From positions 1 through 53,592 of IMG/VR virus record IMGVR_UViG_3300033143_005707: a stretch of 53,592 bases of DNA. One strand, 5' to 3'. Made by a program: the position numbers and the translations under genes. The notes beneath the pieces are model-generated. The model searched no databases. It was not told where the DNA came from and was given only the letters and a program-made list of their open reading frames with translations. Below, in pieces: positions 1 to 53,592 of the stretch (position 1 is the stretch's first letter; each line of letters opens with the position of its first letter). Source of the DNA: a virus.

Positions 1-94
1 TAAATGAACTAGCAATAGCCATTAGATCACCTTTCTCAAATGGAAAGCCGTTCCAAGTTCCCGTGGCAAATACTTCAACTTCTAATTCATACAT
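1..94 (-). CDS. Head protease/scaffold, N-terminal fragment (duplicate of the window end)
   Basis: This is the beginning of the gene given in full at 52547-53572, present twice only because the window ends overlap. The ATG (complement of 92-94) is preceded by a strong GAGGAG ribosome binding site. It overlaps the last 13 bases of the upstream radical SAM gene, so the two are probably translationally coupled. Confidence 0.9.
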   Translation of the reverse strand, partial: MYELEVEVFATGTWNGFPFEKGDLMAIASSF

Positions 95-114
95 TTTTCT
101 TTCTCCTCACGTAA
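1..114. repeat. Terminal direct repeat, left copy
   Basis: Identical, base for base, to 53479-53592. It contains the start codon and first codons of the head-protease gene that ends the window, so the two ends join into a circle. The length and position inside a coding gene look like an assembly overlap of a circular or circularly permuted genome rather than a physical end. Confidence 0.95.
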
Positions 115-798
115 AACTTTTTTATCTATAATATCATTGGGTATAACTTGTGAACAAGAATCACATAATTTACCTTGATTTATTACTAAATTTTTAACTT
201 CATTTCCTACATTGTCTGATACATGATAACCTTCATAATCAAAACAGCATGTCGTTATATCACCATTACTCAATACTGTCGCCCATCCTTCTTTTAAATA
301 TATACATTCTATAACAGGCGCAGTTTCTTCCCATTCTATCTGGCCTGCCCAGTTAAGGGACGATGTAACGAAACTTGCATTAACATCTGCAAGTATTCCA
401 TATTTCATAGCTAGGTCAATTGTTTTCTTTGCTCGCTCAGGTCTATGCAATGAGATATATAATTCAATATTTAATTCAGCAAGTTCTTTAATTTCTTCTT
501 CACTAACCTTAATACCGTTTGTTGAAAGTAAGATGCGTTTACCATATTCATCACGAGCTAATCTACACATGCTCATAAATAAAGGATTTAAAAAACTTTC
601 TCCCATTCCTGTTAAACTTAATTCAGGTTGTGTTCCTTTTCTATCATAATAAGAAACATGATTCATAGCCTGTTCAAATGTTTCCATGCTCATGTGCTGT
701 TTAGGTCGTTGCATTTTAGAATGCGGGCAATACTCACAAGCAAGATTACATTCATTAGTAATTTCTATTTGATGAATCCGTGTTACTTGAACATTCAC
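82..798 (-). CDS. Radical SAM enzyme with twitch/SPASM-like C-terminus, copy 2
   Basis: Radical SAM proteins use a [4Fe-4S] cluster to cleave S-adenosylmethionine and start radical chemistry. The cluster motif C-x3-C-x2-C is at about residues 17-24 (C17, C21, C24). It is followed by a GMGE motif and a STNG motif typical of the family. The C-terminal third has a CC pair (TTCCFD) and a C-x2-C pair (LCDSC), as expected for an auxiliary cluster of the twitch/SPASM type. I chose the GTG start at 798, which overlaps the stop of copy 1 in GTGA; an ATG at 840 gives 14 more residues but has no visible ribosome binding site. It is clearly a paralogue of the neighbouring gene (shared IHQIEIT, LHRPE and GWA/NWAGQ blocks). 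The substrate is unknown; the position between portal and head protease suggests a virion protein or peptide. Confidence 0.85.
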   Translation of the reverse strand: MNVQVTRIHQIEITNECNLACEYCPHSKMQRPKQHMSMETFEQAMNHVSYYDRKGTQPELSLTGMGESFLNPLFMSMCRLARDEYGKRILLSTNGIKVSEEEIKELAELNIELYISLHRPERAKKTIDLAMKYGILADVNASFVTSSLNWAGQIEWEETAPVIECIYLKEGWATVLSNGDITTCCFDYEGYHVSDNVGNEVKNLVINQGKLCDSCSQVIPNDIIDKKVLREEKEKCMN

Positions 799-1484
799 GC
801 TGTATGCACTCTCTGTTCTTCTGGTACAGATAAATGACACTTATTACATAGGCTATAAGGATACATCATTAGAGTCTCTAAATCATCATCATTAACATGA
901 CCAACAATACCTTTTCCTTCTCCATCAAAACAACATCTGGTGACCATGCCGTCAGCCATAACAAATCCCATTTGATCGCGTATCCAAGAACATTCATTAC
1001 CTTTAGGAGCGGTCACTTCCCAATCAACTTGACCAGCCCAATCAACAGAAGCAATAGATGGATCAGCACTAACTCCTTTCAGTACACCGGCTTTATTAAG
1101 CATATTAACAGCAGGTCCAGCTTTTTCAGGACGATGCAAACTAACCCATACGAAAACATTATTACGTTTTAATGCTTCCACATTTTGTTCTGTTAATGAA
1201 ACTCCATTGGTTGCTAAAATTAAATTACGTTCATTACCTAGAGCTATACGAGCATGATCAACATAGATATCAAAATTTGGATGCATTGTACTTTCGCCGA
1301 TACCGGCTAAGTTTAATTCTGAACCTTGAGTTCCAAGTTCAACAAAACGCCTTACCCAAAATAAAGAACGTTCAAAGATTTCTATATTCATATCTTCTTT
1401 AGCTCTTTTCATATGTGGATGTACACAATATTTGCAACGTAAATTGCAGCGAGATGTTATCTCTATTTGATGAATAGTATTCAT
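795..1484 (-). CDS. Radical SAM enzyme with twitch/SPASM-like C-terminus, copy 1
   Basis: A 229-aa protein with the radical SAM motif at C13, C17 and C20, then GIGE (SAM amino-group binding region), ATNGV and LHRPEKA blocks. The C-terminus carries TRCCFD and SLCNKC, candidate ligands of a second iron-sulfur cluster, so the architecture resembles short twitch-domain proteins rather than full SPASM peptide maturases. GGAG stands at good spacing before the ATG. It lies 19 bases after the portal gene and is coupled to copy 2, all within the head operon. Family members modify peptides, sugars or nucleotides; nothing in the sequence fixes the substrate. A RiPP-like peptide is not evident nearby. 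Confidence 0.87.
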   Translation of the reverse strand: MNTIHQIEITSRCNLRCKYCVHPHMKRAKEDMNIEIFERSLFWVRRFVELGTQGSELNLAGIGESTMHPNFDIYVDHARIALGNERNLILATNGVSLTEQNVEALKRNNVFVWVSLHRPEKAGPAVNMLNKAGVLKGVSADPSIASVDWAGQVDWEVTAPKGNECSWIRDQMGFVMADGMVTRCCFDGEGKGIVGHVNDDDLETLMMYPYSLCNKCHLSVPEEQRVHTA

Positions 1485-1503
1485 TTTATATGCTCCAAGG
1501 TTA

Positions 1504-3864
1504 TCACATAAATCCTTTTTGTGGTGTCATTGTTGGTTCCCCACCTTCTACAAAGTCTTCTTCATCTACTTCAGTAACTGGAATTAATAAAGATCTACAG
1601 TTATAATGATTTGGTGGACGGTATGAAGCATTTTGCTCCCACCATTCCATTGGATGATTACCACGAGTTTCTTCATCTAAGTGCTTACATATAGCAGTTG
1701 TTCTTCCATCTAATATTGCTGAATATTCATATCCAACAACAAAACCATCTAATGATGGATCTGTAAAATAGGAGTGACGTGCCGTATTGATGGCGTCAAA
1801 TGTTCCAGTTCGTATTATTGTACGGATACGCGCATCGGGATTCGCCACTCCTAAAGCCTCACCAAGCGCATCTTTCGCTTGATCCAAACTTATAAGTCCT
1901 TTTGTTGCTGCCGTTTTATAGATTTCTTGTTCTACTTCATACCAAGTTTTATCATAACGAGCACCATTTAAAATTTCTTGTTCAATGATATTAACTGCTT
2001 CATCAGTAAAATTGCCTGTTATCTTAAACGCTTTCGTTTTAAAATAATCCGTGGCTATAAGGTCAACTCTTTCTGGTGGTATCGTTCTAGAAAAACCGGA
2101 GCCTTTTGCCTTATCAATTTCTAATGCTGCATGTTTTATTCCTTCTTTAAAACCTTCCCTTAGCATAGAGTTTTGAATTGTATTCAGTTTTCTTTTTAAC
2201 TGTTTATCAACCTTTAATAAACGAATATTCTTACTAACATTTTCATCTAACAATCCACCCTGTTTACCCTTCTCTATAAGGTCGGCAAAGATCATGTCCA
2301 TTGTATCCGCTGTTTTGGCATGGTATTCATCAACGATACTATCAGTTGTTTTCCCAATAACCGCAAAATCACAGCGACGCAATGATTTGGTAAACGCACT
2401 AACAGAGATAAGTCCTTTACCTATAATAGTAGATTCTTTAGTTAGCTCCTCATCTTCCTTTTCTTTTTTATCTTCTTTAGGGGGTTTATCTTCTTTGTTT
2501 TTTTCATCTTCTTCTACGTTAGCGTTATCATCGTCGTCACTATTATCAGAATCACCATTGTCACTAGCAATGCGACTTTGTCTTTCTTCTTCAGCATTGG
2601 CCAAATCCTCTTCACTAATTTCAGGGAATTCCATTAATTCGCGCAAATGACTTTCATCGGTAGAAGTTCTTGTAACTGCTCCGGCTGTAACTAAAGTTGT
2701 CCATGTGTTTATTATTTCTAATTTCTTGCTACCAGTAGCGGGCTTGAATTTAAATCGTGGCCATGCATCATCACCAAAATTAACTTCTGCTAACTGTCTA
2801 AATAATTGTTCGTTAATCGCTTCTTCAAGCCTTGTCGCATCAGCTTCCAATGTCCACAAGAAAGCCTCAAGCTGACTTGTTGCTTGGGAATTAGAACCAT
2901 TTTTTCCTTGCGGTGATACTCCAAGCAAATTCGGCACCAATAGAGCTCTAGAAATCGCTGTATCATTATCGTCAATCGCTTCTTTAAATGAAACATTGTT
3001 ATTTGGATAATCACTATTAAATTCTACAGAGCTTGGAATTATTGCTCCGGTGGACATTTGGATAGTGCTTAAAACAGTTTGTAAATCAGCATACTCTTGT
3101 GAGCCGCGTGTTATTGTTTTCCCATCTTTTGCTTGGAACCAACGGAATCCACCTGAGTGCCGTTCAAGCCAAATATTGCGAAACTTATATATAGCATCTT
3201 TACTGAACCAAGCACGATATGCTTCCCTTAATTCACTACCACCATAATGTTCATCAATATCGGAGTTTACGACATACTTAATAAATTTATTCAATTCCAC
3301 CGTTTGGGTTTTATTGTTTACTTTTTGAGTTGTTTTTATTTCTTCCCCAAATTCATCAACATGGAAATAAAACGTATCATAAGGTTTTAATTTTAACTTC
3401 TTAATTCCCCACCATGTAACATTATTAAACTCTATTTGACTGAATATTTTTTCAGTCATAGAATAGCCATTATATATGGCTGACATAATCCCATTTAAAC
3501 CATCTATGAAGCTACCTTCTAATTGATTAATAATTTCATAACTTAATGCAATCCGTTTTTCTGTTTCCTTTTCTGATAAACCATATTTATCCCCGTCCAA
3601 TGTAAAAATATAGTCCCGTGCTGTAACTGCATCACGCTTGAATTTAACAGATGCTTTCACCTGTTCGTCCTGCATCATTTTCTTATATATAGCAGGACCT
3701 CTACGGCCAATTAAATCATCTGGATTATATTTTTCAAAATCAGAAATGTTATAGATAACAGATTGCTCTGACCAACCAACATTTCCAGCAGGAAGATTTT
3801 CAACTTCTCTTACTTCTGGCTTAAATAAAAGCTCAGAAACTTTCTTTCTAAAATTAGGCATCAT
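1504..3864 (-). CDS. Portal protein fused to Mu F-like head morphogenesis domain
   Basis: The N-terminal half resembles DUF935/Mu gp29-type portals (block NPDDLIGRRGPAIYKKM and following helices), which form the dodecameric DNA channel and bind terminase. An acidic, low-complexity linker lies at roughly residues 450-480. The C-terminal part carries the Mu gpF/SPP1 gp7 signature: YSAILDGRTTAIC, then RPPNHYNCRS and PVTEVDEEDF. In Mu these are two genes, so this is a natural fusion. An earlier in-frame ATG at 3921 would overlap the large terminase by 68 bases; the ATGATG at 3859-3864 leaves about 11 and gives 786 aa, which I prefer although its ribosome binding site is weak. The gene follows terminase directly, as in most tailed phages. 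Confidence 0.88.
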   Translation of the reverse strand: MMPNFRKKVSELLFKPEVREVENLPAGNVGWSEQSVIYNISDFEKYNPDDLIGRRGPAIYKKMMQDEQVKASVKFKRDAVTARDYIFTLDGDKYGLSEKETEKRIALSYEIINQLEGSFIDGLNGIMSAIYNGYSMTEKIFSQIEFNNVTWWGIKKLKLKPYDTFYFHVDEFGEEIKTTQKVNNKTQTVELNKFIKYVVNSDIDEHYGGSELREAYRAWFSKDAIYKFRNIWLERHSGGFRWFQAKDGKTITRGSQEYADLQTVLSTIQMSTGAIIPSSVEFNSDYPNNNVSFKEAIDDNDTAISRALLVPNLLGVSPQGKNGSNSQATSQLEAFLWTLEADATRLEEAINEQLFRQLAEVNFGDDAWPRFKFKPATGSKKLEIINTWTTLVTAGAVTRTSTDESHLRELMEFPEISEEDLANAEEERQSRIASDNGDSDNSDDDDNANVEEDEKNKEDKPPKEDKKEKEDEELTKESTIIGKGLISVSAFTKSLRRCDFAVIGKTTDSIVDEYHAKTADTMDMIFADLIEKGKQGGLLDENVSKNIRLLKVDKQLKRKLNTIQNSMLREGFKEGIKHAALEIDKAKGSGFSRTIPPERVDLIATDYFKTKAFKITGNFTDEAVNIIEQEILNGARYDKTWYEVEQEIYKTAATKGLISLDQAKDALGEALGVANPDARIRTIIRTGTFDAINTARHSYFTDPSLDGFVVGYEYSAILDGRTTAICKHLDEETRGNHPMEWWEQNASYRPPNHYNCRSLLIPVTEVDEEDFVEGGEPTMTPQKGFM

Positions 3865-5356
3865 AATTTGCAGATTCCATATGGCCAAATGTTTCAGGAG
3901 TAAAATGTGCTGCGTTCGCATAATTTGGAGATTGAGTAGCGTATTGCATTGCTAAACTATCAGCACGATCTGGGGAAGGAAGTCCCGCTTGCTTAATCCT
4001 TCTTTTTGGTTCTATGTCATCAACTTTTTCATTGTCTTTATTCCTTTTAATGCTTAAAAGGTGTGAGCGATATTCATCTTCATCATCTATAGAATTTGGT
4101 AAAGAAATAATCGCACCTTCAGCAAATGCTTCATATAAGGCCATATAGGATTGGACTCTTCTATTTCTCCAAACAGAAGGACTATCCGATTTTTCACCAC
4201 CTTTATATACAACAACATTTTGATTTAGCTTCATTAAGTAACCGGCAGTTCCGGATCCGCAGCCTATTGAATCAACAACAAAATCATCACCCTTAGCAAC
4301 ATCTCCGCCATATCCTTTAAACATTTCCAGCCCTGCTTCAGCCGCTTTAATCGGAGCTTCAGCTGCATTGAAATAAAATTGTTTTTGGGAAAGAACTATA
4401 CGGTAGGATTGATAAACTTTACAGACTGTTATAACAGTAGAATCACCACCACCATCGGCCACATCAATTGAGACTCGTATAGTGGGGTGAGAACCATCTT
4501 CATATTCTTCACTATCCAATGAACTTTCAATATACTCCATTGGAATTAATAGGTATTCATCAAACGCAGCAAATTCACCCATCGCTCTTATTAAAGTAAT
4601 TGGGGAGTTCGCTCCATATTTCTTAATCATGGTATCAACCCATTCTTTAGAAACTAATTCAGGTGCGTCTTCTTGCTTAATATGAAATTTAAAATAAAGG
4701 TCTCTTACGCCACGCTTACAATGATGATTATAAAATTCGCCTTCCGTGCGTGTAGGATTTCCTATTTCTACAGATACCGATCCCAATGTGGTTAATGCGC
4801 CTTCAATAACAGGAAACATAGGATCTAGTCTTTTTGCAGAAGCTTCATCAATTAAAAATAATTGCGGATCATCATGATAACCGGCTAAATTATCAGGGTC
4901 ACTTGCTGTTTCTGCTATAGCCCCCCAATCCGGATCACCAAAACAATCTATGTCCATTCCCTTTACTTTAATATTTTTTCTATAAAATTGATCAGCATGA
5001 GCCATAGCACCACGATAACGAGGCCATAATCTTCTTGTTAGTTGCGCTTCTTTGGGAGCAGTACAGGCAATCTTCCCAAATGTAGTAAAATTCCAAATAT
5101 GCATCAGCAATGCAAGGACTTGAGTTTTACCAGTACCATGACAACTGCGAATAGTTATCCGGCATAATCCTTTATGATTAATAATGGTGGGACGTCCTTG
5201 TATTTTTCTCCGTACATCAAAGACTGCATTGATAGCATCTAATTGCCAATCAAGTGCGGGAAAACCGAGAACATCGGTAAAAAACCATTGAGGATTATCT
5301 TCTGCATGAAGGGCAGCAGCTTTAAATTCATCCATCTGCTTTGTGATGGCATTCAT
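3854..5356 (-). CDS. terL: Terminase large subunit
   Basis: The DNA-packaging motor: an ATPase that translocates genome into the prohead and a nuclease that cuts it. Walker A is SCHGTGKTQ at about residues 70-78, Walker B is LFLIDEAS near 165. The C-terminal RNase H-like nuclease shows acidic blocks SIDVADGGGD (near 295), VVDSIGCGSG and PSPDRADSLAM. At 500 aa it is of normal length. It overlaps the small subunit candidate by 4 bases (ATGA) and the portal by about 11, the standard packaging cluster order. Confidence 0.93.
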   Translation of the reverse strand: MNAITKQMDEFKAAALHAEDNPQWFFTDVLGFPALDWQLDAINAVFDVRRKIQGRPTIINHKGLCRITIRSCHGTGKTQVLALLMHIWNFTTFGKIACTAPKEAQLTRRLWPRYRGAMAHADQFYRKNIKVKGMDIDCFGDPDWGAIAETASDPDNLAGYHDDPQLFLIDEASAKRLDPMFPVIEGALTTLGSVSVEIGNPTRTEGEFYNHHCKRGVRDLYFKFHIKQEDAPELVSKEWVDTMIKKYGANSPITLIRAMGEFAAFDEYLLIPMEYIESSLDSEEYEDGSHPTIRVSIDVADGGGDSTVITVCKVYQSYRIVLSQKQFYFNAAEAPIKAAEAGLEMFKGYGGDVAKGDDFVVDSIGCGSGTAGYLMKLNQNVVVYKGGEKSDSPSVWRNRRVQSYMALYEAFAEGAIISLPNSIDDEDEYRSHLLSIKRNKDNEKVDDIEPKRRIKQAGLPSPDRADSLAMQYATQSPNYANAAHFTPETFGHMESANYDA

Positions 5357-5721
5357 GAAGTGAGTGCCGCTTTCATTAAATCGCCAAAACTACCAAACGA
5401 AGAACCGGAATCGCCAGAAATCCTTTTCAATAACAGGTTTATAGAATCTTGGCTTTCTTTATCTTCTTTAAATACGGCATTGACTAATAGCTTTTCACTT
5501 AACTTTGCTATAATCTTTTGGCGGATATAACTATGAACCTTTAATAAACCGTCTTTATATTTTTCTATATCAAATGGGATTAACAGAATCGCTTCATCAA
5601 AGTCACTTAAAATACAACAAAGCTCAAAGTCCCGCATAAAAGGATGGAATGCCTTTCTTTCTTTTTCATTCTTAAGAGTTTTTAAGAAAACTTCACTTGC
5701 CATTGAAAATTTCGTTTCCAT
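5353..5721 (-). CDS. Probable terminase small subunit
   Basis: A 122-aa, mostly helical protein with a basic middle and a Ser/Gly-rich tail (SGDSGSSFGSFG). The small subunit recognises the packaging site and regulates the large subunit. I do not recognise a clear family motif; the call rests on its size, helical character and 4-base ATGA coupling to terL. It could also be an unrelated packaging accessory protein. Confidence 0.5.
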   Translation of the reverse strand: METKFSMASEVFLKTLKNEKERKAFHPFMRDFELCCILSDFDEAILLIPFDIEKYKDGLLKVHSYIRQKIIAKLSEKLLVNAVFKEDKESQDSINLLLKRISGDSGSSFGSFGDLMKAALTS

Positions 5722-5803
5722 TATTTTTATTAAAAATTTTCCTACGACTTAATAGGTGCAAGCCTAACACATAATAAGCCTATATACAAGCGTTATATTA
5801 TCC

Positions 5804-6187
5804 TTATTTTTCAAGGTATTTGGAAGCCCATTCAATAAAAATTCTTTGATTAATCCGCATGAATCCTCGTTTACATCCAATTTCTTTTGCCGATATAAGA
5901 AACTCCCATGGTTTTCTGTTTTGCCTGAAACATACAACTGGAACCGCTTGATAAGTGAATTCTTTTTTACATTCAACTACTACTTGCCTCCACCATGAAT
6001 CAAAGTCTAGTATTTCACATCGTTTTACTTCAAAATAAAACGGTTCTATATCAGTAACATCCGACCCACCAGAACGCACTTGCTCAAGGTTCCGTGTTGG
6101 CATTGGAACATTCATGTTATCATATAGCCATTTACAAAATTCACGTTCTCCAACTGCTCCTTTTGTCCTTATGTTTATTCTACCCAT
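5804..6187 (-). CDS. PD-(D/E)XK nuclease, Holliday-junction-resolvase-like
   Basis: A 127-aa protein with the pattern of small phage resolvases: GRINIRTKGAVGEREF at the N-terminus, then a D-rich turn (GGSDVTD) and the catalytic FYFEVKR (E-x-K), followed by WWRQVV and a hydrophobic VPVVCFRQNRKPWEF strand pair. Such enzymes cut branched DNA so that replicated concatemers can be packaged, which suits its place upstream of terminase. The ATG at 6187 overlaps the stop of the small membrane gene upstream (ATGGGTAG). A TTG two codons earlier is an alternative start. Confidence 0.72.
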   Translation of the reverse strand: MGRINIRTKGAVGEREFCKWLYDNMNVPMPTRNLEQVRSGGSDVTDIEPFYFEVKRCEILDFDSWWRQVVVECKKEFTYQAVPVVCFRQNRKPWEFLISAKEIGCKRGFMRINQRIFIEWASKYLEK

Positions 6188-6317
6188 TATCAACCTGTCT
6201 CATCAGCATAACCATTAAGCTGATAAACATTGAAATGGGAACGGTAATTAAAAATTCAAAATATAGTGCTATAAAGAAAAGTTCTACTACTGAGGTGTTC
6301 GCTATTAATTCATACAT
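6180..6317 (-). CDS. Small single-span membrane protein (45 aa)
   Basis: Short gene with an excellent ribosome binding site, GAGGAG seven bases before the ATG. The product starts MYELIANTSVVEL and contains a long hydrophobic segment (about residues 12-38: FFIALYF, FLITVPISMF, LMVML) ending in RQVDNG. Its stop overlaps the start of the resolvase gene. Function unknown; the coupling argues that it is a real gene. Confidence 0.65.
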   Translation of the reverse strand: MYELIANTSVVELFFIALYFEFLITVPISMFISLMVMLMRQVDNG

Positions 6318-6562
6318 TTTATTCTCCTCTCGTCAAAAGCCATTTGGGATCCTCTGTCGGTTTGTGATTTTCTGCTCCCAAATTCCTAACCGTTCTATAA
6401 TCCTATTTTTTTCTCGGCGATCCCCGATTTTCCGCTCCCAAATTCCGTACCGTTCCATTTTCCCATTTGCGTCTCTGGGATTATCCGTTTTTTCATGTTT
6501 TTTTCATGACGCTTCCTCCGCTCCCATTTGTCCGTTTGAGAAATCTTGTTTTTCTCTAGATT
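6305..6562 (-). other. Open tail after the TGA of the 141-aa gene, with a degenerate 60-bp tandem repeat
   Basis: Reading on in frame past the TGA at 6563-6565 gives 55 codons of strongly basic peptide (for example KWERRKRHEKNMKKR). Then come TAG at 6395-6397, TAG at 6386-6388, and an open frame to TAA at 6305-6307. The segment holds an imperfect direct repeat with a period of exactly 60 bp (6366-6425 against 6426-6485; shared core GCTCCCAAATTC on the plus strand) and a further partial copy near 6517. Sixty is a multiple of three, and the two TAGs lie in the repeat unit. It may be a decayed 3' gene extension or untranslated repeats. Confidence 0.5.
6366..6485. repeat. Imperfect tandem repeat, 60-bp period
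   Basis: Two units (6366-6425, 6426-6485) share GATTTT, GCTCCCAAATTC and ACCGTTC at the same offsets. A shorter related block (CCGCTCCCATTTG) lies at 6519-6530. The stretch is more GC-rich than its surroundings. Confidence 0.7.
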
Positions 6563-6988
6563 TCACTTGAGCAAATCATCAATAAGGTTTTTCATTTTCT
6601 TACCGTTTAGGTACTCGTTTTCATTCTCATTAATCGCCTCCATTAGAGCGTCTACTATACGGGAATAATCCCTATGCCCTTTTTGGCTTTTAACGATTTG
6701 CATCATTGATTCCATTGCTTCACCGGAAACCTGAAGTGGCGCGAAATCCCCGATCATTTTCAAAGTTTTTTCTTGCTTCTCATTTAGGTCAAAAAGCATA
6801 TAGATTTGCATTGCCTTTTCGCTTCCGTGCAATACAGCGATTCTTTGAAATTCAATTAACATGCGATCCAAATGAATCATCTTGTTTTTTTCTTCCCCTA
6901 CATAATCAACTATTGATTTTGAGGGATAAAGTTTTACTTCTCTTGCCATTCTCATTGCAAATTCTGTAGGAAAATATTCATCATTCAT
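6563..6988 (-). CDS. Uncharacterised protein (141 aa), first gene of the late operon
   Basis: A helical, soluble protein with charged ends (KKMKNLIDDLLK at the C-terminus). I recognise no domain. It is the first gene after the non-coding stretch 6989-7263 and so probably the promoter-proximal late gene; a DNA-binding or packaging accessory role is possible but unsupported. The frame stays open for 55 codons after its TGA stop into a 60-bp repeat region. Confidence 0.7.
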   Translation of the reverse strand: MNDEYFPTEFAMRMAREVKLYPSKSIVDYVGEEKNKMIHLDRMLIEFQRIAVLHGSEKAMQIYMLFDLNEKQEKTLKMIGDFAPLQVSGEAMESMMQIVKSQKGHRDYSRIVDALMEAINENENEYLNGKKMKNLIDDLLK

Positions 6989-7018
6989 TTCGTTGCTCCT
7001 TTATATGTTTATACTTGG

Positions 7019-7039
7019 TTGTACTTTATTATAGTACAA
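7019..7039. promoter_or_regulatory. Inverted repeat, operator-like
   Basis: Arms TTGTACT (7019-7025) and AGTACAA (7033-7039) around a 7-base AT spacer. The site is about 30 bases before the first late gene and overlaps TATAAT on the minus strand. The half-site AGTACAAAC recurs at 7176-7184. It is a plausible binding site for a dimeric regulator, which I cannot identify in the genome. Confidence 0.4.
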
Positions 7040-7213
7040 ACTCTAAGTGGTTGTTTTCTATTTCTATTCTATTATAAAGACTATATATATATTACTATAT
7101 TAAGACCCTGCAAACACCTATATTTGAGCATTTGAAGGAGGGTGCGTGGGGGCGTGGGGCGAATTCTGATATAAAAGTACAAACCCCTGTTTTACCTTTA
7201 AAAACATACACTT

Positions 7214-7237
7214 ATCCTGTATTATATCCTGTATTAT
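7214..7237. repeat. Tandem 12-bp repeat
   Basis: ATCCTGTATTAT occurs twice back to back (7214-7225, 7226-7237), 27 bases beyond the stop of the primase gene. Confidence 0.7.
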
Positions 7238-7263
7238 TGTGATACAAATGATATAAACGGATA

Positions 7264-9492
7264 CTATTCATCAGGGAATCCATAATACTTTGCCCGCTTA
7301 TTAGGAATTTCTACCTGTACTAACTGGCCAGACCTTTCAAATAATCGCGTTATCTTTTCTATCCGTTCTACAATATTCTTTTTATCCGAATTATCATCTA
7401 GATTTCTTAATAGTTTTTTCTGGCTAGATATAACCCGAGTTACTTCACACAACGGAACAGCGTGATATCCTTTAATCGCTTTTTGATAGTTTTTCTGTGC
7501 AGCACGTTCACCGGATATTAAATCACTAAACGCATTAAGGATTCCTTCCGCCAGAGGATCAATAGACGTATTGATATATTCTTTAATCGCATATAATTTA
7601 CAGTCAGCCCAATAATTCAATAATGGGAGTAACAACTGAGTATCAAACTTTTCTATTTCTTTCCCATGCTGTTCAGCCCAATTCTTACTAACTCCTAATA
7701 CTAGGGTATAAATCTGCTCAGCGGTGATTTCCAATCGTTTAAGCATTTTTATGCAATTATCATCATCGCCTGCTTTTTCTTTAATTTCTGTTTCCATCCA
7801 TTTACGAAGAGTATCTAACCCTTCATCGTCAGGCATTAATACAATTTTCTTTTTATGCTTAGTTGGTGAGTTTTCGTAAAACTTGAGTAATTCCTTATTT
7901 ATACGATGTTGATGTTTTTTCTTTCTAACGAATGATTTATCAAAAGGGTCTTTATTGCTGCTATGAACAGTTATAATCATACGTCCTAATAAACCGCTAT
8001 CAATCAGATTAGATTTTAAATATGAGGATATCGTTTCAGGTTGGGTATACAATAGGATTTGACAATTCGGGTCTTTAATGGTTTTTACTTCTTTGCCAGA
8101 TTTCATTTTACCCATGATTTCTTGGCCGTCAACAACATCTACGATTTTACTTTCTAATGCTTTTACATGAGAATTAGAACCGCCTGAATTACTCATTTGT
8201 TGAAATATGTGAGTTGCTTCAGTGTTTATCCAAAAGAAGTTTTCTGCTTCATTAAATGATTCTAAAAAAGCGGTATCACTTGTTATGCTTTCGTGCCTTG
8301 ATGCCATATCGGAAAAAGGCGAATGTTTAATTCCGTTATCTTTAAATATTTGATTTAGCGTTCTTATGATTCTTTTACTGTTTACATCTTTACTTGCCGT
8401 TGACATTGCAATACCGAGAAATGCAAGGTTAGGCCGCAATCCCCATTCTGTTACATAATTAGAATTCAATAAATAACTATGAACACTTAATATAGTAGGA
8501 AGTAATAATTCTTTTTCTAATGTGCGGGGAAGTTTTTGAAACTCTTTCCAAATCAATGGCCACGGCTCTGGCCAAGTATTCAACAAATCTTCTGGGAGTT
8601 GTGGCGTAATTGACTTTTGTTTTTCAGACCTTGTTATCTTTCTAACCGGAGCTAATTCGCCATTAATTTTTTCTACTGCTGAATCATAACATTCATCTAA
8701 ATGCCGTTCATCAAATCGGCTTGCTATATCACCCTGACGCTTATGGTCTACATCATCATAGTTAATTCCTTGATGTAAAATGTGCATCGTTTGATTAAAT
8801 AATTCTTTATTCATGCCACGACCAGCGCAAGATAAAGCGATGCTAATCATGCTCCCATGAAGGTCATTCGTGCTCACTAATTCTTGGACAGCACTTTTCA
8901 TGCTGAACGTTCCATGGCTATCAGTATAATTTGATTTCTTTTTTTCTGCTGGGGGAAAGGCTGTTTTAATAACTTCCCATTTATACTTGCGGAAATTACC
9001 ACCAATTACTTTGACGCGAAACTTTCCTGCTTTATGATGATATGTGGAAGGGACTCTTAAAACGCGACTTATATCACGCGCTTTTTTATCGCAGTTATGT
9101 TCGTCAACCATTGTTTGCATGACGCGTTCAAATTCATCATATTTCTTTGTATTGGTTAGCCAATAATAATGATATTTATTTTTAGATGAATTAACTACTA
9201 TAGAAGGTGGTAGTGGCCAGTCCGTTATTAATTTTCCGCTATCATCGTCTTCTACCCAAACTGCGCGAACTCTTAATACTTTATTTTTCTTACGTTGACC
9301 AGCGGGAAATTTGTTTACTGTGAAATATATTCCAAATCCAATTTTGTTTAATGGCTTAATTTCGCTTTCATTTATAACACCTTTAAAACCACGGTCATGG
9401 TGACCCTTTTTACTTTTAAGATCATCGCCAGCACTATACTGAATCTTATTTATATTTTTATTAAAGAGCTTAAGAAATTCTTTTTGGTTCAT
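7264..9492 (-). CDS. Primase-polymerase with DUF3987-type C-terminal domain
   Basis: A 742-aa replication protein. The N-terminal ~170 residues resemble the archaeo-eukaryotic/RepB-like primase fold: an acidic metal-binding strand (VWVEDDDSG), a PPSIVVNSS strand then a YHYYW motif, and ARDISRVLRVPSTYH. A PriCT-like linker follows. The C-terminal ~450 residues match DUF3987 proteins (LNTWPEPWPLIWKEF, FLGIAMSTASKDVNSKRI, WINTEATHIF), thought to act as helicase-type ATPases; the Walker A here is atypical. It would prime or unwind phage DNA beside the C-family polymerase encoded elsewhere. It is the only replication gene on this strand, and is preceded by a terminator-like hairpin. Confidence 0.75.
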   Translation of the reverse strand: MNQKEFLKLFNKNINKIQYSAGDDLKSKKGHHDRGFKGVINESEIKPLNKIGFGIYFTVNKFPAGQRKKNKVLRVRAVWVEDDDSGKLITDWPLPPSIVVNSSKNKYHYYWLTNTKKYDEFERVMQTMVDEHNCDKKARDISRVLRVPSTYHHKAGKFRVKVIGGNFRKYKWEVIKTAFPPAEKKKSNYTDSHGTFSMKSAVQELVSTNDLHGSMISIALSCAGRGMNKELFNQTMHILHQGINYDDVDHKRQGDIASRFDERHLDECYDSAVEKINGELAPVRKITRSEKQKSITPQLPEDLLNTWPEPWPLIWKEFQKLPRTLEKELLLPTILSVHSYLLNSNYVTEWGLRPNLAFLGIAMSTASKDVNSKRIIRTLNQIFKDNGIKHSPFSDMASRHESITSDTAFLESFNEAENFFWINTEATHIFQQMSNSGGSNSHVKALESKIVDVVDGQEIMGKMKSGKEVKTIKDPNCQILLYTQPETISSYLKSNLIDSGLLGRMIITVHSSNKDPFDKSFVRKKKHQHRINKELLKFYENSPTKHKKKIVLMPDDEGLDTLRKWMETEIKEKAGDDDNCIKMLKRLEITAEQIYTLVLGVSKNWAEQHGKEIEKFDTQLLLPLLNYWADCKLYAIKEYINTSIDPLAEGILNAFSDLISGERAAQKNYQKAIKGYHAVPLCEVTRVISSQKKLLRNLDDNSDKKNIVERIEKITRLFERSGQLVQVEIPNKRAKYYGFPDE

Positions 9493-9762
9493 TATTATTT
9501 TATCCCATTAAAAAAAGTCAGGAACCTTAATGGGGTAAAGATCCCTGACCAATAACATGCTATCACCGTCGCAATAACTGAGAGCACTATACACTATATA
9601 TATAATGAAAGCTAATCGGATCTAATTTGCTATTGGAATAATCTTTTGTTATTATAAATGCTCAGTAGTTGGCAGCAGGTTTTTTCGGTTCCATCCAGTC
9701 CGAATGTTCATAAACTTGTTGTCAACTCTTTTATTTAAAACTGGTCAAACTGGTGAACGATA
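9493..9762. promoter_or_regulatory. Divergent control region between primase and early operon
   Basis: No gene found. It separates the leftward primase gene from the rightward early genes and must hold promoters for both. Visible items are the terminator-like hairpin at 9510-9549 and an alternating TA tract with CACTATA repeats (9585-9605). On the minus strand there is a TTGACA near 9720 without a convincing -10, and a TTAGAT/TATATA pair at 17-base spacing. Two AAACTGG copies lie just before the first early gene. Confidence 0.4.
9510..9549 (-). terminator. Terminator-like hairpin in the leader of the primase gene
   Basis: On the minus strand a 12-bp stem (two G-U pairs; outer arm GTCAGG/CCTGAC) with a 9-base loop at 9517-9549 is followed directly by seven Ts (9510-9516). 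It looks like an intrinsic terminator, but no minus-strand gene lies upstream and the primase start codon is only 17 bases downstream. It may attenuate primase expression or end a short RNA. Confidence 0.6.
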
Positions 9763-9948
9763 ATGAAAATAGTTACGGTAGATGCCGGAATAGAATTCTG
9801 TGAGTGCTGTCATGTTTTTGGAAATGAAACACTTGTTCAAATTCCATTAGTCCAGCTCGCTGCACCATTGCAACTGAATCCAAAGAAATTTGTTCACCTT
9901 TGTAATGACTGCATTGAAGAGGCTGCGAACTTAGGTGAAAACAAATGA
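9763..9948 (+). CDS. Small zinc-binding protein (61 aa)
   Basis: First gene of the early operon. It has C-x2-C near residue 13 (CECC) and C-x2-C near residue 48 (LCNDC), a four-cysteine pattern that could hold one zinc ion. No family recognised. AAACTGG occurs twice upstream, a variant of the leader element seen before other early genes. Confidence 0.65.
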   Translation: MKIVTVDAGIEFCECCHVFGNETLVQIPLVQLAAPLQLNPKKFVHLCNDCIEEAANLGENK

Positions 9949-10181
9949 ATGAATATGAAAAGAAAGAAGCAGAGCTTGAATTGCTCAAGTGTACTGCATG
10001 TGATGGTAAAGGTTATGGTTTTGATAAAAATAATCCCGATAATCAATGGGAATGTTTAAGATGTAATGGAACAGGAATACACTATGATGATGAAAAGAAA
10101 TGTCCTCATGGTCATGTTTATATTTGTAGCGAATGTAATGCAGATTATTCTAGAACCGGAAAAAAGATAATGGAATCATAA
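9945..10181 (+). CDS. DnaJ-type zinc-finger protein (78 aa)
   Basis: Contains the C-x2-C-x-G-x-G repeats of the DnaJ cysteine-rich domain (CTACDGKGYG and CLRCNGTG), then CPHGHVYICSEC as a second CxxC-like pair. There is no J domain, so it is a stand-alone zinc-binding module that may bind unfolded protein or act as an adaptor. It overlaps the previous gene by ATGA. Confidence 0.7.
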   Translation: MNEYEKKEAELELLKCTACDGKGYGFDKNNPDNQWECLRCNGTGIHYDDEKKCPHGHVYICSECNADYSRTGKKIMES

Positions 10182-10495
10182 TGAAAGAACTTTTAATGAA
10201 TCTATATAATCTTAACGAAGAAGAATATAATAAACTTGCCAAGCGTTATAGTGATAAAAAAATATTTGAAGCACGATGGGAATTTATGATAATGGAAGGG
10301 AAGACCCGTCCTGTAACATCTTTTGTAATGGGCTATTATATAGAAAAGCATGGTGACTTTTTAAGCAGGGGCAAACGGTTACACCATAAGATAGCTAGAG
10401 CTATATATGAGTGTATGGATGCACATGGTAAAGTTGAAGTATTGGGCGATATAGAATTCTATAAAGAAGAACATAATATAAAGGATGAAGATTAA
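10181..10495 (+). CDS. Uncharacterised early protein (104 aa)
   Basis: Soluble, mixed-charge protein beginning MKELLMNLYNLNEEEYNKL. TAATG overlap with the DnaJ-like gene and a one-base overlap with the next. No motif recognised. Confidence 0.65.
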   Translation: MKELLMNLYNLNEEEYNKLAKRYSDKKIFEARWEFMIMEGKTRPVTSFVMGYYIEKHGDFLSRGKRLHHKIARAIYECMDAHGKVEVLGDIEFYKEEHNIKDED

Positions 10496-10731
10496 TGACC
10501 AGCGAAATAAATTGTTCTTTTTGTAATTGCGAAAGTAAAGACCGTGAAATCATGGTTATACTAAAGGGTCATGTAATTTGTGATATATGTGTAAAAGAAG
10601 CAAAGAAAATATGTGATGAAGAAGTACATGAAGCAAAGGAAAAGAAAATTTATAAGGTCGCCAAAATAGCGGCTGAAAATACTGTTATAATGGCTTATGA
10701 CATAAAGGAAAAATCAAATGTTACTGCATGA
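10495..10731 (+). CDS. Stand-alone ClpX-type zinc-finger protein (78 aa)
   Basis: The N-terminal half matches the C4 zinc-binding domain of the ClpX unfoldase: CSFCNCESKDREIMVILKG followed by VICDICVKEA, the same C-x2-C...C-x2-C spacing and IxxCDxC block. The ATPase domain is absent; a basic coiled tail follows. In ClpX this domain dimerises and binds adaptors such as SspB, so a free copy could titrate or redirect adaptors of the host protease. That role is inference. Confidence 0.65.
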   Translation: MTSEINCSFCNCESKDREIMVILKGHVICDICVKEAKKICDEEVHEAKEKKIYKVAKIAAENTVIMAYDIKEKSNVTA

Positions 10732-10936
10732 TATTTTAAATATATCTCTTTTTGTATTCGCAATGATCCTAACTATAAATGCTTGGTTAATAGTTGGATT
10801 TATTTGGGTAGTCTTATTAGAAAATGTTAAGGGCGAAGTTGAATTTAAAGATGTTATTTTAATGAGCTTTACTTGGCCACTAACAGTGATGATTATTATA
10901 AGTGATAGAAAGCAACTCAGTGTTAAAAACAAATGA
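10718..10936 (+). CDS. Small membrane protein (72 aa)
   Basis: Hydrophobic N-terminal two thirds with two probable spans (ISLFVFAMILTINAWLIVGF and VILMSFTWPLTVMIII) and a charged C-terminus. AAAGGA precedes the ATG; it overlaps the ClpX-type gene by 14 bases in another frame. Function unknown. Confidence 0.6.
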   Translation: MLLHDILNISLFVFAMILTINAWLIVGFIWVVLLENVKGEVEFKDVILMSFTWPLTVMIIISDRKQLSVKNK

Positions 10937-11226
10937 CGCCTAAATTTTCAGTTGGAGAAACCGTTATATTTTACTACACTGATGTTCCAAAGCATCAGTA
11001 TCTAATGGGTGAAGAATGCGAAATATTAGAGATAGTAAAACATGATTATTTTGTTAAGCAGGGGTATGACTTTTACTACCTGCTTTCAATAACTGATTCA
11101 GATGGTTCAAAATTAGCATGTGTTGAAAAATGCTTAAAGAAAAAGAGTCCACCACCAGAAGAAGAAGAGATTGATTGGATGGAAAAACTAAACTTAAACA
11201 ACATAAAACAACTGGAAAAAGTATAA
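10933..11226 (+). CDS. Uncharacterised protein with SH3-like N-terminus (97 aa)
   Basis: The start (FSVGETVIFYYTD, then YEILEI-like strands) resembles small beta-barrel domains. A proline/glutamate hinge (SPPPEEEEIDW) precedes a short helix. ATGA overlap with the membrane gene. No function assignable. Confidence 0.6.
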   Translation: MTPKFSVGETVIFYYTDVPKHQYLMGEECEILEIVKHDYFVKQGYDFYYLLSITDSDGSKLACVEKCLKKKSPPPEEEEIDWMEKLNLNNIKQLEKV

Positions 11227-11555
11227 TGTTTGAGCGTGTAAGCAAAGGCAGGACTTATAAAAGCGTGACGCAAGATCATACTTTTTATACTACTATAAAC
11301 CATGACGATGATGGAAAGATTATAGAATTGTTCGTGCGGTTGGATGATGCCAACTTATTTGAAATGGTAAGTTTGGTCACACGGTTTTCTTCTATGCTTT
11401 TGCAATCGGGAGTTAGCCCTATTATAATAGCTAAAGAATTAAAAGATGTTTATAGTCCGGTAACATCTCACATAATTCCTAAAACAAATATAACTTGCCC
11501 TAGTATAATCGCAAGAATTGGAATGGTCTTGGAGCAACACATAAATGAAATATAG
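11226..11555 (+). CDS. TSCPD-like domain protein (109 aa)
   Basis: The stretch from TFYTTINHDDDG through ELFVRL to SSMLLQSGVSP, then IAKEL, follows the pattern of TSCPD domains, found at the end of some class II ribonucleotide reductases and as free proteins in phages. The TSCPD cysteine motif itself is only weakly kept (TNITCPS). I chose the ATG at 11226, which forms TAATG with the previous stop; a longer frame from 11175 would overlap 52 bases. Confidence 0.6.
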   Translation: MFERVSKGRTYKSVTQDHTFYTTINHDDDGKIIELFVRLDDANLFEMVSLVTRFSSMLLQSGVSPIIIAKELKDVYSPVTSHIIPKTNITCPSIIARIGMVLEQHINEI

Positions 11556-11703
11556 AAAAGATCATATTAGGCGCATGGCAAAAGTAGTTATAAAAAGCAG
11601 AGGAACAACTGAATATAATTTACTAATGAATGAAATGTTTATTAGAACAAGAAAAAGTGAAGTAGTAGTTATGAATAAATTAATAGACTTAGCATATAGG
11701 TAA
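11545..11703 (+). CDS. Small basic protein (52 aa)
   Basis: Starts MKYRKDHIRRMAKVV and is lysine/arginine-rich with a hydrophobic C-terminal helix. It overlaps the end of the TSCPD-like gene by 11 bases; GGAG lies upstream. It fills the gap before the next gene exactly, which supports it. Function unknown. Confidence 0.5.
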   Translation: MKYRKDHIRRMAKVVIKSRGTTEYNLLMNEMFIRTRKSEVVVMNKLIDLAYR

Positions 11704-11708
11704 ATATC

Positions 11709-11960
11709 ATGAGCGGAAAACAAGATAAAATTTTAAGAAAAGAAAATCAAATTCAGCAAAAGGATTTAAAGCACTTGGTTGATAAAGTAATACAACGGCA
11801 AATGCAAATGCCTTTTAAAAAGAGAATGCGACTGGCACTTAAGATAATGTTTAGCAGTGACATTTTCTTACTGATACTTTTCTTTATTATTAGTCAGGCA
11901 CTATCACTTGGGATTCTTCTCCTGTTTATAAGCCTGTATCAAGTCTGGGGAGGAGCTTAA
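11709..11960 (+). CDS. Small membrane protein (83 aa)
   Basis: A basic, coiled N-terminal half (residues 1-45) and a hydrophobic C-terminal hairpin (IFLLILFFIISQALSLGILL) ending in GGA. Probably an inner-membrane protein with a cytoplasmic DNA- or RNA-facing tail. No family recognised. Confidence 0.6.
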   Translation: MSGKQDKILRKENQIQQKDLKHLVDKVIQRQMQMPFKKRMRLALKIMFSSDIFLLILFFIISQALSLGILLLFISLYQVWGGA

Positions 11961-11962
11961 TA

Positions 11963-12043
11963 ATGAAACTTAAATTAATACATATAATTTTAATTGTGGG
12001 TTTAGCATTCTTAATTGTTCTATTTAAAAATGCGTATGCGTAA
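11963..12043 (+). CDS. Membrane peptide (26 aa)
   Basis: A strong GGGGAGGAG site precedes the ATG. The peptide starts MKLKLIHIILIVGLAF and is one hydrophobic span ending in KNAYA. Its stop overlaps the next ATG (TAATG). The AYA end also resembles a signal-peptide cleavage site. Small, but positioned as a coupled gene. Confidence 0.5.
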   Translation: MKLKLIHIILIVGLAFLIVLFKNAYA

Positions 12044-12315
12044 TGAATAAGAAAAATTACGACTTAGTTTTTAAACTAACCTCCTTAACCAATGATATTA
12101 AAGGCACATTGGAAAAGCAAGAGAATGATTTAATATTGGCGATTGCTGCTAACAATAGAAGGGAGATTGAAATTAAAAAAATGGCTGCAAAAATATTAGA
12201 GCTAGAAGAAGAAGAATATACAGTTCATAAAGGCAAAAGTTATTCAGTTAATAGTGAGGAGATAGCATCACTAGGGTTAGCACTTGCTAAAGCAATCGGG
12301 GAAAAAAATGATTAA
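12043..12315 (+). CDS. Uncharacterised helical protein (90 aa)
   Basis: Helical, with a coiled-coil-like middle (EIEIKKMAAKILELEEEEY). Coupled by TAATG upstream and overlapping the deformylase gene by 8 bases. No function visible. Confidence 0.6.
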   Translation: MNKKNYDLVFKLTSLTNDIKGTLEKQENDLILAIAANNRREIEIKKMAAKILELEEEEYTVHKGKSYSVNSEEIASLGLALAKAIGEKND

Positions 12316-12751
12316 GTCTATAATAACGGATAAAAAAGAGTTGTCTAAAATTTGCACAATGGATGGCTGGGATATCCGTGGTGTTTCTTCAGACTTGCTA
12401 GAAACGGCTAACCACTTGTATAATGAATGTGCTGGCCTTGCCGCAAATCAAATCGGTTTTAACGCTCGTATTATAGTGGTAAAGCTGGCTCATGGTTTTG
12501 AATTAATGGTTGATCCAAAGGTTATAGAATTATCCGGTAAGTTTAAAAATGGAAAAGAAGGTTGCTTGTCCCGTCCCGAAACAATTAAAAAACCTGTTAA
12601 TGTTAAACGCTATTACAAAGTAGAAATAGTTTATGCAAATGCTGAAGGCGAATACATAAAGAAAACTTTTAAAAACTTTTATGCACGAGTAGTACAACAT
12701 GAAATGGATCATTTGGATGGAATTTTGATAAGTGAAAAATATAATGATTAA
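12308..12751 (+). CDS. def: Peptide deformylase
   Basis: Removes the formyl group from the N-terminal methionine of new proteins; a metal-dependent enzyme. All three family motifs are present: AGLAANQIG (motif 1), EGCLS (motif 2, metal cysteine) and QHEMDHLDG (motif 3, two metal histidines and the catalytic glutamate). The ATG at 12308 has GGGGA before it and gives 147 aa, short like other phage deformylases. Phage versions are known, mainly in marine phages, and are thought to keep up with rapid protein synthesis during infection. Confidence 0.93.
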   Translation: MIKSIITDKKELSKICTMDGWDIRGVSSDLLETANHLYNECAGLAANQIGFNARIIVVKLAHGFELMVDPKVIELSGKFKNGKEGCLSRPETIKKPVNVKRYYKVEIVYANAEGEYIKKTFKNFYARVVQHEMDHLDGILISEKYND

Positions 12752-12935
12752 TTCCATGCCCCTCAGCACTTATGTATTTAGTCAAGATAGAAAACTATTT
12801 GACAGGTATATGAAACATGTGAAAGCAGCAAGTACAATCAATGCTTTTTTACATGGTAGTTTATATCTTCAACATGATTCATATACTACAGCAGATGTTT
12901 TTCTTAGCATGGTTAAAAAGGATTATAGAAAATGA
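12744..12935 (+). CDS. Small uncharacterised protein (63 aa)
   Basis: A helical peptide (RKLFDRYMKHVKAAS) with a histidine-containing middle. The start is uncertain: GTG 12732, ATG 12744 (overlapping the deformylase stop) and ATG 12756 are all in frame. Ends with an ATGA overlap to the next gene. Confidence 0.5.
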   Translation: MINSMPLSTYVFSQDRKLFDRYMKHVKAASTINAFLHGSLYLQHDSYTTADVFLSMVKKDYRK

Positions 12936-13132
12936 AAATGTTTAGGAACATAGAATTCTGCAATTCTGATTGTGTAAAGACTAATTGTCGTAGATTTATT
13001 ACAAAAGAAATTGTTGAAGAATCTAAGAAGTCTATCTACTTTTTTTATACCTCTGATTTTTCATCATTTTGCGATAAATATGAAACTCAACCAAATTTTC
13101 AAAAAGCGTATATAACCGGAGAAATAGAATGA
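12932..13132 (+). CDS. Small cysteine-containing protein (66 aa)
   Basis: Has CNSDCVKTNC near residues 10-19 and one further cysteine, so it may bind metal. Coupled to both neighbours by ATGA overlaps. Function unknown. Confidence 0.55.
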   Translation: MKMFRNIEFCNSDCVKTNCRRFITKEIVEESKKSIYFFYTSDFSSFCDKYETQPNFQKAYITGEIE

Positions 13133-13305
13133 GCCAAAAACAAGAATATCACTTTTGTAAAATTTGCGGACAAAACACTCTTCATGTAGTGGATAGGCCA
13201 AATCATATCCTGCATCTATTATTATCACTTATAACATGTGGCCTATGGATTCCATTATGGTTATGGTTTTCTATCGGCTGCAAAAAGAAATGCGTCAATC
13301 ATTAA
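13129..13305 (+). CDS. Zinc-ribbon membrane protein of a conserved small phage family (58 aa)
   Basis: Begins with a CKICGQNTLHV half-ribbon, then RPNHILHLLLSLITCGLW and a tryptophan-rich span (WIPLWLWF), ending in GCKKKC. This arrangement (Cys pair, NHxLHLLL, TCGLW) is typical of small hypothetical proteins in phages and bacteria. It probably sits in the membrane with its cysteines binding zinc. ATGA overlap with the previous gene. Confidence 0.65.
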   Translation: MSQKQEYHFCKICGQNTLHVVDRPNHILHLLLSLITCGLWIPLWLWFSIGCKKKCVNH

Positions 13306-13320
13306 ACAATTTTATTAACC

Positions 13321-13349
13321 GAGCAATTTTGCTCATTACAAACTGGAGA
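13321..13349 (+). promoter_or_regulatory. Hairpin plus AAACTGGAGA leader element
   Basis: Hairpin GAGCA-ATTT-TGCTC (13321-13334) then AAACTGGAGA (13340-13349), ten bases before the ATG of the 55-aa gene. The same combination precedes several other early genes. Confidence 0.5.
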
Positions 13350-13358
13350 AGAAAAATC

Positions 13359-13526
13359 ATGTTTACAAGACATAATGCAAACTCATTGGGCGAACTTGCC
13401 CGCAAAGCGACACAAGCTGCTCAAGTACACGGAACAGATTGTGAAATTGATGTTGATGGCCAGACAATTCAAATTTGGAAAAACGATAATGTAGTTGGTG
13501 AAATCGTTTTGGAAGAACAGGAATAG
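13359..13526 (+). CDS. Small uncharacterised protein (55 aa)
   Basis: I chose the ATG after the AAACTGGAGA element. The 55-aa product has an N-terminal helix (NSLGELARKATQAAQ) and a beta hairpin (TIQIWKNDNVVGEIVL). A longer frame from 13236 overlaps the zinc-ribbon gene and lacks a ribosome binding site. It directly precedes the recombination genes. Function unknown. Confidence 0.6.
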   Translation: MFTRHNANSLGELARKATQAAQVHGTDCEIDVDGQTIQIWKNDNVVGEIVLEEQE

Positions 13527-13530
13527 TCTA

Positions 13531-14226
13531 ATGGCTGTTAAGATTAAATCCACTAAAGGTCTCCATAAGAATGGAATTAAAGTTCTTGTGTATGGCAAGG
13601 GTGGCATCGGTAAAACAAAGTTAATGGGAACAGCACCGAATCCTATTATCTTAAGTTGTGAAGGTGGTTTACTATCATTGGAAGAAGATGATATAGACTA
13701 TATAGATATAAGCTCAGTAGATGATATATATGAAGCCTATGATTTTGTTAAAAGCAAAAAAGGCAGAAAGTATGAAACTGTTGGTTTAGATTCTATTTCT
13801 GAAATAGCTGAAATTGTTTTGCTAGACTTTAAGGATAAAGAAAAAGATGGTCGTCAGGCATACCAAAAGATGGCTGAAGAAATGTATAAGATTGTTCGTA
13901 TGTTTCGTGACCTTAGGAAAAGGAATGTTGTGTTTAGTGCCAAGCGTATGTCGCAAGAAGATGCGGATACAGGGATGACACAATACGTCGCATCGATGCC
14001 CGGAAAAGCAGTTGTAAATTTTTTACCTTATCAATTTGATGAAGTTTTTTACATGACATTTCATGAAAACGATAATGGAAATAGACAGCGAGTACTTATG
14101 ACAGATACAAGTTATGAGCACGACGCAAAAGATCGTTCAGGCAAACTAAATAAAATGGAACGCCCGAACTTAACTAAAATATTCAGAAAAATTTCTGGAA
14201 AATCAAAAAGGAAAAAACGAAAATGA
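13531..14226 (+). CDS. Sak4-like recombination ATPase (AAA_24, RecA/Rad51-type)
   Basis: A 231-aa single-domain NTPase with Walker A GKGGIGKT near residue 25, LSCEGGLLSL after it, and the KYETVGLDSISEI block that carries the Walker B aspartate. Proteins of this kind pair with a phage single-strand binding protein and promote DNA annealing in recombination. The next gene is just such a binding protein and overlaps by ATGA, which strengthens the call. Confidence 0.75.
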   Translation: MAVKIKSTKGLHKNGIKVLVYGKGGIGKTKLMGTAPNPIILSCEGGLLSLEEDDIDYIDISSVDDIYEAYDFVKSKKGRKYETVGLDSISEIAEIVLLDFKDKEKDGRQAYQKMAEEMYKIVRMFRDLRKRNVVFSAKRMSQEDADTGMTQYVASMPGKAVVNFLPYQFDEVFYMTFHENDNGNRQRVLMTDTSYEHDAKDRSGKLNKMERPNLTKIFRKISGKSKRKKRK

Positions 14227-14855
14227 GCAAGTTACCGAAGGCGTTTAAGCGCAAAGACCATGATCCAATGAAGGACTTTACTGCTATACCAGCAGGTGAA
14301 TATGTAGTTAAAATTACAGATTCTTCTTATGTTGCTAACAGCAAAAAGAATGGCCACATTCTAAAAGTTATTCTTACTGTTCAAAATAAAGAGCATAAGG
14401 GTGCGAAGATTTTTGTAAATTTAAATCTTGATAATCCTTCTGAAAAAGCAGTTGAAATTGCGAACAGTGAATTAGCAACATTATCTGATGCTATTGGCAA
14501 AGCAGTAATTAAAGACACTAATGAATTAGTTGGAAAAATGTTAGTTGTTAAAGTTAATAATGTTGATGAAAACAACAACGTCAAAATGTATTCTAAAATT
14601 GAAGAAGGCAAAGATGATTTAGATGATGATGATGATGACGATGACAAAAAAGGTGACGATGATTCTAGTGCCGAAGTTGATGCCGATGAAGTTAAAGCCA
14701 TTGCTAAAAAATGTAAAAAAGCAATTGACGGCGATGACTTTAAAGAACTTTTAGAAGATTATGACATTAAGAAAATTAAAGAAATTGATGACCTTGATGA
14801 TGATGATTTGGAAAGCCTAAAAGAAGATCTTGAAGAAGCACTAGAAGACGCTTAA
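14223..14855 (+). CDS. Single-stranded DNA-binding protein, DUF669-type
   Basis: The N-terminal ~125 residues fit DUF669 proteins: IPAGEYVVKITDSSYV, then KNGHILKVILTVQNKEHKGAKIF as an OB-fold-like strand series and GKMLVVKV. A very acidic segment follows (DLDDDDDDDDKKGDDD near residue 140) and an acidic helical tail. Acidic C-termini are typical of SSBs, where they recruit partners. Functional partner of the Sak4-like ATPase. Confidence 0.72.
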   Translation: MSKLPKAFKRKDHDPMKDFTAIPAGEYVVKITDSSYVANSKKNGHILKVILTVQNKEHKGAKIFVNLNLDNPSEKAVEIANSELATLSDAIGKAVIKDTNELVGKMLVVKVNNVDENNNVKMYSKIEEGKDDLDDDDDDDDKKGDDDSSAEVDADEVKAIAKKCKKAIDGDDFKELLEDYDIKKIKEIDDLDDDDLESLKEDLEEALEDA

Positions 14856-14882
14856 ATACAGGCTCCACAGCCGAGTTGCCGT

Positions 14883-14936
14883 GAGTGATGGCCAAAACTT
14901 AAAAGAAATAATCACTCCCTTATTTAAAACTGGAGA
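14883..14936 (+). promoter_or_regulatory. Hairpin plus AAACTGGAGA leader element
   Basis: Inverted arms GAGTGAT (14883-14889) and ATCACTC (14911-14917), then CCTTATTT and AAACTGGAGA (14927-14936) five bases before an ATG. The hairpin could also end the recombination transcript. Confidence 0.5.
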
Positions 14937-14941
14937 CTACT

Positions 14942-15154
14942 ATGCCTGAAATATTTTTAGATTTTGTTGAGGTTGATGAAAATTATGTAACAGTAACAGC
15001 CGGTGACGGAGTGATACATTACATAGATAATTTCATGATTGATAAAAGCCTATTAAGAGATATGAAAAATAATAAAATTGCAATGGGCGAAAGTATTTTA
15101 ATTGATTTAAGCGATAAATACATTCAGCAAAATGGGGTCATTGAATGTTTATGA
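14942..15154 (+). CDS. Small acidic protein (70 aa)
   Basis: Beta-rich start (EIFLDFVEVDENYVTVTAGDG) with an acidic overall charge. Preceded by the leader element. The end overlaps the next small gene. No family recognised. Confidence 0.6.
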   Translation: MPEIFLDFVEVDENYVTVTAGDGVIHYIDNFMIDKSLLRDMKNNKIAMGESILIDLSDKYIQQNGVIECL

Positions 15155-15246
15155 AAAGATATGATAAACAGGCATTAATCGTACAAGCCATATTCATTAT
15201 TGCTTTTATAATGTTAATAATAATGGATGAGTCTTTAAGGAAATAA
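15145..15246 (+). CDS. Small membrane protein (33 aa)
   Basis: In-frame ATGs at 15145 and 15151; the first has GGGG at better spacing. The product is a basic start followed by one hydrophobic span (ALIVQAIFIIAFIMLIIM) and an acidic end. It fills the gap before the nuclease gene. Function unknown. Confidence 0.5.
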   Translation: MFMKRYDKQALIVQAIFIIAFIMLIIMDESLRK

Positions 15247-15247
15247 G

Positions 15248-16099
15248 ATGTTACTGCCGGATAATAAAAAAACTACTGAATACGTTATTGAAAATAAAAA
15301 ATATGGTGGAAACAAACCTCGCGATTATTTAGGCATGAGCAGTATCGGCAGGGAATGTTTACGCGCCCAATGGTACGGATGGAGATGGTCTAGGATTGTT
15401 CAAATTCCTGCTCGCATTAATCGTATTTTTACTCGGGGACACCTAGAAGAATCTAGTATTATTATGGATTTGCTTGCCGTTGGAATAAAAGTATTTAGGA
15501 GAGATGGTGAAAAGGTTATAAATTTAACTGGCGCAATAGGAGAAGAACAAGAAGAAATAGATGGATTTCAATTACATAGTTCTGGCCATCCCGATGGTCG
15601 TTTATTAGGCGTAATAGAAGCTCCAAAAACAGAACATCTTTTAGAAATGAAAACCATGAAAGATAGCAAGTTCCAAACGCTAAAGGAGCTAGGAATTAAA
15701 AAAGCCTTTCCCGTTTACCTAGATCAAATGATTATGTACATGGGAAAATTAAAGCTAACAAGAGCTCTATTTGTAGCAACTAATAAGGACAACCAAGCAC
15801 GGAAATATATTCGTGTGAAATTTGATAAGGAAAGATTTAGTGTTTTGGAAAACAGGGAAGAAGCTATAATTTTAAGTGAGCAAGTTCCACCAAAAGAATA
15901 TAAAGCAACTTGCTACCTTTGCGGGTGGTGTAATTTTCACCAAATTTGCCACCTTGGAGCAGTACCAGAAAAAAATTGCAGAACATGTGAACATGTAAAT
16001 TTAATGCCTAAAGGAAAATGGGAATGTGACATAACAAAGAAAAACCTTTCACCAAGAAAACAATTCCGTGGGTGTAGAAAATACAAGAGACTGTTTTAA
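15248..16099 (+). CDS. PD-(D/E)XK nuclease of the RecB/Cas4 type
   Basis: A 283-aa nuclease. The N-terminal GMSSIGRECLRAQWYGW block matches the start of RecB-like domains. The catalytic core is SGHPDGRLLG (Asp near residue 118) and LLEMKTM (E-x-K near 136), with a later QMIMYM helix (QxxxY). The C-terminal part has several cysteines (CYLCGWC, QICH, CRTC, ECD, GCRKY) that may bind an iron-sulfur cluster or zinc. It overlaps the helicase gene by TAATG, so the two probably act together in DNA end processing. Confidence 0.8.
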   Translation: MLLPDNKKTTEYVIENKKYGGNKPRDYLGMSSIGRECLRAQWYGWRWSRIVQIPARINRIFTRGHLEESSIIMDLLAVGIKVFRRDGEKVINLTGAIGEEQEEIDGFQLHSSGHPDGRLLGVIEAPKTEHLLEMKTMKDSKFQTLKELGIKKAFPVYLDQMIMYMGKLKLTRALFVATNKDNQARKYIRVKFDKERFSVLENREEAIILSEQVPPKEYKATCYLCGWCNFHQICHLGAVPEKNCRTCEHVNLMPKGKWECDITKKNLSPRKQFRGCRKYKRLF

Positions 16100-17757
16100 T
16101 GAAAACACCTCGCTGGTATCAAAAAAGATCAGTAAAGAAATCGCTAAGGGCAATCAAAGAAAAAGAAGTTCACCCTGTAATAGCAGTCCCAACTGGAGCA
16201 GGAAAATCTTTAATCCTATGCCTTATTACAGGCGGATACCTTGATGAAAATATCACCAGAGATGTTTTAATTTTATCCCACCGCTCCACTATCCTAGAAC
16301 AAGATTTATCTGCGCTTGAAGAACAGTTTCCTGAAATAGAAATTGGCTTGTATTCGGCTGGATTAAAAAGTAAATTAAAAAAGAAAATAACAGTTGCCGG
16401 AATACAATCAGTATGGAGGAAGCCAAAAGAATTTGACAATGTTGGATTAGTATTAATAGATGAAGCACACCTTGTCAATACAAAAAATGCAGGAATGTAT
16501 CGTGAGTTTCTTAAAGAAATAAAGGCGAATTATGTTGGCTTAACGGCAACTCCTTTCAGGCTTGGTCATGGTTATATATATAAGGGCAAAGGCGCACTAT
16601 TTAACAACCTTGCATACGACCTCACGAGCACTAGAAACTATAATAAACTTGTTGATCAGGGCTTCCTTGCCAAAATGTTCAGCTATAAAACAGTATTGAA
16701 ACTAGATGTTAAAAAAGTAAAACATCTTGGGGGAGACTTTGCCAAAAAAGATTTGTCTGCAAAATTTGATAGAGATTCTATAACTGAAATTGCCTGTACA
16801 GAAATTGCAAAGGCAATGAAGAAATTCAATTTAAAAAGAGGATTAATCTTTGCGATAGATACAAAACATGCTGACAATATCAGCCAGTATATAAATGAAA
16901 TTGGGATTAGCTGTATAGCAATTCATTCCAAAACCGGTAGTGGAAAAAATGAAGCTATCAAGGAATTTAAAAGTGGTAAGTATCAAATGGCAGTTGGAGT
17001 TGAAATGCTTACAACAGGATTGGACATACCGGAAATAGACATGATAGGATTATTAAGGCCAACTGAATCCGCATCATTACATGTGCAAATGATTGGCCGT
17101 GGTGGGAGACCATTATATGCAGAGGGATTTGATATAAGCACACTGGAAGGGAGAAAGGCTGCGATAAAAGCAAGTGTAAAACAATTCTGTATGATATTAG
17201 ATTTTTCAGGAAATATTGCTCGGCTCGGACCAATAAATGATGTCCATGTAATTGAAAAGAAAAAGAAGAAAAATGGTACTGGCGATCCCATAATGAAAAC
17301 TTGCCCTAAGTGCAAAGTTGAACATTTTGCAGCAGTAAGAAAATGCAATTTTTGTGGCCATGAATTTGAATTTAAAACGAAGCTAACTTTAGAATCAACG
17401 GACATTGCTGTTTTGGCAGCAAGGAAAAGTATTGAAAAAGCGGTGACTTCAGCTGGAATTTGGATAGATGTAAATTCTATAGAATATAATATCCATAGCA
17501 CAAAAGGAAAACCGTCTTCTTTGCGTGTAGCTTATCGTTGTGGATTTAGAAAATTTTATAAATATATCTGTATTGACCACGGATACTTCCCACGGCATGA
17601 GGCGAAGAAATGGGTTAAGGCAATGATGCCTGAAAATAAAAAAATGCCGCAAAATCTAAAGCAATTATTCGCAATAAAAGATTCTTTAAAAGTTCCAGAA
17701 AAGATTTTCATTACCAGAAATGGAAAATGGAATGAAATTTCAAAATTTGAATTCTAA
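16099..17757 (+). CDS. Superfamily 2 DEAH helicase with C-terminal zinc finger
   Basis: Motif I PTGAGKS (near residue 32), motif II DEAH (near 122), motif III GLTATPFRLG, and motif VI QMIGRGGRP (Q-x-x-GRxGR). It is a RecA-fold helicase of about 400 residues followed by a four-cysteine finger (CPKCK...CNFCGHEF) and a C-terminal DNA-binding-like region. Similar phage helicases (T4 UvsW-like in role) process branched DNA. It closes the recombination operon; a hairpin lies 19 bases after its stop. Confidence 0.85.
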   Translation: MKTPRWYQKRSVKKSLRAIKEKEVHPVIAVPTGAGKSLILCLITGGYLDENITRDVLILSHRSTILEQDLSALEEQFPEIEIGLYSAGLKSKLKKKITVAGIQSVWRKPKEFDNVGLVLIDEAHLVNTKNAGMYREFLKEIKANYVGLTATPFRLGHGYIYKGKGALFNNLAYDLTSTRNYNKLVDQGFLAKMFSYKTVLKLDVKKVKHLGGDFAKKDLSAKFDRDSITEIACTEIAKAMKKFNLKRGLIFAIDTKHADNISQYINEIGISCIAIHSKTGSGKNEAIKEFKSGKYQMAVGVEMLTTGLDIPEIDMIGLLRPTESASLHVQMIGRGGRPLYAEGFDISTLEGRKAAIKASVKQFCMILDFSGNIARLGPINDVHVIEKKKKKNGTGDPIMKTCPKCKVEHFAAVRKCNFCGHEFEFKTKLTLESTDIAVLAARKSIEKAVTSAGIWIDVNSIEYNIHSTKGKPSSLRVAYRCGFRKFYKYICIDHGYFPRHEAKKWVKAMMPENKKMPQNLKQLFAIKDSLKVPEKIFITRNGKWNEISKFEF

Positions 17758-17775
17758 ATAAAATTTCTATCAAAA

Positions 17776-17793
17776 ACCCTTTTCAAAAAGGGT
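17776..17793 (+). terminator. Probable terminator after the helicase gene
   Basis: Arms ACCCTTTT (17776-17783) and AAAAGGGT (17786-17793) form a short hairpin followed by CTTCTT. The U-tract is imperfect, so termination may be partial. Confidence 0.5.
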
Positions 17794-17862
17794 CTTCTTA
17801 AGCACATTCTGTGCCAAAAATCTCTCCTTGTTAGTGACCGCTATTATGGCACGATACCTGCA

Positions 17863-17947
17863 TAACCACTATATGTAGTGTCAGTTAGTGTCTACTAACC
17901 ACTATATATAGGGGGTAGTACGGCAGGGCGATCCCTATATAATAGTG
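17863..17947. repeat. Iteron-like AACCACTATATATAG repeats
   Basis: AACCACTATAT-GTAG at 17864-17878, AACCACTATATATAG at 17897-17911, and an inverted near-copy CCCTATATAATAGTG at 17933-17947. The second and third could form a stem. CACTATATATA also occurs at 9593-9603 beside the primase leader. Confidence 0.55.
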
Positions 17948-18395
17948 TAACCCCAAACGGGAAAGCACGTCGCTACCAGCACACCGGAAAGCCGCTTTGG
18001 AAAAAACCACTTAACGGATCGGTCACTTTTCTGAAAACAAAATCCAAGATGGAGGCATTACAAAATTTTGGTAAAGGAAATGAAATGTGAATACGCCAGA
18101 AGATTTTCACACTGGTTAGGATTTCTCGGTAACATTAATCCGCAGGACATTTTCTTAAAGTTAGAAATTTCAGATTGAAAATAAAATTCATAGGAATTTC
18201 CATGTGATAGATTAACCGCGTTTAATAACTGCATGTTAAAACTTTAAAAAATAAACTTTTGGAAAACTTAAGAGTTAACACTAGCAAAAAACAATAACTG
18301 TTTTTTATAAATGCCAGATTGTACCTAGTAAGAAATTAAGGACATAAGCAAAAGTTTTGATAACGATTAGGATTAGCAACCCTAGTCAGTATCAT

Positions 18396-18446
18396 AAAGC
18401 ATTCTAATTTTGGAGTGCTTTTAATACTGATAAATAAAACTGGAGA
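18396..18446 (+). promoter_or_regulatory. Hairpin plus AAACTGGAGA leader element
   Basis: Ten-base-pair stem AAAGCATTCT/GGAGTGCTTT (18396-18405, 18412-18421; two G-U pairs) with loop AATTTT, then AAACTGGAGA (18437-18446) eight bases before the ATG of the next gene. Confidence 0.5.
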
Positions 18447-18453
18447 TACAACT

Positions 18454-18768
18454 ATGCAAATTACATATAGAAAAACATTTAATATCAACTTCGCAGCAGC
18501 TTGCAATTTTTACTTGGCTGTTTTCCTAGATGATTATGGCCGTGATGGTAATGGAACTTTTGATAAAGAAGATTTAGAAAGGTTCCTGCAGGAAACAACC
18601 ATTGGATCTTTCCTAGTAGATGTTGAACAACGGCTAGAAGAAGAAATTGAAATGGGCGATACACCTATTGAAGAAATAGATTGTTTAATTCATTTTAAAG
18701 ACGCTAACGAGCAAGATGGTTACTTGGAAATTTACACACATATTTCTGAGTTATTTTTTAGCAAATAA
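18454..18768 (+). CDS. Uncharacterised protein (104 aa)
   Basis: An acidic protein whose middle (LDDYGRDGNGTFDKEDLERFL) resembles an EF-hand-like D-x-D-x-N-G loop between helices, though one loop is weak evidence. I chose the ATG following the AAACTGGAGA element; an upstream GTG at 18415 lies inside the hairpin. No family assignment. Confidence 0.6.
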   Translation: MQITYRKTFNINFAAACNFYLAVFLDDYGRDGNGTFDKEDLERFLQETTIGSFLVDVEQRLEEEIEMGDTPIEEIDCLIHFKDANEQDGYLEIYTHISELFFSK

Positions 18769-18774
18769 TTTATA

Positions 18775-18807
18775 AGGGCGAAAGCCCTCGGATTTTAAAA
18801 CTGGAGA
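18775..18807 (+). promoter_or_regulatory. Hairpin plus AAACTGGAGA leader element
   Basis: Compact hairpin AGGGC-GAAA-GCCCT (GNRA loop, 18775-18788) then AAACTGGAGA (18798-18807), seven bases before the ATG at 18815. Confidence 0.55.
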
Positions 18808-18814
18808 TACAATT

Positions 18815-19087
18815 ATGAAAACTGATATTAAACATTTAAAAACTATTTTAGAATCACTAGACCCGACAAGTGAATTACATGAAACACTTGAAATGATAAT
18901 TGAAGATAAAGAGCAAGAGGAAAAGTTTAACGTAAGGGAACTTATAAACTTTACTTTGAGTAGAAAAGGTTATGGTATAAAAACAGATGAAGAAAGTGGT
19001 ATAGTGGTAGTTAGGAAACAAGATGAAATTTGGGACTTTACAATACCAATGAAAGTTGTAACCAAAAATAATCCAAAGGGAGAATAG
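18815..19087 (+). CDS. Uncharacterised protein (90 aa)
   Basis: Begins with a helix (DIKHLKTILESLD) and ends with beta strands (SGIVVVRKQDEIWDF). Preceded by the leader element and followed two bases later by the next gene. Function unknown. Confidence 0.6.
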   Translation: MKTDIKHLKTILESLDPTSELHETLEMIIEDKEQEEKFNVRELINFTLSRKGYGIKTDEESGIVVVRKQDEIWDFTIPMKVVTKNNPKGE

Positions 19088-19089
19088 AC

Positions 19090-19290
19090 ATGCTTAGAAT
19101 AAATTACATACCAGAAGATATTAAAGTCGGTGGTTTCTTTAATAATTTTGAAGAGGCTGAACAATTTATAGAAAATGATATGCTTAGTCCTGACATGATG
19201 GATTATGAAATTATAGATGAACATGGCGATCCGGTTGAATGTGAAACGCCAAACTGGGAAATGAATTATCTTAACTTGTCAACGCAGTAA
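19090..19290 (+). CDS. Small acidic protein (66 aa)
   Basis: Contains FFNNFEEAEQFIENDM, which resembles short phage proteins with a helix between strands. GGGAGA precedes the ATG. No known family recognised. Confidence 0.6.
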   Translation: MLRINYIPEDIKVGGFFNNFEEAEQFIENDMLSPDMMDYEIIDEHGDPVECETPNWEMNYLNLSTQ

Positions 19291-19301
19291 GGAGAATAAT
19301 C

Positions 19302-19556
19302 ATGGAACTATTATTAAAAGTAAATGCAACAGAATCTGAAATATATAATGGTAAAATTGAATTAGCTGAATTACAGGAAGCAGTTGGAGGAGGGCTGATT
19401 GAAATTATCAATTTAAGGAATGCAATAATGATAGTAAATGAGGAAGGCTTAATTAAAGAATTTCCTTATAACATTTTAGCTTCCGGCTATGCAGGAATTC
19501 CAATTGTTGGTCAAGCAGTTTTATTAACGCATGAAAGCATGGAGAAACTAAAATGA
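19302..19556 (+). CDS. DUF3846-like protein (84 aa)
   Basis: The pattern ELQEAVGGGLIEIINL, then NEEGLIKEFPYN and ASGYAGIPIVGQAVLL matches DUF3846 proteins, common in phages and mobile elements and without an established function. GGAG before the ATG; ATGA overlap downstream. Confidence 0.65.
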   Translation: MELLLKVNATESEIYNGKIELAELQEAVGGGLIEIINLRNAIMIVNEEGLIKEFPYNILASGYAGIPIVGQAVLLTHESMEKLK

Positions 19557-19735
19557 AAAAACATACACCATGGATTTCAACCATAAGAGTTTTCTCACCA
19601 AGTGCAAAAGAACTGCAAGCAATAATGGTCATGGAAAATAAAATGGTCTGCACAATTAATGCAAGCAGTTTAAATTTCGCGGCAAAGTGCGGCAATGAAA
19701 TTATTTTTAAATTAATAAAGGAGAGCAGAACATGA
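19553..19735 (+). CDS. Small uncharacterised protein (60 aa)
   Basis: Starts MKKHTPWISTIRVFSPSAKEL; mixed strands and helices, no cysteine motif. Coupled by ATGA on both sides. Confidence 0.55.
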   Translation: MKKHTPWISTIRVFSPSAKELQAIMVMENKMVCTINASSLNFAAKCGNEIIFKLIKESRT

Positions 19736-19896
19736 AAACTTTATTTTTATTATTATCATTAATTTTTCTAACAAGTTGTTGCGGTTGGAAAAGTATTTTA
19801 GATACAGAATCAAAATACTATCAGGCACACCCTGACAGAGAAGGTTCAGTATTTCAGCAAATAAGGGAAGACAGAATAGGAGCAGGCGATGAATAA
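19732..19896 (+). CDS. Small lipoprotein (54 aa)
   Basis: A classic lipoprotein signal peptide: MKTLFLLLSLIFLTSC, with lipobox LTSC and a second cysteine directly after. The mature part is about 38 residues and hydrophilic. GGAGAG precedes the ATG, and the gene overlaps both neighbours by a few bases. An early-expressed phage lipoprotein can block superinfection at the receptor, as T5 Llp does; that is only a suggestion here. Confidence 0.7.
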   Translation: MKTLFLLLSLIFLTSCCGWKSILDTESKYYQAHPDREGSVFQQIREDRIGAGDE

Positions 19897-20164
19897 TAAA
19901 GTAAATGATATTCCATTAATGAGAGTTTGTTCCGTGTGGCTTGCATTTGACAATGCGGATTATTCTAGAATAAAATTATGGTCACAAATAATTTGCTGCC
20001 CTGAAGCAGCACTGGAAGAATCTATTAAAAATGTTCAGTACCTGAGGAATAATAAACTTGGAATAAAAACAGAAGATGTTTTTTTAAAACTTATCTATGA
20101 TAGAATGAAAAAGCTAACCACGAGCGGAATGAAAGTTGTGTTCACTGGTATGCGTAAAAAATAA
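19889..20164 (+). CDS. Uncharacterised protein (91 aa)
   Basis: Helical protein with two adjacent cysteines (IICCPEAALEE). Overlaps the lipoprotein gene end by 8 bases. Function unknown. Confidence 0.6.
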   Translation: MNNKVNDIPLMRVCSVWLAFDNADYSRIKLWSQIICCPEAALEESIKNVQYLRNNKLGIKTEDVFLKLIYDRMKKLTTSGMKVVFTGMRKK

Positions 20165-20174
20165 ACTTAAATTA

Positions 20175-20184
20175 AAACTGGAGA
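20175..20184 (+). promoter_or_regulatory. AAACTGGAGA leader element (no hairpin)
   Basis: AAACTGGAGA seven bases before the ATG of the MoxR-type ATPase, in AT-rich DNA. Unlike the other copies I see no hairpin just upstream. Confidence 0.45.
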
Positions 20185-20191
20185 ATATACC

Positions 20192-21352
20192 ATGAGAAAA
20201 CTACACGCATCACAAAAGAAAATGATTCTTGATTTTGCAGGAATAATTTCAATAAGTAAAATGCCTAAGAAAATTTCAGAAGTTGACACTATCCTTAGTG
20301 CTTTTAAAGAAACTCAACCCGAGCAGTATGCTCATGCCTATGACGTTATTATATTAAGAAAAACAGATAACGTGGATGCAACTTCTATTGTTGCCGCAAA
20401 GGTTTCTGAAATTGTAGAATCCAATGTTGCTATGCAAGAAAGTGAAGCCATAAGAAAAGTCCAGGACGGATTTTTAGCCATAGCCAAAGAATCAAAAGAA
20501 GAAATAAAAATAGAAGCGCAAAGGGAAATTGCAAAAGCAAGAAAAGAGTTTGTTACTTATCAAGTTAAGGTTGGAAATAACAAGCCAAAGAAAATGAAAA
20601 AAGGAACTGTCCTACCGGAAGAGTTTCCTAAGCTATTGGAGTTAGCGCAGGAACGAGTGAATATTTTAATGGTCGGACCTGCAGGATGCGGAAAAACTCA
20701 TGTTGCTGGCTTAATTGCAGATGCCTTGGATTTATCTTTTGCATCCCAGTCATGTTCAGCAGGTGTTAGCGAATCCGTTTTCACTGGCTGGTTATTGCCA
20801 ACAGGAAGCAATGCAAAGTTCACTCATGTTATGTCAGCATTTTTAGATAAGTATGAAAATGGTGGTGTATTTTTACTTGATGAATTAGATGCAAGTGATC
20901 CCAATGTTTTGGTTTTTATTAATCAAGCTCTTGCTAATGATTGCTTTATGGTTCCACAAAGGTTTGAAAAACCATTGTTTAAAAAACATAAAGATTTCAT
21001 TGCAGTTGCGGCAGCGAATACTTTCGGGCATGGTGCTGATGAAATGTACCACGGAAGAAATTCACTTGATGCTGCTACGCTTGATAGATTTAAAATTGGA
21101 ACAGTTGCTATGGACTATAGCACTATAGTTGAGCAAGCTATTATAGAAGCGGAAGTTTTGGAATGGGGATTAGAAGTCCGTCGTTTAATTGCTTCACATA
21201 GTTTGCAAAAAATTATGTCAACGCGAGTAATGAAAGATGCGACTACTATGTTCCGTGGGCAAGATTGGTCAATGCAAGATATTGCGAATAGTTATTTTGC
21301 AGATTGGTCTGCTGAAGAAAAAATGTTAGCTAACGAATTAATGGTGGCTTAA
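20192..21352 (+). CDS. MoxR/CobS-like AAA+ ATPase
   Basis: A 386-aa protein: a helical N-terminus of about 145 residues, then an AAA+ core with Walker A GPAGCGKTH (near residue 163), Walker B VFLLDELD (near 228), sensor-like VAAANTFG and a DAATLDRF arginine-finger region. Phage copies are often labelled CobS because of resemblance to the cobaltochelatase subunit. MoxR-type ATPases work with VWA-domain partners as chaperones or remodellers; the next gene looks like such a partner. Confidence 0.75.
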   Translation: MRKLHASQKKMILDFAGIISISKMPKKISEVDTILSAFKETQPEQYAHAYDVIILRKTDNVDATSIVAAKVSEIVESNVAMQESEAIRKVQDGFLAIAKESKEEIKIEAQREIAKARKEFVTYQVKVGNNKPKKMKKGTVLPEEFPKLLELAQERVNILMVGPAGCGKTHVAGLIADALDLSFASQSCSAGVSESVFTGWLLPTGSNAKFTHVMSAFLDKYENGGVFLLDELDASDPNVLVFINQALANDCFMVPQRFEKPLFKKHKDFIAVAAANTFGHGADEMYHGRNSLDAATLDRFKIGTVAMDYSTIVEQAIIEAEVLEWGLEVRRLIASHSLQKIMSTRVMKDATTMFRGQDWSMQDIANSYFADWSAEEKMLANELMVA

Positions 21353-21353
21353 A

Positions 21354-22241
21354 ATGATTATTAAAGAAAATTCAGAAATGATTAGTGTTCACTTTGATAG
21401 CATGGTTGATTTAATGCAATTTAAACCGGAGGTAGAAAAAAACAAACAAATATTTGATGGATACATAAATGGAAAAAGCAGGAGGCACTATAGAGACGCA
21501 TGGCTTGGGAAAGTTACCACTAGCAAAGAGATAGTCAACATGGCATTGCTAGGGGATAAGGAAACTTATAAAGTCGCATTAGGAAGAATGGAAAAATTCA
21601 ATAGCGATAGAGTAAGTTCTGCATCTCAACATGTGCAAAAGATTAAGCGCATTAAAACCCGTAGTGACATGGGAGATGAATTAGATATCCATAAAGTTTA
21701 TCAAGGAAATTTAAGTCACGCATGGAGCAAAACAAAAAGGATAGAAGTTGATGTAAAGCATCACCTTGTTACTATCTTTTTAAACATAAACGGAAATGGA
21801 ATGGTAAAAGTAGCAGATACGATATGGAGGTGCGCTTTAATTTTAAAGCTAGTTAAGGAAATTCAACTGGCAGGAAAAAGTGTGAAGATAGTTGTTGGTG
21901 GTATGGTATGTAATGCAATGATTCAATCTAGCAAAAAACTAACAACTTCCATTACGGTGAAAAAATATAATGAAACACTTTCACCGGAACGGTTAGCTGC
22001 GATGACTAACATTGGATTTTACCGTGTGTTTGGATTTGCTGCTAAAGAATGTCAGCATAATAATGTTTATTCATCTGGCGGACAACCATTAAGAATTAAT
22101 AATTCTAAAATGACAATTCACTTACAGGAGGAAGTTGATAAAGGTCACACTAAACCAATATTTCTAGATAGAATATTAAATGAACACGATGCAATTAGAG
22201 AATTGAAAAATGCTTTTCAACAAATGAAAAGTTTTACTTAA
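21354..22241 (+). CDS. VWA-like partner of the MoxR-type ATPase
   Basis: A 295-aa protein starting one base after the ATPase stop. The middle (VTIFLNINGNGM, then a helix TIWRCALILKLVKEIQLAG and strand VKIVVGG) follows the alternation of a von Willebrand A fold. The usual D-x-S-x-S metal site is replaced by N-x-N-G-N, so metal binding may be altered or lost. Phages often carry such a gene after a CobS-like one. The VWA reading is inference from pattern and neighbour. Confidence 0.55.
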   Translation: MIIKENSEMISVHFDSMVDLMQFKPEVEKNKQIFDGYINGKSRRHYRDAWLGKVTTSKEIVNMALLGDKETYKVALGRMEKFNSDRVSSASQHVQKIKRIKTRSDMGDELDIHKVYQGNLSHAWSKTKRIEVDVKHHLVTIFLNINGNGMVKVADTIWRCALILKLVKEIQLAGKSVKIVVGGMVCNAMIQSSKKLTTSITVKKYNETLSPERLAAMTNIGFYRVFGFAAKECQHNNVYSSGGQPLRINNSKMTIHLQEEVDKGHTKPIFLDRILNEHDAIRELKNAFQQMKSFT

Positions 22242-22284
22242 TTTGAATTTGCTTTCGAAATAAAAAGTAAGTATCATTAGCAAA

Positions 22285-22313
22285 TGGCAATCATGCCAAA
22301 TAAAAACTGGAGA
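22285..22313 (+). promoter_or_regulatory. Hairpin plus AAACTGGAGA leader element
   Basis: Hairpin TGGCA-ATCA-TGCCA (22285-22298) then AAACTGGAGA (22304-22313), seven bases before the ATG. Confidence 0.55.
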
Positions 22314-22320
22314 AACAACA

Positions 22321-23109
22321 ATGAGCAAGTATTTAATAAATGCAGATTTCACTATTGTAATGAAAGGCAAAGCCGTCACTCGTAGTAAATTGGAAACTGA
22401 AGATTTTATTTATGATACAGATGGCGACGGTCTTTCAGTTGCACAAATGAAAGAAGTTGCTAAGGCAAATGGAATTAAAACGAAAGGGAAGTCAGCAAAA
22501 GATATTAAAGCATCATTTGATGATGCATTATCAAAACTCAAATTACCGGAGAAAAGAAAAATGAGCGAAACGGAAAATGTTGTAAAAATTGTCAAAGACG
22601 GTGTAGCAGCAAAAACCTCGGAAGATGAAATATTAATTGAAATTGTTCAGTCGGGCATCAAGTTCCAACAAGCAATTAAAATGATGAAAAATGCCATGAT
22701 TGAACTTGGCTTTTCAATTAATTCAAAAGAGCGTTATGAAAAAGCTAAAGGGCTCTTGGAAGATGATGATTTTGAGCCAGAAGAATATTCTGAAGTTGTT
22801 AGCATGGCCAAAGAATTATCTGAAAAAATTGGTGGCACTACAGAAGCGCAAGCACTTCAGCAAATTCGTAAATATTGTAAGGAATTTGAAGTTGACCTTC
22901 CTAAGAAAGTTAAGGAAAAGAAAACTTCTTTGGCTATCCGCGTTATGACTTGGATTGTTTCAAACTGGGAATCCGAAACTAGCGAACTTGAAGAATGGCT
23001 AGAAGAACTTGAAACAAGTGAAAAAGCTATTTCCAAGTTTACAAAACAATTTGATGCAGTTAAGAAAGAAATTGAAACACAAGAAAAAGCTGACGCTGAT
23101 TCAAAATAA
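22321..23109 (+). CDS. Uncharacterised protein with a SAP-like N-terminal region (262 aa)
   Basis: The early segment (LSVAQMKEVAKANGIKTKGK, then IKASFDDAL) resembles a SAP helix-extension-helix, which binds DNA. The rest is helical and acidic with a coiled C-terminus ending KADADSK. It follows the ATPase/VWA-like pair and is the last gene before a strong terminator, so the three form one unit. Its task is unknown; a substrate adaptor is one possibility. Confidence 0.6.
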   Translation: MSKYLINADFTIVMKGKAVTRSKLETEDFIYDTDGDGLSVAQMKEVAKANGIKTKGKSAKDIKASFDDALSKLKLPEKRKMSETENVVKIVKDGVAAKTSEDEILIEIVQSGIKFQQAIKMMKNAMIELGFSINSKERYEKAKGLLEDDDFEPEEYSEVVSMAKELSEKIGGTTEAQALQQIRKYCKEFEVDLPKKVKEKKTSLAIRVMTWIVSNWESETSELEEWLEELETSEKAISKFTKQFDAVKKEIETQEKADADSK

Positions 23110-23140
23110 AATATAAAATGAAATTTATTTTATAAAATAG

Positions 23141-23176
23141 AAATGGGATTCGCTTCGGCGTTTCCCATTTTTTTTT
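23141..23176 (+). terminator. Strong rho-independent terminator
   Basis: Stem AAATGGGA...CGC closed by a TTCG tetraloop and GCG...TCCCATTT, followed by a run of nine Ts in all. An AT-rich inverted repeat (TATAAAAT/ATTTTATA) lies just upstream. It ends the MoxR transcript. Confidence 0.85.
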
Positions 23177-23423
23177 GGATATAGAAAATCCATGGAAAGT
23201 GGCGCATTTTAAGCCCGTATGGGGTGCGCTGGTTTTTGGCCTATACTGGCAAGGCAAAAAGGCAAAAGCCATAGAGCCAGCCTCTATGCCATATACAGGC
23301 CATTTTTAAGCAATCCTGCCCTAGTAGGCAATAGGCATAAAAACTCCTGAGAATGGCTTAGAATTCCTTAGGTGGCACTTATAAAAAGGCATTTTTTATG
23401 CCATAGCAGGTCTCCAAAAACAC
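23177..23423. other. Non-coding stretch rich in GGC/GCC inverted repeats
   Basis: About 250 bases without a gene. Visible stems: CATAGAG/CTCTATG around CCAGC near 23265-23285, enclosed by a looser GGCCTATA...TGGC / GCCATATACAGGCC pair, and GGCAT/ATGCC around a T-run near 23388-23402. It must contain the promoter of the 23424-32307 operon. Its base composition differs from its neighbours; a structured RNA or operator cluster is possible. Confidence 0.4.
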
Positions 23424-24326
23424 ATGAAAAAAATTTTATTTCACAGTTTCTCTTTCCATCATGATAAATATATGAAAAAAATTCATGAAATTATCAGCGG
23501 AAGTATTTTTATCAGCCAAGAAAATAAATCTAAAATTGAAAATTGTGATTTTGAAATTGGGGTAACAAACTCGTATTTAGGATTCAACACCACGGACTTG
23601 ATTAAAAGAAAATCTAAAGAAAGCAAGTTAATTTCCTTATGCCATACAACTTTTGGATGGAGCGAGAATATCAGTTTAAGCCGATTAAATGAAAACGGTT
23701 TTATTTTTGCTGCCCCAGAATTTTGGAAAGTAAAAGAAAAAGAAAGGGTAATTTCCTACCGTGGTCATTATATGATGTTGTATCACTATTTTAATAAACC
23801 AGCTATAGAAAAAATAGATGGTGTTTTATACCTGCCTCCTTCTGGGATTAAAAAAATAGAAGAAGTTATGGAAATAATTAAAAACATAAAACAAAAAATT
23901 TATATTAAGCTGCATCCAATTAGTGAGCTAGATAACTTTCCCATAAATTGGTCTGAATCTGCAAAAGGTTTGCAGCTAAAAGATTATAAGAAAATTGAAA
24001 GTGATAGAATCAAAATTATAACAAGCAAGGAAATGTCATTGGAAATGGCAATAGATGCTTTTGATTTTATTATAGGAACGCCTCCAACTTCCGCACTTAT
24101 AGAAGCGATAGCAAGAGGCAAAATATATAATCAGAATAAGAAAGTTATTTATACAAATAATATGGAAGGGATCCCTGAAAAATACGGGATAGAATTTTCT
24201 AGTTCGCCAAAGATAAAAAACTTTGGTACAATTAATGAATCAGTTATTAATCAAATTGTTATCGGTAAAGAAAAACAAGTAAATGAAATTAAAAAACTTT
24301 TAAGCATGGAGATAGAAAATGGGTAA
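23424..24326 (+). CDS. GT-B glycosyltransferase-like protein, capsule/CDP-glycerol transferase type
   Basis: A 300-aa protein with the C-terminal GT-B signature of capsule-synthesis (KpsS/KpsC) and CDP-glycerol glycerophosphotransferases: a KLHP strand-turn (near residue 160) and DFIIGTPPTSALIEAIARGK (near 210-230), where the enzyme grips its activated sugar. The N-terminal domain is short. KpsC/KpsS use CMP-Kdo, and a CMP-Kdo synthetase homologue lies 6 kb on in the same operon, so Kdo transfer is an attractive guess. The acceptor (host surface, virion or DNA) cannot be read from sequence. Confidence 0.55.
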   Translation: MKKILFHSFSFHHDKYMKKIHEIISGSIFISQENKSKIENCDFEIGVTNSYLGFNTTDLIKRKSKESKLISLCHTTFGWSENISLSRLNENGFIFAAPEFWKVKEKERVISYRGHYMMLYHYFNKPAIEKIDGVLYLPPSGIKKIEEVMEIIKNIKQKIYIKLHPISELDNFPINWSESAKGLQLKDYKKIESDRIKIITSKEMSLEMAIDAFDFIIGTPPTSALIEAIARGKIYNQNKKVIYTNNMEGIPEKYGIEFSSSPKIKNFGTINESVINQIVIGKEKQVNEIKKLLSMEIENG

Positions 24327-24621
24327 GAGTGATGAGAAATTTGTAGTTAAAGAATTAATGGCAGCAGCAGAACTATATAAAGAAAGGAATGCCGAGTATG
24401 GCGACAACTATAAAAAAGTTGGTCAGCTGATGCTTGCATACTTTCCAGATGGAATAACTTTAAAAGAAGAAAAAGATTTTATAAGGTATTCAATGTTCAG
24501 TGCCGTGGTTAATAAAATGTTCCGCTATGCAGTAAAATTTGATGATGGCGGGCATTATGATTCCGCTCGTGATGCTGCTGTTTATGCAACAATGTTAAAT
24601 GAGATTGACCATGAAGAATAA
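24319..24621 (+). CDS. MazG-like/DUF6378-type protein (100 aa)
   Basis: The segment AAELYKERNAEYGDNYKKVGQLM is typical of DUF6378 proteins, small phage relatives of all-alpha nucleotide pyrophosphohydrolases. A later FRYAVKFDDGGHYDSARDAAVYA carries acidic residues that could bind metal. Likely hydrolyses a nucleotide or senses one. Overlaps the glycosyltransferase gene by 8 bases and the exonuclease gene by 11. Confidence 0.6.
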   Translation: MGKSDEKFVVKELMAAAELYKERNAEYGDNYKKVGQLMLAYFPDGITLKEEKDFIRYSMFSAVVNKMFRYAVKFDDGGHYDSARDAAVYATMLNEIDHEE

Positions 24622-25159
24622 AGATAAAATAATATTAGACACGGAAACAACTGGTTTGCTTGAACCTGCTGCTGCTTTAGTTTCTCAACAGCCATACATG
24701 ATTGAAATTTATGCTGCACGACTAGACCATAAAAATAAAATTATAGATGAAATTGAAACTTTTATTAGCTGTCCTATTGAAATTCCAAAGTTTATAACTA
24801 AGATAACAAATATAGATGATGACATGTTGCTAGGTGCTCCGGATTTCATAGAAATATATAAACCGCTAACTGAATTATTCTTGGGAACAACTGAATTAAT
24901 CGGACATAACATTAGTTTTGATGCTGGCATAATATGGGCTGCATTAAAAAGGATAGATAGAGAGTTTAAGTTTCCATGGTGTCCGGAGTGGTATTGTACA
25001 ATGGAAAATAGCATGTACTTGGAAAACAAAAGATTAAAACTTTCTAGGTTGCATGAATATGCTACAGGCAAGCCTCATAAGGATGGTGCTCACCGTGCGA
25101 AACAAGATGTGCTTGCAACTTTAAGATGTTATGAATGGTTACAGGAGCAGGGAAAATGA
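24611..25159 (+). CDS. DnaQ-like 3'-5' exonuclease
   Basis: A 182-aa DEDDh exonuclease: ILDTETTG (motif Exo I), GHNISFDAGII (Exo II) and HRAKQDVLAT (Exo III with the catalytic His and Asp). It most likely proofreads for the C-family polymerase encoded just downstream, like epsilon for alpha in bacterial Pol III. The ATG at 24611 is preferred to one at 24599, which lies four codons upstream deeper in the previous gene. Confidence 0.85.
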   Translation: MKNKDKIILDTETTGLLEPAAALVSQQPYMIEIYAARLDHKNKIIDEIETFISCPIEIPKFITKITNIDDDMLLGAPDFIEIYKPLTELFLGTTELIGHNISFDAGIIWAALKRIDREFKFPWCPEWYCTMENSMYLENKRLKLSRLHEYATGKPHKDGAHRAKQDVLATLRCYEWLQEQGK

Positions 25160-25341
25160 AAATGATAAAAACAAATGAAGAAGAAAAAATAGAAGTCGCA
25201 AGAGATATGGCTCATCCAAGTGGTAATGAGTGGCTGGGTGATCCAGAGTTTACATTTAGCAGCCATATATTTTTTGATGGAGAAGATGCAGTTGCATTTT
25301 TCATTATCCTATTTGTAATAATAGTGATTTCACTAAAATGA
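25156..25341 (+). CDS. Small membrane protein (61 aa)
   Basis: Acidic N-terminal part and one C-terminal span (AVAFFIILFVIIVISL). ATGA overlap with the exonuclease and again with the polymerase gene. Its position between the two replication proteins is curious, but no role can be given. Confidence 0.55.
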   Translation: MKMIKTNEEEKIEVARDMAHPSGNEWLGDPEFTFSSHIFFDGEDAVAFFIILFVIIVISLK

Positions 25342-28172
25342 AAAAAATGATTAACCTAGCACTACGCACCGAGTTTTCTTTTCAAAAAACTTATGGCTTC
25401 TTTGATGAAATTATTGACGGACAAGATAAAATTGTAGGAGTAGCAGATATAAATAATACCTTTAGTCATTTTTATCTAAATCAAAAGTGTAAGGAGGTTG
25501 GTAAGAAAGCTATCTTTGGTGTTCGCTTAATGGTTGTTAAAGCACCGGAAGAAAGGATCCCTCCGCGCGGACAATTCGGACCGGAGTATATTTTCATAGC
25601 AAAAAATTATGAAGGCTTAAAAGAAATATATAAACTAGTTGAAAGATCTTATGATTGTTTTTACTATCGTGCCCACGTTGGATTAGTTGATGTTTGGAAA
25701 CTTAGTGAAAATGTAATTGTTATCGCACCACATTTTGAAATGGATGAACGAATAGACTATATAGCAGTATGTAACACAACAAGTTCCATTGCTCTAGCAA
25801 GTTCAATTCCTAAGGTTGCCATAAACAACAACTGGATGGTTGAAGCGGATGATAACGAAGTATATGAATTATTTGCTGGTAAAAGAAAAGTAGAAAAATA
25901 TACTTTCCCTCAGCATATCCTTAGCACTAAGGAATGGATGTTTCACTATAATGATAAAGTGGCAATAAAAAATACGCATGTTATAGCGGACATGTGTGAT
26001 GTAGAGTTTCCTCATGCCGATCCTGTTGTATATAAAGGTAAAGATAAGATAAAAACACTATGCAGAAAAGGTGCAAAAGAAAAAAACATTGATTTAAAAA
26101 ACCCTATATATAAGGCTAGGCTGAAAAGAGAATTAAAATTAATAAAAGATAAAGACTTTATAGATTATTTTATGATTGTGCAGGAAATGGTTCGGAAAGC
26201 AAAAGCTGAAATGTTAGTTGGTCCTTCCCGTGGTTCAAGTGCAGGATCCCTTGTATGTTATTTGCTAGGCATAACCGAAATAGATCCCATCAAATGGGAT
26301 TTAATATTTGAAAGATTTATTGATGTAAATCGTTTTGATATGCCGGACATAGATGTAGATTTTCCAGACATTAAGCGGAGCAAAGTAGTTAAGGAGCTGA
26401 TAAGAACAAATGGAAGGGACAATGTTAAAAACATAGCAACCATTTCTAAAATGAATCCGCGTGGTGCTATAGGTGATTTTGCAAAAGAGCTGGGCATTAA
26501 TCCGGAGGAAGTTGAAGTAATTAAAAATTCTATAATTTCTCGGTCAGGTGGTGATGCCCGTAAAAATTATTGCATAATGGATACGTTTGAAACCACGGAT
26601 ACAGGTAAAGCATTTATAAAAAAATATCCACAGATGGAAGCAGTAGGGCGGATAGAAAAACATTCACGTCATTCCGGTACACATGCAGCAGGTATTATAG
26701 TCGCTACAGAACCATTGCATAATTTCGCAAGTATAGATCCTAGGGATAATACAATTCAAATAGAAGGCAAGTCTGCTGAAAAAATGAATTTGCTTAAAAT
26801 AGATTGTTTAGGTTTGTCAACGCTTACTGTACTTGAAGAAATTGCAGGGTTAATAGGAATGGACTATAGGGATTACTATACTATAGAGGCGGATGACGAT
26901 AAAGTATTTAAAATATTTAGAGAAATAAAAGTAAAGGGAATATTTCAGTTTGAAGGACATGCGCTTGCAGGACTATGTAGAAGTATTAAAGTTACAAACA
27001 TAGAAGATATTATTGCCATAACCGCACTCGCGCGTCCGGGTCCTCTCCATGGTGGTGGTGCTGCAAAATTTGCAAAGATACATTCCGGCCTAGAGGAAAT
27101 TGAATATGTAATGAAAGATAAAGATGTTGAGCGTATAACTAAAAATACGATGGGCGTTATAGTTTACCAAGAACAAATAATGCAAATCCTAAGGGATGTT
27201 GGTGGCTTTCCTTGGGCTTCTGTTGCAACTGTCCGTAAGTTAATATCTAAAAAAAGTGGTATAGAATTATTAAATAAATTCAAGTTGGAATTTATAGAAG
27301 GATCAGTTAAAAAAGGATTAGAAAAAGAAGATGTTGAGGCGGCATGGGAAAAAATATTAAAATTCGCACAGTACGGATTCAATAGAAGTCATGCCGTGGC
27401 TTATGGCCTAGTAAGTTATTGGACTGCATGGGCTAAAGTTTATCACCCCATTGAATTTTTAGTCTCAAATTTAAATCATCCCAAGGGTACTTTTTCATCA
27501 ATGCGTTTAATAAGGGAAATGAAAGAAGACCATAAATTTGAATTTATACCTTTTGATTATGAATTGTCAGAAGACAAATGGAAAATAATAGGAAATAAAG
27601 TTGTTGGTCCATTGACAAATATAGATGGCATAGGAAATGCGAATGCTATTGCTATAATGAAAAAAAGAATAACAGGTGCTCCAAACACGGCAAGCATACA
27701 AAAGAAACTTGATGAACCTAAGACTACATTTGATATCTTATATCCATGTGATCATTATTGGGGAAGGCTTTTCCTATCTCCTAAATCTTTTGGCCTCCCT
27801 AAGAAACCAACGGTCGTTAAAAGAGTTAATAAAAAAGGAACATTTTTTATAGTTGCTCAGCTTATAAAGAAAAATGTTCGTGACCTTAATGAAGCTCGCC
27901 ATGTGTTAAACCGTGGTGGTGAAATTTTAGATGAACATACAAAGCTATTAAACATAACTGTTGAAGATGACACTGGAAGTATAATGTGCAGGGTTAATAG
28001 ATTTGATTTTGATAAGCTGGGAAAGGAAGTTGCGGAAGAAGGTGAAGAGGGAGTAGACTGGTACTTAATAAAAGGAAATATAATTGCAGATGATATTATA
28101 TTTTTGTTCATATCGGAAATTCATAAATTAGGAGACGGGTACAGTGAAGGGCAAACTATTAGAGATATTTGA
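25338..28172 (+). CDS. dnaE: DNA polymerase III alpha subunit-like (C-family) replicative polymerase
   Basis: A 944-aa replicase, about 200 residues shorter than typical DnaE. The palm has GPSRGSSAGSLVCYLLG and the catalytic PDIDVDFPD near residue 335. Downstream are LARPGPLHGGG, QEQIMQIL and FNRSHAVAYGLVSYWTAW. The C-terminus has an OB-fold-like domain (DDTGSIMCRVNRFDF). The N-terminal PHP region begins LRTEFSFQKTYGFFDEI, lacking the H-x-H metal ligands, so PHP proofreading is probably inactive; the adjacent DnaQ-like protein would replace it. C-family polymerases are uncommon in phages. Confidence 0.9.
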   Translation: MKKMINLALRTEFSFQKTYGFFDEIIDGQDKIVGVADINNTFSHFYLNQKCKEVGKKAIFGVRLMVVKAPEERIPPRGQFGPEYIFIAKNYEGLKEIYKLVERSYDCFYYRAHVGLVDVWKLSENVIVIAPHFEMDERIDYIAVCNTTSSIALASSIPKVAINNNWMVEADDNEVYELFAGKRKVEKYTFPQHILSTKEWMFHYNDKVAIKNTHVIADMCDVEFPHADPVVYKGKDKIKTLCRKGAKEKNIDLKNPIYKARLKRELKLIKDKDFIDYFMIVQEMVRKAKAEMLVGPSRGSSAGSLVCYLLGITEIDPIKWDLIFERFIDVNRFDMPDIDVDFPDIKRSKVVKELIRTNGRDNVKNIATISKMNPRGAIGDFAKELGINPEEVEVIKNSIISRSGGDARKNYCIMDTFETTDTGKAFIKKYPQMEAVGRIEKHSRHSGTHAAGIIVATEPLHNFASIDPRDNTIQIEGKSAEKMNLLKIDCLGLSTLTVLEEIAGLIGMDYRDYYTIEADDDKVFKIFREIKVKGIFQFEGHALAGLCRSIKVTNIEDIIAITALARPGPLHGGGAAKFAKIHSGLEEIEYVMKDKDVERITKNTMGVIVYQEQIMQILRDVGGFPWASVATVRKLISKKSGIELLNKFKLEFIEGSVKKGLEKEDVEAAWEKILKFAQYGFNRSHAVAYGLVSYWTAWAKVYHPIEFLVSNLNHPKGTFSSMRLIREMKEDHKFEFIPFDYELSEDKWKIIGNKVVGPLTNIDGIGNANAIAIMKKRITGAPNTASIQKKLDEPKTTFDILYPCDHYWGRLFLSPKSFGLPKKPTVVKRVNKKGTFFIVAQLIKKNVRDLNEARHVLNRGGEILDEHTKLLNITVEDDTGSIMCRVNRFDFDKLGKEVAEEGEEGVDWYLIKGNIIADDIIFLFISEIHKLGDGYSEGQTIRDI

Positions 28173-28749
28173 AATTAATTATAAGATGTCTGCGCTAACA
28201 AGATTTTCGCAAACGCACCTTATAAATGAAGAATCAGTTTTGGAACATACTGGTTTTGTTTGCATGATGTCATATTACATTGGTAACAAAATGATAGAGG
28301 AGGGTTGCGATTTAAACATTGGAACGCTCATGTGTAAAGCAGTAGCGCATGACATTGATGAAATTATTACAGGGGATATTCCAAGGCCAACTAAATACTA
28401 TAATGAAGGCATTAGGGAAGCCATTCAATTTATTGAAGAGGAAAACATGGAAAAAATATCCACGCAAATGGATTTTGGATATATGTTTGATGACTGGAGC
28501 GAAGCAAAAAGAGGAAAAGAGGGTGGCATTGTTGCGCTTAGTGATGCACTAGCGATACTATATAAGGTATATTATGAGGCTGTTAAGTTTGGCAATAAAA
28601 CAATTATAGATCATTTTAGATTTATTCCAGCGTCCCTTGAAAGAATAGAAAAAAGAATAATAAAAGATACTGGTCATTCTGATTTTTTGCAATCGCTTAT
28701 AAAAGAAGCTAAACTACTATGCTTAACAATATCAAAACTGGAGCAGTAG
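28144..28749 (+). CDS. HD-domain 5'-deoxynucleotidase, YfbR-like
   Basis: A 201-aa HD hydrolase of the YfbR group: RFSQTHLINEESVLEHTG (metal His), VAHDIDEIITGDIPRPTKY (HD plus the family's TGDxPxPxKY block), and a distal SDALA aspartate. YfbR dephosphorylates deoxynucleoside monophosphates; the related phage DatZ removes dATP in 2-aminoadenine phages, but the PurZ enzyme those need is absent here. The GTG at 28144 overlaps the polymerase end by 29 bases and gives the usual N-terminus; an ATG at 28186 is the alternative. Confidence 0.75.
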   Translation: MKGKLLEIFEINYKMSALTRFSQTHLINEESVLEHTGFVCMMSYYIGNKMIEEGCDLNIGTLMCKAVAHDIDEIITGDIPRPTKYYNEGIREAIQFIEEENMEKISTQMDFGYMFDDWSEAKRGKEGGIVALSDALAILYKVYYEAVKFGNKTIIDHFRFIPASLERIEKRIIKDTGHSDFLQSLIKEAKLLCLTISKLEQ

Positions 28750-28750
28750 A

Positions 28751-29872
28751 ATGAAAATTAATATAGTTAAATTAAATTGTGAGGATGAAAATGAAACGTC
28801 ACTTTCGCTTCGTGCTTGGGAATATTCAAGGTCGCCTGGGAATACAACTGCTGAGGAAATATTTGAATTAAATTTGCCAGTAAATGAAATGCCAAGTGCA
28901 ATCCTTGAAATTGAATCAACAATTTTAGAACGTGAAATAATTGTTAGCATGAGGGATCATAATGTTTGGGCTAGGACATCACGCGTTGATGATCCATTAA
29001 AATTTGATATACCAGTTATCATTAACCTTGGTAAGTATAAAGATTTAAAAGAAGAATCCATAAGCCTGATGACTGATGCAAAAAATATTGGGATGCGACA
29101 AGATGAATATAGAATGTTGCTGCCATTAATTGCATTAACAAAATATACGATTTCTATAAACTTACGTTCCTTAATTTTACTTCGTAATTTCTTTAAAGAT
29201 CTTTATGACACTGGTATTTATAGGTCAAACCTTCCGCCTGTTATATTACTAGGTGCTTATAAAAATTTATCTAATGTTATTGTTAAAATGACAGGTAGTG
29301 CTAACCTTGATAAATATCCAAATATTAATTTGCTGCCAGTATTAAAAGAAAAAACCAGTGGCAGACACGGAGGTTTTATAACGTACTCCGGAACAATTAA
29401 TTTTGGATTAAGGTCGCATCTTATAAGGCATAGAAGCGTTTTTATGAATGATAATTTACTTGAAATTATAAATTCAGAATCCTTTGATAAACTAACATTA
29501 GAATCTAAAGTTGAAATTAATGTCACATCAAGTGTTGAATTTTGGACGCGCATAGTTTCAAATCGTAGTTGTTGGCTTGCACACTATGGAATGTGGAAAG
29601 GCTTATTAGATGAAGTTTCTAAACACATAGATAGTGATATAGATAAAATCCTTCCGTGCAGTTGTGGTGCATGTCCGTTTGGAGCAGACAATGAATTGCG
29701 ACTAGAAAATAAAGATCCTAATCCCCCATGTCCAATTTATATTTCTAATAATAACATTGTGACAAATAAAAAAGTTATTGATGAAATGGTAAACCAAATG
29801 CTTGAAGATGAAAGGCCAGTTTTCTGGGCAGCTGAAATTAATAAAGCAAGAAAAATATGGAGTGGTGAATGA
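28751..29872 (+). CDS. ThyX-like protein, apparently two fused ThyX-type units
   Basis: ThyX makes dTMP from dUMP with FAD. This 373-aa protein is far longer than normal ThyX (about 220-250). Residues ~113-145 (GMRQDEYRMLLPL, then INLRSL) match the second half of ThyX (LPL...NARSL), preceded by a degenerate RHR region (MRDHNVWARTSR near 75). Residues ~205-290 repeat the plan: FGLRSHLIRHRS keeps the RHR motif, and SSVEFW...NRSCWLAHYGMW matches the second half again. So each unit keeps a different subset of active-site features. A cysteine-containing segment (CSCGACPFG) near the C-terminus is not part of ThyX. It may be a divergent synthase or a nucleotide-modifying enzyme. Confidence 0.6.
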   Translation: MKINIVKLNCEDENETSLSLRAWEYSRSPGNTTAEEIFELNLPVNEMPSAILEIESTILEREIIVSMRDHNVWARTSRVDDPLKFDIPVIINLGKYKDLKEESISLMTDAKNIGMRQDEYRMLLPLIALTKYTISINLRSLILLRNFFKDLYDTGIYRSNLPPVILLGAYKNLSNVIVKMTGSANLDKYPNINLLPVLKEKTSGRHGGFITYSGTINFGLRSHLIRHRSVFMNDNLLEIINSESFDKLTLESKVEINVTSSVEFWTRIVSNRSCWLAHYGMWKGLLDEVSKHIDSDIDKILPCSCGACPFGADNELRLENKDPNPPCPIYISNNNIVTNKKVIDEMVNQMLEDERPVFWAAEINKARKIWSGE

Positions 29873-30495
29873 TGCAGCCATGTAAAAAATTAATACTGTT
29901 TGATCTAGACGGTGTCCTTATTGATTCTAAAAAGAATATGGAAATGGCTTGGCAAGTTGTACAAGAAAAAATGAATGTGCCAGTTGCCTTTGAAGAATAT
30001 TTTAAACATATCGGTAAGCCTTTTAAAAACATAATGGAAGCACTGGAACTTGACGCGTGGACTTATGAAATAGAAAGTTTATTTAAGGAACAATCTATTT
30101 TAAATATAGATGAAGTTAATTTTTATCCCAATGTTGAAACAGTTTTGTCACAGTTAGGGAAAACATATCAACTAGGAATAATTACTTCAAAGGACAGGGA
30201 AAGAACAGGATTAATACTTTCTAGGTTAAATAATAAATTTGAAGTAGTTGCAACTCCCAATGATGCTTTAAGGGGTAAGCCAGCACCGGATCATTTATTA
30301 CATGCTATGGCAATAAGAAATGTTGATCCAAGTGAAACTATATATATAGGAGACATGGAAGTTGATTTGGTTGCAGCACGGAGAGCAAAAATTGACTATA
30401 TACATGCACTATGGGGGTATGAATCTGATGTGCTATGCCATCGTTCAATATCAAAAATTGAAATGCTTCCTCTTTTGCTTAAGGAAATGCAATGA
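29869..30495 (+). CDS. HAD-family phosphatase
   Basis: A 208-aa haloacid dehalogenase-like hydrolase, subfamily IA: motif I FDLDGVLIDS (nucleophile Asp near residue 13), motif II IITSKD, motif III GKPAPD and motif IV YIGDMEVDL. It resembles phosphoglycolate phosphatases. Beside a KdsB homologue it may dephosphorylate a sugar phosphate in the role of KdsC, or act on nucleotides. ATGA overlaps on both sides tie it to its neighbours. Confidence 0.8.
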   Translation: MMQPCKKLILFDLDGVLIDSKKNMEMAWQVVQEKMNVPVAFEEYFKHIGKPFKNIMEALELDAWTYEIESLFKEQSILNIDEVNFYPNVETVLSQLGKTYQLGIITSKDRERTGLILSRLNNKFEVVATPNDALRGKPAPDHLLHAMAIRNVDPSETIYIGDMEVDLVAARRAKIDYIHALWGYESDVLCHRSISKIEMLPLLLKEMQ

Positions 30496-31223
30496 GAGTT
30501 GTAGGATTAATTCCTTGCCGATATAGCTCAACAAGATTTCTTGGAAAGCCATTAGCAATCATAAATTATAAGCCAATGATGTGGCATGTTTATCAGCGGT
30601 GCATGGAATCCTCATTGCTAAATCAAGTTTTTATCGTAACCGATAATACCGCAATTTTTGGAGCAGCCAAAAGACTAGGATTAAATGTTTTAATGACAAG
30701 AGGAAATCATGAAACAGGCACGGACAGAATTGCTGAAGCAGCGGAAACACTGGATGCAGACTACTATGTAAACATACAAGGCGATGAGCCAATGATGGAT
30801 CCCAATGTAATTGACTTGGTTGCCATGGAAATAATAGATTGCCTTGACGAAACTGTTGTTGCATCAAATGCTTTTTTAGAAATAAAAAATAAGGCTGAAA
30901 TTAATGACCCAAATGTGGTAAAGGTTATTTTTTCAAAAAATAAATTGGCACTAGCGTTTTCTAGATCTGCTATTCCATATTCAAAAGAAAACCATTGTAA
31001 ATATTATAAGCAATTAGGAATATACGCTTTTAAAAAAGAAGGGCTATTACTATTTAAAAATACAAAACCACTAGAGATTGAAAAGATAGAAGGAGTTGAA
31101 ATGTATCGGCTAATTGAAAATAATTATAATATAAAAATGATTGAAGCACATGAAGAATCAATTTCTGTAGATACTCATGAAGACCTTAATAGGGTTATTA
31201 AAGCAATGGAGAAAAATAAATGA
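30492..31223 (+). CDS. kdsB: CMP-Kdo synthetase (KdsB)-like cytidylyltransferase
   Basis: KdsB couples CTP and Kdo to CMP-Kdo, the donor for inner-core LPS and some capsules. Nearly every family block is visible: IPCRYSSTRFLGKPL, FIVTDN, MTRGNHETGTDRIAEA, VNIQGDEPMMDP, AFSRSAIPY, LGIYAFKKE and VDTHEDL. At 243 aa it is of normal length. The usual LEQLR is VEMYR here, so the sugar specificity may differ. It is a notable gene for a phage and points to a Gram-negative host surface or a phage-specific sugar. Confidence 0.88.
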   Translation: MRVVGLIPCRYSSTRFLGKPLAIINYKPMMWHVYQRCMESSLLNQVFIVTDNTAIFGAAKRLGLNVLMTRGNHETGTDRIAEAAETLDADYYVNIQGDEPMMDPNVIDLVAMEIIDCLDETVVASNAFLEIKNKAEINDPNVVKVIFSKNKLALAFSRSAIPYSKENHCKYYKQLGIYAFKKEGLLLFKNTKPLEIEKIEGVEMYRLIENNYNIKMIEAHEESISVDTHEDLNRVIKAMEKNK

Positions 31224-31648
31224 AAGTATATATAGCCGCACCATTTTTCAATGAACAACAATTAAAAACAGTTGAGCAAATTAAATTATTGCTCACCGAT
31301 TTAGGGATCAATTATTTTAGCCCAAAAGATGAGTGCATGTTTATCAAGGGTGAAACAAAGCCGGAAGATATTCTTAAAATGAATCTTGATAACATTGAAG
31401 AATGTACTTGTATGATAGCAGTAACTGAAGGGAAAGATATGGGGACATTATTTGAATGCGGATACGCACATGCAAAAGGTCAAGACATTATTTACTTTTG
31501 GCAAAATATAGACCCTTCATTAAAGTTTAATCTCATGCTTAGTGCGAGCAGCTATGTTGTGGCCAGAACATATAAAGATCTAGAAAAAGCATTATGCATG
31601 ATAGACATGGGATTAGCCGGTGAGCAGTTTGTAGGCGAGCTGGAGTGA
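31220..31648 (+). CDS. Nucleoside 2-deoxyribosyltransferase-like protein
   Basis: A 142-aa protein with the family plan: VYIAAPFFNEQQL at the start, NLDNIEECTCMIAV in the middle, and the catalytic GKDMGTLFECGYAHAKGQ block (Glu nucleophile). These enzymes swap or hydrolyse bases on deoxynucleosides or dNMPs. With the HD nucleotidase and ThyX-like gene it makes up a nucleotide-handling set. ATGA overlap with kdsB. Confidence 0.72.
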   Translation: MKVYIAAPFFNEQQLKTVEQIKLLLTDLGINYFSPKDECMFIKGETKPEDILKMNLDNIEECTCMIAVTEGKDMGTLFECGYAHAKGQDIIYFWQNIDPSLKFNLMLSASSYVVARTYKDLEKALCMIDMGLAGEQFVGELE

Positions 31649-31986
31649 TAAAATTAAGGTGGTATTTAATGGGAAGGTTTAAAGGCTTTTCTGAAACGGA
31701 AAAAAGTTTTGTTCGTGGGGTTTCCCGTGTGCCGAATTCAATAACTTTCTTTTGCAAAGACTGCGGAAAAACTTGGCTGAAAATAAAAGTTATTTCTGAT
31801 GAAACTATGTGGGAGTCAAAGCAAAGACTATGTCCAAATTGTGGTCCTGCCCCGCTTGCAATTTCAGAAAATGGAGTTTGGAAATATCCATTGCCTGAAA
31901 AACTAGACAAACGTGAAATGGAAGCCATGAAAAAATGTGGTGGCTTTAAAGGATATGAAGCCCATTTAATAACAGGAGGTTCATAG
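31645..31986 (+). CDS. Zinc-ribbon protein (up to 113 aa)
   Basis: Contains FFCKDCGKTW and RLCPNCGP, a four-cysteine ribbon, then a charged helical tail. GTG at 31645 overlaps the previous stop (GTGA); an in-frame ATG at 31669 with AAGG upstream is an alternative start. Function unknown; nucleic-acid binding is likely for this type of ribbon. Confidence 0.6.
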   Translation: MIKLRWYLMGRFKGFSETEKSFVRGVSRVPNSITFFCKDCGKTWLKIKVISDETMWESKQRLCPNCGPAPLAISENGVWKYPLPEKLDKREMEAMKKCGGFKGYEAHLITGGS

Positions 31987-32156
31987 TGAAACAAAGATGG
32001 TTTGCAACTGAGCCAGTTAGGAAAAGCGGAGTAACTTATTATGAAATTTATAATAAATTAAATAAAACGAGAGTGTTTTGTCAAACAAAAGAGAAACGTT
32101 CAGTTGCTAGGATAGCAATTAAGGCAACACTTGAAAGAATGAATAGATCACGATAA
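31986..32156 (+). CDS. Small basic protein (56 aa)
   Basis: A GTG start follows a near-perfect AGGAGGT and overlaps the previous stop. The product (MKQRWFATEPVRKSGVTYYE...) is rich in Lys and Arg with a strand-strand-helix plan resembling small AP2/integrase-arm-like DNA-binding modules; this resemblance is loose. Confidence 0.5.
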   Translation: MKQRWFATEPVRKSGVTYYEIYNKLNKTRVFCQTKEKRSVARIAIKATLERMNRSR

Positions 32157-32166
32157 GGAAAATAAA

Positions 32167-32307
32167 ATGAAAGATGACATGAAAGAATTAGCTGGCGTTA
32201 TGGTTGTAATATCTTTTTTTAGATATGCGTTCATAGCTATTATTTTAACACTAGGAGAACCGGACTTAATAGACGGGATATACAATCTATTAAGCTCGTT
32301 CCAATAA
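32167..32307 (+). CDS. Small membrane protein (46 aa)
   Basis: AAGGA precedes the ATG. One probable span (VMVVISFFRYAFIAIILTL) and a short C-terminal tail. It is the last gene of the plus-strand operon; its stop is 2 bases from the end of the convergent Rz1-like gene. Confidence 0.55.
   Translation: MKDDMKELAGVMVVISFFRYAFIAIILTLGEPDLIDGIYNLLSSFQ
32265..32294. repeat. Inverted repeat at the convergent operon junction
   Basis: Perfect 9-base arms CTTAATAGA (32265-32273) and TCTATTAAG (32286-32294), inside the end of the last plus-strand gene. There is no T-run, but it sits where the two long transcripts collide and may help end them. Confidence 0.5.
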
Positions 32308-32309
32308 GT

Positions 32310-32555
32310 TCATTTACAACTGCTCGCCCAATCTTGAAGGGCGATGTAGTTCTTCCTTACTGTTCCAAATATTGTTACGTTTTTAATTTTAATAAACGCT
32401 TCAGACTTTTTATCAGTTACTTCTTTCAATATTGGTGGTGTAACTTTAAATTTTGCCGGAAGCACTCTCATTGGCCTTACGGACGGCTTCGTTGTACAGG
32501 CTGTTAAACTTACGGTGAGCAGCAGGACTAGAACAGATACCTTTATTAATTTCAT
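32310..32555 (-). CDS. Outer-membrane spanin lipoprotein (Rz1-like)
   Basis: An 81-aa lipoprotein: signal peptide MKLIKVSVLVLLLTVSLTAC with lipobox LTAC, then a proline-containing mature part (KPSVRPMRVLPAKFKVTPP). It starts inside the Rz-like gene in another frame, the hallmark of overlapping spanin pairs. With the inner-membrane partner it fuses the two membranes in the last step of lysis. It extends past the end of the Rz-like gene. Confidence 0.82.
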   Translation of the reverse strand: MKLIKVSVLVLLLTVSLTACTTKPSVRPMRVLPAKFKVTPPILKEVTDKKSEAFIKIKNVTIFGTVRKNYIALQDWASSCK

Positions 32556-32775
32556 ATGCTTTTCCTTTTAATTTTTCAACTTGTTCTTTGTAATTCTTAA
32601 GTTCAATTTCAGCCTGTAATAGAAGCTCCGAATCCTTTAGTGCTTGATCATTAAAAACTTCAACTTCCTTTTCAATTACTTCCTTTTCTTTATTTCCTTC
32701 ATACCAGCTATGAACTTTCCAGCCGCCGATAAAAGAAACTGCGATAGCTCCTGCAATTAAATAAACTTTAATCAT
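32446..32775 (-). CDS. Inner-membrane spanin (Rz-like)
   Basis: A 109-aa type II membrane protein: one N-terminal span (VYLIAGAIAVSFIGGW) then a long charged coiled-coil (EKEVIEKEVEVFNDQAL...NYKEQVEKLKGKAYE). It overlaps the Rz1-like gene by 110 bases. The coiled coil reaches across the periplasm to the lipoprotein partner. Confidence 0.82.
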   Translation of the reverse strand: MIKVYLIAGAIAVSFIGGWKVHSWYEGNKEKEVIEKEVEVFNDQALKDSELLLQAEIELKNYKEQVEKLKGKAYEINKGICSSPAAHRKFNSLYNEAVRKANESASGKI

Positions 32776-32953
32776 TTTGTTTATTCTCCCTGTTACGCCA
32801 TATAGCTAAGATACCCGTGATGGCAATACCATACTCAGCCATGCCGCCCGATATCTTACCGAACCAGATGAACGCGTGAAAAGTAATTAAGATAACTATA
32901 ATTAATTGTAGCGTAGTTGATTCTTTAAACTTCTCAATCATGTTTTTCATCAT
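32768..32953 (-). CDS. Small membrane protein, holin candidate (61 aa)
   Basis: Two probable spans (LQLIIVILITFHAFIWFG and YGIAITGILAIW) with charged ends (N-terminal KNMIEKFKES, C-terminal RNRENKQND). Size, topology and place in the lysis cassette fit a class II holin, which would let the endolysin reach the wall. Two other membrane proteins of the cassette compete for this role. Confidence 0.55.
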   Translation of the reverse strand: MMKNMIEKFKESTTLQLIIVILITFHAFIWFGKISGGMAEYGIAITGILAIWRNRENKQND

Positions 32954-33258
32954 TAATGTTTTCTCCCTGTGGAATGTTCAAGAATAAGTTTAGCACAAAT
33001 AGTCCCGCAATTATTCACAACGATTGTTTTCGCCTTTGATTTGTAACCGTATGATTCTGGCTTAATCATTTTGGCAACCTCGTGAACTTGCTTTATTGTA
33101 TATCCTATCTCTTTATCTTTCTCTACAATAACAGCATCTTTCTCATAAGAAGCATAAGCATTGTAAGCAGTTGCACTACAGAGAAAAGCATAAACAGCGA
33201 GGATAACTTTCACGCTATCCACCATGAACTTTAAATGTTTCATAGCTTTTTTAATCAT
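32953..33258 (-). CDS. Membrane-anchored or secreted lysis-region protein (101 aa)
   Basis: N-terminal hydrophobic segment (VKVILAVYAFLCSATAYNAYA) resembling a signal anchor or cleavable signal, then a soluble part with two cysteines (NNCGTICAKL) that could form a periplasmic disulfide. ATG at 33258 chosen; GTG at 33267 is possible. Possibly an antiholin or lysis regulator; unproven. Confidence 0.5.
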   Translation of the reverse strand: MIKKAMKHLKFMVDSVKVILAVYAFLCSATAYNAYASYEKDAVIVEKDKEIGYTIKQVHEVAKMIKPESYGYKSKAKTIVVNNCGTICAKLILEHSTGRKH

Positions 33259-33263
33259 TTTAA

Positions 33264-33677
33264 TCACCAAAATTTAAGACTAACACCCACGGCAACAGCG
33301 CGAACTTTTTTTCCAGTTATTGTTTCAGCATAAGAACCACTTAGCAATGAGCCGTTATAACCTACAGCACCAGCAACGGAGAGAGCCTCTGTGCCTTCAA
33401 CATTTCCATAGCCTGCAAAGCCTTGCCATTTATCACTTGATAAATCAAATTGTTGCTGGCTCATTGTTACGCCCAAAACAGCACCAGAATAATCATCAAT
33501 ACTATACTCTATAGAAGGGGAATTATGATGATGATAATCACTTGCACTTGCACAAGAAGAAAAAGAACATAGTAATATTCCAATCAAAATAGAAACTGGA
33601 ATTATATATGTTAGTCTTTTATTTTCAGGGTTCAATTCGTTGTACCATTTTGATATTGCTAATTTAATTTTGTTCAT
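33264..33677 (-). CDS. Putative secreted/outer-membrane protein with beta-barrel-like C-terminus (137 aa)
   Basis: The ATG at 33677 has GGAG upstream. A hydrophobic segment (YIIPVSILIGILLCSFSSCASA) acts as signal or lipobox-like region. The mature part has a histidine cluster (DYHHHN), then alternating strands (ALSVAGAVGYNGSLL, VRAVAVGVSLKFW). Alternating hydrophobic residues and a terminal aromatic resemble the beta-signal of outer-membrane proteins or YadA-type anchors. An unusual protein for a lysis cassette. Confidence 0.5.
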   Translation of the reverse strand: MNKIKLAISKWYNELNPENKRLTYIIPVSILIGILLCSFSSCASASDYHHHNSPSIEYSIDDYSGAVLGVTMSQQQFDLSSDKWQGFAGYGNVEGTEALSVAGAVGYNGSLLSGSYAETITGKKVRAVAVGVSLKFW

Positions 33678-34054
33678 TGTATTACTCCTGCTTTGATTAA
33701 ATCCATAATAAAATGCGCTAGTCCTGCAAGTATAGTTGCAAGGATTGTTGCACCACCCATAATCCATTTAAACTTTGATGTGTATAAAATAAATTCATTC
33801 TTATCTACAAAACGCTTGCCCATTTTAACGGTCATGTCTTTTTCTAAAGTTGCCCTGCATTCCATCATTTTAACAGGAGCTTCATCAATATGTTTTATTA
33901 TTGTTTTATTAGATTCATGTAGTTCGCTAAAGTTTTTATCATCATCAGCTTTATGATCTAAAAAATCTTCTCTCCCCATGCTAACTAATGTTTCAACTCT
34001 TGCTATGGAAACTTGCATTTCCATTTCAGCCTGTGAGTAAACTTTCTCGGCCAT
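33674..34054 (-). CDS. Coiled-coil protein with C-terminal membrane span, holin-like (126 aa)
   Basis: Residues 1-95 are charged and helical; the C-terminus has one or two spans (FKWIMGGATILATILAGLAHFIMDLI). A soluble coiled head and terminal membrane hairpin resemble haemolysin XhlA-type and other holin-associated proteins. ATGA coupling with the amidase gene supports a lysis role. Confidence 0.5.
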   Translation of the reverse strand: MAEKVYSQAEMEMQVSIARVETLVSMGREDFLDHKADDDKNFSELHESNKTIIKHIDEAPVKMMECRATLEKDMTVKMGKRFVDKNEFILYTSKFKWIMGGATILATILAGLAHFIMDLIKAGVIQ

Positions 34055-34623
34055 TACATAAACTCCATTAATGCTTGTGCTATATTAAAACATGCAACTT
34101 CACGATGCTCTTGTATTAAATCTTTGTGATGAATAAATTCTGGTTCAATAATAACAGAAGGACAATGAGTTTTTGCCAAGAAATAATCAATACCAAATTT
34201 CTTATTCATTCTATAGTAACCTTCCATTACACCATTCCAATGTGTTCCATAAAATGGCTCAATAGTTTTTTGAATGTCCGTGGCTAATTCAATTCCCTTT
34301 TTACTTTTTGGATAATGAAGGGTTAGCGCACCACGGCCAACATTTTTCATTTCTCCTTCATCAACAATGCCATCTTTATTTAAATCTTCCCAGACCTTTG
34401 CACTATTGAAATGAATTTCTACTGCAATGCTATTAATTGCACGTTCATTTATGAAGGCAACCTTACTTTTTAAAACACCGAATGGAACTAACATCGCTTT
34501 CTCTTCACCGATATTCTCAAATATTAATTTTGCCCATCTTGATGCTTCATCAAATTCACAAAAGTCTTTAAAGCATGCTCCGACTTTTGTTTGGTGATGT
34601 CCTGCGCTTATTAAAATCAACAC
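34054..34623 (-). CDS. N-acetylmuramoyl-L-alanine amidase endolysin (Amidase_3-like)
   Basis: Cuts the amide bond between the glycan and peptide of the cell wall. Zinc and catalytic motifs are SAGHH near the start, VEIHFNSA (His) in the middle and IIEPEFIHH (Glu) near the end, over 189 aa. There is no signal peptide or binding domain, as usual for endolysins that need a holin. Starts with GTG (34623) or TTG (34620) after GGGAG and overlaps the metzincin-like gene end. Confidence 0.82.
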   Translation of the reverse strand: MLILISAGHHQTKVGACFKDFCEFDEASRWAKLIFENIGEEKAMLVPFGVLKSKVAFINERAINSIAVEIHFNSAKVWEDLNKDGIVDEGEMKNVGRGALTLHYPKSKKGIELATDIQKTIEPFYGTHWNGVMEGYYRMNKKFGIDYFLAKTHCPSVIIEPEFIHHKDLIQEHREVACFNIAQALMEFM

Positions 34624-34922
34624 GTACTCCCTTCATCTTTTGTATGGAAAGTTCCAAGTATACAGTGACCTAATTCATGTCCCCATATACACCATGTATA
34701 AGAATCATGAACAAACTCAATCATCGGTATCCAAATATGACAACGCTTTAAACTAAACGAAGCATAGCCAGCTATTTGCCTTCCTAGATAGTCTTTACCT
34801 AGATCTTTATCAAATGTTATGTGCATCTTAAAATCTGTACTAATCCTATCTTTAATTATTAACGGATCTGATTGACAAGATATAATTAATAAACTTAAAC
34901 ATATTAATAGTATTTTATTTAT
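34617..34922 (-). CDS. Lipoprotein with metzincin-type zinc protease motif; AUA start
   Basis: The clear motif is HELGHCILGTFH, the extended H-E-x-x-H-x2-G-x2-H of metzincins. The only standard start (ATG 34826) gives 69 aa. Upstream, in the same frame without stops, is a textbook lipoprotein signal: NKILLICLSLLIISC with lipobox LIISC, then QSDP. Its first codon is ATA at 34920-34922, overlapping the stop TAA of the cupin gene as ATAA. No ATG, GTG or TTG exists between the upstream in-frame stop (34935-34937) and 34826. A single G-to-A change in an ordinary ATGA overlap would produce exactly this. The full 101-aa form would be a periplasmic lipid-anchored mini-protease. Confidence 0.65.
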   Translation of the reverse strand: MNKILLICLSLLIISCQSDPLIIKDRISTDFKMHITFDKDLGKDYLGRQIAGYASFSLKRCHIWIPMIEFVHDSYTWCIWGHELGHCILGTFHTKDEGSTC

Positions 34923-35236
34923 ACTATCACCGATTCAAAATCAAACTTGCCCATCTCATCAGGCGTTAAAATATGGCTGCACATGGATCGAGCGTTTGGC
35001 GTTTTTGAATATAATGTATGAGCCTTTCCTGCTGGTATCTCAATCACGCTGGTTGAATCATGCTCGGTTTTCACTTCTGTTCCGTCCTCTTCTCTAACGA
35101 TTAAAATAACAACGCCACTCAATACATAATGATAATGAGGAAATTTGTGAACATGCTGGCGCATAAAATCGCCCACTTGTTCAAATAAAATAAACTTAAC
35201 CGCTATATTATCAATTTGAAATACATCAGATTTCAT
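34919..35236 (-). CDS. Cupin-fold protein (105 aa)
   Basis: A small beta-barrel with the cupin motif HVHKFPHYHYVLSG (metal histidines) and the second cupin motif IPAGKAHTLY. Cupins range from enzymes to sugar-binding proteins. Overlaps both neighbours; its stop codon overlaps the ATA of the lipoprotein gene. It lies between tail-fibre-like and lysis genes; role unknown. Confidence 0.7.
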   Translation of the reverse strand: MKSDVFQIDNIAVKFILFEQVGDFMRQHVHKFPHYHYVLSGVVILIVREEDGTEVKTEHDSTSVIEIPAGKAHTLYSKTPNARSMCSHILTPDEMGKFDFESVIV

Positions 35237-35565
35237 TAGTTCCTCCTTAAAGCATCAAGCGCGGCTTGATCTTGCACGTTTTTAATTGCTTGAATTGGTA
35301 GCGCAAGACGTTCTTTTGCCATCAATATTTTTTCACGATCAATTAATTCGTTTATGTATTCACCTTTAGCGGTGTTTAATAATAAAGCATCATAACGCGC
35401 TTGATTTAAAACAATCGCGCCGCCTGTATAATCGAAAACGGCATGACCGTATTTATTATTTAAAATAGAATACATCTGTTCTTTTGCTACTTCAGGCAAT
35501 CCGCCAGTATTATTTTTAATAATATCTAAAATCGAATCATCTGTATCTATAATTAAAAAAGGCAT
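35236..35565 (-). CDS. Uncharacterised tail-region protein (109 aa)
   Basis: Soluble, helix-rich C-terminus (NVQDQAALDALRRN) and mixed N-terminus. It follows the fibre-like gene and may be a fibre chaperone or small appendage protein; the C-terminal repeat-free helix gives no family. Confidence 0.5.
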   Translation of the reverse strand: MPFLIIDTDDSILDIIKNNTGGLPEVAKEQMYSILNNKYGHAVFDYTGGAIVLNQARYDALLLNTAKGEYINELIDREKILMAKERLALPIQAIKNVQDQAALDALRRN

Positions 35566-35576
35566 TCAATAGTCTC

Positions 35577-36113
35577 CTATAAAGTTGGATCGCCGCCGGA
35601 TTGTAATAACGCGCTCTCAGCAACCATTATTTGAAAGCGGCAACTACCAGAATTATCCCCACCAGTACCACCAGAGGCAACATACATCTGAATTTTCTCA
35701 CCAGCGGCCACGGTAATATCTTCTTCATAAGTTGCATTATTTCCAGAGCTTACACTTCTAATCGTTCCTTCTGCTACCCCGTCAATATAAACTCTAAAAT
35801 TCATAGAGTTAGATTTATTAGAATTAGTCACAAACATTCTAGAGTTCACAACGCCAGCGCGTTTCATGAAAAATTCTTGCGTCTTTACGTAACTCGTTCC
35901 CAAGCCTGTAATCCACGCTTTTTCAAGTGTTTGTCCTAACTGATAATTGCCGCTTGTTAAAGCGGGAAACATTATCGGATCAATATAGCCATCTGCAAGC
36001 TGAGGAGCACCGGCATCTTTATTCGGGATAGCCGAAATATCGTTTTGTAAATTTGTCATTTGTGCAGCAGTTAAAATCTGACCTACTGAAAATGATTGTC
36101 CTGTCCAAGTCAT
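35577..36113 (-). CDS. Probable tail-tip appendage/fibre protein (178 aa)
   Basis: The start (WTGQSFSVGQILTAAQMTNLQNDI) is a pattern common at the N-terminus of phage appendage proteins that dock to a baseplate. The rest is Ser/Gly/Asn-rich with beta strands (MNFRVYIDGVAEGTI, KIQMYVASGGTGG), like jelly-roll receptor-binding domains. Likely host contact. Confidence 0.55.
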   Translation of the reverse strand: MTWTGQSFSVGQILTAAQMTNLQNDISAIPNKDAGAPQLADGYIDPIMFPALTSGNYQLGQTLEKAWITGLGTSYVKTQEFFMKRAGVVNSRMFVTNSNKSNSMNFRVYIDGVAEGTIRSVSSGNNATYEEDITVAAGEKIQMYVASGGTGGDNSGSCRFQIMVAESALLQSGGDPTL

Positions 36114-36341
36114 TTACATTTCCTCTTGTAACTTGTTTATAAATTCTGAAACCTGATCCTTATGGAAAGGACATAGCATCATAGAAGTGTTTTCCGTGGT
36201 TAATGGAACCCCATCTTCTGGAGCTTTTGCTGCAATGCCTTGTATGATGCACCAACCTTCCCATCCTGAACCATAAACTTTTTCAGTTTCTATTCTTTCA
36301 CATAAATCACATTTTCCTGTTCGTAACATTGGCATTGCCAT
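36114..36341 (-). CDS. Small cysteine/histidine protein (75 aa)
   Basis: CDLC near residue 11 and LCPFH near 57 may bind one zinc. It lies between the two tail-tip genes. No function assignable. Confidence 0.5.
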   Translation of the reverse strand: MAMPMLRTGKCDLCERIETEKVYGSGWEGWCIIQGIAAKAPEDGVPLTTENTSMMLCPFHKDQVSEFINKLQEEM

Positions 36342-36346
36342 TTCTC

Positions 36347-37525
36347 CTAAGTTAATACTTCAAAACTTCCAAGTGTTGAAGTGTCTAATATAAATGGAAA
36401 GGCAAATTGAGATCTATCAACGCTAAATTCAATTGAACCTTTATTTATATTTATTTTTTGTTCCATTATTCTAAAGATATCATCAACTTCATGAAAACTA
36501 TCTACTATAGAAATCGTTTCTCCAACTAGCCTAGCAAAACCATTTAAGTAGGTTTTCATTTCAACCGAATCAAATGGATCTCTTATAACTTGTAATTTTC
36601 TTTGTGCAAAATTAAGAGCTGAACCAGAACCAACGTACCAAATCTTTTCATCACTTTCTGTTTCTTCTCTTAATCCAAAACTATTTACAGAAGAAGTTGC
36701 AACATCAAATACAGTTGTTTGATGATACTTACTTGCAACATCATAGTCTGCAAATACATATTGCTTATTTACAATCTCTACATCACTAAATTCTAATACT
36801 AAATCATCTATTGTATTATTGTTAAAAGATGAAACAGCAGCATCAATGGTGCTGAACCTATGAAATGTAAATCTATCTTCGCTTATATATATAGCAGATA
36901 ATGTGTGCTTTCCAATTTTCCTTAAAACTTCTAATGATTTTTGACCATCAAATTCAGCTTGCATTAAAACAGAGTCAGCACTAAAAACATCAGACCATGC
37001 CAACCAAGAATCATAATCAATATCTGGATTATTACTACTTCTTAAATCACTGTAACCACCATAAGAAGTTATCGCATACCATGCAATGTCGGCAGGAAGA
37101 TAATTGCTATCGGTATAGCTAACTGGATCATCTGAAGAACCCATGACACGGTTAGTTAGTTGTTTAAATTTATCAACTATTGTAAGCTCAGTTGATTCTC
37201 CAATATATTTAACTCGTTCAGACTTACCAGCAAACAAAGTTATTAATTCATCTCCACTTGTCGGATGGGTATAGCCGAATTCAACTTTTGTATCTTGGCG
37301 TAATAAGGTTTTATCTTCCCTTAAAAAATTCATGCCCATATCGCCATTGGCTAATCTAATATTTAATTTTATTGCACGAATATCATTCCATGAAGTTTTA
37401 AAACTAGGCCAATTAGAAACTCTAGAACTATAATCACTTGAGCCAATAGTAAACTTCCGTACAAGATTATTGGGGCTCTTTAAAAGAGTTTGTTCATGGA
37501 ACCAACTTGTTACATCATAGGCCAT
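36347..37525 (-). CDS. Tail tip/hub-type protein (392 aa)
   Basis: Large beta-rich protein immediately after the distal-tail candidate. The block KVEFGYTHPTSGDELITLFAGKSERV resembles the beta-barrel of tail-hub proteins (gp27/Tal-type: short statement of a field, then a height or force term). Length fits a small siphovirus hub. The assignment rests on fold pattern and gene order. Confidence 0.6.
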   Translation of the reverse strand: MAYDVTSWFHEQTLLKSPNNLVRKFTIGSSDYSSRVSNWPSFKTSWNDIRAIKLNIRLANGDMGMNFLREDKTLLRQDTKVEFGYTHPTSGDELITLFAGKSERVKYIGESTELTIVDKFKQLTNRVMGSSDDPVSYTDSNYLPADIAWYAITSYGGYSDLRSSNNPDIDYDSWLAWSDVFSADSVLMQAEFDGQKSLEVLRKIGKHTLSAIYISEDRFTFHRFSTIDAAVSSFNNNTIDDLVLEFSDVEIVNKQYVFADYDVASKYHQTTVFDVATSSVNSFGLREETESDEKIWYVGSGSALNFAQRKLQVIRDPFDSVEMKTYLNGFARLVGETISIVDSFHEVDDIFRIMEQKININKGSIEFSVDRSQFAFPFILDTSTLGSFEVLT

Positions 37526-37526
37526 C

Positions 37527-37880
37527 TTAGTATGTGCTCAACTCTATTGAACCTTTAAATGAATCATTATAAGGTTTTATAAATTCACTAATCGGTAAAT
37601 TCCTACTTGAAATATGAACTGAAGTTACTGCGCTTCCGCCCTCTTCCATCCATAGCAATTCTGTATTATTGTTCCACCAGCTATTTACAATAGATTTAAA
37701 AGAGCTATCAACAAAAGAAACTTTAAATGCAACAACTTTATATTCACCCCATTTATAAACATACTCCGCACCGGAACGAGTTCGGTTACGGGATTCAATT
37801 TTTTTATCCCGCTCCCTGTAACTCCATTCCGGTTCAACCGTTATGCCATTGGAACTATCAACAAATAATCTAAAAGCCAT
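37527..37880 (-). CDS. Distal tail-type protein (117 aa)
   Basis: Small beta protein directly downstream of the tape measure, where distal tail or tail-tip proteins are encoded. The end (FIKPYNDSFKGSIELSTY) and the central WMEEGGSAVTSVHI resemble minor tail proteins of lambda-like tails. Overlaps the tape-measure stop by one base. Confidence 0.55.
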   Translation of the reverse strand: MAFRLFVDSSNGITVEPEWSYRERDKKIESRNRTRSGAEYVYKWGEYKVVAFKVSFVDSSFKSIVNSWWNNNTELLWMEEGGSAVTSVHISSRNLPISEFIKPYNDSFKGSIELSTY

Positions 37881-39898
37881 TATACCGCCTCTATATAGTC
37901 TGGTCGTATGCCTTGTTTTCCAAGGCGATTAAATGAGGTTATTACTTTATCCGCAACTAGCTCATCCATTTCATCTTGGCTCATTTTCAATAGCACATCT
38001 GCATTAGTGGCATTTTCCAATATATGAACTTCTAAATTTTCTATTGAAATACCATTGCCACCGCCACTAGATTCTGGACTATTTATAAATGAAGTAAAAT
38101 CTTTATTTTGATTCGGGCTTAAAACACGTTCCCCTTTATCAAGCAAGTATGTAGATTCTTTAGGAACATTAGTTAAGCCTCCGTGGGCAGCACCATATGT
38201 CGTTCCTCTAATTTTAGAAATATCGGACATGCCTTTTGCCAACATGATCCCAGCTGGAATTAAACCCCATGGATAACCACCACCATTTTTATAAGAAAGC
38301 TGAACCGAAGTTGGTAGTGAAACTATAGCAGTCGCCAGAGCAAGAGCTTTTTGAATTTTAAATATTATTTTATTATTAGCCTTAAATGAATTCATCATAG
38401 AGGAGGCATTGCTTAAAGCACCAGCAGCATCTTTATTTCTTATTGCCTTTGCGAATTCAAATGAACCTTTAATCCCAGAATTTTTAATTGAAGCCAGATT
38501 ATCTTGGTGCTCTTGTTCAAGTTGCTCAACTAGTAGCTTATGTTCAGCCTCAGTCATATCGCTCATAACAAAATAGTTTTCTAAATCCATTAACTTAGTT
38601 TCATAAGATATACGGATAGCTTCTTCTTCAGATAATAAAGAAGTAACAATAGCGTTATATTGATCTGTTATTCTTGTTTGTTGTTCTGCAACATACTTGT
38701 CATCTATGCCAGTTAGATCTGGAGCTACAGTTGCAAGATTTTTCTTAGTCTCTTCAACTACTGTTTCTAGTTCTTTAAATATTACAGCAGCTTCTTCTTG
38801 GAAACGCTTAATTTTATCACTAGGCATTTCTTGTTCAACAAGGGATTGTAATTCAGTCTCAAGTTCTTTAGTTCTTTTTCCAGCTTCCTTAGCCATTGTA
38901 TTAATGGCTTCAAAACCAGAAGTGTCAATATCGGTACTGAATAAAAAGTTAAACTCTTCAACCATGCCTTTCATTACATTGGAAATATCCTGCACCTTTC
39001 CAATTATATGTTGAGCAACTAATGAAAATGCAATTTCCAAGCCTTTCCAAACTACATGCAAGCCATGGAACATATCCATTAAGAATCCAATGACGGTCAT
39101 GGCAGCATTTAAACCACTTATCATTCCATTTGAAAATTGTTGTGCAGCATCACCAGCATTTTCCATGGAGCGGCCAAGTGTTCTATCAAAGGCTATTGCA
39201 AGTGATTTTATATAATTAAATATGCCAGCATCGGAAATATTCTTTTTAATGGTAAACCATTTATCTCCTATCATGCTCAGCACACCGTCCCAAGTGGTTG
39301 CCATTTTTGCAGAAGCACCACGGAATTTTGAAGCAGGATCTTCAAATGCTTCAATTAATCTTTTCTTGGTTTCTTCTGCAGAAATAGAAACACCTGCTTC
39401 AAATCCTAACATGGCAGTAATCCCACGTTCGCGAAACATGTCAGCAGCATTTGCTCCGCCAGCTAACATCCTTTGCATTTGGGAAGTTGTGTCCTGTATT
39501 GATAAACCGGATACAGTTGCTAAATCTGCAATCACTGGCATCCATTGGGAAATTTCATCAACGCCACCTTTCACTACTCCTGCCAGAGCAGTCGCAGATT
39601 CCATAATTGCATCATATGAAAATGGAACCGTGGATGCGAATTTTGCCATTTCATCAAATGCTCTTCCGCCTTCTTGTGTACTGCCAAGTAATGCATTCAA
39701 TCTAATTTGAAGGTTTTCAACTTTGCTCCCAACCGCAATAATTTCTTTTGCGGTTAGTGCAAAGGCTGTGACAGCCGCGACTCCTATTACAGCAGAAGTT
39801 TTTGCAACCCTTTTCATTCCGGCTCGCATTTTATCCATCGCCTTAACTGCGTCTTCTGAATTGCCTTTAATAATAAATTGAATTACATTAGTTGACAT
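37880..39898 (-). CDS. Tail tape measure protein
   Basis: A 672-aa protein: N-terminal SEDAVKAMDKMRAGMKRV helix, hydrophobic segment (AVIGVAAVTAFALTA), a conserved TMP block (FASTVPFSYDAIMESATALAG through IQDTTSQMQRML), then membrane-like and coiled regions. It sets tail length; at about 1.5 angstrom per residue this suggests a tail near 100 nm. It directly follows the frameshifted chaperone gene, the standard siphovirus order. Confidence 0.9.
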   Translation of the reverse strand: MSTNVIQFIIKGNSEDAVKAMDKMRAGMKRVAKTSAVIGVAAVTAFALTAKEIIAVGSKVENLQIRLNALLGSTQEGGRAFDEMAKFASTVPFSYDAIMESATALAGVVKGGVDEISQWMPVIADLATVSGLSIQDTTSQMQRMLAGGANAADMFRERGITAMLGFEAGVSISAEETKKRLIEAFEDPASKFRGASAKMATTWDGVLSMIGDKWFTIKKNISDAGIFNYIKSLAIAFDRTLGRSMENAGDAAQQFSNGMISGLNAAMTVIGFLMDMFHGLHVVWKGLEIAFSLVAQHIIGKVQDISNVMKGMVEEFNFLFSTDIDTSGFEAINTMAKEAGKRTKELETELQSLVEQEMPSDKIKRFQEEAAVIFKELETVVEETKKNLATVAPDLTGIDDKYVAEQQTRITDQYNAIVTSLLSEEEAIRISYETKLMDLENYFVMSDMTEAEHKLLVEQLEQEHQDNLASIKNSGIKGSFEFAKAIRNKDAAGALSNASSMMNSFKANNKIIFKIQKALALATAIVSLPTSVQLSYKNGGGYPWGLIPAGIMLAKGMSDISKIRGTTYGAAHGGLTNVPKESTYLLDKGERVLSPNQNKDFTSFINSPESSGGGNGISIENLEVHILENATNADVLLKMSQDEMDELVADKVITSFNRLGKQGIRPDYIEAV

Positions 39899-40498
39899 TT
39901 TTTTGAATCACCTTTAAGTATTCACTTCGTAAAATTTCAAACATTTCAACAACTATATTTTCTTGTTCAATATAACTTTTTCCATCCGGCCAATAGATTC
40001 TATCAATCCCTTTTTCTACCCTTCTATGACAGTGTGTAAAAGCATCTATCCATAGCTCCATTGGCTCACCGCAAATATAAAAAGAATTATATTCTATTCC
40101 TTCAAAGTATCTTCTTGCGGCACTTCTAACTTTTTTTCTTCTGTTGCACCTGCAAAACTAGCAGCCATTAAATCGCTCATCATTTCTGAGATTAAGCTCA
40201 TAAAATAAGTTGCACCTTCTTCACCAAACAAATCCTCTTTTGTCATTTCACCTTTTTCTGTTTCATCATCTGTTAAACCAGTTAACGAAACAACATGGGT
40301 TAATAACACTTCACAAGACTTATCCGCAAACTTTAATGAATCTTCAAACGCCATTGTTATCTGCCCATCTTTATCCGGCTGGGACATAAATGGAGCAAGA
40401 GTAATCGCGTCCTTGCGATGTAATCTTTTCATAACCACGACAACCGTGTCGCCTTCAAATTTATATGTTTTCTTAATTTGTTTTGTAAACTTACTCAT
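39888..40498 (-). CDS. Tail assembly chaperone, -1 frameshift long form
   Basis: The short form (40094-40498) contains a perfect slippery heptamer A-AAA-AAG at 40130-40136, in phase with codons GAA AAA AAG. After a -1 slip the frame continues KVRSAARRYFEGIEYN... to a TAA at 39888-39890, just inside the tape-measure gene. This gives a 203-aa product like lambda gpGT. The extension has no good start of its own, which supports frameshifting. Both forms bind the tape measure during tail assembly. Confidence 0.78.
40094..40498 (-). CDS. Tail assembly chaperone, short form
   Basis: A 134-aa protein starting MSKFTKQIKKTYKFEGDTV, with a helical acidic C-terminus. Located between tail tube and tape measure like lambda gpG. 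Its last 11 codons follow the slippery site and are replaced in the frameshift product. Confidence 0.75.
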   Translation of the reverse strand: MSKFTKQIKKTYKFEGDTVVVVMKRLHRKDAITLAPFMSQPDKDGQITMAFEDSLKFADKSCEVLLTHVVSLTGLTDDETEKGEMTKEDLFGEEGATYFMSLISEMMSDLMAASFAGATEEKKLEVPQEDTLKE

Positions 40499-40522
40499 TG
40501 AGTTTTCTCCTAGTAGATAAAA

Positions 40523-41491
40523 TTAATATGCGACTTGAGTATTGATTAAAGTTATTTCCATACTTGAACCACTATCAACACTATATTTTCCTTTCGCTGT
40601 TATTGCCATTTCAATATATCCCGGTCCTTCTGCTGCTGGAGCGGCTTCTTCATATCTCATTGCTGGCAACTTAATCGTTAGTGTTTCATAATAACCAGAT
40701 TGAATTTGAGTAGGACCAGTGAATGTCATTATTAATTCACGTTCGGATTGGCTTAAAAATTCCTGAAACTCATCTTGGTTTTCAAGTTTAATTGTACCGG
40801 AAACAGAAATAGATCTGTTGCTTGTACGCTTAACACGAGAAGGATATTTACTTCCATTTAATGTATGGCTCGCTTCAAGCCCACCATCATCAAGAGTAAT
40901 TGTCATATCCATTATTTCTGTAATTCCAACACCGGCTAATGAAATTGAGTTTGCATCCCAAGTCCAGCGTTTGCCTGAAGGATAACTTGCTGCAACATTC
41001 GCAACTTGAGAAAAGTTGCCACCAACATAATCCACTTTTGCTTTAAGCAATTCACCGTTTGCAATACTGAATTCTAATGTTGACCCATTTAGATCACTAT
41101 ATAACATAGAAGAACCGACATCACGATAAGCATAAACAGTGACGGGATTATTTGCAGACTTATCATCAAAATCAGAAACGCGTGGTTTAAATAAGCGTGT
41201 TTGGATTTGATCAGAGCTAACATTAGAAACTTCTTCCAGTACTGATTTTATCATTGCACCTAAAGCAATCGGCTGCGCTTCACAATCAATAGTTCCATCA
41301 ACTGAACGAGGTCCTTCATAATTATCGCCTTCATCAAATATGCCGCGCATATTTTCTGATAACAAAGGTGGTATCATTAATTTTATATTTTCAGAAAGAT
41401 TAGGGATAAAATGAATTGAACCCACGTCTCCTGCCGTACCATAAGAATTTTGAAAAATAATTCCAAGGTTACTTTTTTGACCGTAAGCCAT
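40523..41491 (-). CDS. Major tail tube protein
   Basis: A 322-aa beta-rich protein beginning MAYGQKSNLGIIFQNSYGT. The central GTIDCEAQPIALGAMI and repeated strand pairs (SISVSGTIKLENQDEF, YETLTIKLPAMRYEEA) are typical of tail-tube subunits of Mu-head siphophages. Gene order (before chaperone and tape measure) agrees. Confidence 0.75.
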   Translation of the reverse strand: MAYGQKSNLGIIFQNSYGTAGDVGSIHFIPNLSENIKLMIPPLLSENMRGIFDEGDNYEGPRSVDGTIDCEAQPIALGAMIKSVLEEVSNVSSDQIQTRLFKPRVSDFDDKSANNPVTVYAYRDVGSSMLYSDLNGSTLEFSIANGELLKAKVDYVGGNFSQVANVAASYPSGKRWTWDANSISLAGVGITEIMDMTITLDDGGLEASHTLNGSKYPSRVKRTSNRSISVSGTIKLENQDEFQEFLSQSERELIMTFTGPTQIQSGYYETLTIKLPAMRYEEAAPAAEGPGYIEMAITAKGKYSVDSGSSMEITLINTQVAY

Positions 41492-41682
41492 TATTCACTC
41501 TCCTTTCTAATTTGTTTCTTAACTTTAATAGAAGGCTGATTATCAACCTCTTCTGCTAAGCCTTGTTTAATAAAACTATTTGCCATATCAGCAGGAAGGA
41601 TTTTAATTTCATCTTTTCTACCCATGCCATAGGAAGGAATCATTCTTTCCTCCCCAACCCATTTAACTTCTTTCATTTTCAC
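41491..41682 (-). CDS. Small tail-module protein (63 aa)
   Basis: Contains WVGEERMIPSYG and a lysine-rich end. Small proteins with this plan often sit before the tube gene in Mu-like tails (in Mu the equivalent place is held by a short connector). Overlaps both neighbours. Confidence 0.5.
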   Translation of the reverse strand: MKMKEVKWVGEERMIPSYGMGRKDEIKILPADMANSFIKQGLAEEVDNQPSIKVKKQIRKESE

Positions 41683-42125
41683 GATGTTGCTACCTCCATA
41701 TTGAATGTAATGCTTGCGCCTTGAAAATGAACTGACGCTCTATCTGTTTCTATATAGCCTTGCTCAACTTCAAAGTTATTAATTATATCAACTGTTCCAC
41801 CTAATGTTGTATCTTTTAAAATTGCATTTATTATTTTCTGCACATAACCTTCTAATACTTCTTCACATTTTGATGCAGAAATAAGGTCTGTATATTGAAC
41901 AATAATTCTTAATGAAGGAGTTGCTTCCCAATTATTCATGCTACCTAAAGTTCGTGGTGCGTATCCGACTTTGCCCCTGTATATACCTATCCATGGAACC
42001 CTATTTGGATCGTAATTTATTATTTCACCGACTACAACATTCTTGCGATTCATAAATTCCGATACTTCAATGTTTTCATTAAGTATTTTTTCTACAGCTT
42101 TTGTTATGTCGTTGAAATTAATCAT
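41679..42125 (-). CDS. Tail terminator/completion-type protein (148 aa)
   Basis: Alpha-beta protein with NYDPNRVPWIGIYRGK and SLRIIVQYTD strands and a helix between, like tail terminator (gpU) or completion proteins that cap the tail before head joining. Placed between connector genes and the tube. Confidence 0.6.
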   Translation of the reverse strand: MINFNDITKAVEKILNENIEVSEFMNRKNVVVGEIINYDPNRVPWIGIYRGKVGYAPRTLGSMNNWEATPSLRIIVQYTDLISASKCEEVLEGYVQKIINAILKDTTLGGTVDIINNFEVEQGYIETDRASVHFQGASITFNMEVATS

Positions 42126-42619
42126 TTGTTTATACTCTTTTTAACATGTGCGTTCATTATTTTTTCTGCGCCTTCTTCAACTTCTTTATCAACTGGTAAA
42201 ACTCTTCTTTGCGGAACATTTATACCCTTGTTATGAGTCTTAGAGTAAGGTAAATCTGATCCTACTCCTGCAATTTTCTTGCTTGCAAATGGCAAGAACG
42301 ATGCTCTTAATCTCCCAGTGTCTTGTAATAATTTTGCACTTGTATCAATTCCGCTACCTTTAACTCTTCTTTTCTTTACATTGAATCTTTTATCATGCCT
42401 TCTTGATTTTCTTCTGCCGCCAATTTTAAATGGTTGCCAGCCGCCAACACTATCACCTTCACTTTTAAAATTCTTTTGAACCCATCTATCTAAAAATATA
42501 GATATTTTAGTAAAGGTTGTTTTTGTTTCTTTTAACGCTTCCTTGCGATCCCTATATCTTTCCCTTAACGCTTTAAGCGTCGGCTTAAATGTAAACTCAA
42601 CTTCTTTATTCTTTGCCAT
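42122..42619 (-). CDS. Virion morphogenesis protein, Mu gpG/tail-completion type (165 aa)
   Basis: Has the family signature of gpG/HK97 gp10-like proteins: DSVGGWQPFK near the start of the domain, then TSAKLLQDTGRLRASF and LPYSKTHNKG. Very basic middle (RRKSRRHDKR). ATG 42619 overlaps the upstream gene by 14 bases; an in-frame start at 42670 would add 17 residues with no support. Confidence 0.72.
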   Translation of the reverse strand: MAKNKEVEFTFKPTLKALRERYRDRKEALKETKTTFTKISIFLDRWVQKNFKSEGDSVGGWQPFKIGGRRKSRRHDKRFNVKKRRVKGSGIDTSAKLLQDTGRLRASFLPFASKKIAGVGSDLPYSKTHNKGINVPQRRVLPVDKEVEEGAEKIMNAHVKKSINK

Positions 42620-43049
42620 CATTAATATCGCTAACTTGATTTGGATCTGTTTCCCATTTTTCAACTTCACCTAAATCAAATATTGGCTTATAACCTGAAG
42701 TAGTTGAATAAATCGTGTCGCCAACTCTGCCGATAACTTCACCACTGGAATCAATCATTGCTTCACCACCTGAAGTTAGGCGTTTGATTCTTTCCATAAA
42801 GTTTTCTTTTAAGGTTTTAGATTCATCAATCTTTAAGTTTCCAATTCTTAAGTATGCAAGTTCAATGCAAAGGTCTTTCATTGTTTCATTGTTATTTGAG
42901 AACGGGACTGTATATGCAGTCGCAAGCATACCTTCAACTTGATTCTCTACAGCACCTAACCAAGCAGATCCAATTTCCGATGCACCACCCACGTTATCAA
43001 TCGCTGGATAGCGGATAACAATATCATCCCAGTCTATATATTTTCCCAT
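42606..43049 (-). CDS. Head-tail connector, DUF1320/Mu gp36-like (147 aa)
   Basis: Starts with WDDIVIRYPAI and contains AWLGAVENQVEGMLATAYTVPF and CIELAYLRI, the pattern of DUF1320 adaptor proteins that sit below the portal. Tightly packed with neighbouring connector genes. Confidence 0.7.
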   Translation of the reverse strand: MGKYIDWDDIVIRYPAIDNVGGASEIGSAWLGAVENQVEGMLATAYTVPFSNNNETMKDLCIELAYLRIGNLKIDESKTLKENFMERIKRLTSGGEAMIDSSGEVIGRVGDTIYSTTSGYKPIFDLGEVEKWETDPNQVSDINDGKE

Positions 43050-43318
43050 TAGTCTACTTCTCCTAATGTTGCTTGAAATCTTATTCTATTTTTATACGGC
43101 TTTCCATTTATCGTGGCTATAGTTTCAGCAACATAGAAGGCTGGAGTATCTGCTATCGTATGGTCAAAATAATAATGGCCATTTCCAGAACTTACCATGG
43201 AACCTGTTTCAACTGCTGTTTCGCTACCAGTAAAAATAGAACAATTAATTACAGATGGAGTGACACCGGAATTAATCATTGTTATTTGAATGGTATCGCC
43301 TATCAAATGTTTTTTCAT
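43049..43318 (-). CDS. Small beta-sandwich connector-region protein (89 aa)
   Basis: Strand-rich protein (DTIQITMINSGVTPSVIN, HYYFDHTIADTPAFYV) resembling a short Ig-like domain; such proteins often stand in the neck operon of Mu-like siphophages. Role unknown. Confidence 0.5.
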   Translation of the reverse strand: MKKHLIGDTIQITMINSGVTPSVINCSIFTGSETAVETGSMVSSGNGHYYFDHTIADTPAFYVAETIATINGKPYKNRIRFQATLGEVD

Positions 43319-43322
43319 ATTC

Positions 43323-46022
43323 TTAATTCCTTGTATCTATTTTAATATTAGAATTTTCTGTATTCATAAAAGGTCTATTAGACTTACTTTCACTATATAA
43401 TTCAACTATAGATTCTTCTGTTTTTGTATACGTGTCAACTGGATTATAATCAGGTGAAATTAATTTATTAAATTGATTACCCCATACATAATTTCCTTTA
43501 ACACCATCACCTGCATACAAAGGTATTCCTATTGGTTCTACCGTATGCGGAACATCTGAAAAGAATACAAAAGCGCGTAGTGAAGTTTGCACTGTTTCAA
43601 ATCCTCTTAATGTAATTCTGTAATACCCATTATTTTCTTTAGTAAGTTTAGGGGCAATTGCATAAAATGTTTTCTCATCTGCGTTAGGATCATAATATGT
43701 TATTCTTGAAGTTCCATTTATTAAATCAATCTCAACTACTTGAGAATCATTAGCAGGACTAAACAATCTAAAAAAGGCGTATCTTATATCTAAATATTTT
43801 AAATGAATTGAAAACCCATAAAGAGAATTTACAATAGTAGGGTAGATTCTATAAAGAGCACCACCATAAGTTGAACCGACATTAGGAATCATTTTATCAG
43901 CAGTAAGTTCACCATTAGGATCAGTACCAACATTTGGATCTATAGTACAAGTTGATGTGAGATAAGCGGCATTATCCATCTGTTCACTATATGTTGCTAA
44001 GTTTTCAAACCACTCTAAAGCATGTCCTTTACCTTTAGATGTGCTTATCTCTACACCTTTACTTTTAATATTCATTAATATATAACCACGGACAAGTGAC
44101 CATAACTCTCTTACAATTTCATCTTGTAAGTTTACATTATCAGAAAGTATCCTTTGAAGTCCTTGCGGTACAGGTATATAAGTTCTTATTATTGCATCAA
44201 ATAGCTCGGTATTATCTAGTAATAATCTACTTAGATTTTTATCTTGCAATAAACTATCAACGGCGACTATAGAACTTAAAACACCACGAGTAAATTCTTT
44301 ATTATATAATTGATTATCTGATACGCTTATGCTACTTCCAAATATTCTTACAACAACATCAGCGATGGAGGTGATAAGAGAAGAAATTGCATCTTGCACA
44401 TTTGCCGAATCATTTAATGATCTTCTTAATAACTTCGCTGTTAGCGCAGCATCGTTTAGACCTACTAGGCTAGTCAATCCCCGAGTTAAATTTGAAATTA
44501 TATCAAGTGCATCAAGTATTTCTATTTCACTTGATAAAACTCTGGTAAGAATTATACCTTGTAACAGGCTAATTATCGCATCTGTTATCTCCGTGGTGTC
44601 AGTAAGTTTTCTATTTAATAACTTTTCAATCTGTAAAGATTCATTAAATTCAACTGCGCTTGACAACAACCTAGTTGAATTAGAAACTAATAAAATAGCA
44701 TCAAAGATATTTAACTCACTAGATAAAACTCTGGTTTTTATAACCCCTTGGATTAAACTTACTATTGCATCGGCTACTTCAGTATTGTCATTTAGAGAGC
44801 GAAGTAATAATTTTTCAATATGCAAAGTGTCGCTTGCGCTAACACTCCCAATTAATAATCTAAATAATAAAGCACTTTGACTTACGTTATCATTTATATC
44901 TAATGAGCTTGCCAATACTCTGGTGAATAAAACGCCACCAAATATTTCTCTTAATAATAAATCAAACAGTTCAATATTATCAGTTGCTAAACGAATCGCT
45001 AATACTTGTGCAATTAGTTTATCATTAATTTCTAAGTTACTAGATAAGAATCTTTCCGCTATTACATTTGCAGACTCTATTGTTCTTATTATATTGTCAT
45101 TTGCATCTACGTTATTCGCAGTTGTATAATTTATATCTTGTAATCTTTCTAGCGTTCCATCGTCAACATTAATATTACTACTTAATGTTCTTTCAATGGC
45201 TGCAACATAAAGCTGAATAGTTCTTATTAATAAATCATTTGTATCCAGTGTGCTTAACAATGCGCGAACCAGAAGTTCTTCAACAACGGCACTATCCTGA
45301 ACATTTAAACTTGAGGCTAAAGTAACAAGGTGAAGTGATGTGGATTTTATTTCATCACTTACGTTTAAGCCACTACTTAAAATTCTTAATATCGGTGCAA
45401 CTGAAACAACACTTGAAATAGTATCGTTTAAATTTAAAGAACTGATTATGCTTCTTAGTTTATTTTCATACGCTTGCTGCTGGTCTTGTGCATCTATATC
45501 ACTGTTAAGTGTACGCTCGTATATAGTGCTCGTTGGTGCTGGCGTATAAGTTATAACAACCTGAAGCGTATCTATGTGCCAAGTGTTAGCCGTAGGCATT
45601 CCACCTTGAACCCCGACAACATCTACTTGCATTCCATTTAGCTGCGCAACTGTCCAATCACTATTCCATGCGCCAGTATTTCTTGATCCTAAAGTTTGAT
45701 GGGTGTTAGTAAGTTCTCCTGCTGAACCACCAACTGCACCTTGAGGAGTTCCACCAATAACTAAATCAACTTCAAAACTTTCATCGCCACCATCGGTAGT
45801 AACTCTGCCACGAAGAACTATAGCAACATTAGTAATAGTATCTGCATCAACAATATCAACAATGTCAGCCATATCAATAGTGACAACATCACCTTCACCA
45901 GTTGCATCTGAAGAAATTTCATTCCCATCAGCCGCAGCAATACCTTCAGATATATTACTACCTGTTCCATTCCAGCCTGTGCCAGAATAAACACCATCAG
46001 GAAATAGAATTTCTTCAGCCAT
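43323..46022 (-). CDS. Large repeat-containing fibre/decoration protein (899 aa)
   Basis: Three parts. Residues 1-165: a jelly-roll-like domain (VAIVLRGRVTTDGGDESFEVDL, WHIDTLQVVITYTP). Residues ~170-660: at least a dozen degenerate repeats of about 25-40 residues, each with R-x-LSS-x-L/V, then N/D-x-x-DAI or ND, then a leucine-rich helix (for example TRVLSSELNIFDAIL and TRVLSSEIEILDALD). Residues ~690-899: a carbohydrate-binding-type jelly roll (ATYSEQMDNAAYL, LTADKMIPN, YYRITLRGF). The central repeats may form an extended rod. It lies between connector and decoration genes; a head or neck fibre binding glycans is likely. Confidence 0.6.
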   Translation of the reverse strand: MAEEILFPDGVYSGTGWNGTGSNISEGIAAADGNEISSDATGEGDVVTIDMADIVDIVDADTITNVAIVLRGRVTTDGGDESFEVDLVIGGTPQGAVGGSAGELTNTHQTLGSRNTGAWNSDWTVAQLNGMQVDVVGVQGGMPTANTWHIDTLQVVITYTPAPTSTIYERTLNSDIDAQDQQQAYENKLRSIISSLNLNDTISSVVSVAPILRILSSGLNVSDEIKSTSLHLVTLASSLNVQDSAVVEELLVRALLSTLDTNDLLIRTIQLYVAAIERTLSSNINVDDGTLERLQDINYTTANNVDANDNIIRTIESANVIAERFLSSNLEINDKLIAQVLAIRLATDNIELFDLLLREIFGGVLFTRVLASSLDINDNVSQSALLFRLLIGSVSASDTLHIEKLLLRSLNDNTEVADAIVSLIQGVIKTRVLSSELNIFDAILLVSNSTRLLSSAVEFNESLQIEKLLNRKLTDTTEITDAIISLLQGIILTRVLSSEIEILDALDIISNLTRGLTSLVGLNDAALTAKLLRRSLNDSANVQDAISSLITSIADVVVRIFGSSISVSDNQLYNKEFTRGVLSSIVAVDSLLQDKNLSRLLLDNTELFDAIIRTYIPVPQGLQRILSDNVNLQDEIVRELWSLVRGYILMNIKSKGVEISTSKGKGHALEWFENLATYSEQMDNAAYLTSTCTIDPNVGTDPNGELTADKMIPNVGSTYGGALYRIYPTIVNSLYGFSIHLKYLDIRYAFFRLFSPANDSQVVEIDLINGTSRITYYDPNADEKTFYAIAPKLTKENNGYYRITLRGFETVQTSLRAFVFFSDVPHTVEPIGIPLYAGDGVKGNYVWGNQFNKLISPDYNPVDTYTKTEESIVELYSESKSNRPFMNTENSNIKIDTRN

Positions 46023-46266
46023 TATCTACCCACTGTAAACAGCAGTCTCCTGTTTCTCTTTTTGGCATATTATCAGGCCATTCTTTACAGGCTACATTAA
46101 ATTTATTACAATCAAAATCCGATAGTAAATTTAATTTTTCTGGTTTACGCATTAATTCACAACCATTATCAATATGATAAATGCAATCAGAATTTTCATC
46201 ATTAGGAAACTGAGGAGACTGTCTACAGCAACTACCATCACATTCTCTTGTTTTAATTAGTTTCAT
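46015..46266 (-). CDS. Small cysteine-rich protein (83 aa)
   Basis: Eight cysteines in 83 residues, including GSCC near the start and GDCC near the end, with spacings unlike a zinc finger. Cytoplasmic phage proteins seldom have so many; it may hold metal or iron-sulfur clusters, or be oxidised on the virion surface. Flanked by two surface-protein genes with short overlaps. Confidence 0.55.
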   Translation of the reverse strand: MKLIKTRECDGSCCRQSPQFPNDENSDCIYHIDNGCELMRKPEKLNLLSDFDCNKFNVACKEWPDNMPKRETGDCCLQWVDNG

Positions 46267-46964
46267 TAATTAGTAACTCTACGATTATATTCAATATTTA
46301 TTTTCGTGCCTAAATTTGAAGCTGCTGCTGCTGCTGCCGCTTTAATTTCTAATGCCAAGAAACCATGATCCAACCAAGCGGTATCATTATTAGTATAATC
46401 AACTACTGTATCATTACTTAATTTATATTCAGTAACTACAGCACGTGTATCACCTGAACCATCATAGATATAAGTAAATCCACTTCCAACTGCGCCTGAA
46501 TGATTAGAGCGGCAGCCAAATACACCGAGTGTTGCATTATCTACATTTCCAAATGCCGCCAGTGTTACTGTATAAGTATAGGGGGGAGATCCCCCTCCAT
46601 CACCAACACTGTTAGCAATTTGAACTATTGCACCCGAACCGTTTGAACCACTTGTATCAACTCCTGTAAATTCAAATATGGAATAAGATTCTGCTGCGCT
46701 ATTGGGATTGTTCCAAGATACTACACCTGAACTTGGACTAGATCCCATCGCTCTAAAAATTGTACTTCTATGTCCAGCATAGGTAACGTGAGTAACTTTC
46801 ACCCATGTTAAACCATTTCCTGCTACGCTTGTTGGATCACTATCACTATCATGATTAATACATAGTAATACTAAAGCATCAGCAGTAGGTGAAATACTAG
46901 CTGAATCAAAAGGTGAATTATATGCATTTGACCCACCATCTAATACATTAAGTGCAATAGCCAT
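46266..46964 (-). CDS. Jelly-roll head or fibre decoration protein (232 aa)
   Basis: Ser/Gly/Asn-rich beta protein (ADALVLLCINHDSDSDPTSV, WVKVTHVTYAGHRSTIFRAM, YSIFEFTGVD). The pattern resembles domains common in environmental phage appendages. A run of alanines near residue 210 precedes a short tail. Likely exposed on the virion. Confidence 0.55.
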   Translation of the reverse strand: MAIALNVLDGGSNAYNSPFDSASISPTADALVLLCINHDSDSDPTSVAGNGLTWVKVTHVTYAGHRSTIFRAMGSSPSSGVVSWNNPNSAAESYSIFEFTGVDTSGSNGSGAIVQIANSVGDGGGSPPYTYTVTLAAFGNVDNATLGVFGCRSNHSGAVGSGFTYIYDGSGDTRAVVTEYKLSNDTVVDYTNNDTAWLDHGFLALEIKAAAAAAASNLGTKINIEYNRRVTN

Positions 46965-46970
46965 TAAACA

Positions 46971-47396
46971 TTAAGCCCAATCAGTTTCAGCGATCAAATT
47001 ATTTATATTTGAAAGTAATGAAGGCATCTGAACATTTGTTACAATTAATAAACTAGAATTACCTTCTGCATCTAATCCATTAGAAACAGGTACAGGTAAA
47101 TTAGCTATCATGTAGTCCTTAAATGATTGCATTTCAGATTCAGTAGAAGTTGCAGTAGCACCAACATCAAAAGAAGCACCTAATTCATTTTGAGAATACG
47201 CGCCCATTCCTTGTTTAGTTTTTTCTGCTGCAAATACTTGAACAGCTTTAGCGTTTATAGTTAGTAAACGCCTTAGCTTTTGTTCAGAGATATTTCCATT
47301 TCCCACGAATTCCAAGGAAACTTCATTTGCTGCGATATTCAAACTACGAATAATATTAACAATTTCATGGAATGATTCATGTAATGTTTTAGCCAT
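46971..47396 (-). CDS. Uncharacterised virion-region protein (141 aa)
   Basis: Helical protein beginning MAKTLHESFHEIVNIIRSL; small and soluble. It lies between two appendage-type genes and may join them. No family recognised. Confidence 0.5.
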   Translation of the reverse strand: MAKTLHESFHEIVNIIRSLNIAANEVSLEFVGNGNISEQKLRRLLTINAKAVQVFAAEKTKQGMGAYSQNELGASFDVGATATSTESEMQSFKDYMIANLPVPVSNGLDAEGNSSLLIVTNVQMPSLLSNINNLIAETDWA

Positions 47397-47406
47397 TATC
47401 TGACTC

Positions 47407-47943
47407 CTATAGAGCGTGTGAACCGATTTGTATTTCCATTTGTACTTTAAGGAAATCCGAAGCGTTTAATGTTGCATCAACACTATTAACATGATTTCCA
47501 AAAATACCGGAACCAGAACTAGCATGATTAATGATACCAGCAGAAGCAAGAGCGACACCTGTTAAGGTATCTGTATTTCCTGCCCATGTTGCAACTAAAA
47601 TCGCAACCTCATTAGAGCTTACTATAGTAGCTCCAATCTTCCGACTAACTTCACCAAGACCAGCTTGAGTAGACCCAAGTGAACCTTGATTAGTTACTGT
47701 ACCGATTGCAATATATTGAAACGCGGAATTAGTACCAGTGGCATCACCAATCATTAATTCTGCGATTGCATTTAAACCGTCCTTGGTTACAATGTTTTCA
47801 CATTCATGTTTTTCAACGGAACCATCAGCACGAGTAATTTCAAATTTCCATTTACCCTTAACGGCTAAACCGTCACCTAAGTTTCCACCAATAGTCTGCT
47901 TAAATTTATTAAGCAATTTTTGTTCAGAAGTATCTTGACTCAT
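47407..47943 (-). CDS. Tail-fibre/decoration-like protein (178 aa)
   Basis: Follows a plan common in phage appendage proteins: ECENIVTKDGLNAIAELMIG, then FQYIAIGTVTNQ, a short STQAGLGEVSRKIG and a strand-rich end. This module is found at the tip of fibres or on head decorations. Overlaps the end of the glycosyltransferase fusion gene by 20 bases. Confidence 0.6.
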   Translation of the reverse strand: MSQDTSEQKLLNKFKQTIGGNLGDGLAVKGKWKFEITRADGSVEKHECENIVTKDGLNAIAELMIGDATGTNSAFQYIAIGTVTNQGSLGSTQAGLGEVSRKIGATIVSSNEVAILVATWAGNTDTLTGVALASAGIINHASSGSGIFGNHVNSVDATLNASDFLKVQMEIQIGSHAL

Positions 47944-50938
47944 AATTTTTTACCTTTTCGTTAAATAATGCTTTTAATAAATTTTCAGCATGTTCTTTAT
48001 TGGCGAAGTGCGCCATAACAGGCAATGCCTGTTCCATTTTAATTCCACCATTCATTTTTGAAGTATCAATAGCAAAACCCATTTCAAATCCTTCGCCAAG
48101 TATTTTAGCTAACAGACTATAAAATTCCATTCCATCAACTAACATTCTTAGATGATTTCCTTCAAGTAGTTCTTCCCAAATTTTAATTCCTTCTACTGCC
48201 CGCTCTTTCATTTCATTAGTTATGTGACCACCATTAACTTCAATCTCATATTTACACATTTGAGAAAGGTCGCGCAACCACAGGAATTTACCCAATACAC
48301 GATCAGGATATTTTTTACGATCACGAACTAATAAATCTATATTACGATCAAACCTTTTACGGCGAATAATTTCAGTAGAATAACCGTGGTGTGCAATTTC
48401 CAAATCGGGAATTAACTGAACAAATCCAACGCCCTTGTTTAATTCTTTTTCGGGATGCTCATGCACTACACCATAAAATTTAATGCCCTTATGATTTCTA
48501 AATAAGCGGCAAGGCAAATCAGTTTTCATAACGCCTAAAGGTTCAATGGCGAAATGATGTTGCTTAACTGCATAGCCATCAAATTGATTGTTATGAAGAT
48601 ACTTATATATACGCTCAGGGTGAATTAAAATTTCATCTGCATCTAGCCAGAAAATCCAATCACCGGAAGCATCTTCAATAGATAAATTACGCGCTTCATC
48701 AAAACCGATTTCCAAAGGAGACTTAATTGTAATGACCTTAACTATAGGCCAGTTTCCTTTTATAGTTTCTTTGAAATTATTAATGATACCAAAAGTATGA
48801 TCAGTAGTATTTTCATCAACGGCAATTATAATTTCATCTGATATTTCTTTAATTGAATCTAGGCATTGCTTTAAACTTCCTTCTCCATCCTTAACAATTA
48901 AACAAGAAGAAACTGTTTGACGGCCGACCATGTTATTAAACTTGCGGACATAATCAATGCTGCGAGAAATTAATCCACATGGGTTTTTGAATATTGTTAT
49001 ATAACTCCCTAGCACATTGCCCCATTTTGAATTGCCAGAAGGAACAAGAGCAATATTAAATTCAGGATAGTGACCCCATAAATCATGTAAATCGTCACGC
49101 TCAAAATGATGCACATGAGCTCGCCACGGATAATGTTCTTCATAGCCTATAGCTTCCCAAGGTCCGAATGGTGTGGTTAAAATCATCATTGAATCTTTAT
49201 CTTTAAGATAGTTACATAAAGTATCTACATAATATTTTGGATCACCAATATGTTCAATCACTTCTGCCGCTATAATACAGTCAGCTAATGCAATTGATGT
49301 GATTTCTGCACCGGATTCTGCGAATGCTTTAATGATTCCGGTTTTATCTTTTTGTGGGATTGTCCCATGGATGAATTTGGCATTTCCGATTCCTGTTTCT
49401 CTGCACCAATCATTCGCTGTTTGAACATTAGATAATGTAATGTCAATACCTGTAAAATTTTTGTCTGGGAATCGCTTCGCAAGATTAATGGTATAATGTC
49501 CGTGAGCGCAGCCATAATCCAAAATGGTAGAGCCGCTAGGAAGAGACTTGATAATACTACTGACATGCTCAAAACGAGGATTACCATCCAAATTTTCTTC
49601 ACCATAATTTACTCCACGGTCTTTTTCATAATCGTAATATTTTTTATAATGTTCTTCCCAGTCATTGTTGAATGCAAACCCGTAACACTCGGATAATTCT
49701 TTTGTTACACCTGCAAGAATATTATCATCTAAATTATGCTCTGCCGGAATAAATTCATTAAGGGCATAAATATCGCTTGTATGAAGCATGTGGCGAGCCT
49801 TTGCTGCACTGGAGTTATTTCTATTCATACAAGTATGAACATGATCTAGTAACATCTCCGTGGCGTGAATCCATTCATATTTTTTAGCAGCAGCCGATTG
49901 GATTGCCCTCAATGGAGGATATTTTTCAGTTTTTTGAATTGCATCAACAAACATTTGCAAATCTGGCAATCCATCTTCACTTAATTCTAAAAGAATGCTT
50001 CCGCTATCTCTACAAGTTTCTGGCAACGCACCTTTCGTGGTTGAAATAAATGGTAGTCCTGCGGCCATACATTCCATCGCCGTTATACAACTTACTTCTT
50101 CAAAATCTTTTGCCGAAACATTTGGAGTTGGATAAACCATTGCATCACATTGGCGCATAACATCTGCCAATTCTTGTTTCGTTAACGCTCCTAAAATTGT
50201 CACGTTAGGTAAATCTTCACAACGCTGAGCTAGGTACTGATAATAATCTTGAGATTCAGCAGTTGTGTTTTCATAAGCACAAACATAGAGATGATATTTT
50301 TTATCAATCTTTGCAAGGCGTTCCATAATTCCATTGTATGCAACTAAGTGTTCTAGTCCACGTTCAGGGCGTGAGGAATAAAGTAATGATACTTGGTCTG
50401 AACGGCTTTTTTGTAAATGGTCTATAGTTAATTCTCGTTCAAACAAACTTAAATCAACACCGTTTTGAATTGGGAAAACATTATCAGGATTAATTCCATA
50501 AACTTCAACGTATTGTTTTTTATGAAATTCAGACACTGTAAGGATACCGTCCATGTTCCATAAGTTACTTTGAACAGAAACATTATTACGGACTTGAGCA
50601 AGGTCATGAACCCACCATAATTTAATTTTCGCAGCCCATCCATATTGAAATGCAGCAGGATGACGCTGAATAATTAAAACATCGTGTGGTGTGTTTTCAG
50701 CATAAAAATGAAAACGATCACCAAGTGGAGTTTGCTCAGTTGGACTACCAGCAAAAACATACTTGACTCCGTCCCATTCACCCTCTTCTTTTTCATTTGT
50801 GAAAAGGGTAACTCTATTTCCTTTGGCAGCTAATTCTTTCGCCATATAATAAGCGGCAGTTTCACTTCCACCAAGTGATTTAGATTTTATAGTTGCGCCG
50901 TTGAACGGCAGACCCATACAGTGTATGACAATGAACAT
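47924..50938 (-). CDS. Three-domain fusion: GT4 glycosyltransferase, methyltransferase, GT2 glycosyltransferase
   Basis: A 1004-aa protein with three enzymes in one chain. Residues ~1-390: GT-B (GT4) with SLGGSETAAYYMAKEL at the start and the C-terminal EVSCITAMECMAAGLPF near 288. Residues ~420-660: a SAM methyltransferase with ILDYGCAHGHYT near 470 and a post-motif AAEVIEHIGDP. Residues ~670-960: GT2 with SSCLIVKDGEGSL near 677 and the metal-binding WLDADEIL. No membrane span is seen. It sits among virion genes and follows the capsid gene, so it may glycosylate virion proteins or build an O-methylated glycan on them. AAACCGGAGA precedes the start. Confidence 0.83.
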   Translation of the reverse strand: MFIVIHCMGLPFNGATIKSKSLGGSETAAYYMAKELAAKGNRVTLFTNEKEEGEWDGVKYVFAGSPTEQTPLGDRFHFYAENTPHDVLIIQRHPAAFQYGWAAKIKLWWVHDLAQVRNNVSVQSNLWNMDGILTVSEFHKKQYVEVYGINPDNVFPIQNGVDLSLFERELTIDHLQKSRSDQVSLLYSSRPERGLEHLVAYNGIMERLAKIDKKYHLYVCAYENTTAESQDYYQYLAQRCEDLPNVTILGALTKQELADVMRQCDAMVYPTPNVSAKDFEEVSCITAMECMAAGLPFISTTKGALPETCRDSGSILLELSEDGLPDLQMFVDAIQKTEKYPPLRAIQSAAAKKYEWIHATEMLLDHVHTCMNRNNSSAAKARHMLHTSDIYALNEFIPAEHNLDDNILAGVTKELSECYGFAFNNDWEEHYKKYYDYEKDRGVNYGEENLDGNPRFEHVSSIIKSLPSGSTILDYGCAHGHYTINLAKRFPDKNFTGIDITLSNVQTANDWCRETGIGNAKFIHGTIPQKDKTGIIKAFAESGAEITSIALADCIIAAEVIEHIGDPKYYVDTLCNYLKDKDSMMILTTPFGPWEAIGYEEHYPWRAHVHHFERDDLHDLWGHYPEFNIALVPSGNSKWGNVLGSYITIFKNPCGLISRSIDYVRKFNNMVGRQTVSSCLIVKDGEGSLKQCLDSIKEISDEIIIAVDENTTDHTFGIINNFKETIKGNWPIVKVITIKSPLEIGFDEARNLSIEDASGDWIFWLDADEILIHPERIYKYLHNNQFDGYAVKQHHFAIEPLGVMKTDLPCRLFRNHKGIKFYGVVHEHPEKELNKGVGFVQLIPDLEIAHHGYSTEIIRRKRFDRNIDLLVRDRKKYPDRVLGKFLWLRDLSQMCKYEIEVNGGHITNEMKERAVEGIKIWEELLEGNHLRMLVDGMEFYSLLAKILGEGFEMGFAIDTSKMNGGIKMEQALPVMAHFANKEHAENLLKALFNEKVKNYESRYF

Positions 50939-50981
50939 TATATATTCTCCGGTTTTCTTTAGTTGAATTAATTAAAAATTA

Positions 50982-51143
50982 TTATTTAGATGATTTAACG
51001 ATTTTCGTTTTTTCGCCTACATCTATATTGTGCAACTCTTTCAGCTTATCAGCCGATTGAGCAGTACCTTTTTTTCTCAACTTGTCAATGTTTTTTAAAA
51101 CATCTTCGCGATTTTTATCTTCTACATGTGGTGTTAAAGCCAT
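50982..51143 (-). CDS. Small charged protein (53 aa)
   Basis: GGAG lies at good spacing before the ATG at 51143; a second in-frame ATG is two codons upstream. The product (MALTPHVEDKNREDVLKNI...) is helical, Lys-rich and ends KSSK. It stands just after the capsid terminator. Function unknown; possibly a minor head protein. Confidence 0.55.
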   Translation of the reverse strand: MALTPHVEDKNREDVLKNIDKLRKKGTAQSADKLKELHNIDVGEKTKIVKSSK

Positions 51144-51169
51144 TTTCATTTCTCCAATTTCATTTTTTT

Positions 51170-51210
51170 AAAAAGGACCCGAGGAACCAACCATGAAGAT
51201 TCCCCGAGCC
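51170..51210 (-). terminator. Terminator after the major capsid gene
   Basis: An 11-bp stem (51176-51186 with 51200-51210, three G-U pairs, GGCTCGGGGAA against TTCCTCGGGTC) then CTTTTT. Downstream late genes still need transcription, so it is probably leaky and keeps capsid mRNA in excess. Confidence 0.7.
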
Positions 51211-51226
51211 AATACCCAACTAACTC

Positions 51227-52183
51227 TTAAGAGGAGCTCGTTACGTTAGTCAGCAACATGCCATATTCAGCACCCGTTACTTTTTCCTCTTGATAGTAAC
51301 CAACTTCTATATCTTGAGCTTTTTTCTTAGTGTCATAAGGATGACGCTCAACTTGGAAGTTTGGTAAACCAGCTTGATTCCAACGGAAAGAATAACCAAA
51401 ACTTGGACGCTCTTTACTTGCACTCATCGGAGTGTAATGCGCCAAAACATGATCATCCCAAATCGTAGATAAGTTTTCAACTAAACCTTCACCAGCAGTA
51501 TTTTGGAAAGTACCGCCAACTTGAAGATCTTCAATTTCAAACAGATCCTTAACTTGCTCAATAGATGCGTAACCACCTCCATTATTAGTACCATAGATAA
51601 TATTCCGTACATCAGTATGACGACGGAAAGTTTGCCATGCCTTGATTCCGAAAGTTAAACGGTTTGGACGCTTGCCAGTAGAATACTGAACGTTATCCAA
51701 AATCGTATTAATATCACCAATAGGATCAGAACCAGCACCACCATCATTCCATGCACTACCAACGGCAGAATATGAACCAACATTAGAACCAGACGTAACC
51801 TTATTCGCAACACGAACTTCCCAATCCAATAACAACCCATCCATCACCAATTCCGTTTTACCGTTATTGAGATTATCTAAATAGATTGCATCAGCATTTT
51901 TAAAATCTTCAATTGGAATTGAGGATTTCAACGCATAGTTTTTGGCGTAGTACGTTTCCGAACTCACACTTTCTTCAATACGTTTAGCTTCAGTAGCCGG
52001 AGCACGTTTAGTATCGTGGATACGTAAACGGTCTTCGCGACTCCATATAACATAAAGATCAGACTGTTTTGCCACATCAACAATCGGCATAATCATGTCG
52101 GCGATAAAACCTTCAGGACGATAACCTAATGCGACTTCTGACAGAGCCTTATCAATATGTAGATCTTGAGCAGTAGCACCCAT
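51227..52183 (-). CDS. Major capsid protein
   Basis: A 318-aa protein, right size for a capsid subunit, directly after protease/scaffold and decoration genes. Blocks typical of E-type/HK97-fold capsids of Mu-like heads: LSEVALGYRPEGFIADMIMPIV, TYYAKNYALKSSIPIEDF, NRLTFGIKAWQTFRRH and SFRWNQAG. A strong terminator follows the gene, in line with high expression. Confidence 0.85.
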   Translation of the reverse strand: MGATAQDLHIDKALSEVALGYRPEGFIADMIMPIVDVAKQSDLYVIWSREDRLRIHDTKRAPATEAKRIEESVSSETYYAKNYALKSSIPIEDFKNADAIYLDNLNNGKTELVMDGLLLDWEVRVANKVTSGSNVGSYSAVGSAWNDGGAGSDPIGDINTILDNVQYSTGKRPNRLTFGIKAWQTFRRHTDVRNIIYGTNNGGGYASIEQVKDLFEIEDLQVGGTFQNTAGEGLVENLSTIWDDHVLAHYTPMSASKERPSFGYSFRWNQAGLPNFQVERHPYDTKKKAQDIEVGYYQEEKVTGAEYGMLLTNVTSSS

Positions 52184-52194
52184 AATAAAACTCC

Positions 52195-52545
52195 TTATGC
52201 GATTAGCATTCCGTTAGCAAAGTTGAAAATACCTTCACCAATTCCACCAGAAGAAACAGCCGCGATTGCGCGACCAATACATGATTGACCAGATGTAACA
52301 GTGGACATATATCCAGATTCTGTTACGGTCAATAGCGCACCCGCATTAATCGCAGCTTTTGCGACATAGCGACTACGACCAAAATATCCAACAGTTAAAT
52401 CTTTTCCAGAAGCATCTGGTTTATTTTGTTGGATACCCATAGCAAGAGCATTTGCAGCGATTGTTCCACCAACTACGACAGCCTTATATTGAGAAGCAGA
52501 TAAATCCGCTCCGGCTGCCAATGGAATACTTTCTAAATATGACAT
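52195..52545 (-). CDS. Head decoration protein, DUF2190-like (116 aa)
   Basis: Small beta protein with QYKAVVVGGTIAANALAMGI and AKAAINAGALLTVTESGYM, the DUF2190 pattern found next to capsid genes, where trimers stabilise the shell. Position between scaffold and capsid agrees. Confidence 0.75.
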   Translation of the reverse strand: MSYLESIPLAAGADLSASQYKAVVVGGTIAANALAMGIQQNKPDASGKDLTVGYFGRSRYVAKAAINAGALLTVTESGYMSTVTSGQSCIGRAIAAVSSGGIGEGIFNFANGMLIA

Positions 52546-52546
52546 T

Positions 52547-53083
52547 TTAAGCCTCCATCATTTTAGTGTAACGATCAGCTAAATCAAGATCAGCTTTAAG
52601 GACTGCGGTTTTCGCAATAGAGAATTTCTTCTCACCATGTTTTGCCATATACTCATTTGTCCGAGCAACAACAATTTCACTTGGCGACTTATCGCTTTCT
52701 TGTTCAACAGCATTCGCCTTCAGGCGAGCTTGTTCTGCACCAAAATATGTTGGATTAGCATCAATCGCTTTTTCCAAAGATTCAACAGCAAATAAAGTAG
52801 CTTCTTTATTTTCTGCCTGATCATATGAAGTCAACATTTCAGTACGAGTAAATGGCGCAATCTTTTTATCCTTGACCATTCCGTCCAAACGCTTTTCTAA
52901 TAAACCGCGTTCTTCAACTTGCTTACGATTCTGCTCAATAGCTTCATTCGCTGCAAACTTTGCTTTATTGTCAATCTTGTCTTTTTCAAGAGCAGTATTG
53001 GCAGTAACAAGTTTCGCAGTTTCAGCCTGAGAAGCAGAAAGCTGTAATTTAAGCGTTTTCATTTCTTCGCTTTCTTCAGCCAT
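52547..53083 (-). CDS. Nested scaffold protein (internal in-frame start)
   Basis: At 53083 an in-frame ATG (MAEESEEMKTLKLQLSASQ) follows a strong AAGGAG at ideal spacing, inside the protease gene. The 178-aa product is coiled and charged, as expected of scaffold. It parallels lambda C/Nu3 and Mu I/Z, where the same trick makes excess scaffold over protease. Confidence 0.8.
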   Translation of the reverse strand: MAEESEEMKTLKLQLSASQAETAKLVTANTALEKDKIDNKAKFAANEAIEQNRKQVEERGLLEKRLDGMVKDKKIAPFTRTEMLTSYDQAENKEATLFAVESLEKAIDANPTYFGAEQARLKANAVEQESDKSPSEIVVARTNEYMAKHGEKKFSIAKTAVLKADLDLADRYTKMMEA

Positions 53084-53572
53084 TTCTTTACTCCTTGATT
53101 TCGTTTCAATTGATGTTGCTGTAAAGGCAACACGTTTTTTAAAGGAAAGTGGATCTTTACTCATATAGCTTGTCAAATCAGCAATCGTATTAACAGCCGG
53201 TATATCCGCACCGAGCAACGCTACTCCAGATAAGACTAAATCATAAACACTTCCTTTATGTTCAACACCATATTCCAATTCTATTGAAACATGTTTATAC
53301 AACTTCTTTGTCATTGCATCATATACAATTTTTGGCATGTCCGTAAATTTTGCTACTAGCTTTTCACCACGGACAAATAAATCAGTAACCCAACCCAGAG
53401 CGGGCTGACCATCGGTCATTCCTTGTTCTTCATTATGTCCAAATTTTAATGGTACATCATGAACTTCTTTTAGGGAACTAAATGAACTAGCAATAGCCAT
53501 TAGATCACCTTTCTCAAATGGAAAGCCGTTCCAAGTTCCCGTGGCAAATACTTCAACTTCTAATTCATACAT
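52547..53572 (-). CDS. Head maturation protease with C-terminal scaffold (Mu gpI-like)
   Basis: The N-terminal ~155 residues match Mu protein I proteases: FATGTWNGFPFEKGDL, VPLKFGHNEE (His), ALGWVTDLFVRG and KHVSIELEYG, with a LSGVALLGADIPAV (Ser) block. A helical, charged C-terminal region follows, typical of scaffold. A second start inside the gene gives the scaffold alone. The protease cleaves scaffold and itself during head maturation. GAGGAG before the ATG; the gene crosses the window ends. Confidence 0.83.
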   Translation of the reverse strand: MYELEVEVFATGTWNGFPFEKGDLMAIASSFSSLKEVHDVPLKFGHNEEQGMTDGQPALGWVTDLFVRGEKLVAKFTDMPKIVYDAMTKKLYKHVSIELEYGVEHKGSVYDLVLSGVALLGADIPAVNTIADLTSYMSKDPLSFKKRVAFTATSIETKSRSKEMAEESEEMKTLKLQLSASQAETAKLVTANTALEKDKIDNKAKFAANEAIEQNRKQVEERGLLEKRLDGMVKDKKIAPFTRTEMLTSYDQAENKEATLFAVESLEKAIDANPTYFGAEQARLKANAVEQESDKSPSEIVVARTNEYMAKHGEKKFSIAKTAVLKADLDLADRYTKMMEA

Positions 53573-53592
53573 TTTTCTTTCTCCTCACGTAA
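53479..53592. repeat. Terminal direct repeat, right copy
   Basis: Exact copy of bases 1-114. Collapsing it gives a 53,478-bp circle in which the protease gene is continuous with the upstream radical SAM gene. Confidence 0.95.

Follow-up and report, generated by a model that had tools for sequence, protein, structure and literature searches.

Paired twitch-type radical SAM enzymes in the head-gene block of an uncultured phage lineage: an accessory cassette with a possible part in glycan tailoring

Two paralogous radical SAM enzymes of the twitch type are encoded in the head-gene block of a virus (IMG/VR record IMGVR_UViG_3300033143_005707), and the same pair recurs in related phages as an accessory cassette. 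The whole stretch of DNA analysed here, 53,592 nucleotides in length, is referred to as the window. We give an even chance to the reading that the two enzymes of the pair carry out a tailoring step for a virion glycan. This is the most likely account of the fold, the metal ligands, the pairing, the synteny and the link to an enzyme class, all of which were computed; the substrate, the reaction and a virion protein as acceptor are what we infer. Glycan tailoring is favoured because the fold is of the BtrN type, a peptide-binding domain is missing, the companion enzymes are of glycan-modifying types and the radical SAM gene overlaps the glycosyltransferase (GT) gene in two relatives.

Both radical SAM genes lie on the minus strand, with a portal-MuF fusion on one side and the head protease on the other. 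The features of the window to which we refer are the following:

795..1484, minus strand: copy A, a radical SAM-twitch enzyme of 229 aa (Pfam PF04055, E 3e-10; AF2; Foldseek; tree clade alpha)
82..798, minus strand: copy B, the paralogous radical SAM-twitch enzyme (Pfam PF04055, E 1e-13; AF2; match to BtrN 4m7t; clade beta)
1504..3921, minus strand: fusion of a Mu-like portal and a MuF minor head protein, the upstream neighbour (Pfam Portal_Mu, E 1.7e-40; Phage_Mu_F, E 3.8e-8)
3854..5356, minus strand: terminase large subunit (phrog_2, E 4.8e-20)
52547..53572, minus strand: head maturation protease (PHROGs phrog_976, E 4e-27)
52195..52545, minus strand: small head protein between protease and capsid, head scaffolding according to PHROGs (phrog_673, E 4.9e-10)
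51227..52183, minus strand: major capsid protein (phrog_1005, E 1.4e-66)
47924..50938, minus strand: GT4 - class I methyltransferase - GT2 fusion of 1004 aa, downstream of the capsid gene (Pfam Glyco_transf_4, Glycos_transf_1, Methyltransf_23 and Glycos_transf_2; synteny)
1..114, strand not applicable: terminal direct repeat of 114 bp, identical to 53479-53592 (circle junction; end-to-end identity)

The first and last 114 bases of the window being identical, it closes into a complete circle, and the start of the protease ORF (52547-53572), read across this junction, falls at window position 94. A sequence-only reading had placed two paralogous radical SAM genes between the portal fusion and the protease, and both ORFs, their Pfam matches and their neighbours are indeed present. 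The close coupling that it described was found as well: the stop codon of copy A overlaps the GTG start of copy B in a GTGA at 795-798, and upon closure of the circle the protease start at position 94 overlaps copy B by 13 bases (82-94). Copy B may start at the GTG inside the GTGA overlap (82-798, 238 aa) or at an upstream GTG at 840 (82-840, 252 aa).

Copies A and B share 38% identity. Both belong to the Pfam family Radical_SAM (PF04055), the two scores being 51.9 and 40.8 bits against a cut-off of 29.5 bits. Copy A carries the radical SAM motif C13-x3-C17-x2-C20, twitch cysteines at positions 165, 184, 213 and 216, and a W149-A-G-Q segment. The motifs listed earlier from the letters of the two genes (C-x3-C-x2-C, GxGE and CC...C-x2-C) proved to be real and family-wide, with two corrections: strict conservation in the family alignment does not extend to C185, the second cysteine of the 'CC', and the invariant C165 is a further ligand in the C-terminal domain, beyond these motifs. 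The three radical SAM cysteines and the four twitch ligands (C165, C184, C213 and C216) are kept in the two paralog clades alike, apart from gaps at some positions in a single beta row, and H117, W149 and G179 are invariant across the alignment. Since the cluster ligands are complete in both clades, neither copy resembles a dead enzyme, and judged by their sequences both appear catalytically complete.

The AlphaFold (AF2) models of copy A (pLDDT 96.7) and copy B (pLDDT 90.6) consist of a radical SAM barrel followed by a short C-terminal domain. Foldseek returned BtrN (4m7t, solved with AdoMet and its aminocyclitol) as the best PDB match of copy A (E 6e-12, TMq 0.72, 209 aligned columns), and the same structure was best for copy B (E 6e-10, TMq 0.68); the runner-up folds, anSME for A and ChlB for B, followed with E-values several orders of magnitude behind. 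BtrN is likewise the closest solved structure by sequence for both copies, the match spanning both domains in the case of A. Four conserved cysteines and a BtrN-aligned model place the C-terminal domain in the twitch class, with a predicted auxiliary cluster. Assignment to SPASM (PF13186) failed, copy A scoring 18.7 bits against a cut-off of 21.5 bits and copy B giving no match; only the four C-terminal ligands are strictly conserved, and the two auxiliary clusters of SPASM are not matched. Structural comparison with twitch and SPASM proteins, which the sequence-only reading had named as a check, hence came out for twitch, with BtrN first, and against SPASM, and the twitch-type identity is backed by the models, the BtrN match and the complete ligands of both copies.

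BtrN, the 2-deoxy-scyllo-inosamine dehydrogenase of butirosin biosynthesis, catalyses the two-electron oxidation of a carbocyclic, sugar-like aminocyclitol, and its auxiliary cluster, which has four cysteine ligands, is proposed to serve as electron acceptor (PMC9012708). BtrN shares with A and B the short barrel, the twitch domain and a single four-cysteine auxiliary cluster, predicted in the phage proteins. However, identity to the phage proteins is only about 19-20%, BtrN belongs to an antibiotic cluster whereas the present family occurs as an A and B pair in phages, and the SNRGG segment of BtrN, by which the phage proteins do not qualify as BtrN, corresponds to a conserved D/N-W-A-G-Q. 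Because SNRGG is replaced by WAGQ, the reaction of BtrN itself (DOIA oxidation) is not expected. We count this replacement against glycan tailoring, along with the ranking of anSME soon after BtrN and one locus (L013) in a replication region.

The anSME and SPASM maturases, which also combine a radical SAM domain with a C-terminal auxiliary cluster domain and represent the next-best fold, differ from the phage proteins, which are much shorter and lack the full SPASM domain and the second auxiliary cluster. The pair might nevertheless modify a virion polypeptide directly, be it the portal, capsid, scaffold or protease product, in the manner of peptide cyclases or anaerobic sulfatase maturases; we regard this as rather unlikely. 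The next-best folds include anSME, which modifies proteins without an RRE, and the peptide-modifying ChlB, and the best partial matches in NCBIfam, all of them far below every cut-off, are protein or cofactor maturases. On the other hand, BtrN is clearly the best match, both AlphaFold models lack an RRE, a leader-binding domain or any other N-terminal extra domain, and no conserved precursor ORF recurs beside the radical SAM genes among neighbouring ORFs of at least 50 aa. With neither an N-terminal domain nor a recurrent small ORF in this size range, the proteins do not qualify as RiPP maturases.

The two copies form a lasting pair. In a phylogeny of 94 sequences, all 36 two-copy records for which both genes were included combined one A-type with one B-type gene; 16 of these records belong to the window's half of the family, where either gene order occurs, and 20 to the other half. 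Single copies were A-type in 14 cases and B-type in three, with two unplaced, and some of them lie on incomplete contigs. Independent duplications in the two halves, as suggested by a quick tree, are disfavoured: with the A-type clades of both halves held together, the tree reached a likelihood 4.7 units above that of the free tree (AU p 0.55). A single ancient duplication, which we prefer from the tree, is the simpler account, short of proof. Retention of one A and one B would be the expected trace of a two-step pathway or of a heterodimer. The earlier proposal that the duplication reflects one of these two gains an ancient matched pair in its favour (36/36), a pattern which fits either.

Concerning the place of the pair in the lineage, loci were fetched by the capsid protein or the GT fusion, irrespective of radical SAM genes, and synteny was derived from clustering of neighbouring ORFs and HMM annotation. 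The core order of portal-MuF, protease, small head protein, capsid and GT fusion is also kept in the loci fetched in this way. Among 79 complete blocks, 32 contain radical SAM genes and 47 do not. By the position of the first radical SAM gene, the 32 divide into 22 with the gene between portal and protease, four between capsid and GT, five after the GT gene and one before the portal. In relatives without radical SAM genes, portal and protease often touch or overlap, or the slot holds other genes, ranging from those for probable structural proteins to one for a hydrolase. Searches of whole records detected the family in 16 of 41 GT- or capsid-fetched records, and in 11 of the 12 long records where the family was missing, radical SAM genes of any kind were absent as well. 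An essential role in head assembly was therefore rejected, and we regard the pair as an accessory cassette and not as an assembly requirement. The argument made from the window, that genes placed where the operon is tightest yield a product important for particle assembly, is unsupported, as the cassette is missing from so many blocks and moves within and out of the head region.

Most copies of the radical SAM genes are found in the head block. In two long records (L013/G007 and L023/G017) they lie outside it, and the GT fusion and the capsid protein are still encoded. In L023 they are far from the head genes; L013 has a single radical SAM gene in a region of replication and nucleotide metabolism, with neighbours named by eye as exonuclease, ThyX-like, MazG-like and PolIII alpha.

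Direct modification of a virion polypeptide would agree with the main position between portal-MuF and protease (22 of the 32), yet close relatives produce the same head proteins without a radical SAM gene, and no positive evidence was obtained for a capsid or portal polypeptide as target, as the sequence-only reading had envisaged. The slot between portal and protease is a general insertion point. In L139 (3756-7322), L145 (3783-7087) and L143 (1090-6104) other genes occupy it over 3-5 kb; most are unidentified, and some resemble those of structural or decoration proteins.

A cassette that is accessory and mobile within the block, in a slot that relatives fill with unrelated genes, could also consist of morons which use a tolerated late-gene slot and serve host takeover or anti-defence, by viperin-like nucleotide chemistry or a change of the host surface. 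Weak similarity to prokaryotic viperin (NCBIfam) and to viperin structures points in this direction. We consider such a role improbable: viperin ranks far below BtrN with matches mostly confined to the barrel, and both the lasting retention of one A and one B and the overlap with the GT gene in some phages favour a dedicated pathway.

For glycan tailoring, the GT4-methyltransferase-GT2 fusion is the proposed partner, a core gene that follows the capsid gene across the lineage. It was found in 34 of the 49 radical SAM records, the others being mostly short contigs; since the fusion is universal in the lineage, this co-occurrence alone is weak evidence. In L020 and L017 the radical SAM gene runs into the GT gene, with overlaps of 10 nt and 7 nt, respectively, and it adjoins the GT gene in L024, L126-L128, L117 and L121. 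Of the versions of the earlier idea, a link to the GT fusion is the best supported.

Genes between or beside the radical SAM copies include those for FkbM methyltransferases, class I methyltransferases and sulfotransferases. Accessory ORFs of at least 120 aa between portal and GT were scanned with Pfam. The 32 loci with radical SAM genes yielded six FkbM proteins, four sulfotransferases and four methyltransferases, whereas the 47 loci without them yielded four methyltransferases, one polysaccharide deacetylase and neither FkbM proteins nor sulfotransferases. Custom HMMs detected a tailoring gene of any kind in 13/32 as compared to 2/47 loci (Fisher p 7e-5), a test inflated by near-identical contigs (L099/L175, L041/L096) and by HMMs partly seeded from radical SAM loci. 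Most of the association comes from one half of the tree. Neither FkbM nor sulfotransferase genes occur in the window's own head block; in the nearest relative of the window, L007, a sulfotransferase-like gene is recognised by motif only.

Such companions are typical of glycans, which speaks against a polypeptide as the substrate, and FkbM proteins and sulfotransferases are ill-suited to DNA. Modification of DNA bases or nucleotides, as in hypermodified phage DNA, has little probability in our view. It would suit the L013 gene in its replication and nucleotide region, the nucleotide enzymes elsewhere in the window (e.g. YfbR-like and deoxyribosyltransferase proteins) and a Dam methylase in one block with radical SAM genes; most copies, however, belong to the head block rather than to a group of early nucleotide genes, and the QueE PHROG is matched no better than other radical SAM families are.

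If the pair tailors a glycan, each copy, judging from ligands and fold, would generate a 5'-deoxyadenosyl radical at its radical SAM [4Fe-4S] cluster and hold one auxiliary [4Fe-4S] cluster by four cysteines. The radical would take a hydrogen from a sugar or a similar small polar substrate, which would be oxidised or rearranged, the auxiliary cluster accepting the electron. A and B would act in successive steps or as a heterodimer and yield a tailored sugar, which the GT4-methyltransferase-GT2 fusion would use in building a glycan on a virion component. Further tailoring in relatives would come from sulfotransferases and from methyltransferases of the FkbM type and of class I. The genes would reside in the head block because of a late-expressed accessory slot and not because of a need in assembly. 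More tentatively, and with somewhat less than an even chance, we propose a virus-only two-enzyme radical SAM pathway by which a tailed-phage virion acquires an unusual sugar, one that is oxidised, epimerised or deoxygenated; the methyl and sulfate tailoring enzymes that share the head-gene slot would be interchangeable. If true, the surface sugars of a virus particle would be completed by radical chemistry, a use not encountered in the papers searched. It would help to explain why a giant GT fusion is kept beside the capsid gene in a large uncultured phage lineage, and it would provide a defined gene set for probing the purpose of phage virion glycans.

With an alignment as query, the family was recovered from 49 viral loci. 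A single-protein scan of viral contigs remained empty because its patterns derived from one sequence; alignment queries succeeded. Among cultured phages, tblastn with copy A gave no match and no close relative, and no cultured carrier of the pair was found. The sole match in 84,980 cellular genomes, MEWP01000162.1 (L056), is labelled a Zixibacteria MAG. It was rejected as a cellular gene since it is apparently the same 10,453-bp contig as IMG/VR 2708742752_000004 and carries phage head genes; it is probably a binned phage contig. So far the pair is virus-only, with no convincing cellular gene, in surveys that rest on short exact peptide patterns, which distant cellular relatives may escape. 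A literature search on phage head and glycosylation loci with radical SAM genes found no arrangement like this one.

Mycobacteriophage virion-glycosylation loci encode phage GTs, with glycans on capsid and tail tube subunits, in the account of Freeman et al. 2023 given in PMC12619734. The present lineage likewise encodes its own glycosyltransferases, here as a single GT4-MT-GT2 fusion. To our knowledge, no radical SAM enzymes have been described from the mycobacteriophage loci.

Caudoviricetes sp. vir524 (BK063669.1, L188), a methanogen-associated phage (Methanomicrobiales), has a distant radical SAM-twitch-like gene (6989-7729) shortly downstream of its MuF gene and ahead of the next head genes, beside a small Cys-rich ORF (6628-6984). 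Its product (25.7% identity) has no WAGQ motif, and the head genes are different; convergent placement is possible. Sulfotransferase-like P-loop proteins (SGTHY or TGTHY by eye, Pfam-negative) are encoded in the portal-protease or capsid-GT gap of blocks without radical SAM genes, at L083 946-1617, L152 10223-10882, L095 6175-6849 and L102 3695-4315.

The window also encodes, on the plus strand, a full-length CMP-Kdo synthetase (kdsB, 30492-31223), above the NCBIfam cut-off and adjoined by a HAD phosphatase gene (29869-30495), which could be a source of activated sugar. As none of the other 28 records searched has kdsB, which makes the window unique among the 29, a conserved CMP-Kdo supply as part of the radical SAM module was rejected. 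Two further plus-strand genes of the window are a 373-aa ORF (28751-29872), with no Pfam or NCBIfam match and a ThyX-like RHR motif by eye, and a peptide deformylase gene (12284-12751; PF01327, E 1.5e-31).
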